Shown one piece after another: positions 1 through 64,000 of a stretch of 64,000 nucleotides of DNA. Origin of the DNA: Eggerthella lenta DSM 2243. Lineage in GTDB: Bacteria; Actinomycetota; Coriobacteriia; Coriobacteriales; Eggerthellaceae. The notes under the pieces are model-generated. The model saw only the letters and a program-made list of their open reading frames with translations, was not told the origin of the DNA and ran no database searches. The translations under genes were made by a program, and so were the position numbers. Position 1 is the stretch's first letter, and every line of letters starts with the position of its first letter. The stretch covers positions 1,972,180 to 2,036,179 of the forward strand of contig NC_013204.1 of NCBI RefSeq assembly GCF_000024265.1, given 5' to 3'.

Positions 1-1228
1 GGGCGTCGGTAGGACCCGGCGAGGCTTCCGGGTGGTACTGCACGGAGAACGCCGGTATATCGAGGAACGCGACGCCCTCGGCCGTGCCGTCGTTGAGGTT
101 CACGTGCGTGAGCTGGATGCGTCCGAAGCGCTCGTTTTGCACCACCGGCGCGACGCCGCGGCGCGCCCAGCAGCGCAGGTCGTCCTCGTGCGTGCAGACG
201 CCGGCCGACAGCTCCGGCACGAGCGCGCCCAAGCTGGGGAACACGAGGCCGAAGCCGTGGTTCTGCGCGGTGATCTCCACGCGGCGCGTGCGCAGGTTCA
301 TGACGGGATGGTTGCCGCCGCGGTGGCCGAACTTGAGCTTCTCGATATCCGCGCCCGCCGCCTTGGCGATCATCTGGTGCCCCAGGCAGATGCCGAACAC
401 GGGCACCTTCCCCAGCAGTTGCTCCACCTGGGCGTACGTGCCCTCGACGGCCTCGGGGTCGCCCGGGCCGTTCGACAGGAACACGCCGTCGGGAGCCATG
501 GTCAGCACCTCGGCCGCCGGGGTGTCCCACGGCACGCAGGTCACGCCGCAGCCGGCGCGCACGAGGTTTTCGAGGATGGAGCGCTTCGCTCCGCAGTCGT
601 AGGCGACCACTTTGAAGCGCGGCTCGGGAGGCGCGGCGAGCGCGAACGCCTGCGAAGCCGGCAGGTCGTCGGCCAAGAAGCGGCGCGGACGCGCGCACGA
701 CACCGTGGAGGCCAGGTTCTGCCCGACGATGGATGCGCTCGCGCGCACTTTCGCCAGAAGGCTGGCCTCGTCCACGTCGACGGTGGACAGCACGGCCCGT
801 TGTGCGCCGCAGTCGCGCACATGGCGCACGAGCGCGCGGGTGTCCACCCCTTCGACGGCCACCACGCCGTGGTCGCGCAGGTAGTCGGGCAGGCCCTGCG
901 CGCTGCGCCAGTTCGACGGCGTCGCGCACAGGTCGCGCACGACGAGGCCGCGCAGGGCGGGCTCGTCCGCCTGCGCGTCGTCCACGTTCACGCCGTAGTT
1001 TCCGATCTGGGGATACGTCATCGTCACGATCTGGCCCGCGTACGACGGGTCGGTGATCACCTCGAGGTAGCCCTCGAGCGACGTGTTGAAGCAGATCTCG
1101 CCGAACACCTCCCCCGCCGCCGCGCACGACGTGCCGCGGAACACGGCGCCGTCCTCCAACACGAGCGCCGCGGGCGCGCCCGCGGGCTTCGACGTCCCCT
1201 GCAACAACCGCTTCGAAATCTCGCTCAA
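1..1228 (-). CDS. carA: Carbamoyl-phosphate synthase small (glutaminase) subunit, 3' end outside window
   Basis: Hydrolyses glutamine and channels ammonia to CarB to make carbamoyl phosphate for pyrimidines and arginine. The reverse strand reads open from 1228 to the window edge. The class I amidotransferase nucleophile loop GICLGHQ is present, with Cys at about residue 281, and the His/Glu motif YHPEASPGPTDA lies near the edge, so only about 25 residues are missing. The start is probably TTG at 1228, preceded by an AAGGATGG ribosome site; another in-frame TTG lies eight codons upstream. It has its own PyrR-type leader and is separated from pyrRBC by an unrelated gene. carB is expected just beyond the edge (inference). 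Confidence 0.95.
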   Translation of the reverse strand, partial: MSEISKRLLQGTSKPAGAPAALVLEDGAVFRGTSCAAAGEVFGEICFNTSLEGYLEVITDPSYAGQIVTMTYPQIGNYGVNVDDAQADEPALRGLVVRDLCATPSNWRSAQGLPDYLRDHGVVAVEGVDTRALVRHVRDCGAQRAVLSTVDVDEASLLAKVRASASIVGQNLASTVSCARPRRFLADDLPASQAFALAAPPEPRFKVVAYDCGAKRSILENLVRAGCGVTCVPWDTPAAEVLTMAPDGVFLSNGPGDPEAVEGTYAQVEQLLGKVPVFGICLGHQMIAKAAGADIEKLKFGHRGGNHPVMNLRTRRVEITAQNHGFGLVFPSLGALVPELSAGVCTHEDDLRCWARRGVAPVVQNERFGRIQLTHVNLNDGTAEGVAFLDIPAFSVQYHPEASPGPTDA

Positions 1229-1261
1229 GCTTCCATCCTTCCGTTCGGGCAACGCCCCTAC

Positions 1262-1293
1262 AAAAAAGCGCCTCCATCTGATGTGGGAGGCGC
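1262..1293 (-). terminator. Attenuator terminator in the carA leader
   Basis: On the minus strand an 8-bp stem (GCGCCTCC/GGAGGCGC, 1268-1293) with a 10-nt loop is followed by six T residues (1262-1267). It ends 34 bases before the carA start and lies after the PyrR-like element, the arrangement of PyrR-controlled attenuation. Confidence 0.85.
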
Positions 1294-1317
1294 ACGGATG
1301 CAGGGTGTATGTTGCGC

Positions 1318-1351
1318 ACCTTGTCGGTCTCTCCGTACCGCCCTTAAAGGT
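1318..1351 (-). promoter_or_regulatory. PyrR-binding-type leader element of carA
   Basis: The minus-strand RNA contains CCTTTAA, then GGTACGGAGAGACCGACAAG. The pyrR leader at 6165-6200 carries the same element (GGTACAGAGAGACCGACAAG). GAGAG-type loops of this kind are the known PyrR anti-antiterminator sites. The match between two pyrimidine leaders in one window makes UMP/UTP-responsive attenuation likely. The exact pairing scheme was not computed. Confidence 0.8.
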
Positions 1352-1359
1352 CGAAGCGT

Positions 1360-1416
1360 AGTATACGCCTATAACGAGTTTTATCGATTATAAATGCAAT
1401 ATTTTCTTTTATTCAA
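1360..1416 (-). promoter_or_regulatory. carA promoter region
   Basis: Two overlapping candidates are visible on the minus strand. One is TTGAAT (1411-1416), an 18-bp spacer and TATAAT (1387-1392). The other is a lone TATACT (1360-1365), at the same distance from the PyrR element as the TATACT of the pyrR promoter. The surrounding bases are unusually AT-rich for this window. Confidence 0.6.
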
Positions 1417-1530
1417 GTAATTTTATGCAATTACAAGAAACGATACCGAAAGACGCGCACAGCTTCCGACCGTCGGACGTTCTATCCCGTCGGCGGCCGG
1501 CGCACGCGTGCCGAAGAAGCGGCGTGCCGC

Positions 1531-1564
1531 GTGCGATTCTTCCCGCAATGTTGCGTTTTTTCGG
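1531..1564 (+). repeat. AATGTTGCG repeat, copy A
   Basis: Reads GTGCGATT, eight bases, AATGTTGCGTTT; the core CGCAATGTTGCG is itself palindromic. Copy C (2966-3000, opposite strand) matches it over about 24 of 26 bases. Confidence 0.6.
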
Positions 1565-1645
1565 ACCGTATCGGCATGCATCGAAAGTAATCATTGCAAA
1601 CTGCCTGATCATCGTCTCGCGCTCTTCCGCGTCGATGAGAACGCC

Positions 1646-1682
1646 CCGTCAAACGCAACATTCCTGTGATAATCGCACATCG
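1646..1682 (-). repeat. AATGTTGCG repeat, copy D
   Basis: Reverse complement shares GTGCGATT and AATGTTGCGTTT with copy A, with a different eight-base middle. Faces copy A as an inverted pair. Confidence 0.55.
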
Positions 1683-1705
1683 AGGCCGCACCTACGGCGG
1701 CCGGC

Positions 1706-2695
1706 CTAGTCGTAGCCCACCGGAAGCCCGAGCTGCCGCCGGAGCCGCAGCTTGCGAGCATGGTAGTCCGACACGCGCACTTGCACGCGCTTTCCCAGGA
1801 GCCGACGTATCGTGTCGGCTATCGCGTCGGTTGCAGCCAGGCTGTCCAGCTCGTCGTTCGTGACGCCTACGACCGTCCAGCCCATCGCCATCAACGCGTT
1901 CGTCCTTCTAGAATCCCTGATACGGCTTTCCTCCCCTTCGTGCATCTCCCTGCTTTGGTACTCCACGTCGAGTTTCGCATCCGGCCAGCAAAGGTCGCAA
2001 CGAAAACTCGATCTGCCGGAAGTCGTGCGGGCTCCTGCGATTGCCTTCACCTCGTAATTCATCCTCGGGATGCCCAAGCCGTACCCGCCGTACGATGTCG
2101 GCAAGCCCAACACGAGCGCCTGCTTCGTCTCCCTCGGAGAAGCCGAACCATCCGCCAGGTACGGCAGGACGCGCGCCACGATCCGAGCGCCCGCGATGGA
2201 AGGGTTGAGCGAAACGAAGCTGCGTAGAGAACGCATCGTCATCAAAGGAGGCACCTGATACGCAGGAGCAGTCGACGTTCGCCGAGTGCGATAGGTTCCG
2301 CAAAGCTCGTAAGCAAGTTCAAGCAGATCGATCTTGTTTTTCGCTGACGGAGCCGCCTGAACGCAGGCAAACGGCGCACTGCATACGCCAACACCGTCCG
2401 ACAGCCGGAGCAAGGACTTCCCACGCATCTGCCGTGTGCACACGTGCGACACGCGACGCGAAGTGGAGCGGCATCTTGAAGCCGCTCCCAGGAGAATATG
2501 GACGGGACGCTCGATCGATAACCCAGGGCGATCGTTCTCAATGCGCTTGACGACCTCTTCGAGCTCCCGCGCACTCGGCGCACGAGCGGGAAGCCGCCGC
2601 GCCGTGTCGCCAGACCCTGCAAGCTCCCGCGCGTCGATCGCCCTCAACACCTGAAAAGCCGTTTGATGGGAGAAGCAAACCTGCATAGGTTCCAT
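1706..2695 (-). CDS. Protein of unknown function with possible endonuclease-like C-terminus
   Basis: 329 residues from an ATG at 2695 that has a GAGGAGG ribosome site six bases upstream; longer upstream starts lack this. I do not recognise a named family. The N-terminal half (begins MEPMQVCFSHQTAF) contains scattered Cys/His/Arg residues. The C-terminal third, with RCDLCWPDAKLDVEYQS and MGWTVVGVTNDEL, resembles the core of DUF559/Vsr-type nuclease folds, which place an acidic residue before a hydrophobic strand and an E-x-Q/K motif. That is a resemblance only. It stands alone between two pyrimidine units and is flanked by inverted repeat copies, two on each side, with one copy over its own -35 region. 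Confidence 0.75.
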   Translation of the reverse strand: MEPMQVCFSHQTAFQVLRAIDARELAGSGDTARRLPARAPSARELEEVVKRIENDRPGLSIERPVHILLGAASRCRSTSRRVSHVCTRQMRGKSLLRLSDGVGVCSAPFACVQAAPSAKNKIDLLELAYELCGTYRTRRTSTAPAYQVPPLMTMRSLRSFVSLNPSIAGARIVARVLPYLADGSASPRETKQALVLGLPTSYGGYGLGIPRMNYEVKAIAGARTTSGRSSFRCDLCWPDAKLDVEYQSREMHEGEESRIRDSRRTNALMAMGWTVVGVTNDELDSLAATDAIADTIRRLLGKRVQVRVSDYHARKLRLRRQLGLPVGYD

Positions 2696-2822
2696 TGGAG
2701 CCTCCTCGTTTGCCCTGGGCTGCGAGGATCTTGCAGACGTGGTACTAGGAAGCGAGGGCCCGGCTTCCTCCATGGGCTGCTTCAAAAAAGAAGAGCGCCT
2801 GCACTGGCTCGATAAGGAGATG

Positions 2823-2851
2823 ATTTTATCACGCATTGCCCGCCCGGATGC
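2823..2851 (-). promoter_or_regulatory. Candidate promoter of the 1706-2695 gene
   Basis: TAAAAT (2823-2828) on the minus strand is a plausible -10 box. The -35 position, 17 bp upstream (2846-2851), has no good TTGACA match and coincides with the edge of repeat copy B, which suggests that copy B is an operator or activator site. Confidence 0.35.
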
Positions 2852-2880
2852 CCGATATCTCCCGTAATGTTGCGAAAGAA
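2846..2880 (+). repeat. AATGTTGCG repeat, copy B
   Basis: Reads GATGCCCGAT, nine bases, AATGTTGCG. Overlaps the -35 position of the candidate promoter of the neighbouring minus-strand gene. Confidence 0.55.
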
Positions 2881-2965
2881 CGCGCATCGATCGGACATTC
2901 TCCAGCAGTTGCGTTTGCAACCAGGGAAAACGCGCAAAAGCACTCAGGATCGCCCTTCTTCTACC

Positions 2966-3000
2966 CCCGCAACGCAACATTGCAGGAAGAATCGGGCATC
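2966..3000 (-). repeat. AATGTTGCG repeat, copy C
   Basis: Reverse complement reads GATGCCCGATT, CTTCCTGC, AATGTTGCGTT. Closest to copy A, in opposite orientation 1.4 kb away, and also close to copy B. Confidence 0.6.
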
Positions 3001-3096
3001 TGGAACCGCAGCGGGCGACCTGCGCCGCCTAGTCGGCTCAGCGGAGCGTTTCTTACGCCCCGTATGGCCATCGGGCGCACCGGGCATCGCGCAGAA

Positions 3097-3128
3097 CGGC
3101 CCCGCATCGTTCGCTCGATGCGGGGCCG
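3097..3128 (-). terminator. Terminator hairpin after pyrC
   Basis: Perfect 13-bp stem CGGCCCCGCATCG/CGATGCGGGGCCG with a 6-nt loop, starting 30 bases past the pyrC stop. The T-tract is poor, so efficiency is uncertain. Confidence 0.6.
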
Positions 3129-3158
3129 CGTGGTTCGAATATCGTGCAGGGCTCGACC

Positions 3159-4451
3159 CTACTCGATGATGGCGCCGTCCTCCATGGTGGCGTAACCGCC
3201 CACGTAGACGTCGGTGGCGCGGCCGGACAGCTCGACGCCGATGAAGCCCGAGTTCACGGCCTTAGACTGGAAGTCCGCGGCGTCCACCGTCCAGGCGGCG
3301 TCCGGGTCGATGACCGTGAGGTCGGCCGTCGCGCCCGGCTCGAGGGCCACGCGCTCGACGCGCAGGATCTCGCGGGGACGCACGGCCATGAGCTCGACGG
3401 CGCGCTCCCAGCTGATGACGCCCGGCGCCACCAGGTTCGTGATGACGAGCGAAAGCGCCGTCTCTAGGCCGATCATGCCGAAGGGCGCCAGCTCGAACTC
3501 GGCGTTCTTCTCGAAGTCGTTGTGCGGCGCGTGGTCGGTGACGATGGCGTCCACCGTGCCGTCCTTCACGCCTTCCACCAGCGCGGCGGCGTCCTCGGCC
3601 GTGCGCAGCGGCGGGTTCACCTTGAGGAAGGTGTTGTAGTCGTCGCCGATGGCGTCTTCGGTGAGGAACAGGTGGTGCGGCGTGACCTCGCAGGTGACCG
3701 GCAGGCCCTCGGCCTTGGCGGCGCGCACCAGGTCCAGGCCGCGCGCCGTGGTGAGGTGCTGGATGTGCAGCGGGCAGCCGGTGAGGCGGCAGATGGCGAT
3801 GTCGCGGGCGATCTGGATCTCCTCACCTTCGGCCGGCCAGCCCAGCATGCCCAGGCGCGTCGACACGACGCCCTCGTTCACCTGGCCGGCGCCGACGAGG
3901 TCCTCGTCCTGGCAGTGGCTCATCACCACGCGGTCGAACTGCGCGGCGTAGTCCATGACGCGGCGCATCATGCCCGCGCCCTGCACCCCGCGGCCGTCGT
4001 CGGTGAAGGCGACGGCGCCGTGCGCCACCATGTCGCCCATCTCGGACAGCGTGTCGCCCTTGAGCCCTTGCGAGCAGGAGCCGGCCACGTGCACGCGGCA
4101 CTTGCCCACGGCCGCCGCGCGAGCCTTCACGTACTCCACGCCCACGGCGTTGTCGATGACGGGCTTCGTGTTCGGCATGCAGCACACCGCCGTGAAGCCG
4201 CCGTGCGCCGCGGCGCGCGTGCCGGAGGCGATATCCTCCTTCAGCTCGTAGCCGGGCTCGCGCAGATGCACGTGGATGTCCACGAGGCCGGGAACGACGA
4301 TCTTGCCGCCCAGGTCGCGCTCGACGCCCTTCTCCATCGTCAGGTTCTGGCCGATCTCGACGATATTCCCGTCGCGCACGAGGATGTCGGCCGTTTCGTT
4401 CAGACCGACCTGCGGGTCGATCACATGGGCGTTCTTAAGCAGTAAGGCCAT
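3159..4451 (-). CDS. pyrC: Dihydroorotase
   Basis: Cyclises carbamoyl aspartate to dihydroorotate, the third step of UMP synthesis. 430 residues, the usual length of type I dihydroorotases. The zinc HxH pair lies in VDIHVHLREPG (His60, His62), and the late catalytic motif TDHAPH is present. Its ATG lies inside the end of pyrB (17-bp overlap), so the two are translationally coupled. A terminator hairpin follows. Confidence 0.96.
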   Translation of the reverse strand: MALLLKNAHVIDPQVGLNETADILVRDGNIVEIGQNLTMEKGVERDLGGKIVVPGLVDIHVHLREPGYELKEDIASGTRAAAHGGFTAVCCMPNTKPVIDNAVGVEYVKARAAAVGKCRVHVAGSCSQGLKGDTLSEMGDMVAHGAVAFTDDGRGVQGAGMMRRVMDYAAQFDRVVMSHCQDEDLVGAGQVNEGVVSTRLGMLGWPAEGEEIQIARDIAICRLTGCPLHIQHLTTARGLDLVRAAKAEGLPVTCEVTPHHLFLTEDAIGDDYNTFLKVNPPLRTAEDAAALVEGVKDGTVDAIVTDHAPHNDFEKNAEFELAPFGMIGLETALSLVITNLVAPGVISWERAVELMAVRPREILRVERVALEPGATADLTVIDPDAAWTVDAADFQSKAVNSGFIGVELSGRATDVYVGGYATMEDGAIIE

Positions 4452-5379
4452 CTTCGCTCCCTCCGAGCAGCAGGTACATTTCGGCCATGCGGGTCAGGAT
4501 GCCGGCATAGACCTGATCGAGAATGACCGAGCGCTTCGGGTGGTCGGCCATGTAGCTATCCAGTTCGACGCCGCGGTTGATGGGGCCGGGGTGGCAGATG
4601 AGGGCGTCGGGCTTCATGAGGTGCTCGCGGTCCTTCGTGAGGCCGTACAGCATGTTGTACTCGCGCAGCGACGGGTATGGCGCGCCTTCGAGGCGCTCGC
4701 GCTGGATGCGCAGCATGTACACCACGTCGAGGTCGGGCAGCGCCTCGTCCAGCTTCGTGGTCACGTGGTCGGCGCCCAGGATGTCGGGGCGCGCGGGCAG
4801 CAGCGTCGGCGGAGCGACCACCGTCACCTCGCAACCCATGATCTTGAGCGCGGGGATCAGGCTGCCGCACACGCGGGAGTGGCCGATGTCGCCCACGACG
4901 CCCACCTTGAGGCCGTTCAGGTCGCCCTTGACCTCCCAGATGGAGTACAGGTCCAGCAGCGCCTGCGTGGGGTGCTGGTGCTTGCCGTCGCCCGCATCGA
5001 TGACGTGCGCGCCGGAGACGTCGGCGATCTTGCGGGGCACGCCGGCGTGCTTGTCGCGCACGATGATCATGTCGATCTTGTAGGCGCACAGCGTCTCCAC
5101 CGTGTCCACGAGGCTCTCGCCCTTCACCGTGGAGGTGGAGCTGCCGCCGAAGTTCAGGCTGTTGGCGCTCAGGCGCTTCTCGGCGATCTCGAACGAGGAG
5201 CGCGTGCGAGTGGACGGCTCGTTGAACATGTTGACCACGGTGACGCCCTTGAGCGTGGGCACCTGCTTGATGCGGCGCTCGTTGACTTCCTTGAAGCGGA
5301 CCGCCGTTTCCAGAACGGTCATGATGTCGTCGGCGGAGTACTCCGTGATGTCGATTAGATGCTTGTGATTGAAGGCCAT
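4435..5379 (-). CDS. pyrB: Aspartate carbamoyltransferase catalytic chain
   Basis: Joins carbamoyl phosphate and aspartate. 314 residues. The carbamoyl-phosphate loop STRTR is at 56-60, HPTQ at 136-139, then the IGHSR segment and CHPGPINRG near the C-terminus. It starts three bases after the pyrR stop and overlaps pyrC, giving a tight pyrRBC unit under the attenuator upstream of pyrR. No pyrI regulatory chain is present. Confidence 0.96.
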   Translation of the reverse strand: MAFNHKHLIDITEYSADDIMTVLETAVRFKEVNERRIKQVPTLKGVTVVNMFNEPSTRTRSSFEIAEKRLSANSLNFGGSSTSTVKGESLVDTVETLCAYKIDMIIVRDKHAGVPRKIADVSGAHVIDAGDGKHQHPTQALLDLYSIWEVKGDLNGLKVGVVGDIGHSRVCGSLIPALKIMGCEVTVVAPPTLLPARPDILGADHVTTKLDEALPDLDVVYMLRIQRERLEGAPYPSLREYNMLYGLTKDREHLMKPDALICHPGPINRGVELDSYMADHPKRSVILDQVYAGILTRMAEMYLLLGGSEDGLTA

Positions 5380-5382
5380 GCC

Positions 5383-5970
5383 CTATTCACCTCCCAGCGG
5401 TGCCGAACCCGCGCGGGAGCCCGGAGCGATTTCCAGTATCTCGACCTCGGACTTGCCGTCCGCCTCTTCCAAGAACAGGCGCACGTTCTCGTCGGAGGAA
5501 GACGGGACGTTCTTGCCCACGAAGTCGGCGCGGATGGGCAGCTGACGATGGCCGCGATCCACGAGGACGGCCAGCTGCACCGTGGAGGGACGGCCGATAT
5601 CCATGAGCGCGTCGAGCGCGGCGCGGATGGTGCGGCCGGTGTACAGCACGTCGTCGACGAGCACGACGTCCTTGCCGTCGAGGTCGAAGAGGATGTCGGT
5701 GGAATGCACCTCGGGCGAGAGATGCGTCGCGAAGTCGTCGCGATAGAAGCTGATGTCGAGCTTGCCGAGCGGCACCTTCGTGCCCTCGATGGCCTCGATC
5801 TTCTCGGCCAGGCGCTTGGCGAGCAAGTCGCCGCGCGTCACGATGCCGACGAGCGCGATGTTGCCCGCGCCCTTGTTGGTCTCGAGGATCTGATGCGCGA
5901 TGCGCGTCAGCGACCGCTCGATCTCGTCTGCGTCCATGCAGACGGTCTTGACCGTTCCTGCGTCGTTCAT
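5383..5970 (-). CDS. pyrR: Bifunctional pyr operon regulator / uracil phosphoribosyltransferase
   Basis: Family members bind a leader RNA hairpin in the presence of UMP/UTP and so promote termination; most also convert uracil to UMP. 195 residues from the ATG at 5970, which has AAAGGG seven bases upstream; the long in-frame extension above it is the leader. The PRPP-binding motif [12 protein letters not shown] is at about 103-114. It heads pyrRBC and presumably also controls carA, whose leader carries the same element. Confidence 0.94.
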
Positions 5971-6094
5971 ACACACCCTTTCTTGACGTCGAGTGCGTAC
6001 AGACGGACCTGCTCTCCGCCGGGTTCCGCGCCCGCTCCGGCGATGCCGGGCGTCCGCGTCGCCCCCGAGTTGGCGGCGTCTGCGCGAGGGCATG

Positions 6095-6121
6095 AAAAAA
6101 GCCTCCGCGACAGACAAAGGC
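6095..6121 (-). terminator. Attenuator terminator in the pyrR leader
   Basis: Minus-strand stem GCCTTTG/CGGAGGC (7 bp including two G-U pairs, 6101-6121) followed by six T (6095-6100), placed between the PyrR element and the pyrR start. Confidence 0.8.
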
Positions 6122-6164
6122 TTCGACTCGTCGCGCTCTTGTTCGGGTGAGCGCTTGGGGTTCT

Positions 6165-6200
6165 ACCTTGTCGGTCTCTCTGTACCGCTTTTAAAGGACT
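6165..6200 (-). promoter_or_regulatory. PyrR-binding-type leader element of pyrRBC
   Basis: Minus-strand RNA reads AGTCCTTTAAAAGC, then GGTACAGAGAGACCGACAAG. It is nearly identical to the carA leader element and lies at the expected RNA 5' end, just downstream of the promoter. Confidence 0.82.
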
Positions 6201-6206
6201 GGAAGC

Positions 6207-6235
6207 AGTATATTCGGTTCGGAGCCGATTTGTAA
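6207..6235 (-). promoter_or_regulatory. pyrRBC promoter
   Basis: TTACAA (6230-6235), 17-bp spacer, TATACT (6207-6212) on the minus strand. Transcription would begin right at the PyrR element. Confidence 0.7.
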
Positions 6236-6313
6236 CCCCTTTTATGCAGAAACTTGCGAGAATATGTATAAGGCGAGGTCGCGCAAGCGCCAATGCGGCC
6301 GCCTTTCGACGAC

Positions 6314-6346
6314 CGGGCGGGCGAACCTTGCGGCGCCGCCCGCCCG
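6314..6346 (-). terminator. Terminator hairpin after the wall-anchored protein gene
   Basis: Perfect 10-bp inverted repeat CGGGCGGGCG/CGCCCGCCCG with a 13-nt spacer, 14 bases past the stop of the 6361-7083 gene. No clear T-tract. Confidence 0.5.
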
Positions 6347-6360
6347 ACGATGAATATCGG

Positions 6361-7083
6361 TTACTTCGCGAGCTTGCGGCGCAGCGCGAAGACCACGACT
6401 CCGGCGGCGACCAGCATGCCGAAGGAGGCGCCCGCCAGCGCGCCGGCGTCCATGCCGGTCTTGGGCGAGGTCGCGCCCGTATCGGCGCCGGACGGCAACG
6501 CAGCCGACGTATCGGCAGCAGGCTCGTCGGCGGCCGGTTCGTCGACGTCCGCCTTCGAGGGGACGAGCGTCATGACGAAGTCGGCGCTGTAAGAGGCATC
6601 GCCTTCCTGGTCGCCGAGGTTGAACATCTCGGACGTGAAGTTGAAGCTGCTCTGGTCGACGGCCCTCGTCACTTCGAACGTCTTGGCGATGCCGGCGCTT
6701 CCCGCGCTCGGCTTCACGTGCACCTCGAGCTTGTTGCAACCGGCGTACTGGCCGCCCGCGAGAAGCGCCACGCCGAAATCGATCTTCTTGGTCGCGTTCT
6801 CAGCAACGACCCTGAACGACGGCATGCCGTCCAGCGCGTCGTCGGCCGTCTCGCTCGTAGCGATGACGGCGAACGAAGACGCCCTCGTCTCGCCAGAGAG
6901 GACGCACGAGCCGTCTTCGTTCGACGCGCCCTCCTGCCACGGCCCGATCGAGTGGGCCGTGGCCGACTCCTGCGCGGTCGCCTGATCCGCCGTCGCCTGA
7001 TCCGCCTCGTCGGCCCACGCGAGCGCGGGGAGCGTGCACGCGAGCATCGCAGCGCACAAAAGCGCGGCCAGCTTCTTCTTCAT
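6361..7083 (-). CDS. Secreted protein with LPXTG-like (SPKTG) wall-sorting tail
   Basis: 240 residues from the ATG at 7083 (GAGGTG site upstream). The N-terminus MKKKLAALLCAAMLACTLPA is a classic signal peptide, probably cleaved after AWA. The mature part is of unknown function with few cysteines. Next comes an acidic Asp/Glu/Pro/Ala-rich spacer, and the C-terminus is SPKTG, a hydrophobic helix and RRKLAK, the three-part layout of sortase substrates although the first two motif residues are unusual. A class B sortase gene lies 136 bp upstream on the same strand, so it is the likely processing enzyme (inference). Confidence 0.85.
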   Translation of the reverse strand: MKKKLAALLCAAMLACTLPALAWADEADQATADQATAQESATAHSIGPWQEGASNEDGSCVLSGETRASSFAVIATSETADDALDGMPSFRVVAENATKKIDFGVALLAGGQYAGCNKLEVHVKPSAGSAGIAKTFEVTRAVDQSSFNFTSEMFNLGDQEGDASYSADFVMTLVPSKADVDEPAADEPAADTSAALPSGADTGATSPKTGMDAGALAGASFGMLVAAGVVVFALRRKLAK

Positions 7084-7219
7084 ATCAGCACCTCTCTCGT
7101 CGATGCGCCTACCCGAAGGCGCAAGCATTCCACAGCCACCTCATGCTAGAGCATGGAGACATGCCGTTCGACCCCTTCGACGAAAGAGGCTCCGCCTGTT
7201 GCGAAAGCGGGGGCGCAGC

Positions 7220-8017
7220 TCACGCAGCAGGCTTCTCGCCCACGAGCACGGCCGTGACGATATAGCGCACCGGGTCGCTGGTCAGGGCCGAGCGGCAGGT
7301 GCTGAGCTGCACGATGCGGTCGTCGGCATCGAGCTGCGCGCCGTCGCGCACGTTCGCCTTCGGGTCGTCGGGCGCGAGCACCGATGCGAAGTAGCCCGTC
7401 CGCACGGCGGGGTCGGAGAAGTCGAACGAGTTGAGGATGTGCCGGTCGTCGTACTCGTAGGCCGCCACCACCTCGTAGGCGAGGATGCGATCAGGCAGGT
7501 AAACGTACAGCTCGGGGTTGTCGGCGAAGAACGCCGGGTCCTCGTAGGCATGCAACGTGGCGAACATCGCGTCGTTCACGATGTTGTGGCCGTACAGCAC
7601 GGTGACGGGATCGAAGAAGTCGGTCGCGTTCGCCATCTGGGAAAACACCGCACCTTCGACGGCCGGCTCGCCGTAGCGGTCGTGATCGAGGTAGAAGAAG
7701 TCGTCTCCCGGCCGCTGGAGCACGGGAAGGTTGACGTTCGTGTTCGGCACGTAGAGCCACGCGTAGACGTCGGGGCTCTCCCGGCGCAGCGCCTCGAAGT
7801 CGATAGGATTCTCCGCCGGCTCGTCCGCAGGCGCGTCGTAGGCGCGCTCCACCGCCGGCAGCGGCTCGCGCTCGACCGCGCGCACCGCATCGGCCGCCTG
7901 CTGCCGTTGCCAGGCGAGATAGCCGAACCCCGCCGCCGCCCCGGCGAGCAGCACCGCCAGCAGCACGACGAGCGCCATCGCGCCCGGATCGCGCCGTGCA
8001 CGCCCGGAATGTCTCAA
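7220..8017 (-). CDS. Class B sortase
   Basis: Membrane transpeptidase that attaches secreted proteins to the cell wall. 265 residues. One N-terminal membrane helix (about 14-36) follows a basic leader. The catalytic triad is visible as His144 in LYGHN, Cys241 in LSTC and Arg251 in SDPVRY; the spacing and the long insertion between His and Cys fit class B. The start is TTG at 8017 with AAAGGG seven bases upstream; an internal ATG (MALVV) would remove the basic leader. It lies directly upstream of an SPKTG-tailed protein, a probable dedicated pair. Confidence 0.9.
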   Translation of the reverse strand: MRHSGRARRDPGAMALVVLLAVLLAGAAAGFGYLAWQRQQAADAVRAVEREPLPAVERAYDAPADEPAENPIDFEALRRESPDVYAWLYVPNTNVNLPVLQRPGDDFFYLDHDRYGEPAVEGAVFSQMANATDFFDPVTVLYGHNIVNDAMFATLHAYEDPAFFADNPELYVYLPDRILAYEVVAAYEYDDRHILNSFDFSDPAVRTGYFASVLAPDDPKANVRDGAQLDADDRIVQLSTCRSALTSDPVRYIVTAVLVGEKPAA

Positions 8018-8100
8018 AGGAAGCCCTTTCTCGCTCGGGCGCGCCTACACGCCGCGCGCCGTCTGGGCAATTCAAAGGCAACCGGCGGGCGCGGTCAAGG

Positions 8101-8137
8101 CGCACGGCGAAACCGGGCGCGTGCACGGCGAAACCGG
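8101..8137 (+). repeat. Two-copy direct repeat
   Basis: GCACGGCGAAACCGG occurs twice with a 21-bp period between fdhD and the sortase gene. Too short and too few copies for a CRISPR array; probably a small local duplication. Confidence 0.5.
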
Positions 8138-8164
8138 ATGGATCGCCCGCAGGGGCCGATCCCC

Positions 8165-8917
8165 CTACCCCGTCACGCGCTCGGAACGCGACAGGACGCG
8201 GATACGGCCGTCGCGGCAGTGCGACGCGAGGGTGACGCCCAGCTCCTCGGCGCGGCGCACGGCCTCGTCGGTAGCCGACTTGCGGCTGACCAGCACCGGG
8301 CAACCGGCGCGATAAGCCTTGAGGGCCATCTCGCAGCTGATGCGCCCCGTGATGAACAGCGCCTTGTCGCGCACGTCCACACGGTCGAGCCACGCCTGCC
8401 CCACCAGCTTGTCCATGGCGTTGTGCCGCCCGATGTCCTCGCGCACCAGCAGCAGCTCGTCCGAACCCGCCGCACCCAGCCCGCAGCCGTGCACGCACGC
8501 GCCGGTGTTGCGGCGCGGGCTGCGCTCGCACAGCTCCTCCATGCACGCCAGCAAGTCGTCGGCGTCGAAGCGCGCCGCCGTCTCCAACGCGCGGGGCTCG
8601 CCCGCGCGCCGCGCGTCGCGCAGAAGCGCCGACTGGGCGCACCCGGCCGACGTGACGCGGTGCAGGGGCACGTAACCTTCCTCCGCCCGCTCTCCGCTGG
8701 CCACGTACACCGCAGCCTCCTCGGGCACCTCGACCACCTCCACAAGGCTGTCGCGATCGGCGATGAGGCCCTCGGACAACAGGTAGCCCACCGCCAGCTC
8801 GGACAGCCCGAAGGGGCTTCCCTGGCTCACGGCCACAGGCACCTCGTTCAGGAAGATGCGGATGGGCCGCTCGGCCGACTCGCGCTTCGCGGGCTCGGGA
8901 CGCTCTACGATGGCCAT
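8165..8917 (-). CDS. fdhD: Formate dehydrogenase accessory sulfurtransferase
   Basis: FdhD passes sulfur from a desulfurase to the molybdenum/tungsten cofactor of formate dehydrogenase. 250 residues from the ATG at 8917 (AGAGGTAGG upstream). Family signatures include EDIGRHNAMDKLVG and GRISCEMALKA. The usual CxxC sulfur-carrying loop is replaced by TSAGCAQ, with only one cysteine. It lies four bases after fdhE and downstream of fdnGHI on the same strand, so it probably serves FdnG. Confidence 0.92.
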   Translation of the reverse strand: MAIVERPEPAKRESAERPIRIFLNEVPVAVSQGSPFGLSELAVGYLLSEGLIADRDSLVEVVEVPEEAAVYVASGERAEEGYVPLHRVTSAGCAQSALLRDARRAGEPRALETAARFDADDLLACMEELCERSPRRNTGACVHGCGLGAAGSDELLLVREDIGRHNAMDKLVGQAWLDRVDVRDKALFITGRISCEMALKAYRAGCPVLVSRKSATDEAVRRAEELGVTLASHCRDGRIRVLSRSERVTG

Positions 8918-8921
8918 CGTC

Positions 8922-9824
8922 CTACCTCTGCGCTTCCGCGGCGGCATCGGCGGCCGCGCGCTGGTACGCCACGAGGTCGAGCTTCGCCATGACCACGTCC
9001 TCCACTTCGAACGAGAACGGCGCAAGCGCGTCCTCCTCGTACACGGTGCGCGTGTAGCCGCCGCATTCGTCGCAGGTGGCCAGGCGGTGCGCCTCGTCGC
9101 CCTCGAGATTGAAATAATGCAGACGGCTCTGGTTCTGCGTGCCGCAGCGCACGCAACGCACGCGCTCGAACTCCCACGCGCAGCCGCACTGGGCGCACCA
9201 CAGGCGCTTGGCGCGTCCCTGCCCCGCAGGCGCGCCGCTCACCTGCGCCACCGCAGCTTCGCCGCCGCACACGGGGCAGCGCACGCTATGCGGCTCGTCG
9301 GCACCCGCCTCCCGACGCGCCCGCTCGACGGCCGTCGCCGGACCCTCTAGAAACGCGCGCAGGGCCAGCGCCGCCGCCATCGCGCCGATGCGGGCCGCGT
9401 CCTCGTCCATGCCGTCGTCCTCGAGCAGCTCGACGAACGACTCCACATAGGCAGCCGGGTTGCAGCCGGCGAGCGCGAGGTCGCTTGCGGCGACCATGCG
9501 CTCCCAGCTCGTGCGCGAGAGCGCCTCGCTCGTCGACGCCGCGAACCCGCCGCGCGCAGCCAGCACTTCGGCCAGCCGCTCCATCGCGCCCGCCAACGCG
9601 GCGGCCTCGATCTTCACCGGAGCATGGGAGAGCACCGGCTCCCCGTGGCGCGCCCACGTTTTCAGGCTATCGGCGTCGGGCACTTCGTAGCCGAGATCAA
9701 CATGGGAGGCCGCCTCGGCCTGAACCCCCCACAGCTCGCGGAAGAACGCGAGCCGCGAGACGTCGCCCTCGTCGAGGTTCGTACGGTACGCGGCGATGGC
9801 CGCATCGATCGCTTTGAGGTTCAT
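8922..9824 (-). CDS. fdhE: Formate dehydrogenase accessory protein FdhE
   Basis: 300 residues. FdhE proteins are needed for assembly of membrane formate dehydrogenases and bind metal through several CxxC knuckles. Four are visible in the C-terminal half: CPVCGG, CAQCGC, CVRCG and CDECGG, in the usual rubredoxin-like arrangement. The N-terminal helical part is poorly conserved, as in the family. It is followed immediately by fdhD; a repeat element and a hairpin separate it from fdnI upstream. Confidence 0.9.
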   Translation of the reverse strand: MNLKAIDAAIAAYRTNLDEGDVSRLAFFRELWGVQAEAASHVDLGYEVPDADSLKTWARHGEPVLSHAPVKIEAAALAGAMERLAEVLAARGGFAASTSEALSRTSWERMVAASDLALAGCNPAAYVESFVELLEDDGMDEDAARIGAMAAALALRAFLEGPATAVERARREAGADEPHSVRCPVCGGEAAVAQVSGAPAGQGRAKRLWCAQCGCAWEFERVRCVRCGTQNQSRLHYFNLEGDEAHRLATCDECGGYTRTVYEEDALAPFSFEVEDVVMAKLDLVAYQRAAADAAAEAQR

Positions 9825-9861
9825 GGATTCCTTTCCTATCTGAACGGGCGGAACGCCCTTT

Positions 9862-9981
9862 TTGTCATCCTGAGCGCAGGCCGGAGTCGAAGGATCCCGC
9901 GCGGCGATAGCCGCGGCGCTTCCAGCTGGCGCCGCGCGGGATCCTTCGACTCCGCGCTTCGCGCTCCGCTCAGGATGACAA
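9862..9981. repeat. GTCATCCTGAGCG palindromic intergenic repeat, copy 1
   Basis: About 120 bp beginning TTGTCATCCTGAGCG and ending with its reverse complement. Inner arms GAAGGATCCCGCGCGGCG and GCCGCGCGGGATCCTTC flank GCTTCCAGCTGGC. It matches copies at 19588-19677 and 42728-42849. It can fold into one long hairpin. Confidence 0.8.
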
Positions 9982-10018
9982 CCCGGGAGCGTCCGGTCGG
10001 GTTACCCACCCGGCGCCC

Positions 10019-10043
10019 GTGCCGCCGCGATTCGCGGCGGCAC
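10019..10043 (-). terminator. Terminator hairpin after fdnGHI
   Basis: 11-bp perfect stem GTGCCGCCGCG/CGCGGCGGCAC around a 3-nt loop, 18 bases beyond the fdnI stop. Confidence 0.6.
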
Positions 10044-10061
10044 GAACGGGTCGCCGCGCTT

Positions 10062-10829
10062 TTACTTCGTCTTCTCCACCACGTTCTCGCCCGTGGCGAT
10101 CTCCTTGCGGGCCCAGTGGCCCCAGTGGTACAGGGCGTCGGACTCGGACACCGTGCCGTCGCCGAACATGAGCTTCGCCGTGCCGCGGTACGGCTGGAAG
10201 ATGCCGGCGCCCAGGAAGATGTGCGCCAGGCCGAACACCGCGATCAGCAGAAAGCCTATGTCGTGCAGGAACAGGGTCACGCCGTGCACGCCCGCACCGA
10301 AATCGAACAGCGTCGTGCCCAGCAGAAGGATGATGCCCGTGATGCCCATGAGCGCTCCGGCGAACCACAGCATGCCGTCGGCGAAACGCTGGCCGCTCTT
10401 GACCTCGCGCTGGTCGGGCATGTGGATCCACTTGGCCATGAACAGGTACGGGAAGAACAGCATCATCCACTTCTTGTCGTCGGAATCCCAACGATCGAAC
10501 AGGTTCTTGAAGATGTGCGCCACGCCCTTCGGAGCCAGCAGGGCGCTGATCAGTGGCACCGCGACGAACACGACGCCGATGATGCGATGCGACATGCGGA
10601 TGGCGAACACCGTGTCCGCGCCGACAGCGGCCGCGAGGGCCGGAACGAACACGAACAGGCCGGAGATGCACAGCAGGATGCACGCCGCGATGGTGATGCC
10701 GTGCGTCAAGCGCGCCTGCAGCGAGTGGCGCTTGATGTAGCGTTCCTTGCCGCTGGCTGCCATGCTTGCCAAGAACGCCTGGTTCTTGGCGGCTTCCTCA
10801 GCGGAAACCTTGACGGGTCCCTTGCTCAT
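10062..10829 (-). CDS. fdnI: Formate dehydrogenase gamma subunit, membrane cytochrome b
   Basis: 255 residues. Anchors the formate dehydrogenase and passes electrons to menaquinone through haem b. Four hydrophobic spans are visible (about 50-72, 82-104, 158-180 and 195-220). Histidines in SLQARLTHG, RMSHRIIGV and LHDIGF are candidate haem ligands. The start overlaps the fdnH stop by four bases. Confidence 0.9.
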   Translation of the reverse strand: MSKGPVKVSAEEAAKNQAFLASMAASGKERYIKRHSLQARLTHGITIAACILLCISGLFVFVPALAAAVGADTVFAIRMSHRIIGVVFVAVPLISALLAPKGVAHIFKNLFDRWDSDDKKWMMLFFPYLFMAKWIHMPDQREVKSGQRFADGMLWFAGALMGITGIILLLGTTLFDFGAGVHGVTLFLHDIGFLLIAVFGLAHIFLGAGIFQPYRGTAKLMFGDGTVSESDALYHWGHWARKEIATGENVVEKTK

Positions 10830-11749
10830 CGGTTGCCTCCCTTCTTGCCCGGAAGGTTCTCGGTGATATGCTCCATCACCGTCTCCTCGTCCTGGCCGTC
10901 GCCGTGCTTGACGACCTCTCCGGTGTCGACGGAGATCGTGTCGTCCGTCTCGGGGTTGTACGCCAGCTTGTCGCGCTTGTAGCCGATGCCCAGCACGAAC
11001 ATGGCCGCCAAGCCGGCAACCGTGAGGCCCGTGACGGCGCCCGTGACCGGCTTCATGATCTGGGTCAGGCCGACCATCGGGTTGACCTGCGGGTCGACGA
11101 CCTGGCCGTGCGCTTCCACGCCGTGCTTCAGCACCTGGATCACGTGAAGGCCGCCCACCTCGTCCTCACCGTACAAGGCGGCGTCCGCATAGCCCTTGCC
11201 GTGCAGGTAGTCCACGCGTTCCCGGGCGATGGAAAGCATCTCCTCGCGATCGCCGAACATGAGCGCCTGCGGTTGACAGGTGGTCACGCACGCCGGAGCC
11301 AGGCCCTGCTCGACGCGGTCGAGGCATCCGGTGCACTTGTTGATCTTGCTCGTGTCGCCGTGGTATTGCGGCACGTCGAACGGGCAGGCCGTGGAGCAGT
11401 ACCTGCAGCCGATGCACTTGGACTCGTCCACGCTGACGAAACCGGTGGCCTCATCCTTCTTCAGCGCCCCGCCAGGACAGATGGTGGCGCAGGGGGCGTC
11501 GGTGCAGTGCTGGCACGAGCGGCGCCCGAAGGCCCACTTCACGCCCTTGTCGCCACCGGCCTCCTCATGGAAGCTGATCAGCAGGCGCGTGTCGCCGTTC
11601 AAATCCATCGGGCTTTGGTACGAGCCCGTGGAAGGGTTCCCGTTCTTCTCGAGAGTGGACGGCAGGCCGTTCCAGCACTTGCAGGCCACCTGGCAGCCGC
11701 GGCACGCGGTGCAGCGGGAGGAGTCGAACAATATGGCTTTCTCACTCAT
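10826..11749 (-). CDS. fdnH: Formate dehydrogenase beta subunit, four-cluster ferredoxin
   Basis: 307 residues. Relays electrons from FdnG to the cytochrome. Four cysteine groups are visible: CTACRGCQVACKC near residue 15, CQHCTDAPCATICPG, CIGCRYCSTACPF, and CTGC with CVTTCQPQA. A single C-terminal membrane helix (VTGLTVAGLAAMFVLGIGY) tethers it. It starts 12 bases after fdnG and overlaps fdnI, so the three are translated together. Confidence 0.94.
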   Translation of the reverse strand: MSEKAILFDSSRCTACRGCQVACKCWNGLPSTLEKNGNPSTGSYQSPMDLNGDTRLLISFHEEAGGDKGVKWAFGRRSCQHCTDAPCATICPGGALKKDEATGFVSVDESKCIGCRYCSTACPFDVPQYHGDTSKINKCTGCLDRVEQGLAPACVTTCQPQALMFGDREEMLSIARERVDYLHGKGYADAALYGEDEVGGLHVIQVLKHGVEAHGQVVDPQVNPMVGLTQIMKPVTGAVTGLTVAGLAAMFVLGIGYKRDKLAYNPETDDTISVDTGEVVKHGDGQDEETVMEHITENLPGKKGGNR

Positions 11750-11761
11750 AGCTCACCCCTC

Positions 11762-14700
11762 CTATGCCTTCTCGATGTCGACGAGGAACGCCTTGTACTC
11801 GGGCACCCAGCAGTTCGGGTCGCCCACGTTCGGCGGCAGGTCGTTGACGATGTCTCCGGTGGCGAAGTCGCCCGCCCAGCCGAAGTGGTGCGTCATGCCC
11901 ACCTGGTGCACGGTCTCGCCGTTCACCTTGAACGGCTTAAAGCGAGGCGTGACCAGCGCCATGACCTCGACCGACCCGCGGTTGTTGAACACGCGGACGC
12001 GCTCGCCGTTCTCGATGCCCTTTTCGGCCGCCAGTTCCACCGACATCTCGACGAACTGCTCGGGCATGGCCTCGTTGAGGGCCGGGCACGTGCGGGTCTG
12101 GCCGCCGGTCTGCCAATGCTCGGTGACCGAATAGGTGGTCACCGCGATGGGGTACTGGCTGCGGTCGCCGCGCTTGACCGACTCGAACTCGGCGAAGCGC
12201 ACGCACGGCGAGTTCTGCCGTCCGTTCAGCTTGTTGTCCGCCGGGCTCTCGAAGGGCTCGTAGTGCTCGGGCAAAGGACCGTCGCCCATGCCGTAGCTCT
12301 CCAGGCGCGCGTTCTGCTCCCACAGCATCATGAACGCCTTGTTGTTGGGCGGCACGGGCGTGCCGTTCGACACGGCCACGAAGTCGCCGACGTCGTTCTG
12401 CACCCACTTCTCGCCCGTCCATTCGACCAGCACCCGGTTCGGGTTCCAGGGCTTGCCTTCCAGATCCGCCGAGGCGCGGTTGTAGATGATGCGACGGTTG
12501 AGCGGCCAAGCGAACGACCACTTGGGATGCAGGCCCAGCCCCGTCGGGTCGTCGGCGACGCGGCTGCCGATGGCCTGCTCGGCCGGGTCGAGCGGAGCGT
12601 CGTTGTTGGCCCAGAAGCCGGTGTAGATCCACATGCCGCAGGCCGTGGAGCCGTCGGCCTTGAGGTTCGCGAACGTGCTCAGCAAATCGGGCGCGCCGTT
12701 CTCGAAGCCGCCCTCGGCGTAGTTGTAGCCGTTGAGGGCCCAGGCCACGGGGCGCGGGTCGATCTTGCCGTCAACGTAGTAGTCCCACTTCGTGTTGACG
12801 ACGGGCTCGGGAGCCACACCGTCTTCCTTCTTGTACAGGTCGACGATGGCCTTCCACAACACGTCGCAGATCTCGTAGTCGGGCTTGGCGTCTTCCCACG
12901 GCTCGACGGCCTGGTAGCGCCACTGCAGCCAGCGGCCAGAGTTCAGGATGGTGCCCGGCTTCTCGTAGATCAGCGCCGCGGGCAGGAAGTACACCGTGGT
13001 GTCGATGTCGGCGGCGTTCATGTCGGGGGCCTTCCAGAAGGTGGCGGACTCCGTCTCCACCCAGTCGGCCACCACGAGCCAGTCGAGGTTCGCCATGGCG
13101 CGGCGCACGTTGCTCGCGTTCGGCGCCGAGTGGCAGGGGTTCATGCCCCAGTTGAAGTAGCCCTTGATGATACCCTGGCTCATCAGCTCGAACGAGCCGA
13201 TGATGGAGTAGTCGGGGCTCTTCGGCACCTTCGGCCACCAGTCGTAGCCGTAGTCGTTCTCCACCGTGGCCGCGTCGCCGAACCATTCCTTCAGCGCGGA
13301 GACGATGAACTTCGGCTTGTTGGTGTAGTAACCGTCCGCGTACGTCTCCTTCTCGCACCATTTGCGCAGAGACGGCGTGCCGTACTCGGTGGGCCAGTTC
13401 AGGTAGCCGGGCTGGTTCGCCACGAGCATGCCCATGTCGGTGGCGCCCTGCACGTTCGGCTCGCCGCGCAGCGCGTTCACGCCGCCGCCGGCCACGCCGA
13501 CGTTGCCCAGCAGAAGCTGCAGGATGCCCATGGAGCGGCAGTTCTGCGCGCCGTAGGTGTGCTGCGTCTGGCCGAGTGCGTACAGGATGGTACCGGACTT
13601 GTCGGGAGCGCCGGTGGCCGCGTAGGTGGCGTACACCTTCTCCAAAAGCTCCTTGTCCATGCCGCACGTGGCGGACACGGTGTCCAGGTCGTAGCGTGAA
13701 TAGTGCTTCTTCATCTGCTGGAACACGCACATCGGGTCCTGCAGGGTCATGTCGCGCTTCGGCACTTCGACGGTGGGAGGCGTGAACTCGGGCACGCCCT
13801 CGGCCTTGGCCCAGGCGTAGGCGCCGCCCTCCGAGGTGTCCCACTCCTTCGTAGACTCCACCTGGTAGTGCCAGGTCTTCGCGTCGTAGGTGGCGCTGTC
13901 CTTGTCGAAGCCCGAGAAGATGCCCGTCTCCACGTCGAAGGAGTACTCCTCGTCCAACAGGTAGGACGCGTTCGTGTAGTTCAGCACGTACTCGTGCTGC
14001 CACAGGTCATGCTCGAGAATGTAGTTAAACAGACCGCCGTAGAAAGCGATGTCGGTGCCCGAGCGGATAGGACAGTAGATGTCCGCCATCTCGGCCGAGC
14101 GCGTGTAGCGCGGATCGACGACGATCCACGTGGCGCCGTTGTCAAGCGCCCTCTGCACCCACTTCGACGAAACGGGGTGGTTCTCGACGTTGTTGGAGCC
14201 GATCGTCAAGATGACGTCGGCGTTCTGCATGTCGCAATAGTGGTTCGTCATCGAACCGCGACCGAATGTTGCTGCCAGACCGGCAACCGTGGGGCTGTGT
14301 CAAACACGAGCCTGGTTGTCGATGGCTATCACCCCTAGCGACCGCATCATCTTGTTGATGAGGTACTCTTCCTCGGAGTTCTGCTGGCTGCCGCCCAAGC
14401 TGGCGATGCCGTGGCAACGGTTGACCGTGATGCCGTTGGACACCGTCTCGAACGTGGCGTCGCGCGTGTCCTTGACCCAACGCGCGATCTCGGCGACGGC
14501 GTCGTCCCAGGTGATATCCTCCCACTCGGAGGCGCCGGGGCGTCGAACCATCGGACGGGTCCTGCGGTTCGGGTTCTTGATCACCTCGCGCGTGGCGGGA
14601 TCCACCACGTTGCGCAGCTGGAACATCGTGGCGCCCTTCGGGCACAGGCCGCCCTGGTTGACCGGATGGTCGGGGTCGCCTTCGATGTTGATCAGCTCGC

Positions 14701-14899
14701 CGTCGCGGGTGGAGCAGATCACGCCGCAACCGCCGGAGCAGTAGCAGCAGATGTTCGTGTACTCCTCCGTGTTCACGAGCTTCCAGTCGGCTGCGGGCTC
14801 GACCGCCAGCGCCTCCGACTGTGAGGACAGCTCGAACGCCATGGTAGTGGCGAACGCTGCGCCGGCGGCTTTGAAAAAGCCCCTGCGTGACAGATTCAT
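11762..14899 (-). CDS. fdnG: Formate dehydrogenase catalytic subunit with selenocysteine (UGA at 14300-14302)
   Basis: 1045 residues when the in-frame UGA is read as Sec200. Oxidises formate at a bis-MGD molybdenum or tungsten centre outside the membrane. The start at 14899 (GGAG upstream) gives a Tat signal, NLSRRGFFKAAG. Cys51, Cys54, Cys58 and Cys86 bind a [4Fe-4S] cluster. The context ARV-U-HSPTVAGLA is the classical formate dehydrogenase Sec site. Just after UGA is a hairpin (GTTGC/GCAAC) presenting GGTCT, like the E. coli fdhF/fdnG SECIS. The reading frame on both sides is the same, so this is not a pseudogene. selA, selB, selD and tRNA-Sec lie within 12 kb. Confidence 0.96.
14268..14302 (-). 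promoter_or_regulatory. Bacterial SECIS element of fdnG
   Basis: UGA followed 12 bases later by stem GTTGC (14283-14287) and GCAAC (14268-14272), with GGTCT in the loop. SelB is expected to bind it and direct Sec insertion at codon 200. Confidence 0.85.
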
Positions 14900-15093
14900 G
14901 TCCTCGTTCTCCTTCCTTCTTGTCTTCTCGTCCCTTGAGAACCTCATGCGCCCGAAACCAGCGGGAGAACGTCGCCGAGGGCATGGGGAGACGTCGTCCT
15001 GCTCGTGGTACCGGTACATGCATGCCGTGGCCGAGTCGGCAGCCCTCCACCGCTCGACCGCCGCAATCCTAACAAGCACCATCGGATGCGACA

Positions 15094-15110
15094 TCATCAG
15101 TTTCTGATGA
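15094..15110. promoter_or_regulatory. Palindrome upstream of fdnG, possible operator
   Basis: Perfect 7-bp arms TCATCAG/CTGATGA separated by TTT, about 195 bp before fdnG. The regulator is unknown. Confidence 0.3.
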
Positions 15111-15320
15111 GGCGACCCGTTTTATGCGCAAAGTCCCGTGATCTATTCGAGAATATTCGGTAAACGTCATACTTCCCCTTGAAGAGGCAAAACGAACGGT
15201 CGCTTTCCGGCTGCGAACGGCATAGGCGGTTCCGGCGAACGGCCAGCGCGATCCGGGTACGGCACCGAAGGTGGGATGCATGACGCCTTGGAGGCGGGAC
15301 GAACGGCCGACGGGACGGAC

Positions 15321-15329
15321 TGCTATACT
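15321..15329 (+). promoter_or_regulatory. Extended -10 promoter of selD
   Basis: TGC followed by TATACT, with no good -35 box; it would give a leader of about 33 bases. Confidence 0.5.
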
Positions 15330-15368
15330 GCGAGAAACGACCGATTCGTCGCATGCGAAAGGAGTCCC

Positions 15369-16424
15369 ATGAGCGAGACAGAGCGCATTCGTCTCACCCG
15401 CCTTACCGAGAAGGGCGGTTGAGCGGCGAAGTGGGGTCCGGGAGACCTCGAAGAGATACTGAAGGACATCGCGCCGCCGCCCGACGCAGATTTGCTGCTG
15501 GGCTTCGACACGTCCGACGACGCCGCCGTCTACCGTCTGAACGACGACACGGCCGCGGTGCTGACGCTCGATTTCTTCACCCCGGTGGTGGACGACCCCT
15601 ACGAGTTCGGCGCCATCGCCGCGGCGAATGCGCTGTCCGACGTGTTCGCCATGGGGGCGAAGCCTCTGACGGCGCTCAACATCCTCGCGTTCCCGTGCAG
15701 CCTGGGCACCGACGTGGTGGCCGACGTGCTGCGCGGCGGCGCCGACAAGGTGCGCGAGGCGGGCGCGTTCGTGGTGGGCGGCCACTCCATCGAGGACGAC
15801 GAGCCGAAGTACGGCCTGTCGGTGTTCGGCACCGTGCACCCCGACTGCATCGTGCGCAACGGCGGCGCACAGCCGGGCGACGCGCTGTTCTACACGAAGG
15901 TCCTCGGCTCGGGGATCATGAACTCGGCGTTCCGGGCCGGCTTCGAAGACGACGAGGGCATGCGCCCCGTCATCGCGTCCATGATGGAGCTCAACAAGGC
16001 GGGCTCCGAGGCGATGGCGGCCGCGCACGTGCACGCCGCCACCGACGTGACGGGCTTCGGGTTGGCCGGGCACCTCCACGAGATGCTGGACGCCTCGGAC
16101 GCGTCGGCCGAGCTCGTCTGGGACGACCTGCCGCTGTTCGAGGGCGTCTACCGGTATTCCTGCGACTTCTGCCGCCCCGCCAAGACGTTCGGCATCATCG
16201 ACTGGGCGCGCGCCTTCGTGAGGCAGGGCGGCCTCGGAGACGAGGAGTTCGAGAACCGCATGGGCGTGCTGTGCGACCCGCAGACGTCCGGCGGCCTGCT
16301 GGTGGCCGTGGCGCCCGACGAGGCCGACGAGTTCGCGCGCGCGTTCGAAGCGGCCGCCGGTCGCGCGCCCGCGCTGATCGGCCATGTTCGCGACGGCGCG
16401 GCGGGCGAGATCAGCATGAAGTAG
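15369..16424 (+). CDS. selD: Selenide, water dikinase; itself a selenoprotein (UGA at 15420-15422)
   Basis: Makes selenophosphate from selenide and ATP, the selenium donor for tRNA-Sec. 351 residues when the UGA is read as Sec18. The N-terminus is MSETERIRLTRLTEKGG-U-AAKWGPGDL, where other SelD proteins have the catalytic Cys/Sec followed by the nucleotide-binding Lys. GFDTSDDAAVY, FFTPVVDDPYEFG and VVGGHSIED are standard SelD segments. Starting after the UGA would remove the catalytic residue. A SECIS-like hairpin lies ten bases past the UGA. A 14-bp hairpin follows the stop. Confidence 0.96.
15420..15449 (+). promoter_or_regulatory. SECIS-like hairpin of selD
   Basis: UGA, a ten-base gap, then stem GGGGTC/GACCTC (15433-15438 and 15444-15449, one G-U pair) with loop CGGGA. 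It differs in loop sequence from the fdnG element. Confidence 0.7.
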
Positions 16425-16456
16425 GGCCGCATCGCCCCGAAGGGGGCGATGCGGCC
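16425..16456 (+). terminator. Hairpin after selD
   Basis: Perfect 14-bp stem GGCCGCATCGCCCC/GGGGCGATGCGGCC with loop GAAG, directly after the selD stop. No T-tract. Confidence 0.6.
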
Positions 16457-16480
16457 GGCGGACGTTGCACGGGAAAGGCT

Positions 16481-16683
16481 ATGTCCTTAACTTATGCGCA
16501 CCTTCGCCATTGAAAACCCCGGGAAAGCGCCATGTTCGCGACTTATGCGCACCTGCCGAGACGTCGAACGGACGAAAGTACGCCTCGGTTAATTTCCGAC
16601 CTGCGTTTTTAAAGCACGTAGCACGCGAAGGCGACGCAAACGGGCGATTCGGCATGGCGGAAGCGCACATAAGTCGAGGACAT
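16481..16683. repeat. Three copies of an ACTTATGYGC motif
   Basis: Copies at 16481-16510 and 16532-16557 (plus) and 16653-16683 (minus orientation) share a start like ATGTCC and ACTTATG[CT]GC. This fills most of the 268-bp gap between selD and the convergent activase gene, which otherwise holds nothing recognisable. Each copy also opens a tiny ORF beginning M-[SF]-x-T-Y, which may be coincidental. Confidence 0.5.
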
Positions 16684-16724
16684 GGGCGAAATGGACCGAT
16701 TCCGCGGCAGAAAGCCGACGCGGC

Positions 16725-17492
16725 TCAACTTCGGCGCCCCTCCCCTTCCGCGGCCAGCAGCGCGGCTCCCACGGCGCCTGCGAAACGCGCGCGGGACTCG
16801 GTGGCCACGGGCTCGCCCAAGCGCGCGCCGAGGCGCTCGACGAAGTACCCGTTGTCGCACAGGCCGCCCGTCAGGAAGTAGGGCGCGCCTTTGCCCTGCG
16901 CGACGAGCACCGACACCCGCTCCACCACCGATTCGATCACGGCGTACGCGATGTCCTCGCGCGGCGTTCCCTTGCCGATGAGGCTGATGACCTCCGATTC
17001 CGCGAACACCGTGCACATGGACGAGATGGACGTGGGCGCGCCCGCCCGCGCGAGGCGCGCGAGCTCCTCCTGGCTGACGCCGAGGCGGTTCGCCATGACC
17101 TCGAGGAACTTCCCCGTGCCGGCCGAGCACTTGTCGTTCATCGCGAACTTGACCACCTTGCCGCCGCGCAGCACGATGACCTTCGTGTCCTGGCCGCCCA
17201 CGTCGACCACGGTGCCCCCGCCGCCGAACAGGAAACCGGCGCCCTTGCCGTGGCAGGTGATCTCGGTGACCACGCGATCCGCATAGGGGACCGCGACGCG
17301 TCCGTAGCCCGTCGCGACGCAGGGAAGCCTGCGCGGGTCGAAGCCGCGCGCGAGCAACTGCTGGGCCAGGCGCTCGGCCGCGTCCACGCTGCTGAACCCC
17401 GTAGGGCACACAAGCGTCTCGGCGAGCCGGCCGTTTTCGAACACCGCCGCCTTCGCGGCCGTGCTTCCTACGTCGATGCCGATCGAGGGCAT
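16725..17492 (-). CDS. ATP-dependent activase of the BadF/HgdC family (YjiL-like)
   Basis: 255 residues, ASKHA ATPase fold. Family members are homodimers holding one [4Fe-4S] cluster that push an electron onto a dehydratase or double-cubane partner at the cost of ATP. The phosphate loops are DVGSTAAKAAV (7-17) and DVGGQDTKV (97-105). The cluster cysteines are Cys122 in NDKCSAGTGKF and Cys160 in SSMCTVFAESE. The natural partner is the 20036-21310 protein, encoded upstream on the same strand. It is the last gene of the minus-strand cluster inside the selenium island. No 2-hydroxyacyl-CoA substrate genes are nearby, so acyl-CoA dehydration is unlikely. Confidence 0.9.
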   Translation of the reverse strand: MPSIGIDVGSTAAKAAVFENGRLAETLVCPTGFSSVDAAERLAQQLLARGFDPRRLPCVATGYGRVAVPYADRVVTEITCHGKGAGFLFGGGGTVVDVGGQDTKVIVLRGGKVVKFAMNDKCSAGTGKFLEVMANRLGVSQEELARLARAGAPTSISSMCTVFAESEVISLIGKGTPREDIAYAVIESVVERVSVLVAQGKGAPYFLTGGLCDNGYFVERLGARLGEPVATESRARFAGAVGAALLAAEGEGRRS

Positions 17493-17532
17493 AGGCTAGG
17501 TCCTTTCATCTTTTCTTGGCGCGGAGGGGTGC

Positions 17533-17772
17533 CTAGTACAATTCCACCTCGTGCACGGCCTCGTATGCCAGGCCGCCGCTCTCGAAGGCGTCCAGCAGCG
17601 CGTCCCGCTCCTCGGCAGGGACGCACCAGGCCAGGCCGCAACCTGCGGAAACCTCGGATGGAATGGGGATCATCCTGCCTGGGAGGCCCGTCTCGCGGGC
17701 GGCGGCCTCGACGGCCATCGCGTCGCTCGTGGACGCGAAGGTCACCACGGCTTTCGGCGTCTTCCTCCGCAC
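17533..17772 (-). CDS. DUF3343 small protein, putative chalcogen carrier
   Basis: 79 residues from a GTG at 17772. The DUF3343 fold is small and carries a conserved cysteine motif; here SAGCGLAWC gives Cys45 and Cys50. It starts three bases after the desulfurase gene and precedes the activase. The family is often found beside yedF, desulfurase and selD, and a role as a persulfide/perselenide carrier has been proposed from that context; the biochemical function is not established. Confidence 0.8.
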   Translation of the reverse strand: MRRKTPKAVVTFASTSDAMAVEAAARETGLPGRMIPIPSEVSAGCGLAWCVPAEERDALLDAFESGGLAYEAVHEVELY

Positions 17773-17775
17773 GGC

Positions 17776-18915
17776 TCAGGCCCCCTCGGCGATGGCGGCC
17801 ACGGCGGCGATGCCGGCGTCCACCTCGTCCTCGGTGTTGAAGCTGCTGAAGCTGAACCGCACGGCGCCCTGGCTCTGCGTGCCCAGCGCCTCGTGCATGA
17901 GCGGCGCACAATGGGCGCCGGCGCGCGTGCAGATGCCGAATTCGGCATTGAGCGCGTCGCCGATCGCCGCGGAGTCCGCATCTCCCACGTTGAGCGCGAC
18001 GATGCCGCAACGCCCCGCGTCGCCGCCCCCGCCCAGCACGCGCACGCCGTCGATGCCGCGCACGCCGCGCTCGAAGCGCTCGGCCAACGCGCGCACCTGC
18101 GCGCCCAGCTCCTCCACGCCGCGCTCCTCGATATAGGCCAGCCCCGCGCTCAAGCCGGCGATGCCGTGGGCGTTCAGCGTGCCCGCCTCCAGGCGCTCGG
18201 GCATGCGCGCGGGATGATGCCGGTCGTAGCTGTGCGTACCCGAACCGCCCACCTTCAGCGGCTCGATCTCCACGCCTTCCGCCACGGCGAGGCCGCCCGT
18301 GCCCTGGGGGCCGTACAGGCTCTTGTGCCCGGTGAACGCCACGACGTCCAGCCCATCGCGCCCCATGTCGATGGGCACGACGCCCGCCGTCTGGGCCGCG
18401 TCCGCCACCAGCAGCGCGCCGCGCTCGCGGCACAGGCGCGCGATGCGGGCGATGTCGTACACGTCGCCGGTGAGGTTGGAAGCATGGGTCACCGCCGCCA
18501 GCCGCGCTCCCGGAAGCGCCGCCTCCAACGCGTCGTAGTCGAGCGCGCCGCGCGCGTCGTGGGGCACCACGACCACCTCGCAACCGCGCTCGTCCGCCAG
18601 ACGGTACAGCGGGCGCAGCACCGAATTGTGCGAGGCGGCCGTGGTCACCAGCTTGTCTCCCGGCCGCGCGAGCCCGGCGATGGCGGTGTTCAGCGCCTCG
18701 GTGGCGTTGCTGGCGAAGGATACGCACGACGGATCGGCCGCACCGAACAGCCGAGCCAGCTGCTGGCGCGCCCGGAACACGGCATAGCCCGCGTCGAGCG
18801 ACGCCTCGTGCACACCGCGGCCCACGCCCCCGAAGCTGTTGACGGCCCGCGCCACCGCCTCGGCCACCTCGGGCGGCTTGACGGCGGTGGTGGCCGCGTT
18901 GTCGAAGTAGATCAT
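17776..18915 (-). CDS. Cysteine desulfurase-like class V aminotransferase
   Basis: 379 residues. PLP enzyme expected to release sulfur or selenium from cysteine/selenocysteine as a protein persulfide/selenide. It opens with YFDNAATT, the PLP lysine is Lys198 in TGHKSLYGPQG, and the catalytic cysteine is Cys336 in RAGAHCAPL. It belongs to the branch of short desulfurases that often lie beside yedF rather than with iron-sulfur scaffold genes. Lying between yedF and DUF3343 suggests that it loads these carriers and ultimately supplies SelD (inference). Confidence 0.9.
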   Translation of the reverse strand: MIYFDNAATTAVKPPEVAEAVARAVNSFGGVGRGVHEASLDAGYAVFRARQQLARLFGAADPSCVSFASNATEALNTAIAGLARPGDKLVTTAASHNSVLRPLYRLADERGCEVVVVPHDARGALDYDALEAALPGARLAAVTHASNLTGDVYDIARIARLCRERGALLVADAAQTAGVVPIDMGRDGLDVVAFTGHKSLYGPQGTGGLAVAEGVEIEPLKVGGSGTHSYDRHHPARMPERLEAGTLNAHGIAGLSAGLAYIEERGVEELGAQVRALAERFERGVRGIDGVRVLGGGGDAGRCGIVALNVGDADSAAIGDALNAEFGICTRAGAHCAPLMHEALGTQSQGAVRFSFSSFNTEDEVDAGIAAVAAIAEGA

Positions 18916-18946
18916 AGCTCCACGATCCTTACGTCTCGGCCCGGCC

Positions 18947-19561
18947 CTACGGGCGGATGATGCCGCGCGCGCTCGCCTGCTTCTCCACGATCACGTACAT
19001 GTTCGTGGCCTCGCCCACTTCCAGCTGCTCGGCCAGCCCGTAATGGTTCAGGCACGTGCCGCAGCTCATGATCTCGACGCCGGCCTCGGCGAGCGTGCGC
19101 AGGTCGTCGAGCGACGAGGAGCCCGTGCAGGCGAGCTTCACGCCGCCGTTGTACATGAGCACCGTCTCCGGCAGCTCGTCGAGCTGCGTCAGGGCGAACA
19201 CGAAGCCCTTCATCAGCACGGCTCCCAGCTCGTCGTCCCCCGAGCCCATGAACTCGGACGGGATCACCGCCACCCGGCCGCCCGTCGGGGCCGGATCGAC
19301 CGCCGGGCAGCTCGCGGCGCTTCCCGCCTGGCCGTCCGACGCCGCCGCGCCCTTCGAGAAGGTCACCGCGAACGCATCTTCGCCGCGCTTCTCGCCGACG
19401 GCTTCCACCTTGAGCGTCTTCGCCAGCGCCTCCAGATTGTGCACCGCGGTCTCGTTGTCAACGAGCACTTCGAGCACGCCCTCCCCCATGGCCGAGAGCG
19501 CCTTCTTGGCGCGCACCACGGGAAGCGGGCACGCCTGACCCCGTGCGTCGATCTGCTCCAT
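18947..19561 (-). CDS. yedF: Selenium metabolism protein YedF (TusA-DsrE-like fusion)
   Basis: 204 residues. The N-terminal TusA-like domain has the sulfur-carrying motif ARGQACPLP (Cys11). The C-terminal DsrE-like domain has SCGTCLNHYG (Cys167, Cys170). Such fusions occur in Sec-encoding genomes next to selD and desulfurases and are thought to relay chalcogens. Ribosome site GAAGGAAG before the ATG. It lies 31 bases before the desulfurase gene. Confidence 0.92.
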   Translation of the reverse strand: MEQIDARGQACPLPVVRAKKALSAMGEGVLEVLVDNETAVHNLEALAKTLKVEAVGEKRGEDAFAVTFSKGAAASDGQAGSAASCPAVDPAPTGGRVAVIPSEFMGSGDDELGAVLMKGFVFALTQLDELPETVLMYNGGVKLACTGSSSLDDLRTLAEAGVEIMSCGTCLNHYGLAEQLEVGEATNMYVIVEKQASARGIIRP

Positions 19562-19587
19562 CGTCTTCCTTCTTTCTCATCGTCGGT

Positions 19588-19677
19588 TGTCATCCCGCAC
19601 GGCGACGGCCGTGGCGCTTCCAGCTGGCGCCTCACGGGATCCTTCGACTCCGCGCTGCGCGCTGCGCTCAGGATGAA
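19588..19677. repeat. GTCATCCTGAGCG repeat, copy 2 (shorter)
   Basis: Begins TGTCATCC, shares GGCGCTTCCAGCTGGCGCC and GGGATCCTTCGACTCCGCGC with copy 1 and ends GCTCAGGATGA. The left arm lacks the TGAGCG...GAAG segment. It sits inside the selenium cluster between yedF and the second DUF3343 gene. Confidence 0.75.
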
Positions 19678-19734
19678 AGCATGCACGGCCTCCGCACCGC
19701 CTGCAGGACGACAGCCTACCGCGGTCGTTCTCCT

Positions 19735-20031
19735 TCAGCAAAATATGTCGCGCCGCGCGTTCAGCTGGCGCGGCAGCCGGGCTACGCCCTCGATCGGGAC
19801 GCCCTCCTCCTGCGCAAGGCGCTCCAGCAGCTCCACGTCGTCGCACGACGCGAGCAACGACACCCCGCAGGAAGCGCGCGCGGCGCGGGGCGTGGGCGAG
19901 ATCCTCGCCTTGGCCCCCGCGTCGCGCGCCAGCTCGTACAGACGCCAGCCGTCGGTATGGCTCGAGAACAGGATATAGCAATCCTCGGGACGTGCGTCCT
20001 TGTTCACGGTATCGGCAGCGTCTTGTTGCAT
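19735..20031 (-). CDS. Second DUF3343 protein
   Basis: 98 residues from the ATG at 20031, directly after the double-cubane gene (four-base gap). It reads ...DCYILFSSHTDGWRLYEL and ARASCGVSLL; the SCGVSL motif (Cys55) is the family hallmark, with a further Cys in ASCDD. It is only distantly like the DUF3343 protein at 17533-17772. A role in chalcogen transfer to or from the reductase is inferred from position only. Confidence 0.8.
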   Translation of the reverse strand: MQQDAADTVNKDARPEDCYILFSSHTDGWRLYELARDAGAKARISPTPRAARASCGVSLLASCDDVELLERLAQEEGVPIEGVARLPRQLNARRDIFC

Positions 20032-20035
20032 GGCC

Positions 20036-21310
20036 TTACGCGTCCAGCATCTCGATGAACGCGCCGATGCGCGTGCGCAGCTGCTCGGCGTCGTTGTCGG
20101 CGTAGTCGGTCTCGAGGCCCAGGCACGGGATGCCCTCCTCGGCAAGCGCGTCCGCCAGCGGCGCCTTTTCCACGTCGTAGAGCGTGCAGAACTTGAGGTT
20201 CGCGTCGATCACGCCGTCGACCTTGTACTCCTTCGCCATGCGCACCACGTCCGCGACGCGACCCGGGTTCGGCGTGAAGCACGCGCAGTTGTTCTTCATA
20301 TAGCGCTGCGCCAACGCCTGGAACATGCCGTCGAGCGTGCCCTCGCCCTCGTCCACCTCGTTCTCGAAGTAGCGCGTGCCCGTGCACATCTCCTCGCACA
20401 CCACCACGGCGCCGCTCGTCTCGACGATATGGTGCAGCTTCCAGTTCGGGATGGCCAGCGGCGTGCCCGTGATCAGGATGCGCTTCGTGCCGGCGGGCAC
20501 CACGCCCTCGCCGCGCTCGATGCGCGCTTCCAGCTCGTCGGCCAGCTTGTTCGCCGTCTCGGCGCAGCGCACCGGGTCGTCGAAGAACGCGATCTGCATC
20601 ATGAGCAGGGCGTCCTTGCCGCTGATGGGCACCGGGTCTGCCTTGCGCGCCTCGAACACGCGGGCCAGCGCGCGACGCTTCTCGTTGATGGTGCGAATGG
20701 CACGGGCAAGGTTCTCGGCCGTCAGTTCGTTGCCCGTCTCGGCCTCCACCTCCTTGGCGAACAGCGCGATCTCGTCTTTCCACGCCGCGATGTCCTTCTC
20801 GCGCTTCATCTGCGGCACGTCCATGACGTAGGTCTTCTTGTCGGCCCCCAGGATCTCGTAGGCCTTCTTCTTGCCGTCGCACGTGGTCTCGCCCACATAC
20901 ATGTCGGCCACGCTGAAGTACGGACACGTCTTGCCGAAGTGCGCGCCGAGCGACGCCTTGATCAGCGGGCAGATGCCGCTGGGCAGCACCTTCTCGCCTT
21001 CGGGCACCCAGAACTGCGAGCCGCCGCACAGCCCCGTGACGGCGCCGCCGCAGGCGACGACCACCTCGTCGGGCACGAACACGCAGAACGTGCCGAACAC
21101 CTTGCCGCCCTGCTTTTGCAGCTCGATGAGCTCCGCGGGGCGCACGCCGTGGATCTCCGACACCACGAAGTCGTAGAACGCCATGTTCTCAGGGCGGTTC
21201 TCCTGCGTGAGGTACGTGTCGCCGAACGCCATCGGCAGCACGGCGCACAGCTGGTCGTGCGTCTCCAGATCCATGCCCAAGTCTTTCCACATTGCCTGAT
21301 AGTCAGCCAT
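20036..21310 (-). CDS. Double-cubane-cluster reductase, 2-hydroxyacyl-CoA dehydratase family (YjiM-like)
   Basis: 424 residues, single chain. Related proteins bind a [8Fe-9S] double-cubane cluster and, with an ATP-driven activase, reduce small molecules; the natural substrate is generally unknown. Cysteines Cys76, Cys87, Cys95, Cys114, Cys129 and Cys144 lie in the N-terminal half (GICPLIKASLG, KTCPYFSVADM) and Cys305, Cys309, Cys342, Cys344 and Cys375 in the C-terminal half (CEEMCTGTR, NNCACF, KFCTLYD). The start at 21310 has GAAGGGGG upstream. The matching activase is at 16725-17492. Position among sel genes suggests reduction of a selenium or sulfur species rather than an acyl-CoA (inference). 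Confidence 0.88.
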   Translation of the reverse strand: MADYQAMWKDLGMDLETHDQLCAVLPMAFGDTYLTQENRPENMAFYDFVVSEIHGVRPAELIELQKQGGKVFGTFCVFVPDEVVVACGGAVTGLCGGSQFWVPEGEKVLPSGICPLIKASLGAHFGKTCPYFSVADMYVGETTCDGKKKAYEILGADKKTYVMDVPQMKREKDIAAWKDEIALFAKEVEAETGNELTAENLARAIRTINEKRRALARVFEARKADPVPISGKDALLMMQIAFFDDPVRCAETANKLADELEARIERGEGVVPAGTKRILITGTPLAIPNWKLHHIVETSGAVVVCEEMCTGTRYFENEVDEGEGTLDGMFQALAQRYMKNNCACFTPNPGRVADVVRMAKEYKVDGVIDANLKFCTLYDVEKAPLADALAEEGIPCLGLETDYADNDAEQLRTRIGAFIEMLDA

Positions 21311-21574
21311 GAAGGCCCCCTTCGATACCAGTCGATAGCAAAGTTGCGATGTTATTCGGTTGTCGTTGCAGAAATGACGGTGCAGCGTCGCCGGATGCGC
21401 GCATGCGCATGCGGGACGCGATGAGGTGCGCGATGATGAAGCGTCGCCTTGCATGCAGAAATGGCACCCGCGCAGAATCGTGCCAATGCGAGGCGACGAG
21501 GTAATGATACCGTATCGCAGCCGCCCGCCGCAATCGCAGGGCAGCTTATCGGCGAAAGGCCGGCGGAAAAGCCC

Positions 21575-22402
21575 CTACCGATCGACGTCCTTCTTCCGGT
21601 ACACGAACCAGTACGCCATGCCGACGGCGACGCCGCCGGCGACGTTGCCCAGCGTGGCGGCCGACAGGTTCGTCGCGATGCCGGCCAGCGTCACCGCGTC
21701 GGGCGCACCCACCCCCATCGAGTTGAGCAACAGCCCCATGGGGAGGAAGAACATGTTCGCCACGCAGTGCTCGAACCCGCACGCAACGAACGCAGAGATG
21801 GGCAGCAGGATGCCGAGCACCTTGTCGGCGACGGTGCGCGCCGAGAACCCGATCCACACGGCCAGGCACACGAGGATGTTGCACATGACGCCCTTGAAGA
21901 ACAGCGTCGTCCAATCGGGCGCCACCTTGCCCGCGGCCACGCTGACGAAGGCCTCGCCCACCGCGCCTCCGTTCATGGCGGCGACGTTCGCAAAGTGGAC
22001 GAGCGCGAGCGCGACGAGCGCGCCGGCGAGGTTGCCGAGCCACACGAGCAGCCAGTTGCCGAACAGGGACCTCCAGCCGATACGGCCCGACGCTTTCGCG
22101 CACACCAGAAGCACGTTGCCGGTGAACAGCTCCGCGCCGCAGCACAGCACGAGCACCAGCCCGAGGCAGAAGCAGAGTCCGCCCACCGCGCGCTGCACCG
22201 CGAACGGCATGGAGGGGTCGCCCAGGAACACGCAGAAGTACAGCGCCCCGAACGCGATGAACGCCCCGGCCAGCATCGCGGACGCGAAGCACTTCGCCTT
22301 CGGCATGGCCGCCTTGGCCTCGCCGACCTTCTCGGCCTTCTCCGCGATTTCAGCCGGCGACAGCGCATCCGGCCTGAGCGTTTGGATCTCGTCCTGCATC
22401 AT
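21575..22402 (-). CDS. Formate/nitrite family channel
   Basis: 275 residues with six hydrophobic segments. FNT pentamers pass formate, nitrite or hydrosulfide. Typical elements are FTGNVLLVCAKASGRI, GNWLLVWLGN and AFVACGFEHCVANMFF (with the central pore His). Start taken as the first of two adjacent ATG codons. It is the first gene of the minus-strand selenium cluster and diverges from selA. Both formate (for fdnGHI) and HS-/HSe- are plausible cargoes; the sequence does not decide. Confidence 0.88.
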   Translation of the reverse strand: MMQDEIQTLRPDALSPAEIAEKAEKVGEAKAAMPKAKCFASAMLAGAFIAFGALYFCVFLGDPSMPFAVQRAVGGLCFCLGLVLVLCCGAELFTGNVLLVCAKASGRIGWRSLFGNWLLVWLGNLAGALVALALVHFANVAAMNGGAVGEAFVSVAAGKVAPDWTTLFFKGVMCNILVCLAVWIGFSARTVADKVLGILLPISAFVACGFEHCVANMFFLPMGLLLNSMGVGAPDAVTLAGIATNLSAATLGNVAGGVAVGMAYWFVYRKKDVDR

Positions 22403-22598
22403 GATCGCATCTGGTTCCTTCCTTGCCTGGTCGCGGCTTCTTCGCGCGTCCCCTGCGAAGCCGCACGGTATGGTACCGCAACTCGCGGGCGCAGGGAGAA
22501 ACAAAAGCGTTTTCCTCGACAATTTCCCCATCTCGTCGTCCTGCTCGTCGCATCGCCGAATCGATACCCGGCCGTCGGTGCATCGGCGCGCGCAACAC

Positions 22599-22607
22599 TG
22601 GTATACT
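22599..22607 (+). promoter_or_regulatory. Extended -10 promoter of selAB
   Basis: TGG followed by TATACT, about 52 bases before the selA leader ends; -35 box poor. Confidence 0.45.
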
Positions 22608-22666
22608 TTGGCGAGCGGCCGCGTCGGCCGCGCATCCCCGCACCCGTGTTCGAGAAAGGCGTTTCC

Positions 22667-24145
22667 ATGGCGAATCCGTCACGCACCGATCTGCTCCGCG
22701 CGCTCCCGCAGGTGGAGGAGATGCTCCAGCTGCCCGAGGTGAGCGCGCTTCTGTCGCTCCTCCCCCGCAGCGTGCTGGCCGATTGCGTGCGCGAGGCCGT
22801 CGACGAGACGCGTCGAGCCGTGCTTGCAGGAGCATGCGAACGGGTCGACGTTCCGGCGCTCGCCGAATCGACGCGCGCCCGGGCGTTCGCCCGGGCGCGC
22901 CCGTCGCTGCGCCGCGTGATCAACGCCACGGGCATCGTCGTGCACACGAACCTCGGGCGCAGCCCGCTTGCCGACGAGGCCGTGAGCGCCGTGAGCGACG
23001 TGGCGCGCGGCTACTCCACGCTGGAGTACGACACCGATGCCATGGCGCGCGGCAGCCGCCACGACCATGTGGAGCGCCTCATCTGCACGCTCACCGGCGC
23101 CGAGGCGGCGCTGGCCGTGAACAACAACGCGGCGGCGGTCATGATGGTGCTCCACGAGTTCGCGCGCGGGCACGAAGCCGTGGTGTCGCGCGGCGAGCTG
23201 GTGGAGATCGGCGGATCGTTCCGCGTGCCCGACATCATGGAGCTGTCGCAGGCGCGCATGGTGGAGGTGGGCACCACGAACAAGACGCATGCCGTCGACT
23301 ACGAGCGCGCCATCGGCGCCGACACCTCGATGCTGTTGAAGGTGCATCCTTCGAACTACCGCGTGGTGGGCTTCGCCGAGAGCGTGTCGGCGCGCGACCT
23401 GCGCCCGCTGGCCGATGCCGAGAACGCACGGCGCACGGCATCCGGCGAGCCGGGCGCGGGCGAGCTTCTGGTGTACGAGGACCAGGGATCGGGCGCCTTC
23501 CTGAACCTCGATGCGTTCGGCGCGTACGCCGAGCCCACCGTGGCCGAGTCGCTGCAGGCGGGCTGCGACCTCGTGTCGTTCTCGGGCGACAAGCTGCTGG
23601 GCGGCCCGCAGGCGGGCATCATCGTGGGAGCGAAACGGTTCATCGACCGGCTGAAGAAGAACCCTTACGCCCGCGCGATGCGCCTCGACAAGATGACGCT
23701 GGCCGCGCTGGAGGCCACGCTGCGCCTCTACCTCGACCCCGCGATCGCGCTCGAGCGCATCCCTGCGCTGCGCATGCTGTCCGAGCCGGCCGAAGCCGTG
23801 CGCGGGCGCGCCGAGCGGCTGGCGCGCACCTTGGAGGAAGCGCTTCCCGCAGGGGCGGCGCGCATCGACGTGGTACCGGATACCGCGCGGGCCGGCGGCG
23901 GCGCGCTGCCGTTGTGCGACATCGACTCGCATGCGGTGCGCATCGAGTTTTCGCGCGGGGACGCGCAGGGGTGCGAGACGTTCCTCATTGCGCGGCGCGA
24001 CGTGCCCGTGATCGGGCGCATCAAGCACGACGCCGTGCTGCTGGACGCGCGCACCGTGGCCGAGGACGAGCTAGCCGAGGTCGCCGAGGCCGTGCGCGCC
24101 TACTTCGACGCGCTCGACGCCGGAGCCGAGGGGAGCCGCGCATGA
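22667..24145 (+). CDS. selA: L-seryl-tRNA(Sec) selenium transferase
   Basis: Converts seryl-tRNA-Sec to selenocysteyl-tRNA-Sec using selenophosphate. 492 residues, normal for bacterial SelA. The PLP lysine is Lys309 in VSFSGDKLLGGPQAG. Other hallmarks are INATGIVVHTNLGRSPL and EVGTTNKTH. GAGAAAGG precedes the ATG. The stop overlaps selB by four bases. Confidence 0.96.
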   Translation: MANPSRTDLLRALPQVEEMLQLPEVSALLSLLPRSVLADCVREAVDETRRAVLAGACERVDVPALAESTRARAFARARPSLRRVINATGIVVHTNLGRSPLADEAVSAVSDVARGYSTLEYDTDAMARGSRHDHVERLICTLTGAEAALAVNNNAAAVMMVLHEFARGHEAVVSRGELVEIGGSFRVPDIMELSQARMVEVGTTNKTHAVDYERAIGADTSMLLKVHPSNYRVVGFAESVSARDLRPLADAENARRTASGEPGAGELLVYEDQGSGAFLNLDAFGAYAEPTVAESLQAGCDLVSFSGDKLLGGPQAGIIVGAKRFIDRLKKNPYARAMRLDKMTLAALEATLRLYLDPAIALERIPALRMLSEPAEAVRGRAERLARTLEEALPAGAARIDVVPDTARAGGGALPLCDIDSHAVRIEFSRGDAQGCETFLIARRDVPVIGRIKHDAVLLDARTVAEDELAEVAEAVRAYFDALDAGAEGSRA

Positions 24146-26073
24146 GCGGGCGCACGCAGACCGACCTCGTGCTGGGCACGGCCGGCCATATCGACCACGG
24201 CAAGTCGTCGCTCGTGCTGGCCTTGACCGGAACCGACCCCGACCGTCTGGCAGAGGAGAAGCAGCGCGGCATCACCATCGAGCTGGGCTTCGCGCGCCTG
24301 GCGCTTCCCGACGGCACCGTGCTCGGCGTGGTGGACGTGCCGGGCCACGAGCGCTTCGTGCGCCAGATGATCGCGGGATCGACGGGCATCGACCTGGCGC
24401 TTCTTTGCATCGCCGCCGACGACGGCATCATGCCGCAGACCGAGGAGCACCTGGCCGTGCTGGAGCTTCTGGGCATACGCACCTGTGTGGTGGCGCTCAC
24501 GAAAACCGACCTCGTGGACGAGGAATGGGCGCTGTTCATGGCCGATGAGGTGCGGGGCCGCCTGGCCGGCACGCCTTTCGCGGATGCCGATATCGTCCCC
24601 GTGTCCAGCCGCACGGGCGCCGGGCTTCCCGAGCTGCAAGAGGCTCTGACACGCGCGGCGCGCACCACGCGGCGCGCGAAGGCGGGCTCGCGCCTGCGCC
24701 TGCCCGTCGACCGCGTGTTCAGCATCAAAGGCGCCGGGACCGTGGTCACGGGCACCCTGTGGAGCGGGTCGGCCCGGATGGGCGACGAGGTGGAGGTGCT
24801 GCCCTCCGGCCTGCGCACGCGCGTGCGCAGCGTGCAGGTGCACGGCGAGCCCGTCGATCGCGCCGACGCCGGGCACCGCGTCGCCCTCAACCTGAACGCC
24901 GTGTCCACCGACGAGGTTCGACCGGGCGATTTCCTGGCCGCGCCCGGTGCGGCGAGCGCCACCGACCGCTTCGACGCCCACCTTGCGTTCCTCGGCGTGC
25001 CAGGCAAGGGCAAGCCGCTCGTCAGCGGCGCGCGCGTGCACGTGGCGCACGGCACGCGCGAGGTCACCGGCCGCGTGCTGCTCATGGACGGACGGCCGTC
25101 GCTCGGCGTCGGCGAGCGCGCCTACGCGCAGATCCGCCTCGACGAGCCGCTGCCCGTAGCATGGCGCGACCGCTTCGTCGTGCGCTCGTACTCGCCCGTG
25201 CACGTCGTCGGCGGCGGCGAGGTGCTGCGCGCCCGCCCCCGCCGCACCACCACGCTGGCACCGGGCGCGCTCGAGCTGCTGGACGCGCTGCGCGAAGGCG
25301 ACGAGGCCGCCGTGGCGCACGCCGCGTTCGCGCTGACCGCCGCGCCCGTAACGGCCGCCGAGCTGGCGACGCTTTCCGGGCTCGAGGAGGACGCGGCCGC
25401 CCGCGAGCTCGAGGCCCTTGCCGCGCACGGCGCTGCGGTGCGCCTCGGCGGCGAGCGCGCGCTGCGCTACGCCGCCCCCTCCGTGCTGCAGAAGCAGCGC
25501 GCCGCCATCGAGAACGCCCTGCTGAAGTTCCATGCCGAGAACCCGGCCGCCACCGGCATCGCGAAGGACGCGCTGCGCCGGCGCTGCCTGCCGCGCGCGG
25601 ACGCGGGCTGCTTCGACGCGCTGCTGGACGACGCGGTCGCGCGCGGCGCCGCGGTGACGGACGGGGGCGAGGTGAGCCATCCCAAAGCCGGAGCAGGCGC
25701 GCGCAAGCTGGAGGAGCAGGCCGCCGAGCAGCTGCGCGAGACGCTGGCCGCCGCAGCCGGGGCGCCGCCGTCCACAGGCGAGCTCATCGCATCGAGCGGC
25801 CTAGACTCCTCGCTCGTCCACCGCGCGCTGGGAAGTCTGGAGAAGCAGGGCCTCGTACGGCGCATCGGAGCCGACTTCTACTTCGACGTATCGGCGCTGG
25901 CCGCCTTCGAGCAAGCCGTGCGCGCCCGTCTGGTTGACGGCCCCGCCACCGCAGCCGAGCTCAAGGACGCGATGGGCACCAGCAGGAAGTACGCCATCCC
26001 CCTGCTCGAGTACTTCGACTCCCAAGCCGTCACTCGCCGCGAAGGCGACACGAGGGTGCCGGGAGGAAGATGA
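24142..26073 (+). CDS. selB: Selenocysteine-specific elongation factor
   Basis: Brings Sec-tRNA to SECIS-bearing UGA codons. 643 residues. The GTPase domain has GHIDHGKSS (15-23), DVPGHERF and LTKTD, and is followed by two beta-barrel domains. The C-terminal region (about 380-643) has repeated winged-helix segments of the SECIS-binding type. ATGA overlap with selA. The two selenoprotein genes in the window give it visible targets. Confidence 0.96.
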   Translation: MSGRTQTDLVLGTAGHIDHGKSSLVLALTGTDPDRLAEEKQRGITIELGFARLALPDGTVLGVVDVPGHERFVRQMIAGSTGIDLALLCIAADDGIMPQTEEHLAVLELLGIRTCVVALTKTDLVDEEWALFMADEVRGRLAGTPFADADIVPVSSRTGAGLPELQEALTRAARTTRRAKAGSRLRLPVDRVFSIKGAGTVVTGTLWSGSARMGDEVEVLPSGLRTRVRSVQVHGEPVDRADAGHRVALNLNAVSTDEVRPGDFLAAPGAASATDRFDAHLAFLGVPGKGKPLVSGARVHVAHGTREVTGRVLLMDGRPSLGVGERAYAQIRLDEPLPVAWRDRFVVRSYSPVHVVGGGEVLRARPRRTTTLAPGALELLDALREGDEAAVAHAAFALTAAPVTAAELATLSGLEEDAAARELEALAAHGAAVRLGGERALRYAAPSVLQKQRAAIENALLKFHAENPAATGIAKDALRRRCLPRADAGCFDALLDDAVARGAAVTDGGEVSHPKAGAGARKLEEQAAEQLRETLAAAAGAPPSTGELIASSGLDSSLVHRALGSLEKQGLVRRIGADFYFDVSALAAFEQAVRARLVDGPATAAELKDAMGTSRKYAIPLLEYFDSQAVTRREGDTRVPGGR

Positions 26074-26106
26074 CGCCCCGAGGGAGGTTCTATCCGGGAA
26101 TACGAA

Positions 26107-26128
26107 AAGCGCCCCGATCGGGGCGCTT
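26107..26128. terminator. Bidirectional terminator between selB and tRNA-Sec
   Basis: Perfect palindrome AAGCGCCCC-GATC-GGGGCGCTT, followed by TT on the minus strand; serves the converging selB and tRNA-Sec transcripts. Confidence 0.75.
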
Positions 26129-26135
26129 GCGTTTC

Positions 26136-26232
26136 TGGCGGAGATGTGTGCGAATCGAACACACCCGAGACGTTCTGCACGCCTCACAGCGGCTTTGAAG
26201 GCCGTGGAGCCCACCAGGACCCATCCATCTCC
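26136..26232 (-). tRNA. selC: tRNA-Sec (anticodon UCA)
   Basis: 97 nt including an encoded CCA. Acceptor GGAGATG pairs with CATCTCC, the anticodon loop is CTTCAAA (anticodon TCA), the variable arm is a long 7-bp stem GAGGCGT/ACGTCTC, and the T loop is TTCGATT. Size and extra arm are diagnostic of tRNA-Sec. Confidence 0.96.
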
Positions 26233-26318
26233 AATAAGAAGGTGCCGTTTCGGCACCGTAGATATGATAGCGCATTTGTCCGCGACGAGGACGCGCGTTC
26301 CGAAATGTTGCGTATCGT

Positions 26319-27161
26319 TCAGCAATTCCCCAAAAGTACGTCGCTCAGGTGGCGACGCGCCACATCCGCCAGCGCATGGAGCGCGGACACGGGGGTTGGA
26401 GGCCGGTCGAGCATCCGATGGCACGGGAAGAAGCGCGTGAGATGGTACGGGATGGCGGGATCGAGCGATGCCAGCCAAGCCGCTGCCGCATCGATTTCGT
26501 CGGGATCGTCGTTGAGCCCGGGGATGACGAGCGTCGTCACCTCGAGGTGGCACGTCGGATCGGCCGCCAGCGTTTCGATGGTGCGCTTGACCGCGGACAG
26601 GTCGCCGCCCGCCGTATCGTAGAATCCCTGCGTGAACCCCTTGAGGTCGATGTTTGCCGCGTCCACGATGCCGAGGAGCTCGGTAAGCGGCTCTTCGTTC
26701 ACCATTCCGTTGCTCACCAGCACGTTCGCAAGCCCCGCCTCGCTCGCGAGCCGTCCGACGTCCCGCACGTACTCGTAACCCACGAGCGGTTCGTTGTACG
26801 TGTACGCGACGCCTACGCATCCGCGATCGCGGGCCCGCAGCGCCAGGCCGACCGCCTCTTCGGGCGCCACGTAGCGCCATGCCGCATCCTCCGCGCCCGC
26901 GCAGGCGATATCCGCGTTCTGGCAGAACGGACAGCGCAGGTTGCACCCGTAGCTTCCCAGCGACAGCACGGTCGAGCCCGGGCGGAACCGCGCGAGCGGC
27001 TTCTTCTCCACCGGATCGAGCGCGATCGAGGTCACGCGCCCGTAATTCTCGTCGACGACCCGTCCACCGTAGGCAACGCGCGCCCTGCACAGCCCGCGCC
27101 GTCCTTCGGAAAGCGCGCAGGCGTGCGGGCACACGCCGCACACGGCGCGCCCGTCAGCCAC
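26319..27161 (-). CDS. amrS: AmmeMemoRadiSam system radical SAM enzyme
   Basis: 280 residues. The radical SAM cluster motif is YGCNLRCPFCQN (C-x3-C-x2-C). An N-terminal cysteine set, VCGVCPHACALSEGRRGLC, resembles the family's extra zinc or cluster site. GGTPT-like regions are absent, and it is closest to pyruvate-formate-lyase-activase-like proteins. It overlaps the upstream Memo/AMMECR1 fusion gene by eight bases, so both are made together. The reaction of this conserved system is not known. It follows tRNA-Sec on the same strand. Confidence 0.9.
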   Translation of the reverse strand: MADGRAVCGVCPHACALSEGRRGLCRARVAYGGRVVDENYGRVTSIALDPVEKKPLARFRPGSTVLSLGSYGCNLRCPFCQNADIACAGAEDAAWRYVAPEEAVGLALRARDRGCVGVAYTYNEPLVGYEYVRDVGRLASEAGLANVLVSNGMVNEEPLTELLGIVDAANIDLKGFTQGFYDTAGGDLSAVKRTIETLAADPTCHLEVTTLVIPGLNDDPDEIDAAAAWLASLDPAIPYHLTRFFPCHRMLDRPPTPVSALHALADVARRHLSDVLLGNC

Positions 27162-28578
27162 GGCGCGGCTCTCCCCCGCGTTCGTGGCGCACCACCTCGA
27201 AGCGCTCCAGCTCCACGTCGTCGTCGAACAGGTCGATGCCGGCCTTTCGCTTCGCGATGTCCACCTGCTGCTGCGCCGAGTCCACGCCGTCGAGGTTCGG
27301 CAGCAGCAGCCCCCGCTTCCAGCCTTTCGTCACGATCACACCGTAGCGGGCCGGGTCCAGCTGGTCGATCGACTCGACGGGCATGGGCGTGAACAGCACA
27401 TCCACCGAATACGACAGCGCGTCCAACTCGTCGGGGCGCACGGGCGGGAAGCGCGGATCCTCCGAAGCCGCCGCCACGCCGTTGCGCACGATCTCGGCGG
27501 CCGTGCTGCCCGTCACCGGCGAGATGGTGCCGATACAGCCGCGCAGCTCGCCGTGTTCGTGCAGCGACACGAACACGCCGGCGCGCTTGTCCGACAGCTC
27601 GGGCGGCAGGCCGTCGGGCACCGCTATGGGGTTGCCCGTGCGCACGAACCCTTCGACGCTGGCGCGGGCAAGCGCAACGTACGGGTCGACCGGCGCATCG
27701 TTCGCGGCTGCGTCGCGCGCACCGCTGCGATCCTCATCGCGGTCAACCGCGGTCCGCACGGCGCCGTCGCCGGCCGAGCCCTGCACCTCGAACGCGGCCA
27801 CCGCGTAACCCACGCCGAAGGGGCCTTCGTAGCTGAGCAGCTCGTGCGAGATGGGAAGGCCTTCCAACGCGCCCGCCATGATCCAGAACGAGCGCAGGCC
27901 GCATTCCGCCGCCTCCTCGCCGAACGTCTCGTCTATCTCCAGCAGACCGCTCAAATCGCCCGCATCGAACAGCGCGGTGACCATACGGTCGAACACGGGG
28001 CCCTGCGGAGCGTAGCCGTACGGGCCGTCGCTCGCAAGCTTATGGGACAAGTCGCCGCTGGCGATGAGGACGCAGCTGCGATCCAGATCGGCGGCCGCCT
28101 CGGCGATGCAGCGCCCCAGCGCGAGGTGCGTCTGGGGCGAGAGGCCCGACAGCCCGATGCGCACCACCTGGTACGTCGAATATGCCTCGTTCACGAAATG
28201 CAGCGGCACGATGGTGGCATGGTCGAGATCCTTCCCGCCCATGCCGCTGCCGCACAGCGGCACCGTGTGCTTGCGCGCGCACGCGGCTATGGCGGCCGTC
28301 ATCTCGCCGTCGTATTGCACGGTCATGGAAGAGTCCCATGCGCCGAAGCGCCCCATGTCGCCGCGGTCGAAGTCGCCCGTGGACAGATGGAAGCAGTCGC
28401 GGAACAGCGGGGCGTGGGGCGACACCACGACGACTGTCTCGGGCGCGTGGGCAGCGATGCGGCGCGCCACCTCGCGATACGCGTCGAGGGTGTCCTGGAT
28501 GGCGCGCTCCTGGCCCCGGCCTACCTCGGGCATGGCGAGGGGCGGATGCGGCACGGCGTACGCGGCGACGATTCCCAT
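27154..28578 (-). CDS. AmmeMemoRadiSam fusion protein: Memo/LigB-like domain plus AMMECR1 domain
   Basis: 474 residues from the ATG at 28578 (GGAAGGAG upstream). Residues 1-270 form a LigB/Memo-type extradiol dioxygenase-like fold: AYAVPHPPLAMPEV, VVVSPHAPLF and IASGDLSHKL carry the conserved His/Asp residues. A 40-residue charged linker follows. Residues 310-470 are AMMECR1: GVFVSLHEHGELRGCIGTI and DVLFTPMPVESIDQLDP. In many genomes the two are separate genes (proteins B and A); here they are fused and coupled to the radical SAM gene. Function unknown. Confidence 0.92.
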   Translation of the reverse strand: MGIVAAYAVPHPPLAMPEVGRGQERAIQDTLDAYREVARRIAAHAPETVVVVSPHAPLFRDCFHLSTGDFDRGDMGRFGAWDSSMTVQYDGEMTAAIAACARKHTVPLCGSGMGGKDLDHATIVPLHFVNEAYSTYQVVRIGLSGLSPQTHLALGRCIAEAAADLDRSCVLIASGDLSHKLASDGPYGYAPQGPVFDRMVTALFDAGDLSGLLEIDETFGEEAAECGLRSFWIMAGALEGLPISHELLSYEGPFGVGYAVAAFEVQGSAGDGAVRTAVDRDEDRSGARDAAANDAPVDPYVALARASVEGFVRTGNPIAVPDGLPPELSDKRAGVFVSLHEHGELRGCIGTISPVTGSTAAEIVRNGVAAASEDPRFPPVRPDELDALSYSVDVLFTPMPVESIDQLDPARYGVIVTKGWKRGLLLPNLDGVDSAQQQVDIAKRKAGIDLFDDDVELERFEVVRHERGGEPRRG

Positions 28579-28739
28579 GAGAGCTCCTTCCCGCAAGCTT
28601 CGACCGGGCGCTCGAACGTTCGAACGTGTGCGCCCTTCAATGGTTCGATTGTACACCCTGCGAACAGCCGCTCCTGTCCTTTACCGCCGCATGCGCCCAT
28701 TCGATACGCAAGCGTTGACGGACGCGCGCATCGCCGCGC

Positions 28740-29900
28740 TTACCGATCGGCTCGAGCGGCGTCGTTCACATCCATGGTCATGGTCTGGAAGCGGTGCTCC
28801 ATGTAGGCGTTGTCGAAATGCTTCGCGTAAAACTCCTCGATGGGCGTGTCGGGCGCCTTGCCCGCCGATCGCGCGTACCAGCAGTCGATGGACTGCACGG
28901 TCATGACGCCGTCCACCAGCATGAGCCCCGCGCATACGGCCGTCACCGCGTAGCGCCAGTTCCACGGAATGAGGTTGATCAACTTCAAAAGCCGCGGCAG
29001 CAGAAGCTTGATCCACGCCACGCCCAGCACGCCCCACATCACCATGAACACGAAGTTCGTGCGTCCGTCGATGGACAAGAACGTGCCCGAATAGTCCCAT
29101 GCGCGGATGCCGAACGAGAACTCCATGATCCAGCTCGTGAAATACTCGAACGCACCGCCGATGACGGCGCTCACGAGGAAGACCACCCACACGGGCTTGT
29201 CGTGGAAACGGTTGAGCGCGATGGTCATGAGCAGAGCGCCGAAACCGTAGATGGGAGAGAACGGCCCGAACAGAAGCCCAGCGCGATCCTGATACTCATG
29301 GTATAGCGCGAAATGGAACAGCACCTCGATGATGAGCCCCAGCACGCAGCACACCACGAAGATCCAGAACAGGTTGAAGAAGTTCAGCGTGATGAACCCT
29401 TTTTTCGGCTTGCGCTCGCGCGCCAACCTCCTCTCTTCCGAGCGCTGCTCCTTGTCCATCTTCTTGAGCTTGCGCTGTAGCCGGCGCTCCTCGTGCAACT
29501 GCGGGTCGAGATAGCTGGTCACCGCGACGAGAATGACGATCTGAACGAGGTAGCCGATGTGGTGCGCAGACAAGCCGAACAGCATCAGCGTGCCGATGAC
29601 GGCCAGCACGGTGAGCGCCGCGAGGGTGTTCGCCGCCTGCGCCGCGTGGGCTCGGCGATTGCGCAGCAGCCGCACGCCCAAGAACACGAACAGCACGGCC
29701 GATGACGTGAGCACCGCCATGAGACCGGCGAAGATGACGATGGACGCCGTTCGGTACGTGCCGCCGCCGACGCCTTGCACGAAGGAGAAGATCACCGGCG
29801 CCAGGTCGCCGAGGGAAGCGAGTCCTCCTACTATGCTGAGAACGCCGAATACCTTGAGCGGCACCGGGAGGCGACCTTCCTCGTTCACCGTGTCGTTCAT
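28740..29900 (-). CDS. CmpB-family (PF06541-type) multi-span membrane protein
   Basis: 386 residues. The N-terminal half has four hydrophobic spans (about 15-120), then a highly charged cytoplasmic stretch rich in Lys/Arg/Glu (about 138-172). The C-terminal half has a further five spans with GLLFGPFSPIYGFGALL and GGAFEYFTSWIMEF, the signature of proteins annotated as putative ABC transporter permease CmpB; no ATPase is adjacent. The ATG at 29900 follows GGAAAGGAA. True role unknown. Confidence 0.8.
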   Translation of the reverse strand: MNDTVNEEGRLPVPLKVFGVLSIVGGLASLGDLAPVIFSFVQGVGGGTYRTASIVIFAGLMAVLTSSAVLFVFLGVRLLRNRRAHAAQAANTLAALTVLAVIGTLMLFGLSAHHIGYLVQIVILVAVTSYLDPQLHEERRLQRKLKKMDKEQRSEERRLARERKPKKGFITLNFFNLFWIFVVCCVLGLIIEVLFHFALYHEYQDRAGLLFGPFSPIYGFGALLMTIALNRFHDKPVWVVFLVSAVIGGAFEYFTSWIMEFSFGIRAWDYSGTFLSIDGRTNFVFMVMWGVLGVAWIKLLLPRLLKLINLIPWNWRYAVTAVCAGLMLVDGVMTVQSIDCWYARSAGKAPDTPIEEFYAKHFDNAYMEHRFQTMTMDVNDAARADR

Positions 29901-30053
29901 GCAAGATTCCTTTCCTCGGTCGTTGACGATACCGCGCGCACATCGTACGCGCCGTCCTCCACCCGCCACGCGGCTGTAACGGTATCGTAACGTGAGAACG
30001 AGCGCTGCGGAAGGGCGGCTTCGCGAAACGCCGAACGCCGCAACGGGGAAAAG

Positions 30054-30097
30054 CTATGCGAGGGCCGCGCCTAGGCTTCGGCGCGGCCCTCGCATAG
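30054..30097 (-). terminator. Terminator overlapping the end of the LytTR gene
   Basis: Perfect 18-bp inverted repeat (arms 30054-30071 and 30080-30097) with an 8-nt loop; TTTT follows on the minus strand. The TAG stop of the regulator lies in the loop, so its last codons form one arm. Confidence 0.8.
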
Positions 30098-30793
30098 GGC
30101 ATCGACGAAGTAGCGGTGATAGGCCTCGTGCATCTTGCGACGCTCTTTCACGCGTACCGGCACGCATGTTCCGTCGCGTAGAATGAAATCGTCGCAAACG
30201 TCGGCTATGTAGTCCATGTTCACCAAACAGCTGCGATGGCAGCGCAGGAAGCGGGGATCGTTCAGATCCTGCTGCACGTCGTCGAGCTTGGCCAAGCCGC
30301 GATGGCAGGCTCCGTCCGCGGTGTGCAGCAGCACCGAATGATCGCGGCTTTCCAGATACACGATGTCGCCGAAGGCGAAATAGCGCCGCGATGCGCCCAC
30401 CCGAAACGCCAGTCGAGGCTCGCTCGCAGGCAGAACCCGATCGAGGACACGCTCGATGGCGGCCGGGTCGAGCGGCTTCATGAGGTAGTCGGTCGCACGC
30501 ACCTCGTAGCTTTCCACCGCATGCTCGCGCGAGACGGTGAGGAACACGATGGGAACCGCCGCGTCCACCGCGCGCAACGCGCGGGCCGCCGACACGCCGT
30601 CCACGCCTTCGAGGTACACGTCGAGGAACACCAGATCGAACGGATCTCCGTTCGCCGCATCGGCTACCAGGCGCTCGCCGGCCGTGTACTCCTGGTACCG
30701 AGCCCGAACGTTACGCCCTGCCAGCGACCGGTCCAGCGCACTGCGCAGATCGCTTCGCAGCGCTCCGTCATCATCGCAGATCGCTATCCTCAA
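30071..30793 (-). CDS. LytTR-type response regulator
   Basis: 240 residues. Receiver domain with acidic pocket CDDD and phosphoacceptor Asp58 in LVFLDVYLEG, then a LytTR DNA-binding domain (about 130-235: YFAFGDIVYLESRDHSV, FLRCHRSCLVNMDYI). The start is TTG at 30793, supported by GAGGAGG seven bases upstream. No histidine kinase gene is adjacent, so it is an orphan. Its 18-bp terminator overlaps its own coding end. Confidence 0.9.
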   Translation of the reverse strand: MRIAICDDDGALRSDLRSALDRSLAGRNVRARYQEYTAGERLVADAANGDPFDLVFLDVYLEGVDGVSAARALRAVDAAVPIVFLTVSREHAVESYEVRATDYLMKPLDPAAIERVLDRVLPASEPRLAFRVGASRRYFAFGDIVYLESRDHSVLLHTADGACHRGLAKLDDVQQDLNDPRFLRCHRSCLVNMDYIADVCDDFILRDGTCVPVRVKERRKMHEAYHRYFVDALCEGRAEA

Positions 30794-30916
30794 ACCGGAA
30801 CCTCCTCAGTTTTCGACGTGTCGCTATATTGTCCGATGAAGAGGGTTATATTGTCCAGAACCGGTTACGACGCGAAAAGCGCCGTTTTCGCAGCTGGGAT
30901 AACGTGACGATGAAAA

Positions 30917-32308
30917 CTACCCGTCCAGCTCGACATCGCGCCTCAAGCCGTAATGCAGCACGAGGTAGTACGCTATGCCCGCCGCCATCCAGATAAGGCC
31001 GAGCACCTTCGCCGGCACGTCGAGGCTCCACCACGTGTATCCGATCACCGCGATGCCGCACAAGGGAGACAGTAAATGCGCCGCCCAGCGCCCGTCGCGC
31101 TTCTTGATGAAGAAGTACCCGATGACGGTAACGTGTAGCATGAGGAACGCGGAGAGCGCTCCGAAATTCACGAACAGGGATATGGTGTCGGTGCCCAGCC
31201 TGCCGAACGTCAGCACCAGCACGAGCGTGAGGGCTCCCACGAACAGAGAGGCGACGTAGGGCGTATGGTACTTCGGATGGATCTTGGCCAACGGCTTCGG
31301 CAGCCCGCCGGCACGCCCCATGGCGAAAAGTATCCGCGACACGGCCGTCTGAGCGGCCAACGCCGTGAAGATTCCCCAGGCCAGCGCCGTGGCAACGGCG
31401 CACACGATGTACAGCCAGCGTCCGCCCACGACCTGCGCCACCAAGTAGAAGGCGTTGCCCGAGTCGCCCGCGAACGCGGCGCCGTCGGGACTGATGCAGC
31501 CCGCGATGTAGGTCTGCAGCACGAACAGCGCACCCACGATGACCAGCGATGCCATCATGGCGCGACCCGGGCCGCGTCGGCCGTCCTTCGCCTCCTCCGA
31601 CAGCGTGGCGATGCCGTCGAAGCCCAGAAACGACAGCACGCCCAACGACACGGCGCTCATGACGAGGTTCGGGTCGAACGTCGAGGGATTGAAGAGCGGG
31701 TCGAGCGAGAAACCGCGCGACGAAGGGTCGGCGAGCAGCCATCGAACGCCCAGCACGACGAAGACGAGCAGCACGAGGATCTCCAGCACAAGCGCCACGC
31801 GGTTCACGATATCGGTGAGTCCGATGCCGCGCACGTTCACGAACGTGTTCGCAGCCACGAACGCCACGGCGAACGCCCACGGGGGCACTTCGGGCACGAG
31901 CCCGGACAGCGCCGTCGAGGCAACCACGTACATGAGCAAGGGAATCAACAGATAATCGAGCAGCAGCGTCCAGCCCGTGACGAAACCAATGCCTTTGCCG
32001 AGGCCGCGCGAGGTGTAGGCGTACACCGAGCCCGCCACCGGCCACTCGCGGATGAGCATGCCGTAGGACAGCGCCGTGAACACCATGGCCAGCGTGCCCA
32101 CGAGATACACGAGTGCAGGCATGCCGCCCGACTCCGAGAACACGCCGCCGTAGATGCCCATTGGCGCGATGGGAACCATGAAGATGAGCCCGTACACAAT
32201 CATGTCCGGCACGCCGAGCACGCGCGCAAGCTTCTGCCCGCCCGGCTGCCTGCCGGCGCTCGCGTCGGACGAGGCGCGCTTCGCGCCGCCGTGAGCCTTA
32301 TCCACCAT
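30917..32308 (-). CDS. APC-superfamily amino acid/polyamine permease
   Basis: 463 residues with 12 predicted membrane spans. The first span region, VYGLIFMVPIAPMGIYGGVF, and the FLGFDGIATLSEEAKD segment are typical of the amino acid-polyamine-organocation family; the Glu in SEEAKD is conserved. AAAGGAG precedes the ATG. The substrate cannot be read from sequence. Confidence 0.88.
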   Translation of the reverse strand: MVDKAHGGAKRASSDASAGRQPGGQKLARVLGVPDMIVYGLIFMVPIAPMGIYGGVFSESGGMPALVYLVGTLAMVFTALSYGMLIREWPVAGSVYAYTSRGLGKGIGFVTGWTLLLDYLLIPLLMYVVASTALSGLVPEVPPWAFAVAFVAANTFVNVRGIGLTDIVNRVALVLEILVLLVFVVLGVRWLLADPSSRGFSLDPLFNPSTFDPNLVMSAVSLGVLSFLGFDGIATLSEEAKDGRRGPGRAMMASLVIVGALFVLQTYIAGCISPDGAAFAGDSGNAFYLVAQVVGGRWLYIVCAVATALAWGIFTALAAQTAVSRILFAMGRAGGLPKPLAKIHPKYHTPYVASLFVGALTLVLVLTFGRLGTDTISLFVNFGALSAFLMLHVTVIGYFFIKKRDGRWAAHLLSPLCGIAVIGYTWWSLDVPAKVLGLIWMAAGIAYYLVLHYGLRRDVELDG

Positions 32309-32480
32309 GCAGCCGCTCCTTTCGCCAGGCCACTCGGATGTCCGGCGCGCAAGCGCCGAGACGTACCCGATACACGATACGGCAGAGCCCGGAAGGGCGC
32401 TGGAAGACCCGACCGTCCTTGCCGATGCGTTGCCAGCCTGTCGGCCAGGTGTTTTCGCATCGAACGCCGCAAGCTCCGCA

Positions 32481-32510
32481 AAAAGGAAAGCCCGCTTTCG
32501 CGGGCTTTCC
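32481..32510 (-). terminator. Intrinsic terminator of the aldo/keto reductase gene
   Basis: Stem GGAAAGCCCG/CGGGCTTTCC (32485-32510) followed on the minus strand by TTTT (32481-32484). Confidence 0.85.
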
Positions 32511-32518
32511 GAGCAGGT

Positions 32519-33379
32519 TTAGAAGTCGATGGTGTCGGGATCGAGACCGCTTTGGCCGAGAGGATCCAGCTCGTCGATACGCTGCAGGTCCTCGTCGGTG
32601 ATGTCGAACCAGAAGATGCGCGCGTTCTCGGCGATGCGCGCCGGGTCCGTGGACTTCGGCAGAGGGATGGCACGGCGCTGCAGGCACCAACGCAGGCACA
32701 GCTGCGCCACCGTGCAGCCGTAGCTGGCAGCGATGTCGATGAGCAGCTGGTTTTCCAGCACGCGACCCGAGCCCAGCGGCGACCACGCCTCCACCACGAT
32801 ATCGTGGCGGTTGCAGAACTCGCGCGTGACCTCCTGGTTGCAGCCGGGGTGCAGCTCGATCTGGTCGACCATCGGCAGGATATCGGCCGCGTCCATAAGC
32901 GGTTCAAGATGATGGGGCTTGAAATTGCTCACGCCGATGGCGCGCACGAGCCCGTCGAGGTAGAGCGTCTCGAGCGCGCGCCACGTCTCCTGGTTCGTGC
33001 GCTGCCATTCGGCCTCGGCGCCCTGCGCAGCGGGCCAGTGGATGAGGTACAGGTCGACGTAGTCGAGGTGCAGCTTGGCACGCGATTCCTCGAACGCCTT
33101 GAGCGTCGCATCGTAGCCGCGATCGGTGTTCCACACCTTCGTGGTGATGAACAGGTCCTCGCGCGATATGCCTCCCGAGGCGAGCGCCTTGCCTACCGTG
33201 CCCTCGTTGTCGTAGGCTGCCGCCGTGTCGATATGGCGATACCCGTCATGAAGAGCCTGATGAACGGCATCGATCCCCACTTCCCCATCGGGCATCTTCC
33301 ACGTGCCGAACCCCAGGCAGGGAATGCCGTATCCGTTTCGCAGGGTGATACGATCCTTCGGGCTTTGCAAATCCGCCAT
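32519..33379 (-). CDS. Aldo/keto reductase
   Basis: 286 residues, NADPH-dependent TIM barrel. Contains LGFGTWKMPDGE, DTAAAYDNEGTVGKAL (catalytic Asp and Tyr), the catalytic Lys in FITTKVW, and YLIHWP (catalytic His). These resemble the diketogulonate-reductase-like bacterial AKR5 group. AAGGAG ribosome site before the ATG; own terminator. Substrate unknown. Confidence 0.9.
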   Translation of the reverse strand: MADLQSPKDRITLRNGYGIPCLGFGTWKMPDGEVGIDAVHQALHDGYRHIDTAAAYDNEGTVGKALASGGISREDLFITTKVWNTDRGYDATLKAFEESRAKLHLDYVDLYLIHWPAAQGAEAEWQRTNQETWRALETLYLDGLVRAIGVSNFKPHHLEPLMDAADILPMVDQIELHPGCNQEVTREFCNRHDIVVEAWSPLGSGRVLENQLLIDIAASYGCTVAQLCLRWCLQRRAIPLPKSTDPARIAENARIFWFDITDEDLQRIDELDPLGQSGLDPDTIDF

Positions 33380-33668
33380 GCGTGCTCCTTATCACTCATA
33401 CGCCGCCGCTGACGGGCGGCGTGAACCGTCGTTACTCGTCCACGATACGCCTGCGCAGCGCGCGGTCGCCGAACCGTAGCGCGCTCGTAGAAGGAAGGAC
33501 ACGCAAGCGTTACCCCGCCGGCGCGGGCGGCTTCGCGCCCGCTCGACCAGTCCGAGTCACGACGGCGACGTACGCCGAAATAGAAAATTTGGCAGGAAAC
33601 GCTGCGGCAACCCGGCTCCGCGGGAGGACGCCCAACCACGGAGGGAACGCACTGGCTGATCGCCTGCG

Positions 33669-34043
33669 TCACTCGTCGACGCGGCCGCGCTGCGCCTTCG
33701 TTTGGGAGCGCCGGCGCTTCTGGGCGAGACGGCGCTCCTTGGAGGCGCGGGTCGCCTTCGTGGCGCGGCGCGCCTTCGGCGGCACGGCCTCGCGCACGAA
33801 CCGGTCGCGCAGCTTCTGCAAGCACAGCTGGCGGTTGCGGAACTGGCTGCGCGACTCGTGAGACGTCACCGTCATGCCGCTGGGCACGTGCGTCATGCGC
33901 ACCGCCGAGTCCGTTGTGTTCACGCACTGGCCTCCCGGCCCGCTCGCGCGGAACGCCTGCACGTGGCAGTCGCGCGCGATATCCTCGAGCGATTGGCGCG
34001 CCCAGACGGCGTAGTCGCGGTATGTCGGCTCATCGTGACCCAT
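33669..34043 (-). CDS. Small GGQ release-factor-like protein (ArfB/YaeJ-like)
   Basis: 124 residues. Has the peptidyl-tRNA hydrolysis motif GPGGQ (GGQ at 37-39) with NTTDSAVRMTHVPSG after it, but no codon-recognition domain. The tail is highly basic (RAS-KERRLAQKRRRSQTKAQR-type), as in ArfB, which inserts it in the mRNA channel to rescue stalled ribosomes. The start at 34043 is chosen from homology; its ribosome site is weak, and an upstream extension is possible. Confidence 0.82.
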   Translation of the reverse strand: MGHDEPTYRDYAVWARQSLEDIARDCHVQAFRASGPGGQCVNTTDSAVRMTHVPSGMTVTSHESRSQFRNRQLCLQKLRDRFVREAVPPKARRATKATRASKERRLAQKRRRSQTKAQRGRVDE

Positions 34044-34075
34044 GATCGCATCATAGCACGACGCCCGCGAACGCA

Positions 34076-34133
34076 CATCATCGCCCGAAAAACACGGAAT
34101 CGCTCCTGCAAGCGTGTTTTTCGGGCGATGATG
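34076..34133. repeat. Long hairpin with 20-bp perfect arms, copy 1
   Basis: Arms 34076-34095 and 34114-34133 contain TCGCCCGAAAAA and its complement, around an 18-nt loop. Shares the core TCGCCCGAAA with the hairpin at 61131-61191. Lies between the GGQ gene and the end of the first acyl-CoA synthetase gene. Confidence 0.75.
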
Positions 34134-34139
34134 CAAAGT

Positions 34140-34173
34140 CGACCTGCCGACCGCCGGCGCCGCCGGCAGGTCG
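34140..34173 (-). terminator. Terminator hairpin of the 34179-35852 gene
   Basis: Arms CGACCTGCCG and CGGCAGGTCG with a GC-rich inner stem, starting five bases past the stop. Confidence 0.55.
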
Positions 34174-34178
34174 GCCCC

Positions 34179-35852
34179 TTAATCCTCGATGCCGTCGTTG
34201 TTCCTGATCAGCTTGCGCTTGATCTTGCCGCCGATGGTCTTGGGCAGCTCGTCGACGAACTCCACGATGCGCGGATACTTGTAGGGCGCCGTCGTGTGCT
34301 TCACGTGGTTCTGCAGCTCGCGCACCAGCTCGTCGGAAGGCTCGTAACCGCGCGCCAACACGACGGTGGCCTTCACCACCTTGCCGCGGATGGGATCGGG
34401 CGCCGCCGTGACGGCGCACTCCACCACGGCGGGATGCTCCACGAGCGCGCTCTCCACCTCGAAGGGCCCGATGCGGTAACCCGAGCACTTGATGACGTCG
34501 TCGTTGCGACCCACGAAGAAACAGTAGCCGTCGGAGTCGCGCCACGCCATGTCGTGCAGGTTGTAGTACTCCCCGCCCACGGCCTCGCGCGTGCGCTCCT
34601 CGTCGCGATAGTACCCCACGAACAGTCCCGGCGGGTACGCCTCCTTGAGCCCCGTCACGCAGATGGCGCCCTCCTCGCCGTCGGGCACCTCGATGCCGTC
34701 GTCGTCCAGCAGCTTGATGTTCAAAAGCGGCGAAGGCTTGCCCATGGAACCCGGACGCGGGTCGACCCACGGGAACGTCGCCAGCAGCACCGGACCCTCG
34801 GTCTGGCCGAAGCCCTCGCGGATCCTCTTGCCCGTCAAACGCTCCCACGCCAACGTGACCTCGGCGTTCAGCGGCTCGCCCGCCGTGGCGAAGTTGTGCA
34901 CGCTCGACAGGTCGTAGGCGCTCACGTCCTCCTGCAGCATGAAGCGGTACATCGTCGGCGGCGCGCAGAACGTGGTCAGCTTGTAGTCCTGGATCTTCTG
35001 CAGCAGCTTCGTGGGCACGAACTTGTCCATGTCGTAGGCGAAGACGGTGGCGCCGGCGATCCACTGGCCGTAGATCTTGCCCCAGCCGAACTTCGCCCAG
35101 CCGCTGTCGGTCACGCTCATGTGCAGCGCGTCCTCTTCCACCTGCTGCCAGTACTTCGCGGTGATGATATGGCCCAACGGGTGGGCGAAGTTGTGGCACA
35201 CCGCTTTCGCCATGCCCGTGGTGCCTGACGTGAAGTAGATGAGCATGATGTCCTTGCTCGTGACGCCCGCCTCGCCCCTCGGGCGCTCGAACTCGTCGGA
35301 CTCGCCCTCGATCAGCTGGTCGAACGGCGTCCAGCCGTCGCGCTCGCCCGCCACGATGATGCGGTTCTCGATGGACGGCGATTCAGGCAGCGCTTCCTCC
35401 ATCTGCCCGCATACGTACTCGTCGTTCACGCAAACGACCGCCTTCACCTGCGCGCTATCGGCACGGTAGACGATGTCCTTCTTCGTCAGCTGCAACGACG
35501 CGGGGATGATGGTGGCGCCCAGCTTGCACAGCGCCACGGCGCACACCCAGTATTCCCAGCGACGGCGCAGGATCATCATGACCACGTCCCCCTTGCCGAT
35601 GCCGAGCTTGCGAAACGCGTTGGCCGCCCGGTTCGACAGCTTCGACAAGTCGTCGAACGTGAAGGTGCGCTCCTCGTCGCGATCGTCGCACCATACGAGC
35701 GCACGCTTCTCGGGATCGACGCGAGCCCACTCGTCCACCACGTCGAAGCCGAAGTTGAACGCCTCGGGCACGTCGATCTTGAAGTTCTCGAAGAAGTCCT
35801 CGTACGAATCGAACTCGATGCGGGGGCAGTATTTTTTCAGGATATGGTTCAC
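34179..35852 (-). CDS. AMP-forming acyl-CoA synthetase (first copy)
   Basis: 557 residues from a GTG at 35852. ANL superfamily adenylating enzyme that activates a carboxylate as CoA thioester. The P-loop-like motif is YFTSGTTGMAKA, with GYYRDEERT, the adenylate-binding DSDGYCFFVGRNDDVIKCSGYRIGPFEVE and the catalytic Lys in IGGKIKRK. It is preceded by an XRE-cupin regulator gene (12-bp gap). It is a paralogue of 40106-41887. Aryl/branched-chain acids are plausible given the Vor enzyme between the two. Confidence 0.92.
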   Translation of the reverse strand: MNHILKKYCPRIEFDSYEDFFENFKIDVPEAFNFGFDVVDEWARVDPEKRALVWCDDRDEERTFTFDDLSKLSNRAANAFRKLGIGKGDVVMMILRRRWEYWVCAVALCKLGATIIPASLQLTKKDIVYRADSAQVKAVVCVNDEYVCGQMEEALPESPSIENRIIVAGERDGWTPFDQLIEGESDEFERPRGEAGVTSKDIMLIYFTSGTTGMAKAVCHNFAHPLGHIITAKYWQQVEEDALHMSVTDSGWAKFGWGKIYGQWIAGATVFAYDMDKFVPTKLLQKIQDYKLTTFCAPPTMYRFMLQEDVSAYDLSSVHNFATAGEPLNAEVTLAWERLTGKRIREGFGQTEGPVLLATFPWVDPRPGSMGKPSPLLNIKLLDDDGIEVPDGEEGAICVTGLKEAYPPGLFVGYYRDEERTREAVGGEYYNLHDMAWRDSDGYCFFVGRNDDVIKCSGYRIGPFEVESALVEHPAVVECAVTAAPDPIRGKVVKATVVLARGYEPSDELVRELQNHVKHTTAPYKYPRIVEFVDELPKTIGGKIKRKLIRNNDGIED

Positions 35853-35864
35853 GGGCTGTGCTTC

Positions 35865-36416
35865 CTACTCTGCGATGATCGTCACGAATTTTGCAGGGAT
35901 ATCTCCGCCGCAGCGTTGGCCGTGCGGATGCTCCGGATTGAAGTAGATGCTGTCGCCGGCGTTGAGCTCGAACTCCTTGTCCGCCCACGTCACCACGACG
36001 GTGCCCTCGATGACGAGATTGAACTCCTGACCGGTGTGCGTCACGAGCTTCGCGGGCTCGTCGGAAGGATCGAGCACCACGAGCAGCGGCTGCATGATCT
36101 TGCCGGTGTAGCGCCACGCAAGATCCTCGAAGTGGTATCCCGGATAACGGTCGACCTCGCGCCCTTCGCCCCAGCGCACCACCTGGTACGTGTCGAGCTT
36201 GGCCGCGGTGCCCGTGAGGATCTCCGTGAACTCCACGCCGAAGTGGTGCGCCATGTGGTAGATGGCCGAAATGGGCACGTCGTCGCCGGTTTCCTCCCAG
36301 CGGACATACGTCTCCAGCGGCACTTCCAGCTCGGCCGCCATGTCCTCGCGCGAGACGTCGCACGCCTCGCGCAGACCCTTGATGCGCAGGCCGATCTCGG
36401 CCAGTTCAGCTACCAT
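35865..36416 (-). CDS. XRE-family regulator with cupin domain (first copy)
   Basis: 183 residues. Helix-turn-helix at about 1-60 (IGLRIKGLREACDVSREDMAAELEV) and a C-terminal cupin barrel at about 110-183 (HTGQEFNLVIEGTVVV, LNAGDSIYFNPEHPHG) that may sense a small ligand. It lies directly upstream of, and probably controls, the acyl-CoA synthetase gene. Same architecture as 42015-42596. Confidence 0.9.
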   Translation of the reverse strand: MVAELAEIGLRIKGLREACDVSREDMAAELEVPLETYVRWEETGDDVPISAIYHMAHHFGVEFTEILTGTAAKLDTYQVVRWGEGREVDRYPGYHFEDLAWRYTGKIMQPLLVVLDPSDEPAKLVTHTGQEFNLVIEGTVVVTWADKEFELNAGDSIYFNPEHPHGQRCGGDIPAKFVTIIAE

Positions 36417-36463
36417 GCGAATCCTACACTTTCTAACGCGTACATTTCCAAATCGGTCAGCGA

Positions 36464-36564
36464 GGCTTTCCGTGGTGCCCGAGATTGGCGCGAAAGCCCG
36501 AGGAAGCGTACCTTGGGTACGCGACGAGGGCTTGGAGCGCCAAGATCGAGCGCCACGGAAAGCC
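36464..36564. repeat. Symmetric 101-nt palindrome, possible structured RNA
   Basis: Exactly symmetric about 36514: 49-nt arms and a TTG loop. Helices: GGCTTTCCGTGG (12 bp), TTGGCGC (7), AAGCCC (6) and GCGTACC (7), separated by small internal loops. Placed between the XRE-cupin start and the end of the Vor operon. No encoded protein. Confidence 0.75.
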
Positions 36565-36604
36565 GCCCCCTACGGGGACTAGCTGCGCGTCGCAGCGTCG
36601 AGCA

Positions 36605-36632
36605 GTTCCGACGGCCGGCAGGCCGTCGGAAC
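36605..36632 (-). terminator. Terminator hairpin of the vor operon
   Basis: Perfect 12-bp stem GTTCCGACGGCC/GGCCGTCGGAAC with loop GGCA, beginning three bases past the last vor gene. Confidence 0.65.
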
Positions 36633-36634
36633 GA

Positions 36635-37171
36635 TCATGCGTCGATTCCCAGTTGCAGGGCTCGTTTGTTCATGTCGAGCATCGCCGCTTTCTTCGCGGG
36701 CACGCACTTCTCGATGGCCTTCCAGAGGGTCTCCTCCTCGCAGAAGCGCGTCTCGGCGAACAGCTTGCCGGCCAGGATGATGTTCGCCAGCTTCTTGAAG
36801 CCGGCCTCCTCGGCCATGGCCGTCGCGGGGATGGCGCACATGCGCACGCCCTCGATCTCGGGGATGCGCTGGACGAGCGTGGAGTCGGCCACCACGATGC
36901 CGCCCTCGGCCACGCTGCGCTCGAACTTGTCGAGGGACGGCTGGTTCATGGCAACGAGCACGTCGGGGGCGAGCACGAGCGGGCTTCCGATGGGATCGTC
37001 GGACAGGCACACGCTGCAGTTGGCGGTGCCGCCGCGCATCTCGGGGCCGTAGGAAGGCAGCCACGACACCTCGCGATCCTCCAGCAGACCGGCATAGGCG
37101 ATCAGCTTGCCGGCGAACAGCACGCCTTGGCCGCCGAAGCCGGCCAGCACCATGTTGACGGAACGGCTCAT
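36635..37171 (-). CDS. vorC: 2-oxoacid:ferredoxin oxidoreductase gamma subunit
   Basis: 178 residues. Begins VNMVLAGFGGQGVLFAGKLIAYAG, the signature of gamma subunits of the POR/VOR/KOR family. AAGGAGG ribosome site. It overlaps the beta subunit by four bases and ends the delta-alpha-beta-gamma set that oxidatively decarboxylates 2-oxoacids to acyl-CoA and reduces ferredoxin. Assignment to branched-chain 2-oxoacids rests on resemblance to VorB-type sets and gene order and is less sure than the family. Confidence 0.88.
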   Translation of the reverse strand: MSRSVNMVLAGFGGQGVLFAGKLIAYAGLLEDREVSWLPSYGPEMRGGTANCSVCLSDDPIGSPLVLAPDVLVAMNQPSLDKFERSVAEGGIVVADSTLVQRIPEIEGVRMCAIPATAMAEEAGFKKLANIILAGKLFAETRFCEEETLWKAIEKCVPAKKAAMLDMNKRALQLGIDA

Positions 37172-38016
37172 CGTGCGCCTCCTTCCACCTGCGGGTCGGG
37201 GTGCGCGATGGGGCAGGCGGCGTTGCGAGCCGAAGCCGCCTCGGCCGCGTTCGCGTGGCCCTCGGCCACCACGTCCTTGTACACGCCCAAGGGATAGTAC
37301 GGCAGCATGTTCTCGTTCATCCAGGCGAATGCGTCCTGCGGCGTCATGCCCCAGTTCGTCGGGCACGTGCCCACGATCTCGACGAGCGAGTAGCCGCGCT
37401 TGTCGATCTGGGTCTGGAACGCTTTCTTGATGGCCTTCTTCGCCTTGCGCACGTTCTTCGGGCAGTCGACGGTGACGCGCTCGAGGTACGCCACGCCGTC
37501 GAGCGAGCTCAGAAGCTCGCACACGCGGATGGGGAAGCCGGCCGTCTCGGTGTTGCGGCCGTAGGGAGAGGTCTGGGTCACCTGGTTCGGCAGGCTCGTG
37601 GGAGCCATTTGGCCGCCGGTCATGCCGTAGATAGCGTTGTTCACGAATACGACGGTGATGTTCTCGCCGCGCGTGGCCGCATGAACCGTCTCGGCCATGC
37701 CGATGGACGCCAGGTCGCCGTCGCCCTGGTAGGCGAACACGACGCCGTCGGGCAGCGCGCGCTTCACGGCGGTGGCCACCGCCGGCGCACGGCCGTGCGC
37801 GGCCTCGATCATGTCGCAGCCGTAGAAGTCGTAGGACGTGACGGTGCAGCCGACGGGCGCGATGCCCACGGTGGAGCCTTCCACGTCCAGCTCGTCGAGG
37901 CACTCGGCCACAAGACGGTTGACGATGCCGTGGGAGCACCCAGGACAATAGTTGGCGACGACGGGCAGGAGCGCATGGGGTCGCTCGAACACGACTTTCA
38001 TTTCCTTGTCGGCCAT
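37168..38016 (-). CDS. vorA: 2-oxoacid:ferredoxin oxidoreductase beta subunit (thiamine diphosphate)
   Basis: 282 residues. CPGCSHG at the N-terminus gives the proximal cluster cysteines. The ThDP/Mg motif runs GDGDLASIGM to VNNAIYGMTGGQ. Four-base overlap with the gamma subunit and three-base gap from the alpha subunit. Confidence 0.9.
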   Translation of the reverse strand: MADKEMKVVFERPHALLPVVANYCPGCSHGIVNRLVAECLDELDVEGSTVGIAPVGCTVTSYDFYGCDMIEAAHGRAPAVATAVKRALPDGVVFAYQGDGDLASIGMAETVHAATRGENITVVFVNNAIYGMTGGQMAPTSLPNQVTQTSPYGRNTETAGFPIRVCELLSSLDGVAYLERVTVDCPKNVRKAKKAIKKAFQTQIDKRGYSLVEIVGTCPTNWGMTPQDAFAWMNENMLPYYPLGVYKDVVAEGHANAAEAASARNAACPIAHPDPQVEGGAR

Positions 38017-38019
38017 GGC

Positions 38020-39102
38020 CTACTCCCCTCCTTTCGCGGATGCGGCGATTGCTTCGTTCATGGCTTCCAGCTTGGCCAGCACCTCCACCGGCGTCGGGAT
38101 GACGCCGCCGGTGCGGCCGTAGAAGTCCACCGGGCGGCGGCCGGCCACGGTCAGGCGCACGTCGTCCACCATCTGGCCCATGTTCATCTCCACCGACAGG
38201 TAGGCCTTCGCCTGAGGGATGGTGGCCTCGATGGCGTCCACGGGGAACGGCCACAGGGTGATGGGGCGGACGAGGCCGGCTTTGACGCCTTTCTCGCGAG
38301 CCGCGACCACCGCGCTGCGCGCCACGCGGGCGCTCGCGCCGAACGCGACCACCACGATGTCGGCGTCGTCGGTCATGAACGCCTCGGCGCGCTGCTCGTC
38401 GCGCTCGATGGCGGCGTAGCGCTCGTAGCGCTCCACGTTGAGGTTCTCCAGGGCCTCGGCGGTGAGGTACAGCGAGTTCACCACGTTATGGGGGCGCTGG
38501 TGCTTGTGGCCGCATGCGGCCCAGGGCTTCTCGGGCAGCGAGTCGACGGGCTCGGGCATGACCACGGGCTCCATCATCTGCCCCAGCATGCCGTCGGCCA
38601 GGATCATGACGGGCGTGCGGTACTTGTCGGCCACGTCGAACGCGTTGTACACGTAGTCGGCCATCTCCTGCACGGTGGACGGAGCGTACACCACCACGCG
38701 GAAGTCGCCGTGGCCGAGCGCGCGCGTGGCCTGCCAGTAGTCGGCCTGAGACGGCTGGATGCCGCCGAGGCCCGGGCCGCCGCGCTGCACGTTGATGATG
38801 ACGCCCGGCAGGTCGGCGCCGGCCATGTAGGAGATGCCCTCGCCCTTGAGCGAGATGCCCGGCGACGAGGACGACGTCATGACGCGCGCGCCGGCCGCAG
38901 CCGCCCCGTACACCATGTTGATGGCCGCGATCTCGCTTTCAGCCTGCAAGAACGTGCCGCCGACCTTCTCCATGCGCTTGGACATGTAGGCCGCAAGCTC
39001 GGTCTGCGGCGTGATGGGGTATCCGAAGAAGAAGCGGCAGCCGGCGCGCAGGGCGCTCTCCGCCAAAGCCTCGTTACCCTTCATGAGCACTTTCTCTGCC
39101 AT
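38020..39102 (-). CDS. vorB: 2-oxoacid:ferredoxin oxidoreductase alpha subunit
   Basis: 360 residues. Has KGNEALAESALRAGCRFFFGYPITPQTEL, the CoA/ThDP-binding start of VorB/KorA alpha subunits, and a C-terminal transketolase-like segment (VRPITLWPFPVDAI). It follows the small ferredoxin subunit by three bases. The predicted product is acyl-CoA from a branched-chain or aryl 2-oxoacid. Confidence 0.9.
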   Translation of the reverse strand: MAEKVLMKGNEALAESALRAGCRFFFGYPITPQTELAAYMSKRMEKVGGTFLQAESEIAAINMVYGAAAAGARVMTSSSSPGISLKGEGISYMAGADLPGVIINVQRGGPGLGGIQPSQADYWQATRALGHGDFRVVVYAPSTVQEMADYVYNAFDVADKYRTPVMILADGMLGQMMEPVVMPEPVDSLPEKPWAACGHKHQRPHNVVNSLYLTAEALENLNVERYERYAAIERDEQRAEAFMTDDADIVVVAFGASARVARSAVVAAREKGVKAGLVRPITLWPFPVDAIEATIPQAKAYLSVEMNMGQMVDDVRLTVAGRRPVDFYGRTGGVIPTPVEVLAKLEAMNEAIAASAKGGE

Positions 39103-39105
39103 GGT

Positions 39106-39312
39106 CTACCTCTCTACCGTGATCGCAACGTCAGGGCACATGACCGCGCAGGACATGCATCCCGTGCACGCGTCCAGGTCGGTGCAGTACGCGGGATGGT
39201 AGCCCTTCACGGTGATCTTGTCGCGGTCGAGCGCCATGATCTGCTCGGGGCACGCGTCGACGCACAGGCCGCACCCCTTGCAGAAGGAGTCGTCTACGCT
39301 GATTCTCGCCAT
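39106..39312 (-). CDS. vorD: Ferredoxin (delta) subunit of the 2-oxoacid oxidoreductase
   Basis: 68 residues with two clusters: FCKGCGLCVDACPE and ACTGCMSCAVMCPD. Start ATG at 39312 (GGAAGGCGG upstream). First gene of the vor set, 71 bp after the ParA-like ATPase gene. Confidence 0.92.
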   Translation of the reverse strand: MARISVDDSFCKGCGLCVDACPEQIMALDRDKITVKGYHPAYCTDLDACTGCMSCAVMCPDVAITVER

Positions 39313-39348
39313 GATCCGCCTTCCTCGTCTCGTCCGAATGCATAAACG

Positions 39349-39368
39349 GCCGGACTGGAGCGTCCGGC
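39349..39368 (-). terminator. Small hairpin between the ATPase gene and vorD
   Basis: GCCGGAC/GTCCGGC with a 6-nt loop and only a short T-run after it; a weak terminator or processing site at best. Confidence 0.3.
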
Positions 39369-39383
39369 GCGCAGCTCTCTTGT

Positions 39384-40109
39384 CTATTCCCAGGGAGTTC
39401 TTACATATACTTGCACAGGATAGTACGTTTGCCGATCCCCATTCGGCGCGCGGTGGGTAGTTTCCCGGTCGGCGACCTGGCGCGCCGCCGCAGCGGGCAC
39501 CGTGGTGCATGCCAAGGGCAGCCCGGCCGCTTGCGCAACCGCTTGCGCGAACGGCAGGCCCTGCTCCACGACCTGGGCGTCGGTGTCGTGCTGCAGGTGC
39601 GTGTTGTTCACGACGCACGTGGCCCGCAAGTGCGATTTCGCCTCGATCTCGCGCAGCACCTCCACCGCCTCGGCCGGCTCCTGCGTGAGGTTGCGGTTGC
39701 GGTTCACCACGTACAGCATCTCGTAGGGAGCCTGCTCGACCGTGCGCGCGAAGCGCCCGAGCGCCGTGGCGCCCGCATCGTCGCCGCCCGCATCGATCAC
39801 CACGAAGGGACGCTCGTCGCCGTCGCGCCAGGCTCGCTGGGCGCCGTCGATGGCCGGCTCGATGGTGCCGGACAAGCTGGGTCCGTCCACGTTCGTGCCC
39901 GCGAACACGGGCGCGACCAAACGGATGCCGCGCTCGTCGAGCAGCGCGCGGTAGTCGCTGGAGCGGAAGAAGGGGTTCACCACGTCGAGGTCGATCACCG
40001 TGACCGCGCGTCCCCCCGCAGCCGCGTCGAGCGCAATGTTGAGCGTCAGGTTCGTCTTGCCCACGCCGTAGTGCCCGCACACCACGGCCACGGGCGCATC
40101 CATCATCAT
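39384..40109 (-). CDS. ParA/CooC-like P-loop ATPase
   Basis: 241 residues. Deviant Walker A GHYGVGKTNLT (about 12-22), VIDLDVVNPFF, and FVVIDAGGDDAG as Walker B region. It starts at the first of three ATG codons (40109), overlapping the acyl-CoA synthetase stop by four bases. SIMIBI-class ATPases of this type act in metal insertion, cofactor assembly or partitioning. Its position between the ligase and Vor genes suggests a maturation or assembly role for these enzymes, which is inference. Confidence 0.8.
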   Translation of the reverse strand: MMMDAPVAVVCGHYGVGKTNLTLNIALDAAAGGRAVTVIDLDVVNPFFRSSDYRALLDERGIRLVAPVFAGTNVDGPSLSGTIEPAIDGAQRAWRDGDERPFVVIDAGGDDAGATALGRFARTVEQAPYEMLYVVNRNRNLTQEPAEAVEVLREIEAKSHLRATCVVNNTHLQHDTDAQVVEQGLPFAQAVAQAAGLPLACTTVPAAAARQVADRETTHRAPNGDRQTYYPVQVYVRTPWE

Positions 40110-41887
40110 ACGAGGCCTTCCAGAGCTTTCGCCGCCTCGTCCGACTCGCGGATGGCTGCGCGGCGGATCTTGCCGTTCACGGTCTTGGGCAGCGCGTCCA
40201 CGTACTCCACGATGCGGGGGTACTTGTACGGCGCGGTCTTGTGCTTCACCCAGGTCTGCAGCTCGCGTGTCAGCTCGGAGGAACCCTCGAAACCCTCGGC
40301 CAAAACGACGGTGGCCTTCACGGCCTTGCCGCGCGTGGGGTCGGGCACGCCGGTGACGGCGCACTCGCGCACCGCCTCGTGTTCCAGAAGCACGCTCTCG
40401 ATCTCGAAGGGGCCGATGCGGTAGCCGCTCGATTTGATGACGTCGTCGTTGCGCCCGACGTACCAGAAGTAGCCGTCCTCGTCGCACCACGCGGTATCGC
40501 CGGTGTGGTACCAGCCGCACGTCATGGCGGCCGCGGTCTTCTCGGGGTCGCGGTAGTATTCCAGCATGATGCCGGCAGCCTTCTCGTGGATGTCGATGCA
40601 CACCTCGCCCGTCTCGCCCACGGCGCAGCGGGTGCCGTCGTCGCGCTGGATCTCAACGTTGTACAGCGGCACCGGCTTGCCCATGGAGCCGGGTCGCGGA
40701 GTGGAGTTCGTCAGGTTCGCGATGGTCAGCGGCGTCTCGGTCTGCCCGAAGCCCTCGTAGATGGTGAGCCCCGTGTGCTCCTTCCAGAAATCGAACAGAT
40801 CGGGATTCAAGGCCTCCCCCGCCGTCGTGGAGTACTGGAGCGAGCTCAGATCGTAGGCGTCGACGTTCTCGGTCATCATCATGCGGTACATCGTGGGCGG
40901 GCAGCACAGCGTGGTGATGCGGTGCTCGCCGATGAGCGACAGGATCTCGGAGGGGTGGAAGCGGTCGAAGTCGTACGTGAACACGCACGCCTCCATAAGC
41001 CACTGGCCGTAGTACTTGCCCCATACCGCCTTGCCCCAGCCCGTGTCGGCGATGGTGAAGTGCAGGCCGTCGGGATCCACGTTGTGCCAATGCTTCGCCG
41101 TGACGAGATGCGCGATGGCGTACTCGGAATCGTGCAGCACCATTTTGGGGTTGCCCGACGTGCCGGACGAGAAGTACATGAGCATAGGGTCGGCCGCCGC
41201 CGTCTCACGGCGCTCGAAGTCCTCGGACGCGGCGCGCACGCACGTGTTGAAGTCGAGCCAGCCGGCGCGCTCGACGCCCGCCGCGCACACGCCTTCCGGC
41301 CCCGACAGCGCCTCGCCCAGCGGCAGGCCGTCGTCGGGGAACACGAGGTTGCCGTCGGCGTCCTCGGGCGTGAGGCCGCCGCCCGCGCCGTTCACGAGGA
41401 TGCGGCGCTCAAGCGTGGGGCACGCGTCGGCCACGCGGTCGCACACCTCGGCGATGTCGCCGAGCGATGTGGCGATGACGGCCTTGACGGACGCGCCGTT
41501 CAGGCGGTATTCCAGGTCGTGTTCCTTGAGCATGAAGGTGGCGGGAACCATGACGGCGCCCAGCTTCGCCAGCGCGGTGGCCACGAACCAGAACTGGTAG
41601 TGGCGCCGCAGGATGACCATGACCATGTCGCCGCGGCCGATGCCCTGCTCGGCCAGGAAGTTCGCGGTCTTGTCCGACCAGCGCTTCATATCGGCGAACG
41701 TGAACACGTGGTTCTCGCCCTCGGGGTTGCACCACACCATGGCGCGGCGGTCGGGGTCGTTCACGGCGATGTCGTCGACCACGTCGTAGCCGAAGTTGAA
41801 GCTTGCCGGACAGCTCACCTCGAACGAGGAAAGCACGCCGTCCTCGTCGTAGGCCTCGTTCACGTAGCGGAGGTTGATGTTTCTCAT
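40106..41887 (-). CDS. AMP-forming acyl-CoA synthetase (second copy)
   Basis: 593 residues. Adenylation motif YFSSGTSGNPKM, GFGQTE, and YFWYVGRNDDVIKSSGYRIGPFEIE; the late catalytic Lys is in VNGKIRR. Clear paralogue of 34179-35852, with an insertion of about 30 residues around 180-230. It is coupled to the ATPase gene and lies 127 bp downstream of the second XRE-cupin gene. Probably activates or salvages the acids linked to the Vor enzyme. Confidence 0.92.
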   Translation of the reverse strand: MRNINLRYVNEAYDEDGVLSSFEVSCPASFNFGYDVVDDIAVNDPDRRAMVWCNPEGENHVFTFADMKRWSDKTANFLAEQGIGRGDMVMVILRRHYQFWFVATALAKLGAVMVPATFMLKEHDLEYRLNGASVKAVIATSLGDIAEVCDRVADACPTLERRILVNGAGGGLTPEDADGNLVFPDDGLPLGEALSGPEGVCAAGVERAGWLDFNTCVRAASEDFERRETAAADPMLMYFSSGTSGNPKMVLHDSEYAIAHLVTAKHWHNVDPDGLHFTIADTGWGKAVWGKYYGQWLMEACVFTYDFDRFHPSEILSLIGEHRITTLCCPPTMYRMMMTENVDAYDLSSLQYSTTAGEALNPDLFDFWKEHTGLTIYEGFGQTETPLTIANLTNSTPRPGSMGKPVPLYNVEIQRDDGTRCAVGETGEVCIDIHEKAAGIMLEYYRDPEKTAAAMTCGWYHTGDTAWCDEDGYFWYVGRNDDVIKSSGYRIGPFEIESVLLEHEAVRECAVTGVPDPTRGKAVKATVVLAEGFEGSSELTRELQTWVKHKTAPYKYPRIVEYVDALPKTVNGKIRRAAIRESDEAAKALEGLV

Positions 41888-42014
41888 AATGGTGTCTTTC
41901 TCGGAAGATCGATGCAGCGGAAGGATCCGCCGCGAGACGGATGGGATCATCGGATGCGGGGCGCATACGCTGGGGGCTTGTTCGGCTTCTCGCCGCCTGC
42001 CCGGGGCGCTGCGC

Positions 42015-42596
42015 CTAGATAATCTCCCCGTTCGGCTTCATGACCACCGCGAGGAACGTGCACGGCTCTCCGCCTGTGGCGATCATGCCGTGGCCGCGGC
42101 TGGAATCGTACATGAGAAGGTCGCCTGCCTCGAGCTCTTCGATATGATCCTCGTAGGCGAAGCGCATGCGGCCGGAGATGATGTAGTCGAGCTCCTGGCC
42201 CTTATGGTAGGAAAGGTGGATGGGCGCGTCCTGCTCTTCCTCGAGGTACGGCGCCGTCACCAGGAAGGGCTCGGCCAGCTTGTTCTTGAAATGAGGAGCC
42301 TTGTGCAGGTACTCGAAGCCCGCACGGCGCTTGATGGACAGGCCCTCGGCGGCGCGGGTCAACGAATAGCCCGACAGATGCGGATCCTCGCCGGTCAGAA
42401 GCTCGATGACGTCGACGCCCAGACGCTGCGCGCACTTGTAGAGGAACGTGAACGACAGATCCTGCTGCCCCGACTCCTGTGCGGCGTACTCGGCCACCGA
42501 GCGCCCCGTCGCGTCGGCCATCTCCTGCATGGTGATATCGAGGTCTTCGCGCAGCGCCCGAATTCGCCCAGCCACCTCTTCGATGTTCGGCTCCAT
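42015..42596 (-). CDS. XRE-family regulator with cupin domain (second copy)
   Basis: 193 residues. HTH at 1-65 (IRALREDLDITMQEMADATGR), linker, then cupin (YHKGQELDYIISGRMRF, LEAGDLLMYDSSRGHGM). AAGGAGG before the ATG. The promoter region carries a tandem TGGTATA repeat that could be its operator. It likely controls the ligase-ATPase-vor unit. Confidence 0.9.
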   Translation of the reverse strand: MEPNIEEVAGRIRALREDLDITMQEMADATGRSVAEYAAQESGQQDLSFTFLYKCAQRLGVDVIELLTGEDPHLSGYSLTRAAEGLSIKRRAGFEYLHKAPHFKNKLAEPFLVTAPYLEEEQDAPIHLSYHKGQELDYIISGRMRFAYEDHIEELEAGDLLMYDSSRGHGMIATGGEPCTFLAVVMKPNGEII

Positions 42597-42614
42597 GCTC
42601 GCTTGACCTCCTTC

Positions 42615-42632
42615 TGGTATATCGTTGGTATA
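42615..42632. promoter_or_regulatory. Tandem TGGTATA sites upstream of the XRE-cupin gene
   Basis: TGGTATA twice, 11 bp apart (42615-42621, 42626-42632), over a minus-strand promoter candidate TTGCTA-17 bp-TATACC. One-turn spacing suggests cooperative binding on one DNA face. Confidence 0.4.
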
Positions 42633-42727
42633 AAAGTTTACTTATTGTATAGCAAACCGCTTCGATTCAGGGGAGGACGAAACCATTTGGAAACAAAAAA
42701 GCGGCCCGATGGCGGCGGCGACCCAAG

Positions 42728-42849
42728 TTGTCATCCTGAGCGGAGCAGCGACGCTGCGTAATCGAAGGATCCCGTGCGGCGGTAGCCGGAAGCGCCCCGG
42801 CCGATGCCGCACGGAATCCTTCGATTACGGCCTACGCCCAGGATGACAA
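42728..42849. repeat. GTCATCCTGAGCG repeat, copy 3
   Basis: Starts TTGTCATCCTGAGCG, ends CCAGGATGACAA. Inner arms AATCGAAGGATCCCGTGCGGC and the matching GCCGCACGGAATCCTTCGATT pair. The ends match copy 1; the middle differs. Confidence 0.8.
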
Positions 42850-42853
42850 TCTC

Positions 42854-44179
42854 TTACGCGGGAACGCCGTCGCCGAACAGGAGCTCGCGCTCCGGGCCGG
42901 TCAGCGCGGCGCGCGCCTGGTCGCGCAAGTTGTTCATGCCGCTGAGGAACTGGCGGTACATGACCACGGTCAGGTAGCGTCCGATAGGCGTCAGCGTCAG
43001 CTCTTCGGCGTTGTCGGTTTCAAACGCCCTGTTCAGACGCATGAAAGCCAATTCCATGGGAAGACCTGTCTCGATGCTGCAGCCGAAGTCGCGCTCGAAG
43101 GCGCGCTTGTCGAGCCGCAGCTTGTACAAATCGAGCAGGAAGCGGTAGCGCATGAGGTCGCGCTTGCTCATCTCGGTCTTGCCCATGATGGACATGCGCC
43201 CGCTCTCGATGGCCGCGTTGTAGTCTTTGATGCTGAAGTTGTTCACGTACAAGCAGCCGTTCAGGTGCGTGATGGAGCCGCTGCCGATGGCCGGATACTC
43301 GTCGTAGTTCACCTGGTACTCGTCGATCTGAGGCGCGTCGGCCGGCTTGCCCGCCTTGTCGGGGCGCGTGAACGTCCACAGCGTGGTGCGGTCGAACAGC
43401 GGGTCGTCGCCGCCGGCCAGCACGCCGTCGAGGATCTGGTAGTAACGGTACTCGCGGTCGTAGTCCATCGCGCCTAACGTAGCGGCCATTTTGCGCGTAG
43501 TGGCCGACGACACGTACAGCGGAGAGAACGTGGTCTGGCGGCAACCGGACAGCGCGATCTTCTCGAGGTCGGCCATGAGAACGTCCTCGGTCTGCGAGGG
43601 GAAATTGAAGATCATGTCCACGTTCAGCGAGTCGAAGTACGGCTCCGCCTCGGCGATGCGCTCCAGGATGACGTCGCCGCTGCCGTACTTCTCGTAGCGG
43701 TCCATCTGCTTGAGCAGGTCGTCGTCGAAGCTTTGCACGCCCACGCTCAAACGCTGCACACGACCCTGCAGCTTGTCCAACCACGGCTGCGTCAGATGGT
43801 TCGGGTTGGTCTCGGAGGCGACCTCCCTGATGTTGAAGTTGTCGCGAGCCATGTCGAGCGTCTCGCACAGCTCGTCGATCATGACGGTGGGTGTGCCGCC
43901 GCCTACGTAGATGCTCTCGAAGTCGTAGCCGAGATCCTTCAACATCAGCATCTCTTTGCGCATGTTCGCGAAGTAGGGCCGGGCGACCTCCTCGCGAAAC
44001 GGGTAACGGTTGAAGCTGCAGTACGGGCACAGGCGCTCGCAGAAAGGGACGTGCATGTACAGCATGTACTTCTGCCCGGGATTGGCGGACGGCATCATGG
44101 TCTCGCTCGTGGGGTTGAGAGCCAGATGCTGCTTGGTCATGGTATGGATCAGGCGCGACAGTATGCGCTCGGAAAGCAT
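42854..44179 (-). CDS. HemN/HemW-like radical SAM protein
   Basis: 441 residues. Cluster motif FCERLCPYCSF (C-x3-C-x2-C), followed by YVGGGTPT and LSVGVQSFDD, as in coproporphyrinogen III oxidase-like and haem-chaperone enzymes. The C-terminal region is unlike that of HemN. AGGAG precedes the ATG. Whether it makes haem, inserts haem or modifies another tetrapyrrole cannot be decided; no other haem genes are in the window, although fdnI needs haem b. Confidence 0.88.
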   Translation of the reverse strand: MLSERILSRLIHTMTKQHLALNPTSETMMPSANPGQKYMLYMHVPFCERLCPYCSFNRYPFREEVARPYFANMRKEMLMLKDLGYDFESIYVGGGTPTVMIDELCETLDMARDNFNIREVASETNPNHLTQPWLDKLQGRVQRLSVGVQSFDDDLLKQMDRYEKYGSGDVILERIAEAEPYFDSLNVDMIFNFPSQTEDVLMADLEKIALSGCRQTTFSPLYVSSATTRKMAATLGAMDYDREYRYYQILDGVLAGGDDPLFDRTTLWTFTRPDKAGKPADAPQIDEYQVNYDEYPAIGSGSITHLNGCLYVNNFSIKDYNAAIESGRMSIMGKTEMSKRDLMRYRFLLDLYKLRLDKRAFERDFGCSIETGLPMELAFMRLNRAFETDNAEELTLTPIGRYLTVVMYRQFLSGMNNLRDQARAALTGPERELLFGDGVPA

Positions 44180-44265
44180 GTAAGTCTCCTATTCGCTTCA
44201 AAGATTTCGGTACCCATAGTAAGGCTTTTCCGACGGTTTGCACCCGCTATTTATCCTCGTACATA

Positions 44266-44300
44266 AAGAAAAACGGGCCCGGGCGCATGCCCCGGGCCCG
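44266..44300 (-). terminator. Intrinsic terminator of the def-fmt-rsmB unit
   Basis: Stem CGGGCCCGGG/CCCGGGCCCG, then TTTTTCTTT on the minus strand (44266-44273), 24 bases past rsmB. Confidence 0.85.
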
Positions 44301-44323
44301 CAGCGTCGCAAGGACAGCCGCGC

Positions 44324-45745
44324 CTACGCGATGCGCTCGAAGCGGACGGCGAAGTGAGCATCCGGGGAGCCGGGGGCGAGGCGCGTGGCCACGCAGGAGC
44401 GGCCGTTGACGGGTGCCAGCTTGAAGCCCGCGCCGGCCTCGCTTTCGAGGAAGGCCTTCACCACGCCGTTGTTCTCCTCGCGGGTTACCGTGCACGTGGC
44501 GTAGGCCAGCGCGCCGCCCGGGGCCACGTGCGGCGCGGCAGCCTGCAGCATGCCCAGCTGCACGCGCGCGAACTCAACGATGTCGGCCGGCTTGATGCGC
44601 CAGCGGATCTCGGGATGGCGGCGCAGCGTGCCCAGCCCCGAGCACGGGGCGTCGATGAACACCTCGTCGAAGGCGCGGTCCCCCACCACGGCGTCCAGCT
44701 CCAGCGCGTCGCCCGTGAACGCCTCGGCCACCTCCGCGCCGTAGCGCTCGGCGCGCTCCAGCAGAAGCCGCGTCTTGAACGCATGGTTGTCAAGCGTAGA
44801 CAGGACCAGCTGCGAGCCGTAGGCGCGCGTCGCATCGCTTTGCAGCAGGATCGTCTTCGTGGCGCGACCGGCGCCCACCTCCAGAAGCGACGCGGGCTTC
44901 CGCTCAGGCAGCACCGAGGCGGCCACCAGCTGCGAAGCGGCGTCCGTCACGAGGATCTTGCCCTGCGAGAACATCCGCTTCACCTCGGGAAGCAGCAGCG
45001 CGCGTGTGTCGAGCACACGGTAGCAGCCGGCAACGCTCACGCCGTCCACCGATACCGGGTCCAGCCCCTCGTCCAGCTTGTCGAACGCTTTGACCAGGGC
45101 CTCGTCGGAGGTTTTCGCCGCGTTGACGGCGATGAACAGCGGCGCCTGCTCGTTCGAGGCGCGCATGAAGTCGAGAGCCTCCTGCGGCCCCAAGTCGACG
45201 ATGAGCTTGCGCGCCAACCACAAGGGGAACGCATGCAGGCGCGCGAGCGCCTCGGGGTCGCGCATGGGATCGCCGAAGGGAAACGCCTGACGCATGAGCA
45301 CGATCTTGCGCAGCACCGCGTTCGCCAGACCCGACGCGCTCATCGCGAAGGAGCGCACGAGCTCCACGCCCTGGTCGACGGCCGCGTGCGGCGTCTTGCC
45401 GAGGAAGATGATCTCGTAGGTGCTCACTCGCAAGGCATCGCGCACGTCGGGTTTCACGTCGCTGGGCGCGTTGAGCGCGCGATCGATGATCTCGTCGAGC
45501 GTGCCCGTGGCGCTGACCACGCCGAGAGCCAGCTTCGTAGCGAACGCGCGATCCTCCGACGAGAGGTCGGAGCGGTCGATGCGCGTGCCGATGACGTCCT
45601 GCGCGAACGCGTCGCGCTCGCGCACGGCGCGCACCACGTCGAGCGCGGCCAAACGTGCGGGGCTCGCCTTCGAGCGCGGCTTCTTCGGAGGGTTTTTAGG
45701 TCCGGCGTAGCCTTGGGGCTTTCGCGTCTCACGTGCTTCAGGCAT
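44324..45745 (-). CDS. rsmB: 16S rRNA m5C967 methyltransferase (RsmB-like)
   Basis: 473 residues. A basic N-terminus, then a NusB-like RNA-binding domain (about 28-165), then a Rossmann methyltransferase with the two cysteine motifs DAPCSGLGTLRRHPE (motif IV) and YATCTVTREEN (motif VI). It overlaps the end of fmt by eight bases; last gene of the def-fmt-rsmB unit, a common bacterial order. Confidence 0.93.
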   Translation of the reverse strand: MPEARETRKPQGYAGPKNPPKKPRSKASPARLAALDVVRAVRERDAFAQDVIGTRIDRSDLSSEDRAFATKLALGVVSATGTLDEIIDRALNAPSDVKPDVRDALRVSTYEIIFLGKTPHAAVDQGVELVRSFAMSASGLANAVLRKIVLMRQAFPFGDPMRDPEALARLHAFPLWLARKLIVDLGPQEALDFMRASNEQAPLFIAVNAAKTSDEALVKAFDKLDEGLDPVSVDGVSVAGCYRVLDTRALLLPEVKRMFSQGKILVTDAASQLVAASVLPERKPASLLEVGAGRATKTILLQSDATRAYGSQLVLSTLDNHAFKTRLLLERAERYGAEVAEAFTGDALELDAVVGDRAFDEVFIDAPCSGLGTLRRHPEIRWRIKPADIVEFARVQLGMLQAAAPHVAPGGALAYATCTVTREENNGVVKAFLESEAGAGFKLAPVNGRSCVATRLAPGSPDAHFAVRFERIA

Positions 45746-46694
45746 GGGGTTCCTCCCAGGTCAGGCCGCCGTCCTTGATTCCCTGGACGCCCGCGGCGAA
45801 CGAACGCGCGTCCATGGTCTGCTTGCCGTCGGGCTTGAGCGCGCCCACCTCGAGCGCGCCGTCCGCCATGCCGAGGAACAGGCGCTTGCCCGCGAAGCGC
45901 ACCTCCCCCGGACGGATGCCCGCCGCCAGCTCGCAACCCGCCGCGTCCTCGGGCGCGTGCGCTTCGAGCACGGTGACGCCGCGCCCGGCGACGACGGCGC
46001 GCGACGGGTGCGGCGCACTCGACGCCTGCACTTTGCGCGCCGCGAGCGCAACGTCGTCGTTCGGCGACAGGTCCAGCTCGCGCTTCTCGATCTTCGAGGC
46101 GTAGGTGACCTGCTCCTCGTCCTGCTCCGTCCACTCGGCAGCGTCGCGCTCGACATGCACGAGGGCGGTGAGCAGGGCGTGCGAGCCCAGGTCGGCCAGC
46201 TCATCGGTAAGCTCGGAGGCGCTTTTGCCGTCGACGATGGCGGTGCGGCACACGCAGTAGGCGCCTGTGTCCAGGCCCTCCTCCATGCGCATGATGCACA
46301 CGCCCGCCTCCTCGTCGCCCGCCAGGATGGCTCGCTCGATGGGCGCGGCGCCGCGCCAGCGCGGCAGCAGCGACGCGTGCACGTTGAGGCAGCCGAAGCG
46401 AGGGATGTCGAGCACCTCCTTCGGCAGGATGGCGCCGTAGGCCGCGACGCAGATCACGTCGGGGGCGAACGAGGCCAGCTCGCGCTGCGCCGCCTCGTCG
46501 CGCAGGGTGCGCGGAGTCAGCACGCGCAAGCCGCGGCGCTCGGCCGCGGCCTTCACCGGCGAGGGCTCTAAGCGCTTGCCGCGCCCGCGCACCGCGTCGG
46601 GACGCGTGTACACCGCTGCCACGTCATGCTGCTCCGCCAAATCGTCGAGGATGGTCGCCGCGAACGCGGGCGTGCCCATGAACACGACGCGCAT
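45738..46694 (-). CDS. fmt: Methionyl-tRNA formyltransferase
   Basis: 318 residues from the ATG at 46694. MRVVFMGTPAFA start, folate-binding SLLPRWRGAAPIERAI and catalytic NVHAS (Asn and His). It formylates initiator tRNA so that Def can later remove the formyl group. It begins two bases after def ends. Confidence 0.96.
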   Translation of the reverse strand: MRVVFMGTPAFAATILDDLAEQHDVAAVYTRPDAVRGRGKRLEPSPVKAAAERRGLRVLTPRTLRDEAAQRELASFAPDVICVAAYGAILPKEVLDIPRFGCLNVHASLLPRWRGAAPIERAILAGDEEAGVCIMRMEEGLDTGAYCVCRTAIVDGKSASELTDELADLGSHALLTALVHVERDAAEWTEQDEEQVTYASKIEKRELDLSPNDDVALAARKVQASSAPHPSRAVVAGRGVTVLEAHAPEDAAGCELAAGIRPGEVRFAGKRLFLGMADGALEVGALKPDGKQTMDARSFAAGVQGIKDGGLTWEEPHA

Positions 46695-46696
46695 GG

Positions 46697-47245
46697 TTAG
46701 CGCACCCGCGCTTCGAGCGAGGTCTCCCCCGGGCGGGCGCCCGCGGCCAGCGCTATCTCGTAGTCGCGCAGCGCCTCGATGCGGGCCATCGGGTCGCAGC
46801 GCTCGAACATGGTGATGCCGTCGAGGTGGTCCAGCTCGTGCTGCAGGCAGCGGCCGAGGAGATCGTCGCCTTCGATCTCCCACTCCTCGCCGTCGAGGTC
46901 GAAATAACGCACGCGCGCAAACGGCGGGCGCGCGATGGGAACCGTGATGCCGGGGCACGACAGGCACCCCTCGCCCGCCACCACCGGATCGCCCTGCGTG
47001 TCCACCAGCACGGGGTTCACCAGCACGATGGGATTCTGCTCGCCTTCTTCCTGGTCGCAGTCGATCACCACGAGCCGCTTCGCCACGCCGAGCTGCGGCG
47101 CAGCAAGGCCGCAACCGTCGTTCTTGTACATGGCCTTCGCCATCTGCTTGGCCAGCTTCTTCAAGCTCTTATCGCCTAGGTCGCACGGATCGCACACCTG
47201 GTTCAGGATAGGGTTGGGGGACTGCACGATGGAAATCACGGTCAA
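46697..47245 (-). CDS. def: Peptide deformylase
   Basis: 182 residues. All three motifs are present: GCGLAAPQ (44-51), EGCLS (92-96) and HELDH (136-140), so the metal site is intact. The start is set at TTG 47245 (AAGGA upstream), giving MTVISIVQSPNP; a GTG three codons on either side cannot be excluded, and no ATG fits. Confidence 0.95.
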   Translation of the reverse strand: MTVISIVQSPNPILNQVCDPCDLGDKSLKKLAKQMAKAMYKNDGCGLAAPQLGVAKRLVVIDCDQEEGEQNPIVLVNPVLVDTQGDPVVAGEGCLSCPGITVPIARPPFARVRYFDLDGEEWEIEGDDLLGRCLQHELDHLDGITMFERCDPMARIEALRDYEIALAAGARPGETSLEARVR

Positions 47246-47268
47246 CACGTCCTTCTGAATTATGGGAC

Positions 47269-47292
47269 GCGCCGCCCGTTTCAGGGCGGCGC
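47269..47292. terminator. Hairpin between the SPFH gene and def
   Basis: GCGCCGCCC/GGGCGGCGC with a 6-nt loop, 24 bases before the def start; no T-tract, so terminator or 5' leader hairpin. Confidence 0.4.
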
Positions 47293-47381
47293 GGGTTATC
47301 GTCGGATTCGTATTGTCCGGTTTCGGGCGCACCTTGTCCAGCAAACTTCCGAAAGCTCCACAAAACGCGAGGTGGGAAGGG

Positions 47382-48326
47382 CTATTGCTTGTCGTCCGCC
47401 ACGATCTCCTTGAGGGAGGCGGCAAGGCCCGCCATGCCCTGGATCTCGGAGGGGATGATGAGCTTCGTGGCCCGGCCGTTGGCCACGGCCTTCAGCGCCT
47501 CGAAGGCCTGCAGCGTGAGCACGGCGTTGTCGGCGCCGGCCTCGCGCACCATGCGGATGCCGTCGGCCGTGGCCTGCTGCACGTTCTTGATGGCCTCGGC
47601 CTCGCCTTCGGCTTCGCGGATCTGCTTCTCTTTCTCCGCTTCGGCGGCGAGAATCACCTGCTGCTTCGCAGCCTCGGCAGACAGGATCTGCGCCTGCTTG
47701 TTGCCCTCGGCGATGGTGATGGCGGCCTGCTTCTCGCCCTCGGCCAGAAGCACCGCCTCGCGCTTCTCGCGCTCGGCCTTCATCTGCTTCTCCATGGCCT
47801 GCTGGATGGCGGAGGGCGGCGTGATGTTCTTCACCTCGACGCGGTTCACCTTGATACCCCAGGCGTCCGTGGCCTCGTCGAGGATGGCGCGCATCTTCGC
47901 GTTGATGGTGTCGCGAGAGGTCAGCGTAGTGTCGAGGTCCAAGTCGCCGATGATGTTGCGCAGCGTGGTGGCCGAGAGGTTCTCGATGGCGAGGATCGGG
48001 CTTTCGACCCCGTAAGTGTACAGTTTCGGATCCATGATCCTGAAGAACACCACCGAGTCGATGGACATGGTGACGTTGTCCTTCGTGATGACGGGCTGCG
48101 GCGGGAAGTCGAACACCTGCTCTTTGAGCGAGATGTAGGGGCGCACGCGGTCGATGAACGGCACCTTGACGTGCAGGCCGTTGTTCCACGTGTCGAGGTA
48201 CGAGCCCAAGCGCTCCACGATGGCGGCTTCGGCCTGCGGGACGATCTTGATGCACGTGACCGAGAACAGCACCACGAGCACGACGATCACGATGATGGCG
48301 ATCAGAAGCGGGTCGAGGGTGATCAT
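47382..48326 (-). CDS. SPFH/stomatin-like membrane protein (QmcA type)
   Basis: 314 residues. N-terminal membrane helix (about 5-28), then an SPFH/band-7 domain (KIVPQAEAAIVERLGSY, LHVKVPFIDRVRPYISLKEQ) and a long Ala/Glu/Lys-rich coiled coil (about 180-270). Such proteins form membrane microdomain scaffolds. The partner NfeD gene lies one base upstream; the pair is a conserved unit. Confidence 0.92.
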   Translation of the reverse strand: MITLDPLLIAIIVIVVLVVLFSVTCIKIVPQAEAAIVERLGSYLDTWNNGLHVKVPFIDRVRPYISLKEQVFDFPPQPVITKDNVTMSIDSVVFFRIMDPKLYTYGVESPILAIENLSATTLRNIIGDLDLDTTLTSRDTINAKMRAILDEATDAWGIKVNRVEVKNITPPSAIQQAMEKQMKAEREKREAVLLAEGEKQAAITIAEGNKQAQILSAEAAKQQVILAAEAEKEKQIREAEGEAEAIKNVQQATADGIRMVREAGADNAVLTLQAFEALKAVANGRATKLIIPSEIQGMAGLAASLKEIVADDKQ

Positions 48327-48327
48327 G

Positions 48328-48756
48328 CTAGGACACCTTCCTTTCGACGATGAGCTTCACGCTCTCCTGCCCCACGATGCGCACGACGGCGCCCTGGGGG
48401 ATGAACGAGCCGTCGGCGGAACGCGCGGCCCAGGTCATGCGGTTGTCGGTTTCCACGCGTCCGGTGAGGCCCTCGTTGTCGACGTCCTCCACCACGACGG
48501 CGGTCTGCCCGACATGGGTGGGCTCCTCCTGCTTTCCGCGGTCGCGGTACTTCACGAACACGGGGCGCAGGGCCACGAGGCACACGACGGAAACGACCAG
48601 GAACACGACGATCTGGACAAGCAGGTCGGCACCGAGCAGGTTCGCAGCGAACGCTGCGAGCGCGCCGATGACGAACCACATGGTGATGAGGCCGAACGAC
48701 ACGACTTCGACGACGGCCATGACGGCGGCCACGGCCAACCAGATGAAGGGGCTCAC
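48328..48756 (-). CDS. NfeD-like membrane protein
   Basis: 142 residues from a GTG at 48756 (GGAGGAG upstream). Three or four hydrophobic segments in the first 75 residues, then a small OB-fold domain (about 80-142: VGQTAVVVEDVDNEGLTGRV). Short NfeD class without the protease domain. Transcribed with the SPFH gene from an extended -10 promoter at 48781-48789. Confidence 0.9.
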   Translation of the reverse strand: MSPFIWLAVAAVMAVVEVVSFGLITMWFVIGALAAFAANLLGADLLVQIVVFLVVSVVCLVALRPVFVKYRDRGKQEEPTHVGQTAVVVEDVDNEGLTGRVETDNRMTWAARSADGSFIPQGAVVRIVGQESVKLIVERKVS

Positions 48757-48780
48757 GGGCTCCTCCTTTCTCCTGCGTCG

Positions 48781-48789
48781 AGTATACCA
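48781..48789 (-). promoter_or_regulatory. Extended -10 promoter of the nfeD-SPFH unit
   Basis: TGG-TATACT on the minus strand, about 25 bases before the GTG start; no good -35 box. Confidence 0.5.
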
Positions 48790-48826
48790 TCCCTCGTCTT
48801 CGGCGTGCGCGAGGCGAGGAAACCGA

Positions 48827-50707
48827 TCAGGAACGCGGGGAAAGCGGCTTATGGGCGGCTCGGCGGCGCTTGAGGTCCTGCTGCATGGCGGCCACGGCTT
48901 CGTAGAGCATCTCCAGCTCGTCGGGATCGAGGCGCGACGGGTCGGCGATCTGCGCGCGCAGGGCGCCCACCGCATCCTCGGCATCGCCGATGGCGAGCTC
49001 CTCCACGAGGAAGGCCGCCAGCTGCTCGGGCGCAGCCGTCTCCGACACGGTGCCCGACGTCAGCACGGCAGCGGCGTCCGGAAGCGCGCGGGACGCCTCC
49101 GTCACGAGCCGCGCCGAGGAGGCCGCCGGATCCTCGGCCAGCACGTCGAGCATGCTCTGGGCGATCGCGGCGTGCGCCTGCTCGTGCCACTGCGTCTGCG
49201 CGAGCGCGTCGGCATGCAGGAGCGCCAGGTCGGGGCGGCGCGCGGCCAGCGTCAGCAGCTGACGTTCGAAACGACGGCGGTTGATCTCGGCGCGCGGCAG
49301 GTTGCGAGCCGGCCTCCGCGGAGCGACGGCACGCTCGAAACCTTCCGGCGCGGACTCGTCGTCGCGCTCCCCTTCGGCCTTCGGAGCCTTCAAATGCTCC
49401 AGCTGGTCGATCACGTCCTGCTCGCGGGCGCGCACGCTCGTGGCTATCTGCACGGCGTAATCGCGCGCGAGCATGGAGTCCTTGATGGGGGCCAGCACCT
49501 GCAGCGCGTCGGCAAGGGCGGCGGCGCGGCCCTCGGCGCGGCTGAGGTCATGGCGCGCAAGGCGGCGCTCGATGCCGTACTTCAGCAGCGGCTGGGCGTT
49601 CGCGATGAGCTTCTGCAGCTCCTCGGCACCGCGCTGGGCCACGAAGTCGGCCGGGTCGAGGTTGTCCGGCAGCGTGACGGCAGCCAGCTCGATGCGGCTC
49701 TTGCCCGCCTCGGGCGTCATGGAGTCGTCGATGAACGCGAGCGCCCGGTCGGCGGCGCGCTGGCCTGCCTCGTCGCCGTCGAATAGGTATACGATGCGAT
49801 GCTGCGCGTGGCGCGACAGCAAGCGGATATGGCGCATGGTGAGCGCGGTGCCCAGCGTGGCCACCGCATTCCTCACGCCCGCCTCGTGCAGCGCGATGAC
49901 GTCGGTGTAGCCCTCCACCACCACGGATATGCCGGTCGAGGCCATGGCCGCTTTCGCCTTGTCCATACCGTAGAGCACCTGCGACTTGTGGAACAGCGGA
50001 GTCTCCTGCGAGTTCAGGTACTTCGGCTCGCCCTTGCCCACCACGCGTCCGCCGAAGGCGATGCACTCGCCCTGCGGATCGTTGATGGGGAACATGATGC
50101 GGTTGTAGAAGCGGTCGCGCAGCTTGCCCCCGTCGTTCGACAGCGCCACGTTCGCCTGCACCATCTCGTCGGGCTTGAAGCCCTTCGCAGACAGGTGGCG
50201 CACCAGCTGCCCGTGCCCCGGCGCAAAACCGAGCTGCCAGGTCTTCGGCACCTCGCCCCCCAGGCCGCGCGCGCCCAGGTAGCTGCGCGCCGCCGACGCG
50301 TCGGAGCCGGGGTTGCGCATGAGCTGGCAATGGTAGAACTGCGAGGTCTCGTCGCAGACGGCCTTGAGGCGGGCCTTGCGGCTGCTGCCGATGCTCTTGC
50401 GCCCGCCGCTCTCGGCGATGTCGATGTGCGCGCGCTCGGCCAACCGGCGCACGGCTTCGGGAAACGACAGGTCCTCGGTCTTCATGATGAAGCCGAACAC
50501 GTCGCCGCCCTCGCCGCAGCCGAAGCAGTGCCATAGCTGCAAGGCCGGATCGATCTTGAACGACGGGGTCTTCTCGTTGTGCAGCGGGCAGCAGCACCAG
50601 AAATCGCGCCCGCGCTGCTTCACCGGCGTCCGCTCTCCGATAACCTCGACGAGGTCGTTGGCCTCGCGCACCTTCTGGATGTCCTCTTCGCTGATGCCGC
50701 CCGCCAT
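48827..50707 (-). CDS. dnaG: DNA primase
   Basis: 626 residues. N-terminal zinc finger CPLHNEKTPSF ... HCFGCGEGGD (about 39-68), RNA polymerase domain with VVEGYTDVIAL and the TOPRIM acidic motif LFDGDEAG, and a variable C-terminal helicase-binding region (about 440-626). It starts eight bases after a small membrane protein gene. No sigma factor gene follows, unlike the rpsU-dnaG-rpoD order of many bacteria. Confidence 0.95.
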   Translation of the reverse strand: MAGGISEEDIQKVREANDLVEVIGERTPVKQRGRDFWCCCPLHNEKTPSFKIDPALQLWHCFGCGEGGDVFGFIMKTEDLSFPEAVRRLAERAHIDIAESGGRKSIGSSRKARLKAVCDETSQFYHCQLMRNPGSDASAARSYLGARGLGGEVPKTWQLGFAPGHGQLVRHLSAKGFKPDEMVQANVALSNDGGKLRDRFYNRIMFPINDPQGECIAFGGRVVGKGEPKYLNSQETPLFHKSQVLYGMDKAKAAMASTGISVVVEGYTDVIALHEAGVRNAVATLGTALTMRHIRLLSRHAQHRIVYLFDGDEAGQRAADRALAFIDDSMTPEAGKSRIELAAVTLPDNLDPADFVAQRGAEELQKLIANAQPLLKYGIERRLARHDLSRAEGRAAALADALQVLAPIKDSMLARDYAVQIATSVRAREQDVIDQLEHLKAPKAEGERDDESAPEGFERAVAPRRPARNLPRAEINRRRFERQLLTLAARRPDLALLHADALAQTQWHEQAHAAIAQSMLDVLAEDPAASSARLVTEASRALPDAAAVLTSGTVSETAAPEQLAAFLVEELAIGDAEDAVGALRAQIADPSRLDPDELEMLYEAVAAMQQDLKRRRAAHKPLSPRS

Positions 50708-50715
50708 CGCGACCC

Positions 50716-50907
50716 CTACCTGCGTCTGTTCTGCTTCGCCAGCACCACGTTCACGAGGAACACGAATGCCAACGCCAGCGACGGCCCCAGCTCAGCGATG
50801 CCGACGCCCTCCTCGCCCGCGTTCGCGTACGCGAGCACGAGGCTGCCCGTCATGAGGACGAAGCTCAAGCCCCCGATAACCGCGAATATCCACTGCCTGT
50901 TCTGCAT
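50716..50907 (-). CDS. Small two-span membrane protein
   Basis: 63 residues from the ATG at 50907 (AAAGGGAG upstream). Two hydrophobic helices (about 6-27 and 36-57) separated by an acidic turn, with a basic C-terminus KQNRRR. Family not recognised; cotranscribed with dnaG by position. Confidence 0.75.
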   Translation of the reverse strand: MQNRQWIFAVIGGLSFVLMTGSLVLAYANAGEEGVGIAELGPSLALAFVFLVNVVLAKQNRRR

Positions 50908-51050
50908 GCACTCCCTTTCCGTGTTCGTCGCTGTCCAGTATAGCGCAAGCGCGCGCTCGCGGCGCCGCGGCGGGAAGGCGCAGGGCAATCAGCAGGATGC
51001 CAACCGAATCCTGACAAAACCGCAGCGGTATCGGACGCCGGCGGGACCGC

Positions 51051-51059
51051 TGCTATGCT
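51051..51059 (+). promoter_or_regulatory. Extended -10 promoter of the baeRF gene
   Basis: TGC-TATGCT about 60 bases before the ATG; weak -35. Confidence 0.35.
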
Positions 51060-51119
51060 TGATCGGCCGGTCGCGCTTCGCCGGCATTCCGAACGATCGC
51101 CCGAAAAGAGAGGTTTGCC

Positions 51120-52289
51120 ATGAACGACGACATCACGATTTTGGCGGACTTCGATTCTGCGCTCTACGAGCAGGTCGAGCCGCCCCTCGTATCGCTCTAC
51201 CTGCCCACGCACGGCAGTGCTCCCGGCGACGAGAGCGACCGCATCGAGTTCGAGGCCCTCGTGGAGCAGGCGCGCGCGAAGCTCGCCCAGGAGCGCGAGC
51301 GCCGCGAATACAAAGGCGTCGACGAGCGGCTCGCCTACGCAGCCGAGCACTTCGACGATCTGATGAGCCCCGCGCCCGGCGGAAGCCTCGCCGTGCTCGC
51401 AGGCAACGACCGAACCTACATCTACCGGCTTGGCTACGAGGCGGGCCCGCTCGCGTTCGTGGGCGAGCGGTTCTACGTCAAGCCGCTGCTGAAGAACTTC
51501 CAGTTCGGATCGCACTACTTCCTACTGGGGCTTTCGGCCGACCGCTTCGCGTTCGTCCACGGCGACTTCGGCTCGCTCGAGCGCGTGGAGCTGCCCCGCG
51601 ACGTGCTCGACGCGTTCAGCGAGGAGTTCCCGCTCGTGTACGACGGGCACGAGGGTGCGCTGGACTACTCGTCGCTCGAGAACCATATGCCGCCCTACCA
51701 CGGCTGGAAGTCGCGCAACGACGTGAGGAAGGAGGAGGCCGGAAAGTTCTTCCAGTACGTGAACAAGGCGGTGACCGACTACCTCGTGGCCGGCACCGAC
51801 CTGCCGGTGATCCTCGTGAGCCTGCCCGAGCACCAAAGCGCCTTCCGCCGCATCTCCACCATCCCCCATCTGCTGGACGAGGGCATCGAGAAGGACATCG
51901 GCGGCATCGAGGCCCCCGAGCTCTTGTCCGATGCGAAAGCCGTCATCGAGCATGTGCGCGAGGCGCGTGCGACCGAGCTGCTGGAGAAGTTCGGCGATGC
52001 CGAGGCGCACGGCGGCGCGTCATCGGACCTGAAAGCCATCGGGCTCGCTCTCGTGGAGCGCAAGGTGCGCGCCCTGTTCCTGGCCGAAGGCGCCTACATC
52101 CCCGGCGGCTTCGACGAGCAGACGGGCGAGGTCTTCCTGTTCGAGCGAGAGCCGCACGGCCGCTTCCAGGGCCCCGAGCTGGCCGACGGCTTCGTCCGCG
52201 CGGCCCTTGCCCAGGACGCCGACGTGTTCGAGCTTCCCGCCGAGAAGATTCCCGGCGACTCCGGCATCGCCGCGCTGTACCGGTACTAG
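51120..52289 (+). CDS. Bacterial archaeo-eukaryotic release factor family protein (baeRF)
   Basis: 389 residues. Opens with VSLYLPTHGS and continues with a Rossmann-like release-factor core (LAVLAGNDRTYIYRLG, HYFLLGLSADRFAFV) and a C-terminal segment (ALVERKVRALFLAEGAYIPG). This is the predicted baeRF superfamily, whose members are thought to act on stalled ribosomes or modified translation components; none of that is shown by the sequence itself. It stands alone between convergent-neutral genes with its own promoter. Confidence 0.78.
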   Translation: MNDDITILADFDSALYEQVEPPLVSLYLPTHGSAPGDESDRIEFEALVEQARAKLAQERERREYKGVDERLAYAAEHFDDLMSPAPGGSLAVLAGNDRTYIYRLGYEAGPLAFVGERFYVKPLLKNFQFGSHYFLLGLSADRFAFVHGDFGSLERVELPRDVLDAFSEEFPLVYDGHEGALDYSSLENHMPPYHGWKSRNDVRKEEAGKFFQYVNKAVTDYLVAGTDLPVILVSLPEHQSAFRRISTIPHLLDEGIEKDIGGIEAPELLSDAKAVIEHVREARATELLEKFGDAEAHGGASSDLKAIGLALVERKVRALFLAEGAYIPGGFDEQTGEVFLFEREPHGRFQGPELADGFVRAALAQDADVFELPAEKIPGDSGIAALYRY

Positions 52290-52327
52290 GCGCTTCGTTA
52301 CCATCAGCACTGACCCGCTTCGTTAAT

Positions 52328-52386
52328 GCACGCTTTTGTCAAGCTTTCGTACGTATGAAAGGCGGTTTTGCTTGTCAAAAGCGTGC
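52328..52386. repeat. Imperfect hairpin after the baeRF gene
   Basis: Outer arms GCACGCTTTTGTCAAG and CTTGTCAAAAGCGTGC pair with one mismatch; an inner CTTTC/GAAAG pair is present. Probably the terminator of the baeRF gene; similar in size to other intergenic hairpins here. The surrounding 239-bp gap also holds a weak TACAAT (52464-52469) before the next gene. Confidence 0.6.
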
Positions 52387-52528
52387 GTAAGCGGACTGCA
52401 ACCGCTTGGAGCCGGCGCATGCGCTCGCTCGCCGGCCTCTTCGCCGTACGCGGCTCCATGCGCTACAATGTCCTCGATACCCGCGACGCCCGCCGCCGCG
52501 CGGCGGGCTGCATCAGCAGAGGACGCCC

Positions 52529-53755
52529 ATGGAACGCACGAACATCCCCTATCTCTCACTCAACCCCGACATCGAGGCCGCCATCCGCGCCGACCGCGCC
52601 GCCGGGCGCGCGCACCCGCATCGCTTCGACGACGCGAACGTCGTGCGCCGCGAACGGAACCCTCACGACAACGCCACGCTCACGCGCCCCGCGTTCGCGC
52701 GCGACATCGAGAAGATCCTCAACGTGCCGGCGTACAACCGTTACGCCGACAAGACACAGGTGTTCTCGTTCGTGGAGAACGACGACATCTGTCGCCGCGG
52801 GCTGCACGTGCAGTTGGTCAGCCGCGTGGCCCGCGGCATCGGATCGCTGCTGGGGCTGAACTGCGAGCTCATCGAGGCCATCGCACTGGGCCACGACGTA
52901 GGGCACACGCCCTTCGGCCACGCCGGCGAGCGCTACCTCAGCGCCTGCTACCACGCGCGCACCGGGCGCTACTTCAACCACAACGTGCACTCGGTGCGCG
53001 TGCTCGACCAGCTGTACCGCCGCAACGTCAGCCTGCAGACCCTCGACGGCGTGCTGTGCCACAACGGCGAGTTCGCCCAGCAGGTGCTGCGCATGGGCGA
53101 CACGGCCGACTTCGCCGCGCTCGACGCGCTGGTGGAGGCCTGCAACGCCGACGAGCGGACCATCAAGACGCTGCGCCCCTCCACGCTGGAGGGCTGCGTC
53201 GTGCGCGTCAGCGACATGATCGCCTACGTGGGCAAGGACCGCGCCGACGCGCTCGACATGGGCGTGATCGACTCGCTCGACGTCTTCGACAGCGAGGTCA
53301 TCGGCCGCGACAACGCACGCATCATCAACAACCTCACCGTCGACCTCGTGAACACGAGCTACGGCACCGACCGCATCGCGCTCAGCGAGGAGGCGTTCGC
53401 CGACCTCAAGCGTGCCAAACGCCAGAACTACGAGCTCATATACGAGCGCGAAGGCATGGTGAACGGCGCAGGCAACATCGTGGAAGAGATGTTCGAGGAG
53501 CTGTACGAGCGCCTCTTGGAGGATCTTCTCGCAGGCGACGAGGGCTCGCCGGTGTTCAAGCACCATGCCGCCTCCCTCGCCGCCAAGTCTCGCACCGTGG
53601 AGATCGACGAGTACCTGGCATCGGATCCGAACCAGGTGGTCGTCGACTACATGGCCTCGATGACCGACAGCTACTTCATGGCGCTCTACGCCCATCTGTT
53701 CCCGAGAAGCAAGAAGCGCATCATCACGCGCGGCTACTGCTCCGATTTAGGCTGA
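52529..53755 (+). CDS. dGTPase-like HD-domain dNTP triphosphohydrolase
   Basis: 408 residues from the ATG at 52529 (AGAGGA upstream). HD metal motif in IEAIALGHDVGHTPFGHAGE, preceded by RGLHVQLVSRVARGIG (first His), and VRVSDMIAYVGKDRADA (last Asp). Splits dNTPs into nucleosides and triphosphate. The following phosphoesterase gene begins 26 bases later on the same strand. Confidence 0.92.
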   Translation: MERTNIPYLSLNPDIEAAIRADRAAGRAHPHRFDDANVVRRERNPHDNATLTRPAFARDIEKILNVPAYNRYADKTQVFSFVENDDICRRGLHVQLVSRVARGIGSLLGLNCELIEAIALGHDVGHTPFGHAGERYLSACYHARTGRYFNHNVHSVRVLDQLYRRNVSLQTLDGVLCHNGEFAQQVLRMGDTADFAALDALVEACNADERTIKTLRPSTLEGCVVRVSDMIAYVGKDRADALDMGVIDSLDVFDSEVIGRDNARIINNLTVDLVNTSYGTDRIALSEEAFADLKRAKRQNYELIYEREGMVNGAGNIVEEMFEELYERLLEDLLAGDEGSPVFKHHAASLAAKSRTVEIDEYLASDPNQVVVDYMASMTDSYFMALYAHLFPRSKKRIITRGYCSDLG

Positions 53756-53781
53756 GGGCCCACCGAGGAAAGGAAACGCCT

Positions 53782-54330
53782 GTGAAGCTGCTCATCGCAT
53801 CCGACCTGCACGGCGCGGCGCCCGCCGTGCGCGCGCTCGTCGACCGCATCGAAGCCGAAGCGCCCGACCGCATCGTCTTGCTGGGCGACCTGCTGTACCA
53901 CGGCCCGCGCAACGACCTGCCGGAAGGCTACGCGCCGAAAGAGGCGATCGCGCTGCTCAACGGCCTGGCGAAGCGCATCGTTGCCGTGCGCGGCAACTGC
54001 GATGCCGAAGTTGACCAGATGGTGCTCGACTTCCCGTGCATGGCCGACTACGCCCTCGTCGAGGCCGACGGGCACGTCCTGTACCTCTCCCACGGCCACC
54101 TGCCGGGCAAGTCCCCCGACGACCCGCCTACGCTCGCTCCCGGCAGCGCCTTCTTGTCAGGCCATACCCATGCGAAGACGCTCGACGAGCGCGACGGCGT
54201 GCTGTTCGTCAACCCGGGAAGCACCTCCATCCCGAAGGACGGCTCCCCCAGCTACGCCGTGTACGAACACGGCACGTTCACCCTGAAGGACTTGGATGGG
54301 AACACGCTGCGCGAAGGCGGATGGGAGTAG
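53782..54330 (+). CDS. YfcE-like metallophosphoesterase
   Basis: 182 residues from a GTG at 53782 (AAAGGAAA upstream). Metal motifs: SDLHG (8-12), GDLLYHG, GNCD, and SGHTHAKT with NPGSTS. Calcineurin-like phosphodiesterase of the YfcE group (bis-pNPP type activity known for E. coli YfcE); physiological substrate unknown. Confidence 0.92.
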   Translation: MKLLIASDLHGAAPAVRALVDRIEAEAPDRIVLLGDLLYHGPRNDLPEGYAPKEAIALLNGLAKRIVAVRGNCDAEVDQMVLDFPCMADYALVEADGHVLYLSHGHLPGKSPDDPPTLAPGSAFLSGHTHAKTLDERDGVLFVNPGSTSIPKDGSPSYAVYEHGTFTLKDLDGNTLREGGWE

Positions 54331-54349
54331 CCCGAACGGCGCTCGACCC

Positions 54350-57300
54350 TTAACCTAACCGTCCTCGATCCACCGTGTATTCCACGTCGGCTATCGCGGC
54401 GGTCGAGGCGCGATGGCTCACCAGCACGACGGTCTTGTCGCCGCGGCCCTCGGAGAGCGCGCGGAGCACGGCGGCCTCGTTCAGGCTGTCGAGGTTCGAC
54501 GTGGGCTCGTCCAACAGCACGAACGGCGCGTCGTGCAGGAACACGCGTGCAAGGCCTATGCGCTGCCGCTCGCCTCCCGAGAGCGTCTCCCCCAGCTCGC
54601 CCACCGGCGTGTCCAGCCCGCGCGGCAGACGTTCGATCAAACCGCTCAACGCCGCCTTGCGGCATGCTTCGGCCAGCTCTTCGGGCGAGGCGCTCGGCTT
54701 CGCAAGGAGGATGTTCTCGCCTATGGTGCCGGCGAACAGATGCGTTTCCTGCGTCATGTAGCCCTGCGTTTCGCGCAAGCTGGCCGTGTTCGCACGGCGC
54801 ACATCCGTGCCCGACACCTCCACCACGCCGCGCGTGGCATCCCAAAAGCGCATGAGCAGCTTGCACAGCGTCGACTTGCCCGAACCGCTGCGCCCGGCCA
54901 GGTGCACCACGCTGCCCGGTTCGATGTGCAGGCTCACGTCGTCGAGCACGGGATGCCCTCCATAGGAGAAGTCGACGCGACGCACCGCGGCGCCCGAGAA
55001 CGTCCCCAGATCCACACCGTCGTCGACCTCCTCGGTCTGCGGGCGCTCGTCAAGCAGCTCAAGCACGCGCCCCCCGGACGCAAGCGTCTGCTGCAGCGTG
55101 GAGCCGAGATTCGCCACGGCGATGACCGGGCCGAACGACGACATGAGGGCGGCCGTGGCCACAAGAGCTCCGTCGGGCGCGATGGCACCGGACAAGCACA
55201 GCGTCCCCGACGCCAGCACCATCGCAACGTCGAGCGCCAGCACCAGCCCGTTCGTCAACGACATCGCCAGAGCGCCGCGCCCCTTGAGGCGCGCTTCCGC
55301 GCGGGCAAGCTCGTCCATGCGTTCGTCCAGCTCGCGCGAACGTTCGGCCGCTCGGCCGAATTGCAGCGTCTCGCGCAAGCCTCGCAAGCTGTCAAGCACG
55401 AACGCGTTCATACCGCCCAGCCCCTCCCGCAGCTCGCGCCCGCCCATGCCGCTGGCCTTCGAGGAGGCGTACGGCACCGCTACGCCCACCAGCAGGTAGG
55501 ATGCAAGAGCCAGCAACCCCAGCGCCGGAGATATCGTCGCGACGAACGCCGTCATGCCCGCAGACACGACGAACGCGATGATCGCCGGGGACAACGTGTG
55601 AGCATAGAACACTTCCAGCAATTCGATATCGCCGGTCACAAGCGAAACAAGGTCGCCTTTGTCGCGGCCTTCCAGCTTCGCCGGAGCCAAGCGGCGCAGC
55701 GCGGCGAACACGCGGTCGCGCACGAGCGCCAACAGCTTGAACGCGAGATAATGGTTGCACAGCTGCTCGCCGTAGCGCAGAGGCCCGCGCGCGACGCCGC
55801 AGACGGCCACGAGCGCCAGCGCGGCGCCGTAGCCGACAGTCTGCGGAAAGCCCGCCAGGTCGACGAGCGCGTAGACCCCGAACACCGTGAGGAAGATGGC
55901 CGCCCCGAAGCCCAGCACTCCCAGCACGACGGCCAACGCCATCCAGGGAGCCAGAGGGCGCACGAGCCCCACCAGCCGCAGCATCACCGACAAGTGCGAT
56001 CGGCGCGTCGGCTCGACGGGCGCAGGCTCTTCCCCTCTTCGCCCATGCGCAGGGCAGTCGGGGCAGCGCGCAGGCTCTGCCGCGGCGCGCGCGGATCCTC
56101 CGGAAACCGCAGGCGACGCTTCCGGCAGCTCCTCCTCGGATCCGGCCGCTTCGACCGCCGCAGAGAAGCGCTCGAGCTCGGCTTGCCGGCTCCATAGGCG
56201 CGCATACGGGCCGCCGTGCTCCAGCAATTCGCCGTGCGTTCCGGCTTCTGCCACACGGCCGTCTTCCAACACGTAGATGCGGTCGGCGCCGGCCACGGCC
56301 GCCAGGCGATGCGAGATCACGACGACGGTCTTCGTGCGCGCCAGCTCATGGACGACCTCGACGATGGCTCGCTCGCTATCCGCATCGACGTTCGACGTGG
56401 CCTCGTCGAACACGTACGCAGGCGTATCTCGGAGCAAGGCGCGAGCCAGCGCGAGTCGCTGCCGCTGACCACCCGAAAGGTTTCCGCCTTCCTCCGCTAT
56501 CGCTGCATCGAGCCCGCCCGCCTGCTCCACGAACCCCTCTGCGCGGCAGCGACGAAGCGCCTCCCACAGCTCCTCGTCGCTCGCCTGGGGGTCGGCTAGC
56601 AGCAGGTTCGAGCGCACGCTCCCCTTGAACAGGTAACTCGAGAACGGAACGACCGTGACGGTGCTCGCAAGCGAGGCGCGCGACGCCTCCTGGATCGGCA
56701 CGCCGCCCACTTCGACCGACCCCGCGAATCCGGCGTTGCGTCCCGACAGGATGCCCGCCAACGTCGACTTTCCCGAACCGCTCTCGCCGACGATGCCCGT
56801 GAACGATCCGGCGGCCGCATCGAAATCCACGTCGGAAAGCACGGTGCGCTCGCCATCGTAGGAATACCCCACGCCGCGGCATGCAAAGGAGATGCGATCG
56901 GCTTCGATGACGCGCGAGCCGCGCTTGGGTTCCGGCGCATCGAGAATCGCGAACATCTTGTCGGCCGCCGCCATGCCGTTCATGGCCGTGTGGAAGAACG
57001 ACCCCAGCGTACGCAGCGGGATGAAGAACTCGGCCGCCAGGAATATCACGGCGAAAGCCGCGAAAAACGGCGCCTGCCCGAGCGAGAACTGCCACAGCGC
57101 CATGACGATGCCCACCGCCGCCCCGCCGTAGGCGAACACGTCCATCACCGTCACGGAGTTCAGCTGCATGCGTAAAAGCCGCATCGTGGCCTGGCGGAAC
57201 GTCTCGGCCTCGCGGTTCATCGCCTCGTGGCGATCGGCGTCGACGCGGTAGATCTTGAGCGTGGTGAGGCCCTGCAGGTTCTCGAGGAACGTCGCGCCCA

Positions 57301-57880
57301 GATCGGTGTAGGCGTCCCAGTACGAGCCCATCGCGCGCTTCGCGATCTTCTACACGGCGACGATGGACGCGGGTATGAGCGGCACGCAGGCCAGAAGCGC
57401 CACGGCTGCCGGAAAGCACAGCGGAGCGAGACAGGCGAACAGGGTGAGCGGCGCCAAGACCGAATAGAACAGCTGGGGCAGGTACGAACCGAAGTAGCTC
57501 TCCAGCTGCTCGGTGCCCTCGACGCTCACCTGCACGGCCTCGCTCGTGGACACGCGCTCGGAGTACGACGGACCGAGGCGCACGAGCTTGTCGTATACGA
57601 GCTTGCGCACGGTGCGCTTCGCGGCCGCAGCTGCCGCCTGGCCCATGCGCTGCGAAAGCGTCAAACAGCAAACGCGCACGACGATAGCCGCCGCAGCGGC
57701 CATCACGAGGTTCGCCCGCGCCGCGGCGACGTCCCCACCCTCGACGAGGGACTGCACGAACGCCCCCATGAGCAGCATGAGCGCTATGTTCGCCGCGAGC
57801 GCGACCCACTGGAGCGCGACGCTTGCCGCTACGTACTTGCGCGCTTCGGGCACCATGCCCGCCAGCCGTTTGCTGAACAT
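54350..57880 (-). pseudogene. cydDC: Fused CydD-CydC-type ABC exporter interrupted by in-frame TAG
   Basis: The frame is continuous for 1176 codons except for TAG at codon 177 (57350-57352). The first part (57880 down) has membrane helices 1-4. After the stop the frame continues ...KIAKRAM and carries the rest of a CydD half (Walker A GESGSGKST, signature NLSGGQRQR), a linker with CPDCPAHGRRG, and a full CydC-like half (GRSGSGKST, LSGGERQR). Family members export cysteine/glutathione and support cytochrome bd. A CAG-to-TAG change would explain the stop. Reinitiation at codon 184 would give a 993-residue protein lacking the first helices. Either a nonsense mutation or a sequence error. Confidence 0.85.
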
Positions 57881-57882
57881 TC

Positions 57883-58332
57883 CTAGCCCTCCGTCCGCTC
57901 GACAACGCATTCGGAGCCGCGCTCGGTCCCAGAGCCGCGATCCGTCTTCACGATGAAGCCGAAATACGCGACATGCGCCACCCATACGGCAGCAACGACG
58001 GCGCGTCCCACCGGCACGTTCGCCATCAGAAGGAACGAGGCGCCCAACACGAGCGTGACGGGGCCCAGCAGCATGAGCTTCGCCTTCACGGTCATCGCGC
58101 ACTTCTTCGCGAAGCCTTCGAGCACGGTGCGGTACAGCTTCGTTCCATGGAACCATGCGTCGAGGCGCTCCGAGCTGCGCGCGAAGCAGTACGCGGCTCC
58201 CAGCAGGAACGGCACCGTCGGCAGAACGGGAAGCACCGCCCCCAGCGCCCCAAGCCCGAAGCAGGCGAAGCCCCCGACCGCCCACAGGGCGCGAAGGCAC
58301 CTGGCCGCGCGCCGGTCTCTCTCGTTCGTCAT
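57883..58332 (-). CDS. DUF454 (YbaN-like) small membrane protein
   Basis: 149 residues. Three hydrophobic spans: WAVGGFACFGLGALGAVLPV, the segment LPTVPFLLGAAYCFARSS typical of the family, and LMLLGPVTLVLGASFLL. Start at 58332 rather than the ATG two codons upstream, because GGAAGG sits six bases from it and abuts the other. Two bases before the CydDC gene, with which it is likely cotranscribed. Function unknown. Confidence 0.88.
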   Translation of the reverse strand: MTNERDRRAARCLRALWAVGGFACFGLGALGAVLPVLPTVPFLLGAAYCFARSSERLDAWFHGTKLYRTVLEGFAKKCAMTVKAKLMLLGPVTLVLGASFLLMANVPVGRAVVAAVWVAHVAYFGFIVKTDRGSGTERGSECVVERTEG

Positions 58333-58439
58333 GAGCATCCTTCCCTGCGCCGACGCCCTGCGCCGGCAAATAGTTACCTTTGTCTAACAAGGTGGGAATT
58401 GTACGCGAACTGGATTAAATTGTAAACCTTGGTTAATTT

Positions 58440-59240
58440 TTAACGACGGTTCAACGTGTGCAACATGCTCAGGCCCCGCAGGGTGAGATGTTCGTCGGTA
58501 CGGGCGACGCGCTGCGACAGCGCGGCGATGGCAGCGGCATCCGAGCCCGTGGCGATGACGTCGGTCTCGTAGCCCAGTTCGCGCCATACCATGTCGATGA
58601 GGCCGTCGATGAGCGCGACCTCCCCCATCACGACGCCCGCCTGCATGGCCTCGCGCGTGTTCTTGCCCACCACCGATGCCGGGGCCTTGAGATCGACCAT
58701 CGCCAGCTGCGCGGCGGCATCCGACAGCGCCTTCGCCGACAGCTTCACGCCGGGCGCGATGATGCCGCCCACGAACGAGCCGCCCTCGTCAACCACCTCG
58801 AAGTTCGTCGTCGTGCCCAGATCCACCACGATGAAGGGCGCCGTATAGGCCGTGCGGGCGGCAACGAGGTCGGCTACCCGGTCGGCTCCCAGCTCGCCGG
58901 GGTCGTTGTAGCGCATCTTCACGCCCGTCTTCACGCCGGGTCCCACCACGAGGGGGCGTCGGCCGGTAAGCGCGCGCGTCGCGGTCACCCATGCATCCGT
59001 GAGCCCCGGCACCACCGACGCGATGACGGCATCGTCGCAGATCGCACGACGGCCGTCGCGCTCCAGCATGTCGAACAGCCCCGCCATCCGCATGCGCGCC
59101 TCGTCGGCCGTCATGCGCTCCGTCGTGGTCACCTTCCAGGTGGCTTCCAGCTCGCCGCCGACGAAGAGGCCCAGGTTCGTATCCGAGTTCCCCACGTCCA
59201 CGCATAGCACCGTGCGCGCTGCGTCCCTTCCGTTGTCCAT
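58440..59240 (-). CDS. coaX: Type III pantothenate kinase
   Basis: First step of coenzyme A synthesis. 266 residues; ASKHA motifs VDVGNSDTNLGLF near residue 12, GADRVADLVAA and VVDLGTTTNFEVVDEGG. The start at 59240 is supported by a GGGAGG site, although its spacing is short; an ATG 11 codons upstream lacks one. Confidence 0.94.
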   Translation of the reverse strand: MDNGRDAARTVLCVDVGNSDTNLGLFVGGELEATWKVTTTERMTADEARMRMAGLFDMLERDGRRAICDDAVIASVVPGLTDAWVTATRALTGRRPLVVGPGVKTGVKMRYNDPGELGADRVADLVAARTAYTAPFIVVDLGTTTNFEVVDEGGSFVGGIIAPGVKLSAKALSDAAAQLAMVDLKAPASVVGKNTREAMQAGVVMGEVALIDGLIDMVWRELGYETDVIATGSDAAAIAALSQRVARTDEHLTLRGLSMLHTLNRR

Positions 59241-59385
59241 AGCCTCCCGCCCTTCCCGAATTGCCACAATCATGCGAATTTAGCGATGCCGCTCGCCCTT
59301 TTCGTCCAGTATACTGTACCCGTCCGTTCAGTAACCCGACTTCCTAAAACGTGAGGGGAAGCGGATATACGCAAAGGAGAAGAGA

Positions 59386-61113
59386 ATGGATTCTGTCAAA
59401 GGGCAGCTGACGCTGCGCGGCATCGTCATAGGCTGCGTCGGTTGCGCCATCATCACCGCGGCATCGGTGTACACGGCCCTCAAGATGGGGGCGCTTCCTT
59501 GGCCCATCGTGTTCGCGGCCATCATCTCGCTGTTCTTCCTCAAGGCCCTCGGGCACGGCAAGGCCAGCCTCAACGAGGCGAACGTCACGCACACCGTGAT
59601 GAGCGCCGGCGCCATGGTGGCGGGCGGCCTGGCCTTCACCATCCCCGGCATCTGGATGCTGGGCTACGCCGACGAGGTGGGCTGGTTCGAGATGCTCCTC
59701 GTAGCCGTCTCGGGCGTCATCATGGGCCTCGTCTGCACCGCGCTTCTGCGCCGCCACTTCATCGAGGACTCCGAGCTGGAGTACCCCATCGGCGAAGCGG
59801 CCGCCCAGACGCTCATCGCGGGCGATTCCGGCGGCAAGACCGGCTGGAAGCTGTTCGGCTCCATGGGCTTCGCGGGCGCGTTCACGGCGTTGCGCGATTT
59901 CTTCGGCGTGATCCCCGCGATGCTCTTCGGCAACGCCGCGGTCCCCGGCGTTGCGTTCGGCATCTACCTGTCGCCGATGCTTCTGGCCGTGGGCTTCCTC
60001 GTGGGCACGGGCGCCGTCGTCGTGTGGTTCGTCGGAGCGCTGCTGGCGAACTTCGGCATCATCGTGGGCGGCTCGGCCGCGGGACTCTGGGACGTGGCGT
60101 CCGCGCAGGGCATCGTGTCCAGCCTCGGTATGGGCGTCATGATGGGCGCGGGCCTGGGCGTCATCTTCAAGAACATCCTGCCCAAGGCCTGGCGCATGCT
60201 GCGCGACGCCCGCAGCTCGAACGCGTTCGGCCTCACCGCCGCAAGCACCATGGATGCGCCCGCAAGCGGCGCTAAGGACGGACGGCTGCGCATCGGCAGC
60301 TTCCGCCTCACCGCCGGGCTGGCCGCGCTCGCCGTGGCCGCCGTCGCGCTCATCGTCTGCTTCGGCCTGCAGCTGGGCCCCGTCCCGGCCGTCATCGTGG
60401 TGCTGCTCGCCTTCGTCGCCACGGCCATGAGCGCGCAGAGCGTCGGCCAGACGGGCATCGACCCCATGGAGATATTCGGCCTCATCGTGCTTTTGGCCGT
60501 GGCGGCCGTATCCAGCGTGCCGCAGGTGCAGCTTTTCTTCGTCGCGGGCATCGTGGCCGTGGCGTGCGGGCTGGCCGGCGACGTGATGAACGACTTCCAC
60601 GCCGGCCACGTGCTGGGCACCAGCCCCAAGGCGCAGTGGATCGGCCAGGCCATCGGCGCCGTGCTGGGCGCCTTGGTGGCCGTCGCCGTCATGGCGATCC
60701 TCGTGAGCGCGTACGGCCCCGAGTCGTTCGGCCCCACGGCGTCGTTCGTGTCCGCGCAGGCGTCCGTCGTGGCCACCATGGTGTCGGGCATCCCCTCGGT
60801 GCCGGCGTTCGCCATCGGGCTTGCGGCGGGATTCGTCCTCTACCTGCTGAACTTCCCCGCCATGATGCTGGGGCTGGGCATCTACCTGCCCTTCTACATG
60901 TCGCTGACCGCGTTTCTGGGAGCCATGGCCAAAGTCGCCTACGACGCCGTGTGCAAGCTGCGCCGCAAGGGGCTCTCGCCCGAGGCGGCCGCGGAGAAGG
61001 AGAAGGCCCAGGGCGAAACGGGCCTCGTGGTGTCGTCCGGCCTGCTGGGCGGCGAATCCATCGTAGGCGTCCTGGTGGCGCTCGCCGCCGTGGCGACGGG
61101 CCTGGGAGCGTAA
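59386..61113 (+). CDS. OPT-family (oligopeptide/metal-chelate) transporter
   Basis: 575 residues with about 14 hydrophobic segments. Conserved regions ASVYTALKMGALPWPIVFAA, EANVTHTVMSAGAM and AGDVMNDFHAGHVLGTSPK are typical of prokaryotic OPT proteins. AAAGGAG precedes the ATG; a TATACT box lies at 59310-59315. Substrate (peptide or metal-siderophore) unknown. Confidence 0.9.
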   Translation: MDSVKGQLTLRGIVIGCVGCAIITAASVYTALKMGALPWPIVFAAIISLFFLKALGHGKASLNEANVTHTVMSAGAMVAGGLAFTIPGIWMLGYADEVGWFEMLLVAVSGVIMGLVCTALLRRHFIEDSELEYPIGEAAAQTLIAGDSGGKTGWKLFGSMGFAGAFTALRDFFGVIPAMLFGNAAVPGVAFGIYLSPMLLAVGFLVGTGAVVVWFVGALLANFGIIVGGSAAGLWDVASAQGIVSSLGMGVMMGAGLGVIFKNILPKAWRMLRDARSSNAFGLTAASTMDAPASGAKDGRLRIGSFRLTAGLAALAVAAVALIVCFGLQLGPVPAVIVVLLAFVATAMSAQSVGQTGIDPMEIFGLIVLLAVAAVSSVPQVQLFFVAGIVAVACGLAGDVMNDFHAGHVLGTSPKAQWIGQAIGAVLGALVAVAVMAILVSAYGPESFGPTASFVSAQASVVATMVSGIPSVPAFAIGLAAGFVLYLLNFPAMMLGLGIYLPFYMSLTAFLGAMAKVAYDAVCKLRRKGLSPEAAAEKEKAQGETGLVVSSGLLGGESIVGVLVALAAVATGLGA

Positions 61114-61130
61114 CGCATTCGCACAGGCGT

Positions 61131-61191
61131 CCCGTTGTCGCCCGAAAGCCGCGGTTTTCCCTTGAAAACGAGGCTTTCGGGCGACAACGGG
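61131..61191. repeat. Long hairpin with 20-bp perfect arms, copy 2
   Basis: Arms 61131-61150 and 61172-61191 contain TCGCCCGAAA and complement; the loop has an inner GTTTTC/GAAAAC pair. Lies between the converging OPT and glycosyltransferase genes and may terminate both. Shares its core with the hairpin at 34076-34133. Confidence 0.75.
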
Positions 61192-61204
61192 CGCGGCGCA
61201 GGAC

Positions 61205-61238
61205 GCATGCGGAACGGCGAGCTTCCCGTTCCGCATGC
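61205..61238 (-). terminator. Hairpin after the glycosyltransferase gene
   Basis: 13-bp perfect stem GCATGCGGAACGG/CCGTTCCGCATGC with an 8-nt loop, three bases past the stop; weak T-tract. Confidence 0.6.
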
Positions 61239-61241
61239 ACG

Positions 61242-62264
61242 CTAGTTGAACTTGAAGATCTTCTGAGCCATACGATAGCCGGTGATGCCGATGCGGCGAC
61301 CGAACGAGGTAGGCAGGTTCGTGCCCATGTTGAGCGTGCTGCGCCGGATGGGACGGTAGGCGTCCGGATTGTGCGCTTTGAGGTACTCCCAGATGGCCTC
61401 GCGCTTGTCCTCTGCCTCGTCGGTGTCGATCATGCGCAGGAAGATGGAGCAGATGCACATCATCATGGACAGGTAGTTCTCCATGTAGCGCTCCAGGCGC
61501 TTCTCGGGCACATCGTCGGGCAGGCGCACGGCATCGATCATCTCGCGCGTCACGCGCAGCTGCTGGTCGATGCGACCCATCATGACGTTCTCGTTCACGC
61601 TCTGATCTTCGCGCCCGATGAAGTAGCGGTACATGTCCACGTCACGGTAGTAGATGGTCTTCACATGCGGAAGAGGAACGTACACGAAGATGTTGTCCAC
61701 GTAGAAGCAATGCTCGGGCAGCTTGAGATCGATGTCCCGCAAAAGATCGGTACGATAGATCACCGAGTGCATGAGCAGGTACTGGCTTTGCCCGAAATGG
61801 CCCACGTCGGCCCAGCCGAACTCGCGCCCCTCGGGAAACACGTTACGGTAGTGCATGACCGTGCGCGCGCCCTCGTGAACCTTCTCGTACACGTAGTTGC
61901 CGATGACGAGATCGGTTGGATGCGGCAGTTCGGCCTGACGGCGCAGGTAAACCATGATCTCGGCCATGGCGTGCTCGTCGAGCCAGTCATCGGAGTCCAC
62001 CACCTTGAAGTAGCGGCCCGTCGCGTTCGCCAATCCCATGTTCACCGCCGATCCATGACCGCCGTTTTCCTTATGGATGGCGCGGATCAAACCGGGGTGA
62101 CGCTCCTGCCACGCATCGGCCTTGGCGGCCGTGTCGTCCTTCGTGGATCCGTCGTCGACGATGAGTATCTCGATGTCGTCCCCGCATTTCAAAATCGACT
62201 CGATGCAGGTATCCATGTAGGCGGCCGAGTTGTAGCACGGCACGGCGAAGGAGATGGTCTTCAT
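61242..62264 (-). CDS. Family 2 glycosyltransferase
   Basis: 340 residues, GT-A fold. SFAVPCYNSAAYMDTCIESI, nucleotide/metal motifs IVDDGSTKDD and VDSDDWLDE, acceptor region in the second half. It follows the UDP-galactopyranose mutase gene by four bases, so it may transfer galactofuranose or another cell-surface sugar (inference). Confidence 0.92.
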   Translation of the reverse strand: MKTISFAVPCYNSAAYMDTCIESILKCGDDIEILIVDDGSTKDDTAAKADAWQERHPGLIRAIHKENGGHGSAVNMGLANATGRYFKVVDSDDWLDEHAMAEIMVYLRRQAELPHPTDLVIGNYVYEKVHEGARTVMHYRNVFPEGREFGWADVGHFGQSQYLLMHSVIYRTDLLRDIDLKLPEHCFYVDNIFVYVPLPHVKTIYYRDVDMYRYFIGREDQSVNENVMMGRIDQQLRVTREMIDAVRLPDDVPEKRLERYMENYLSMMMCICSIFLRMIDTDEAEDKREAIWEYLKAHNPDAYRPIRRSTLNMGTNLPTSFGRRIGITGYRMAQKIFKFN

Positions 62265-62268
62265 GCCG

Positions 62269-63483
62269 CTACCCCACCAGCTCGTCGGCGAGCGCCAGCG
62301 CACGGCCGATGATGACGTCCATGTTGTAGTAGCGGTACTCGGCCAGACGGCCCAGCGGATGGAAGTTCGGAAGCGACGTGGTGAGCGCGCGGTAGCGCTC
62401 GTAGTGCGCGGCGTTCTCGTCGTTGATGATGGCGTAGTACGGGATCTGCTTCTTCGGATCGTCGTAGGAGTGGCTGTACTCCTTCATGATGGTGGTCTTG
62501 TCGCTTACCTGGCCGGTGAGGTACTTGAACTCGGTGATGCGCGTGTAATCCTCGGTCACCGTGAAGTTCACCGTTCCGCAAGGCAGCACGTGCTCGACGT
62601 CGTGCGTCTCGTACACGAAATCGAGGCTGCGGTACGGCAGTCGGCCGAAACGCGACAGGAACAGCTCGTCGAGCGGCCCGGTGTAGACGATGGGCCCCTC
62701 GAACGGCGCGCCCTTGATGAGAATGGCGGACAGAGGCGCGTTCTCGTCGTTGCTCTCGAACTCCAGTTCGAACACGTTCTCGGCTTCGGTTTCCAGGCAC
62801 ACCATGATGCGCTCGTGGTCGAGCATGCGCTCGAACAGCGGGGTGTAGCCCTCGAGCGGCATGCCCTGGTAGGCGTCTTGGAAGTAGCGGTTGTCGCGCG
62901 ACAGGAACACGGGCACGCGCGCCGTCACCGACGGATCCACCTCCTCCGGCGTGAGCCCCCACTGCTTCTGCGTGTAGTAGAGGAACACGTTCTTGTAGAT
63001 GAAGTCCGCCACCTCGGTGAGATCGGGGTCGTCGACGCTCCGCAGCTCGGTGATGGTCACCTTGCGCTCGTCGCCGAACGTGGCGATGAGCTTCTCGATG
63101 AGCTGCGAGGCGCGCTCCTCGCCGAAGGCGATCTCCATCGAGTTCTTGTTGAACGGCACCGGCATGTACGTGCCGTACCAGTCGGCCAGCACCTCGTGCT
63201 GGTAGTCGCGCCACTCGGTGAAGCGGCGGACGTAGTCGAACGCGCGCTTGTCGTTGGTGTGGAAGATGTGCGGCCCATAGCGGTGCACGAGGATGCCCGC
63301 CTCGCCGGCCTCGTCGTACATGTTGCCGGCGATATGGGGCTTCTTCTCGATCACGAGAACACGCTTGCCGCCGCGCTCTGCCAGCTCGCGCGCCATGACG
63401 CTGCCGGCGAACCCGCTGCCCACCACCACGGCGTCGAAATCGCCTCGATCGATGTCATGCAAATCGCAGTAACGCACACCCAT
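62269..63483 (-). CDS. glf: UDP-galactopyranose mutase
   Basis: 404 residues, FAD enzyme making UDP-galactofuranose. Dinucleotide motif VVVGSGFAGSVMARELA with IEKKPHIAGNMYDE; YGPHIFHTND, WYGTYMPVPFNK and EYRYYNMDVIIGRAL are Glf segments. AAGGAAGG before the ATG. Implies galactofuranose in a surface glycan. Confidence 0.95.
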   Translation of the reverse strand: MGVRYCDLHDIDRGDFDAVVVGSGFAGSVMARELAERGGKRVLVIEKKPHIAGNMYDEAGEAGILVHRYGPHIFHTNDKRAFDYVRRFTEWRDYQHEVLADWYGTYMPVPFNKNSMEIAFGEERASQLIEKLIATFGDERKVTITELRSVDDPDLTEVADFIYKNVFLYYTQKQWGLTPEEVDPSVTARVPVFLSRDNRYFQDAYQGMPLEGYTPLFERMLDHERIMVCLETEAENVFELEFESNDENAPLSAILIKGAPFEGPIVYTGPLDELFLSRFGRLPYRSLDFVYETHDVEHVLPCGTVNFTVTEDYTRITEFKYLTGQVSDKTTIMKEYSHSYDDPKKQIPYYAIINDENAAHYERYRALTTSLPNFHPLGRLAEYRYYNMDVIIGRALALADELVG

Positions 63484-63702
63484 GGGGAACCTTCCTTGTC
63501 CGTATTGACCCGCACGAACCGCGCGGTCGCGATATCCTAGAAATAAAGCGCGGTATTTGCCGCGCCATAGATGCCGAACGCTATTTTACCGGGAAGGCTC
63601 CGGGTTGCGTGGATTATCATACAAAGCGGATAAAATGGAAGCGAGCGACGACCCGCCGCTGCAGCATGCGAAGAGGGCGTCGCGCGAATCGAAAGGCCTG
63701 CC

Positions 63703-64000
63703 ATGAGTTCATTCCTGGAAACGATGCTCGCCCGCGCCAAAGCGGATCGCCAGACGATCGTGCTGCCCGAAGGCGACGACGAGCGCACCCTGGCGGCGGC
63801 CGAGCGCATCTTGGCCGACGACATCGCCGACCTCGTCATCCTCGGCGACGCCCACGCCATCGCGGCCAGCCCCTACAAGCTCAGCGGTGCGCGCATCATC
63901 GACCCGCGCACGTCCGAGCTGCGCGAAGGGTTCGCCGAGGCGCTCTACGAGCTGCGCAAGGCCAAGGGGATGACGCCCGAGCAGGCGATGGGCCTCATGG
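63703..64000 (+). CDS. pta: Phosphate acetyltransferase, 3' end outside window
   Basis: First 99 codons. MSSFLETMLARAKADRQTIV, PEGDDERTLAAAERIL and LVILGDAHAI match Pta N-termini; AAAGG precedes the ATG. Interconverts acetyl-CoA and acetyl phosphate; ackA may follow outside the window. A TAAAAT box lies 66 bases upstream. Confidence 0.9.
   Translation, partial: MSSFLETMLARAKADRQTIVLPEGDDERTLAAAERILADDIADLVILGDAHAIAASPYKLSGARIIDPRTSELREGFAEALYELRKAKGMTPEQAMGLM

Follow-up and report, generated by a model that had tools for sequence, protein, structure and literature searches.

A double-cubane protein (DCCP) and its activase, encoded among the selenium genes of Eggerthella lenta DSM 2243, are almost certainly linked in function to selenium metabolism, as the initial annotation had proposed; this rests on co-occurrence of DCCP with selD in three groups of genomes, for one of which paralogues served as a control, and on gene neighborhoods. 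We further found that DCCPs of this type own a dedicated subfamily of DUF3343 proteins, which is new here. Two questions meet at this one locus, namely the biological job of DCCP and the selenium donor of SelD; the form of selenium used by SelD in vivo, and its donor, are described as incompletely elucidated in the available text of PMC13188914.

Gene content of the locus

The window is the whole 64,000-nucleotide stretch of DNA that was analyzed. On its minus strand, FNT, DCCP, DUF3343a, YedF, desulfurase, DUF3343b, and activase genes form a series between selD and selA-selB:

15369..16424, plus strand: selD (TIGR00476, 351.6 bits, cut-off 125, matched behind the TGA)
16725..17492, minus strand: activase, predicted ATP-dependent, DCCP reductase/YjiL-like, 255 aa (TIGR00241, 230 bits, cut-off 125; PF01869)
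17533..17772, minus strand: DUF3343b, putative Se/S carrier of the core, 79 aa (PF11823, 79 bits, cut-off 25)
17776..18915, minus strand: cysteine desulfurase/Sec lyase family, 379 aa (TIGR01977, 391 bits, cut-off 377)
18947..19561, minus strand: YedF, 204 aa (TIGR03527, 202 bits, cut-off 110)
19735..20031, minus strand: DUF3343a, DCCP-linked putative Se/S carrier, 98 aa (PF11823, 68 bits, cut-off 25)
20036..21310, minus strand: DCCP, YjiM-like, long form, 424 aa (NF040772, 486 bits, cut-off 350)
21575..22402, minus strand: FNT channel, FocA-like (Pfam FNT, 231 bits, cut-off 34.6)
22667..24145, plus strand: selA (TIGR00474, 550.5 bits, cut-off 267.9)
24142..26073, plus strand: selB (TIGR00475, 358 bits, cut-off 242)
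26136..26232 (ARAGORN) or 26140-26232 (Rfam), minus strand: tRNA-Sec (ARAGORN; RF01852, 67.8 bits)

Profile, Rfam, and ARAGORN matches recovered every gene named in the initial annotation, on the strand given there and flanked by selD and by selA-selB-tRNA-Sec. Its description of the gaps as mostly below 45 bp fits four of the six (DCCP-DUF3343a, 4 bp; YedF-desulfurase, 31 bp; desulfurase-DUF3343b, 3 bp; DUF3343b-activase, 40 bp) but not DUF3343a-YedF (173 bp) or FNT-DCCP (264 bp), FNT being the most detached gene of the cluster. The arrangement is beyond chance because it recurs across other genera and phyla. A promoter scan found no promoters, and a terminator scan found two terminator-like sites vs. 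3.9 expected.

The window DCCP exceeds the curated cut-off of NF040772 and matches the solved DCCP of Carboxydothermus hydrogenoformans (6eno) over its full length (471 bits, residues 2-422). Eight cysteines (C76, C95, C114, C129, C144, C309, C342, and C375) are invariant in an alignment of 18 DCCPs, and all eight align to cysteines in 6eno. An activase accompanies both proteins, and we take 7yyl to be the complex of the C. hydrogenoformans DCCP with its reductase. By analogy, the [8Fe-9S] cluster and ATP-dependent reduction with the activase are putative for the window DCCP. The C. hydrogenoformans protein is known by its in vitro reductions, whereas the ties of the window DCCP are to selD and to a DUF3343 of its own. 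ATP-driven DCCP reduces acetylene, hydrazine, and azide in vitro (PMC11971306, in the text available).

Among the core genes, selD has an in-frame TGA at 15420-15422 (residue 18), and SelD itself is predicted to be a selenoprotein with Sec at that residue; the selD match in genome G000 has one TGA inside. The SECIS hairpin sought behind the selD TGA scored no better than shuffles. A formate dehydrogenase-N alpha subunit gene with a SECIS adjoins selD in the window. YedF combines a TusA-like N-terminal domain (PF01206, 62.9 bits) with a DsrE-like C-terminal part at the cut-off (PF02635, 22.7 bits), and its TIGR03527 score together with the TusA-like domain places it in its family. The desulfurase passes the broader TIGR01977 and scores below the cut-off of the SclA model (NF040779, 295 bits, cut-off 525).

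The FNT protein had been suggested to take up HS-/HSe-. Against PDB structures it is closest to FocA (196 bits), with 114 bits to 3tdo, which we take to be the hydrosulfide channel (FNT3/HSC) and which its database label calls only a formate/nitrite transporter. It scores below the FocA cut-off (TIGR04060, 217 vs. 290.1) and also below that of TIGR00790 (221 vs. 232.3). FNT stands beside the YedF core in 7/24 stretches with DCCP and 4/12 without. With the better match to FocA and no tracking of DCCP, we rejected a hydrosulfide or selenide channel as the first choice for its role; FNT is probably a neighbor and not part of the reductase module.

Co-occurrence of DCCP with selD

By Fisher tests, which treat species as independent although they are not, DCCP was associated with selD in the Bacillota-type sample (78/168 selD+ vs. 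1/81 selD- genomes, P = 1e-15), in the phylum to which Fretibacterium belongs (56/91 vs. 3/31, P = 2.7e-7), and in the window's class, counting genomes with a completeness of 90% or more (45/87 vs. 0/19, P = 1.1e-5). The paralogue control in the Bacillota-type sample showed no such association: genomes with related dehydratases only were 36 selD+ and 27 selD-, vs. 54 and 53 for those with neither (P = 0.43). Within genus g15, DCCP was present in 9/9 selD+ and 0/4 selD- genomes; where DCCP and selD are clustered, a single deletion takes both. An equal share of DCCP in selD- genomes, the outcome named at the outset as speaking against a selenium role, was seen in none of the three groups.

Exceptions were few. 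DCCP occurred without selD above its cut-off in 1/79 genomes of the Bacillota-type sample (G332), 3/59 of the Fretibacterium phylum (G419, G444, and G449), and 3/48 of the window's class (G103, G113, and G117, all below 90% complete). Around the 80 DCCP loci nearest to that of the window, selD was searched in 50 genomes (the 53 with contigs above 24 kb minus the three shortest) and exceeded its cut-off in 48, the others being G159 and G162, the latter with assembly gaps. selA was above its cut-off in 77/79 DCCP genomes (G356 has selD and no selA, and G332 has neither). selD may be missed occasionally, because two of the 81 selD- genomes (G231 and G343) have selA. Conversely, selD+ genomes are often without DCCP (90/168, 35/91, and 42/87), and SelD therefore does not need DCCP. 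One of the selD+ genomes without selA, of which there were only six, has DCCP.

The neighborhoods show modular gain and loss. In the window's order, the 12 selD+ members without DCCP have the desulfurase (12/12), a DUF3343 (12/12), and YedF (11/12) in the stretch, and the activase in only 1/12. In the window's family, DUF3343a was found in 6/6 members with DCCP vs. 0/3 selD+ members without it. The pair might instead be a general anaerobe pair that came by chance to lie in an anaerobe-specific selenium region, with no functional link. DCCP and activase do often lie far from selenium genes: outside the window's order, selD was in 0/25 DCCP stretches and a YedF-like match in 5/25, and 60 of 100 random DCCP genes (100 of 102 scored, in 94 stretches) had no YedF, selA, selB, selD, or DUF3343 match in the stretch. 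This account is nevertheless already disfavored and highly improbable in the face of co-occurrence in three groups, the paralogue control in one, co-loss within genus g15, and adjacency that recurs in different lineages.

A DUF3343 subfamily dedicated to DCCP

A DUF3343 gene lies directly downstream of DCCP in 74 of the 80 nearest window-type loci (cruder labels gave 73/80 downstream and 61/78 ending in Cys). The random sample gave 17/20 for window-like DCCP genes vs. 0/80 for the others, at a score limit of 575 that was chosen after the data were seen; an earlier count had DUF3343 adjoining at least 12/102 DCCP genes among the matches listed. On the tree, DCCP-adjacent DUF3343s form almost one clade, apart from those of the YedF/desulfurase core (two label changes vs. 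a shuffled mean of 43), and DUF3343b, which is not adjacent to DCCP, groups with other DUF3343s.

Both window proteins exceed the gathering score of PF11823, and the CG motif is invariant in both alignments. DUF3343a has the conserved Cys55-Gly56 and a C-terminal Cys98; across 73 aligned sequences, no residue other than P48, C55, and G56 is invariant. The C-terminal Cys is found in 63/80 near relatives vs. 6/17 genes of the random sample, which weakens a C-terminal cysteine swinging arm as the hallmark of DUF3343a.

The DUF3343a model is a generic ferredoxin-like fold (pLDDT 76, pTM 0.62), and the DUF3343b model belongs to the same fold class; Foldseek returned no match with E <= 0.001 for either. 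A DsrC-like fold for DUF3343a was absent among the 50 matches listed. The first three matches of DUF3343a were PstA (E about 0.01), presumably a PII-like protein. Small PII proteins gate nitrogenase, and DUF3343a could likewise be a regulator gating the ATP-driven reductase instead of a chalcogen carrier. We consider this very unlikely: the matches are weak and generic for the fold, the invariant residues are limited to the CG motif and P48, and DUF3343 domains elsewhere occur in fusions with SelD and with FdhD.

These fusions, with those to HydE, point only indirectly to DUF3343 as a putative selenium carrier. In one genome (L253), the order is DCCP-DUF3343a-activase-desulfurase-[DUF3343-SelD]-YedF, with DUF3343 fused to SelD. 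At L120, DUF3343 is fused to FdhD (PF11823, 44.8; PF02634, 201.5), and, of nine ORFs of similar length with an N-terminal DUF3343, the three scanned fuse it to HydE. DUF3343 may carry sulfur, because the HydE fusion is present also in one selD- genome. The locus could then be a sulfur system supplying persulfide or sulfide for metalloenzyme maturation (of formate dehydrogenase via FdhD and of the H-cluster via HydE), its link to selD reflecting shared anaerobic Mo/W and selenoprotein metabolism. The FdhD and HydE fusions favor this, as does the formate dehydrogenase beside selD, but the selD association is strong, paralogue-specific, evident within one genus, and seen in three groups, and L253 fuses DUF3343 to SelD itself; on balance we regard a sulfur system as unlikely.

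Candidate function of DCCP

We tentatively propose, at somewhat less than even chances, a two-module selenium-supply operon in which DCCP reduces oxidized or carrier-borne selenium (or sulfur) for SelD. The core module would comprise the desulfurase, DUF3343b, YedF, and SelD: the desulfurase/Sec lyase would remove selenium (or sulfur) from Sec or Cys, and small cysteine carriers would relay it to SelD. In the optional module of DCCP, activase, and DUF3343a, the activase would use ATP to drive low-potential electrons into the [8Fe-9S] cluster of DCCP, which would reduce a selenium (or sulfur) species bound on, or handed to, its own carrier DUF3343a through contact between the two proteins. That species may be a perselenide, selenotrisulfide, or Se(0) equivalent, and the product would be reduced selenide for SelD. 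It is a plausible but doubtful further step that DCCP, activase, and DUF3343a constitute an ATP-driven nitrogenase-like reductase whose natural substrate is selenium on the dedicated carrier. If so, carrier-bound selenium reduction would be the physiological function of archetypal double-cubane proteins, and would fill a gap in how anaerobes provide SelD with selenide in free or transferable form. The DCCP-specific subfamily and the natural DUF3343-SelD fusion make both the job of DCCP and the selenium donor of SelD directly testable.

The substrate of DCCP could also be selenium in free form, as selenite, Se(0), or a selenodiglutathione-type or organic compound, with DUF3343a only taking the product to the core carriers. 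The small molecules reduced in vitro (PMC11971306, as far as available) are consistent with this, as are a YedE-type transporter cluster near DCCP in 13/174 stretches (one scanned member passes TIGR04112) and the 81/100 random DCCP genes with no DUF3343 directly downstream. It leaves the dedicated carrier downstream of window-type DCCPs unexplained, and we judge it rather unlikely. In C. difficile treated with metronidazole, YjiM went up and YedF down (available part of PMC6262375); these opposite shifts count against the two-module operon.

Comparison with known systems

The initial annotation knew of no demonstrated function for this gene combination. This stands for DCCP, whose biological function was called unknown in 2025 (available text of PMC11971306), but the combination is not new, having been tabulated except for FNT. 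The STRING table of Lin et al. 2015 (Table 1; PMC5322559) lists Slackia heliotrinireducens Shel_25420-25470 with the families of the window: activase, DUF3343, Sec lyase family, YedF, DUF3343, 2-hydroxyglutaryl-CoA dehydratase subunit, and selD. In the available part of that paper, the dehydratase and activase are given no role and no clear selenium-related DUF3343 branch is described.

A 2023 preprint calls DCCP provisionally linked to selenium metabolism (PMC10418091); in its available text, Type 1 mlp clusters with DCCP are corrinoid methyltransferase clusters, and the word DUF3343 was not found. We considered UroD-like DCCP neighbors as Mlp methyltransferases and rejected this, the one scanned representative being hemE, above its cut-off. 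A LysR cluster is a recurrent DCCP neighbor, one scanned member of which passes a selenium-named model. E. coli yjiM-yjiL-ytiA has DCCP, activase, and a PF11823 protein (YtiA) in one run, as in the window, but its DCCP is the short form, the carrier follows the activase, and the features listed for its 23-kb stretch include no desulfurase, YedF, or sel gene.

Gene cluster and identity of the reductase

The genes encoding the reductase and its presumptive partners lie between selD and the selA-selB pair, and the features referred to below are as follows:

15369-16424, plus strand: selD, one flank of the cluster
between selD and selA-selB, minus strand, in this order:
FNT
20036-21310: DCCP (double-cubane cluster protein, YjiM-like)
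19735-20031: DUF3343 (PF11823) next to DCCP, hereafter DUF3343a
YedF
TIGR01977 desulfurase
17533-17772: second DUF3343, hereafter DUF3343b
16725-17492: activase (YjiL-like)
22667-26073, plus strand: selA-selB pair, opposite flank, divergent from the cluster
26136-26232, minus strand: tRNA-Sec

From FNT to activase the intergenic gaps are 264, 4, 173, 31, 3, and 40 bp. Apart from FNT, this gene set is already listed in Table 1 of Lin et al. 2015 (PMC5322559); that paper was the sole match of a literature search that combined 2-hydroxyglutaryl-CoA dehydratase, selenium and selD, and a passage of PMC10418091 "provisionally" ties DCCP to selenium. SelD, with a TGA at 15420-15422, is itself a predicted selenocysteine protein; the TGA is present in some lineages of the window's order and absent from others, and a candidate SECIS hairpin in selD was no better than shuffles. 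Short repeated motifs were seen by eye in the spacers 16430-16720 (beside activase) and 19600-19690 (beside yedF).

The 424-aa DCCP, a single gene in the Eggerthella lenta genome, scored 486 bits with the DCCP model (cut-off 350), and the 6eno chain, named as a DCCP in PMC11971306, aligned over residues 2-422 (471 bits). Eight Cys are invariant across 18 DCCPs, all opposite Cys in 6eno. The relevant passages of PMC11971306 describe DCCPs as family archetypes that reduce acetylene, hydrazine or azide, and state their biological role to be unknown.

Co-occurrence of DCCP and selD

The initial annotation proposed that DCCP and activase supply reduced selenium or sulfur to SelD, and named equal frequency of the pair in genomes lacking selD as one observation against it. 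We ran this comparison for DCCP in three surveys, and it was far commoner in selD+ than in selD- genomes each time, so that DCCP does track selD (Fisher tests, which count species as independent although they are related). Among 119 genomes of the window's class, which we take to be Coriobacteriia, DCCP exceeded the cut-off in 48 and selD in 94 (DCCP in 45/94 selD+ vs 3/25 selD-, P = 0.0011; genomes at least 90% complete, n = 106: 45/87 vs 0/19, P = 1.1e-5). The relationship was also visible in a Bacillota-type survey (phylum of Sporobacter termitidis, 249 genomes, completeness of at least 90% requested: 78/168 vs 1/81, P = 1.2e-15) and in the phylum of Fretibacterium, presumably Synergistota (n = 122: 56/91 vs 3/31, P = 2.7e-7). 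Relatives of the 2-hydroxyacyl-CoA dehydratase type below the DCCP cut-off served as a paralogue control in the Bacillota-type survey: 63 genomes with such relatives only were 36 selD+ and 27 selD-, vs 54 and 53 with neither (P = 0.43). Both selA and selD were found in 77 of 79 DCCP genomes, and the effect of selA is not separable from that of selD.

Within one genus of the window's class (g15), DCCP was present in 9/9 selD+ vs 0/4 selD- members; because the genes are close together there, a single deletion could take out both. Fourteen control genomes had DCCP only in E. coli and Methanocaldococcus jannaschii, PF11823 likewise, and selD over the cut-off in two. The module is optional, since 90/168, 42/87 and 35/91 selD+ genomes (Bacillota-type, window's class and Fretibacterium phylum, respectively) are without DCCP.

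Modularity of the neighborhood

We compared stretches of the window's order with DCCP (24) and those without it from selD+ members (12). The latter retained desulfurase (12/12), DUF3343 (12/12), YedF (11/12) and SelD (11/12), and just one, L083, had activase; in the former, activase, YedF, desulfurase and DUF3343 were each found in 22/24 and SelD in 17/24. FNT, found in 7/24 vs 4/12, therefore does not follow DCCP. All six DCCP+ members of the window's family have DUF3343a, vs none of the three selD+ members that lack DCCP. Outside the order, 25 DCCP stretches had activase in 25, a YedF-like match in five, DUF3343 in one and selD in none. Among DCCP neighbors, a LysR cluster was found in 18/174 stretches and a YedE cluster in 13/174, one scanned representative of each passing NF040786 (280 vs 250) and TIGR04112 (490 vs 200), respectively. 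Five stretches (L042, L044, L047, L049, L050) carry tandem long-form and short-form DCCP upstream of activase and selD. E. coli K-12 has a single run, yjiM-yjiL-ytiA, YtiA being PF11823; a DCCP-yjiL-DUF3343 trio as in E. coli is carried near mdtM on a 37-kb Klebsiella plasmid (L174).

A dedicated DUF3343 of window-type DCCPs

Of the 80 nearest DCCP loci in the genome collection (by title mainly Clostridia, plus Synergistaceae and Coriobacteriia), 74 have DUF3343 immediately downstream of DCCP on the same strand. An activase lies no more than 5 kb away at 62 loci and a desulfurase at 43; YedF is no more than 6 kb away at 17 and SelD no more than 8 kb away at seven, some contigs ending nearby. 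In 48 of the 50 genomes from these loci that were searched, selD exceeded the cut-off. The six other loci are L095 (DUF3343-type gene farther downstream), L143 (contig end), L165, L166, L168 and L164, from Gordonibacter pamelaeae 7-10-1-b, which lacks DUF3343 because of assembly gaps (runs of N) in the cluster: one begins inside the gene downstream of DCCP, whose first residues look by eye like DUF3343a. The missing selD of that genome is perhaps also due to gaps.

Mapped onto a tree built from 135 DUF3343 domains (the domain is short, and few forks are resolved), adjacency to DCCP required two changes vs 43 in shuffles. A C-terminal Cys was found in 63/80 DCCP-adjacent vs 2/55 other DUF3343 proteins. 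Parts of Lin et al. 2015 touching on DUF3343 report no clear selenium-related branch.

In a random sample that comprised 100 DCCP genes from 94 stretches, DUF3343a was directly downstream in 17/20 window-like DCCPs (score of at least 575 against our profile) vs 0/80 of the rest, two of which had a b-type DUF3343 downstream; the dedicated carrier is therefore a trait of the window's DCCP subfamily, not of all DCCPs. Just 6/17 of these DUF3343a ended in Cys. The AlphaFold2 model of DUF3343a (pLDDT 76, pTM 0.62) has a ferredoxin-like fold with Cys55-Gly56 in the loop preceding the third strand, and that of DUF3343b (pLDDT 92) has the same element order; Foldseek matches were weak (best E about 0.01).

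Proposed mechanism and DUF3343 fusions

We propose that the desulfurase would put selenium (or sulfur) onto carriers, that YedF and DUF3343b may hand the chalcogen to SelD, and that DCCP and activase, through DUF3343a, may reduce carrier-borne or oxidized selenium species.

One DCCP operon (L253, genome G356) contains a natural DUF3343-SelD fusion:

1156-2430: DCCP
2430-2696: DUF3343a
2865-3629: activase
3613-4866: desulfurase
4869-6167: DUF3343-SelD fusion ORF, 432 aa (PF11823 at residues 2-64; SelD at 97-401, 373.8 bits, cut-off 125)
6182-6808: YedF

No selA exceeded the cut-off in G356. Neither a DUF3343 subfamily linked to DCCP nor the DUF3343 fusions described here came up in our literature search, which covered mainly open-access papers and in which four papers name DUF3343.

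Elsewhere, one ORF (L120, 16006-17205) has PF11823 ahead of FdhD (formate dehydrogenase sulfurtransferase), and nine ORFs of 430-463 aa (L269-L277) begin with DUF3343. HydE (H-cluster radical SAM maturase) exceeded the cut-off in all three of the nine that were scanned, and a desulfurase adjoins the ORF in five (L269, L271, L273, L275, L277). selD was not over the cut-off in three of the genomes with such ORFs (G247, G277, G377), and G277 carries one of the scanned DUF3343-HydE ORFs. DUF3343, fused to SelD, FdhD and HydE, the last also in a selD- genome, is therefore probably a general sulfur/selenium delivery domain.
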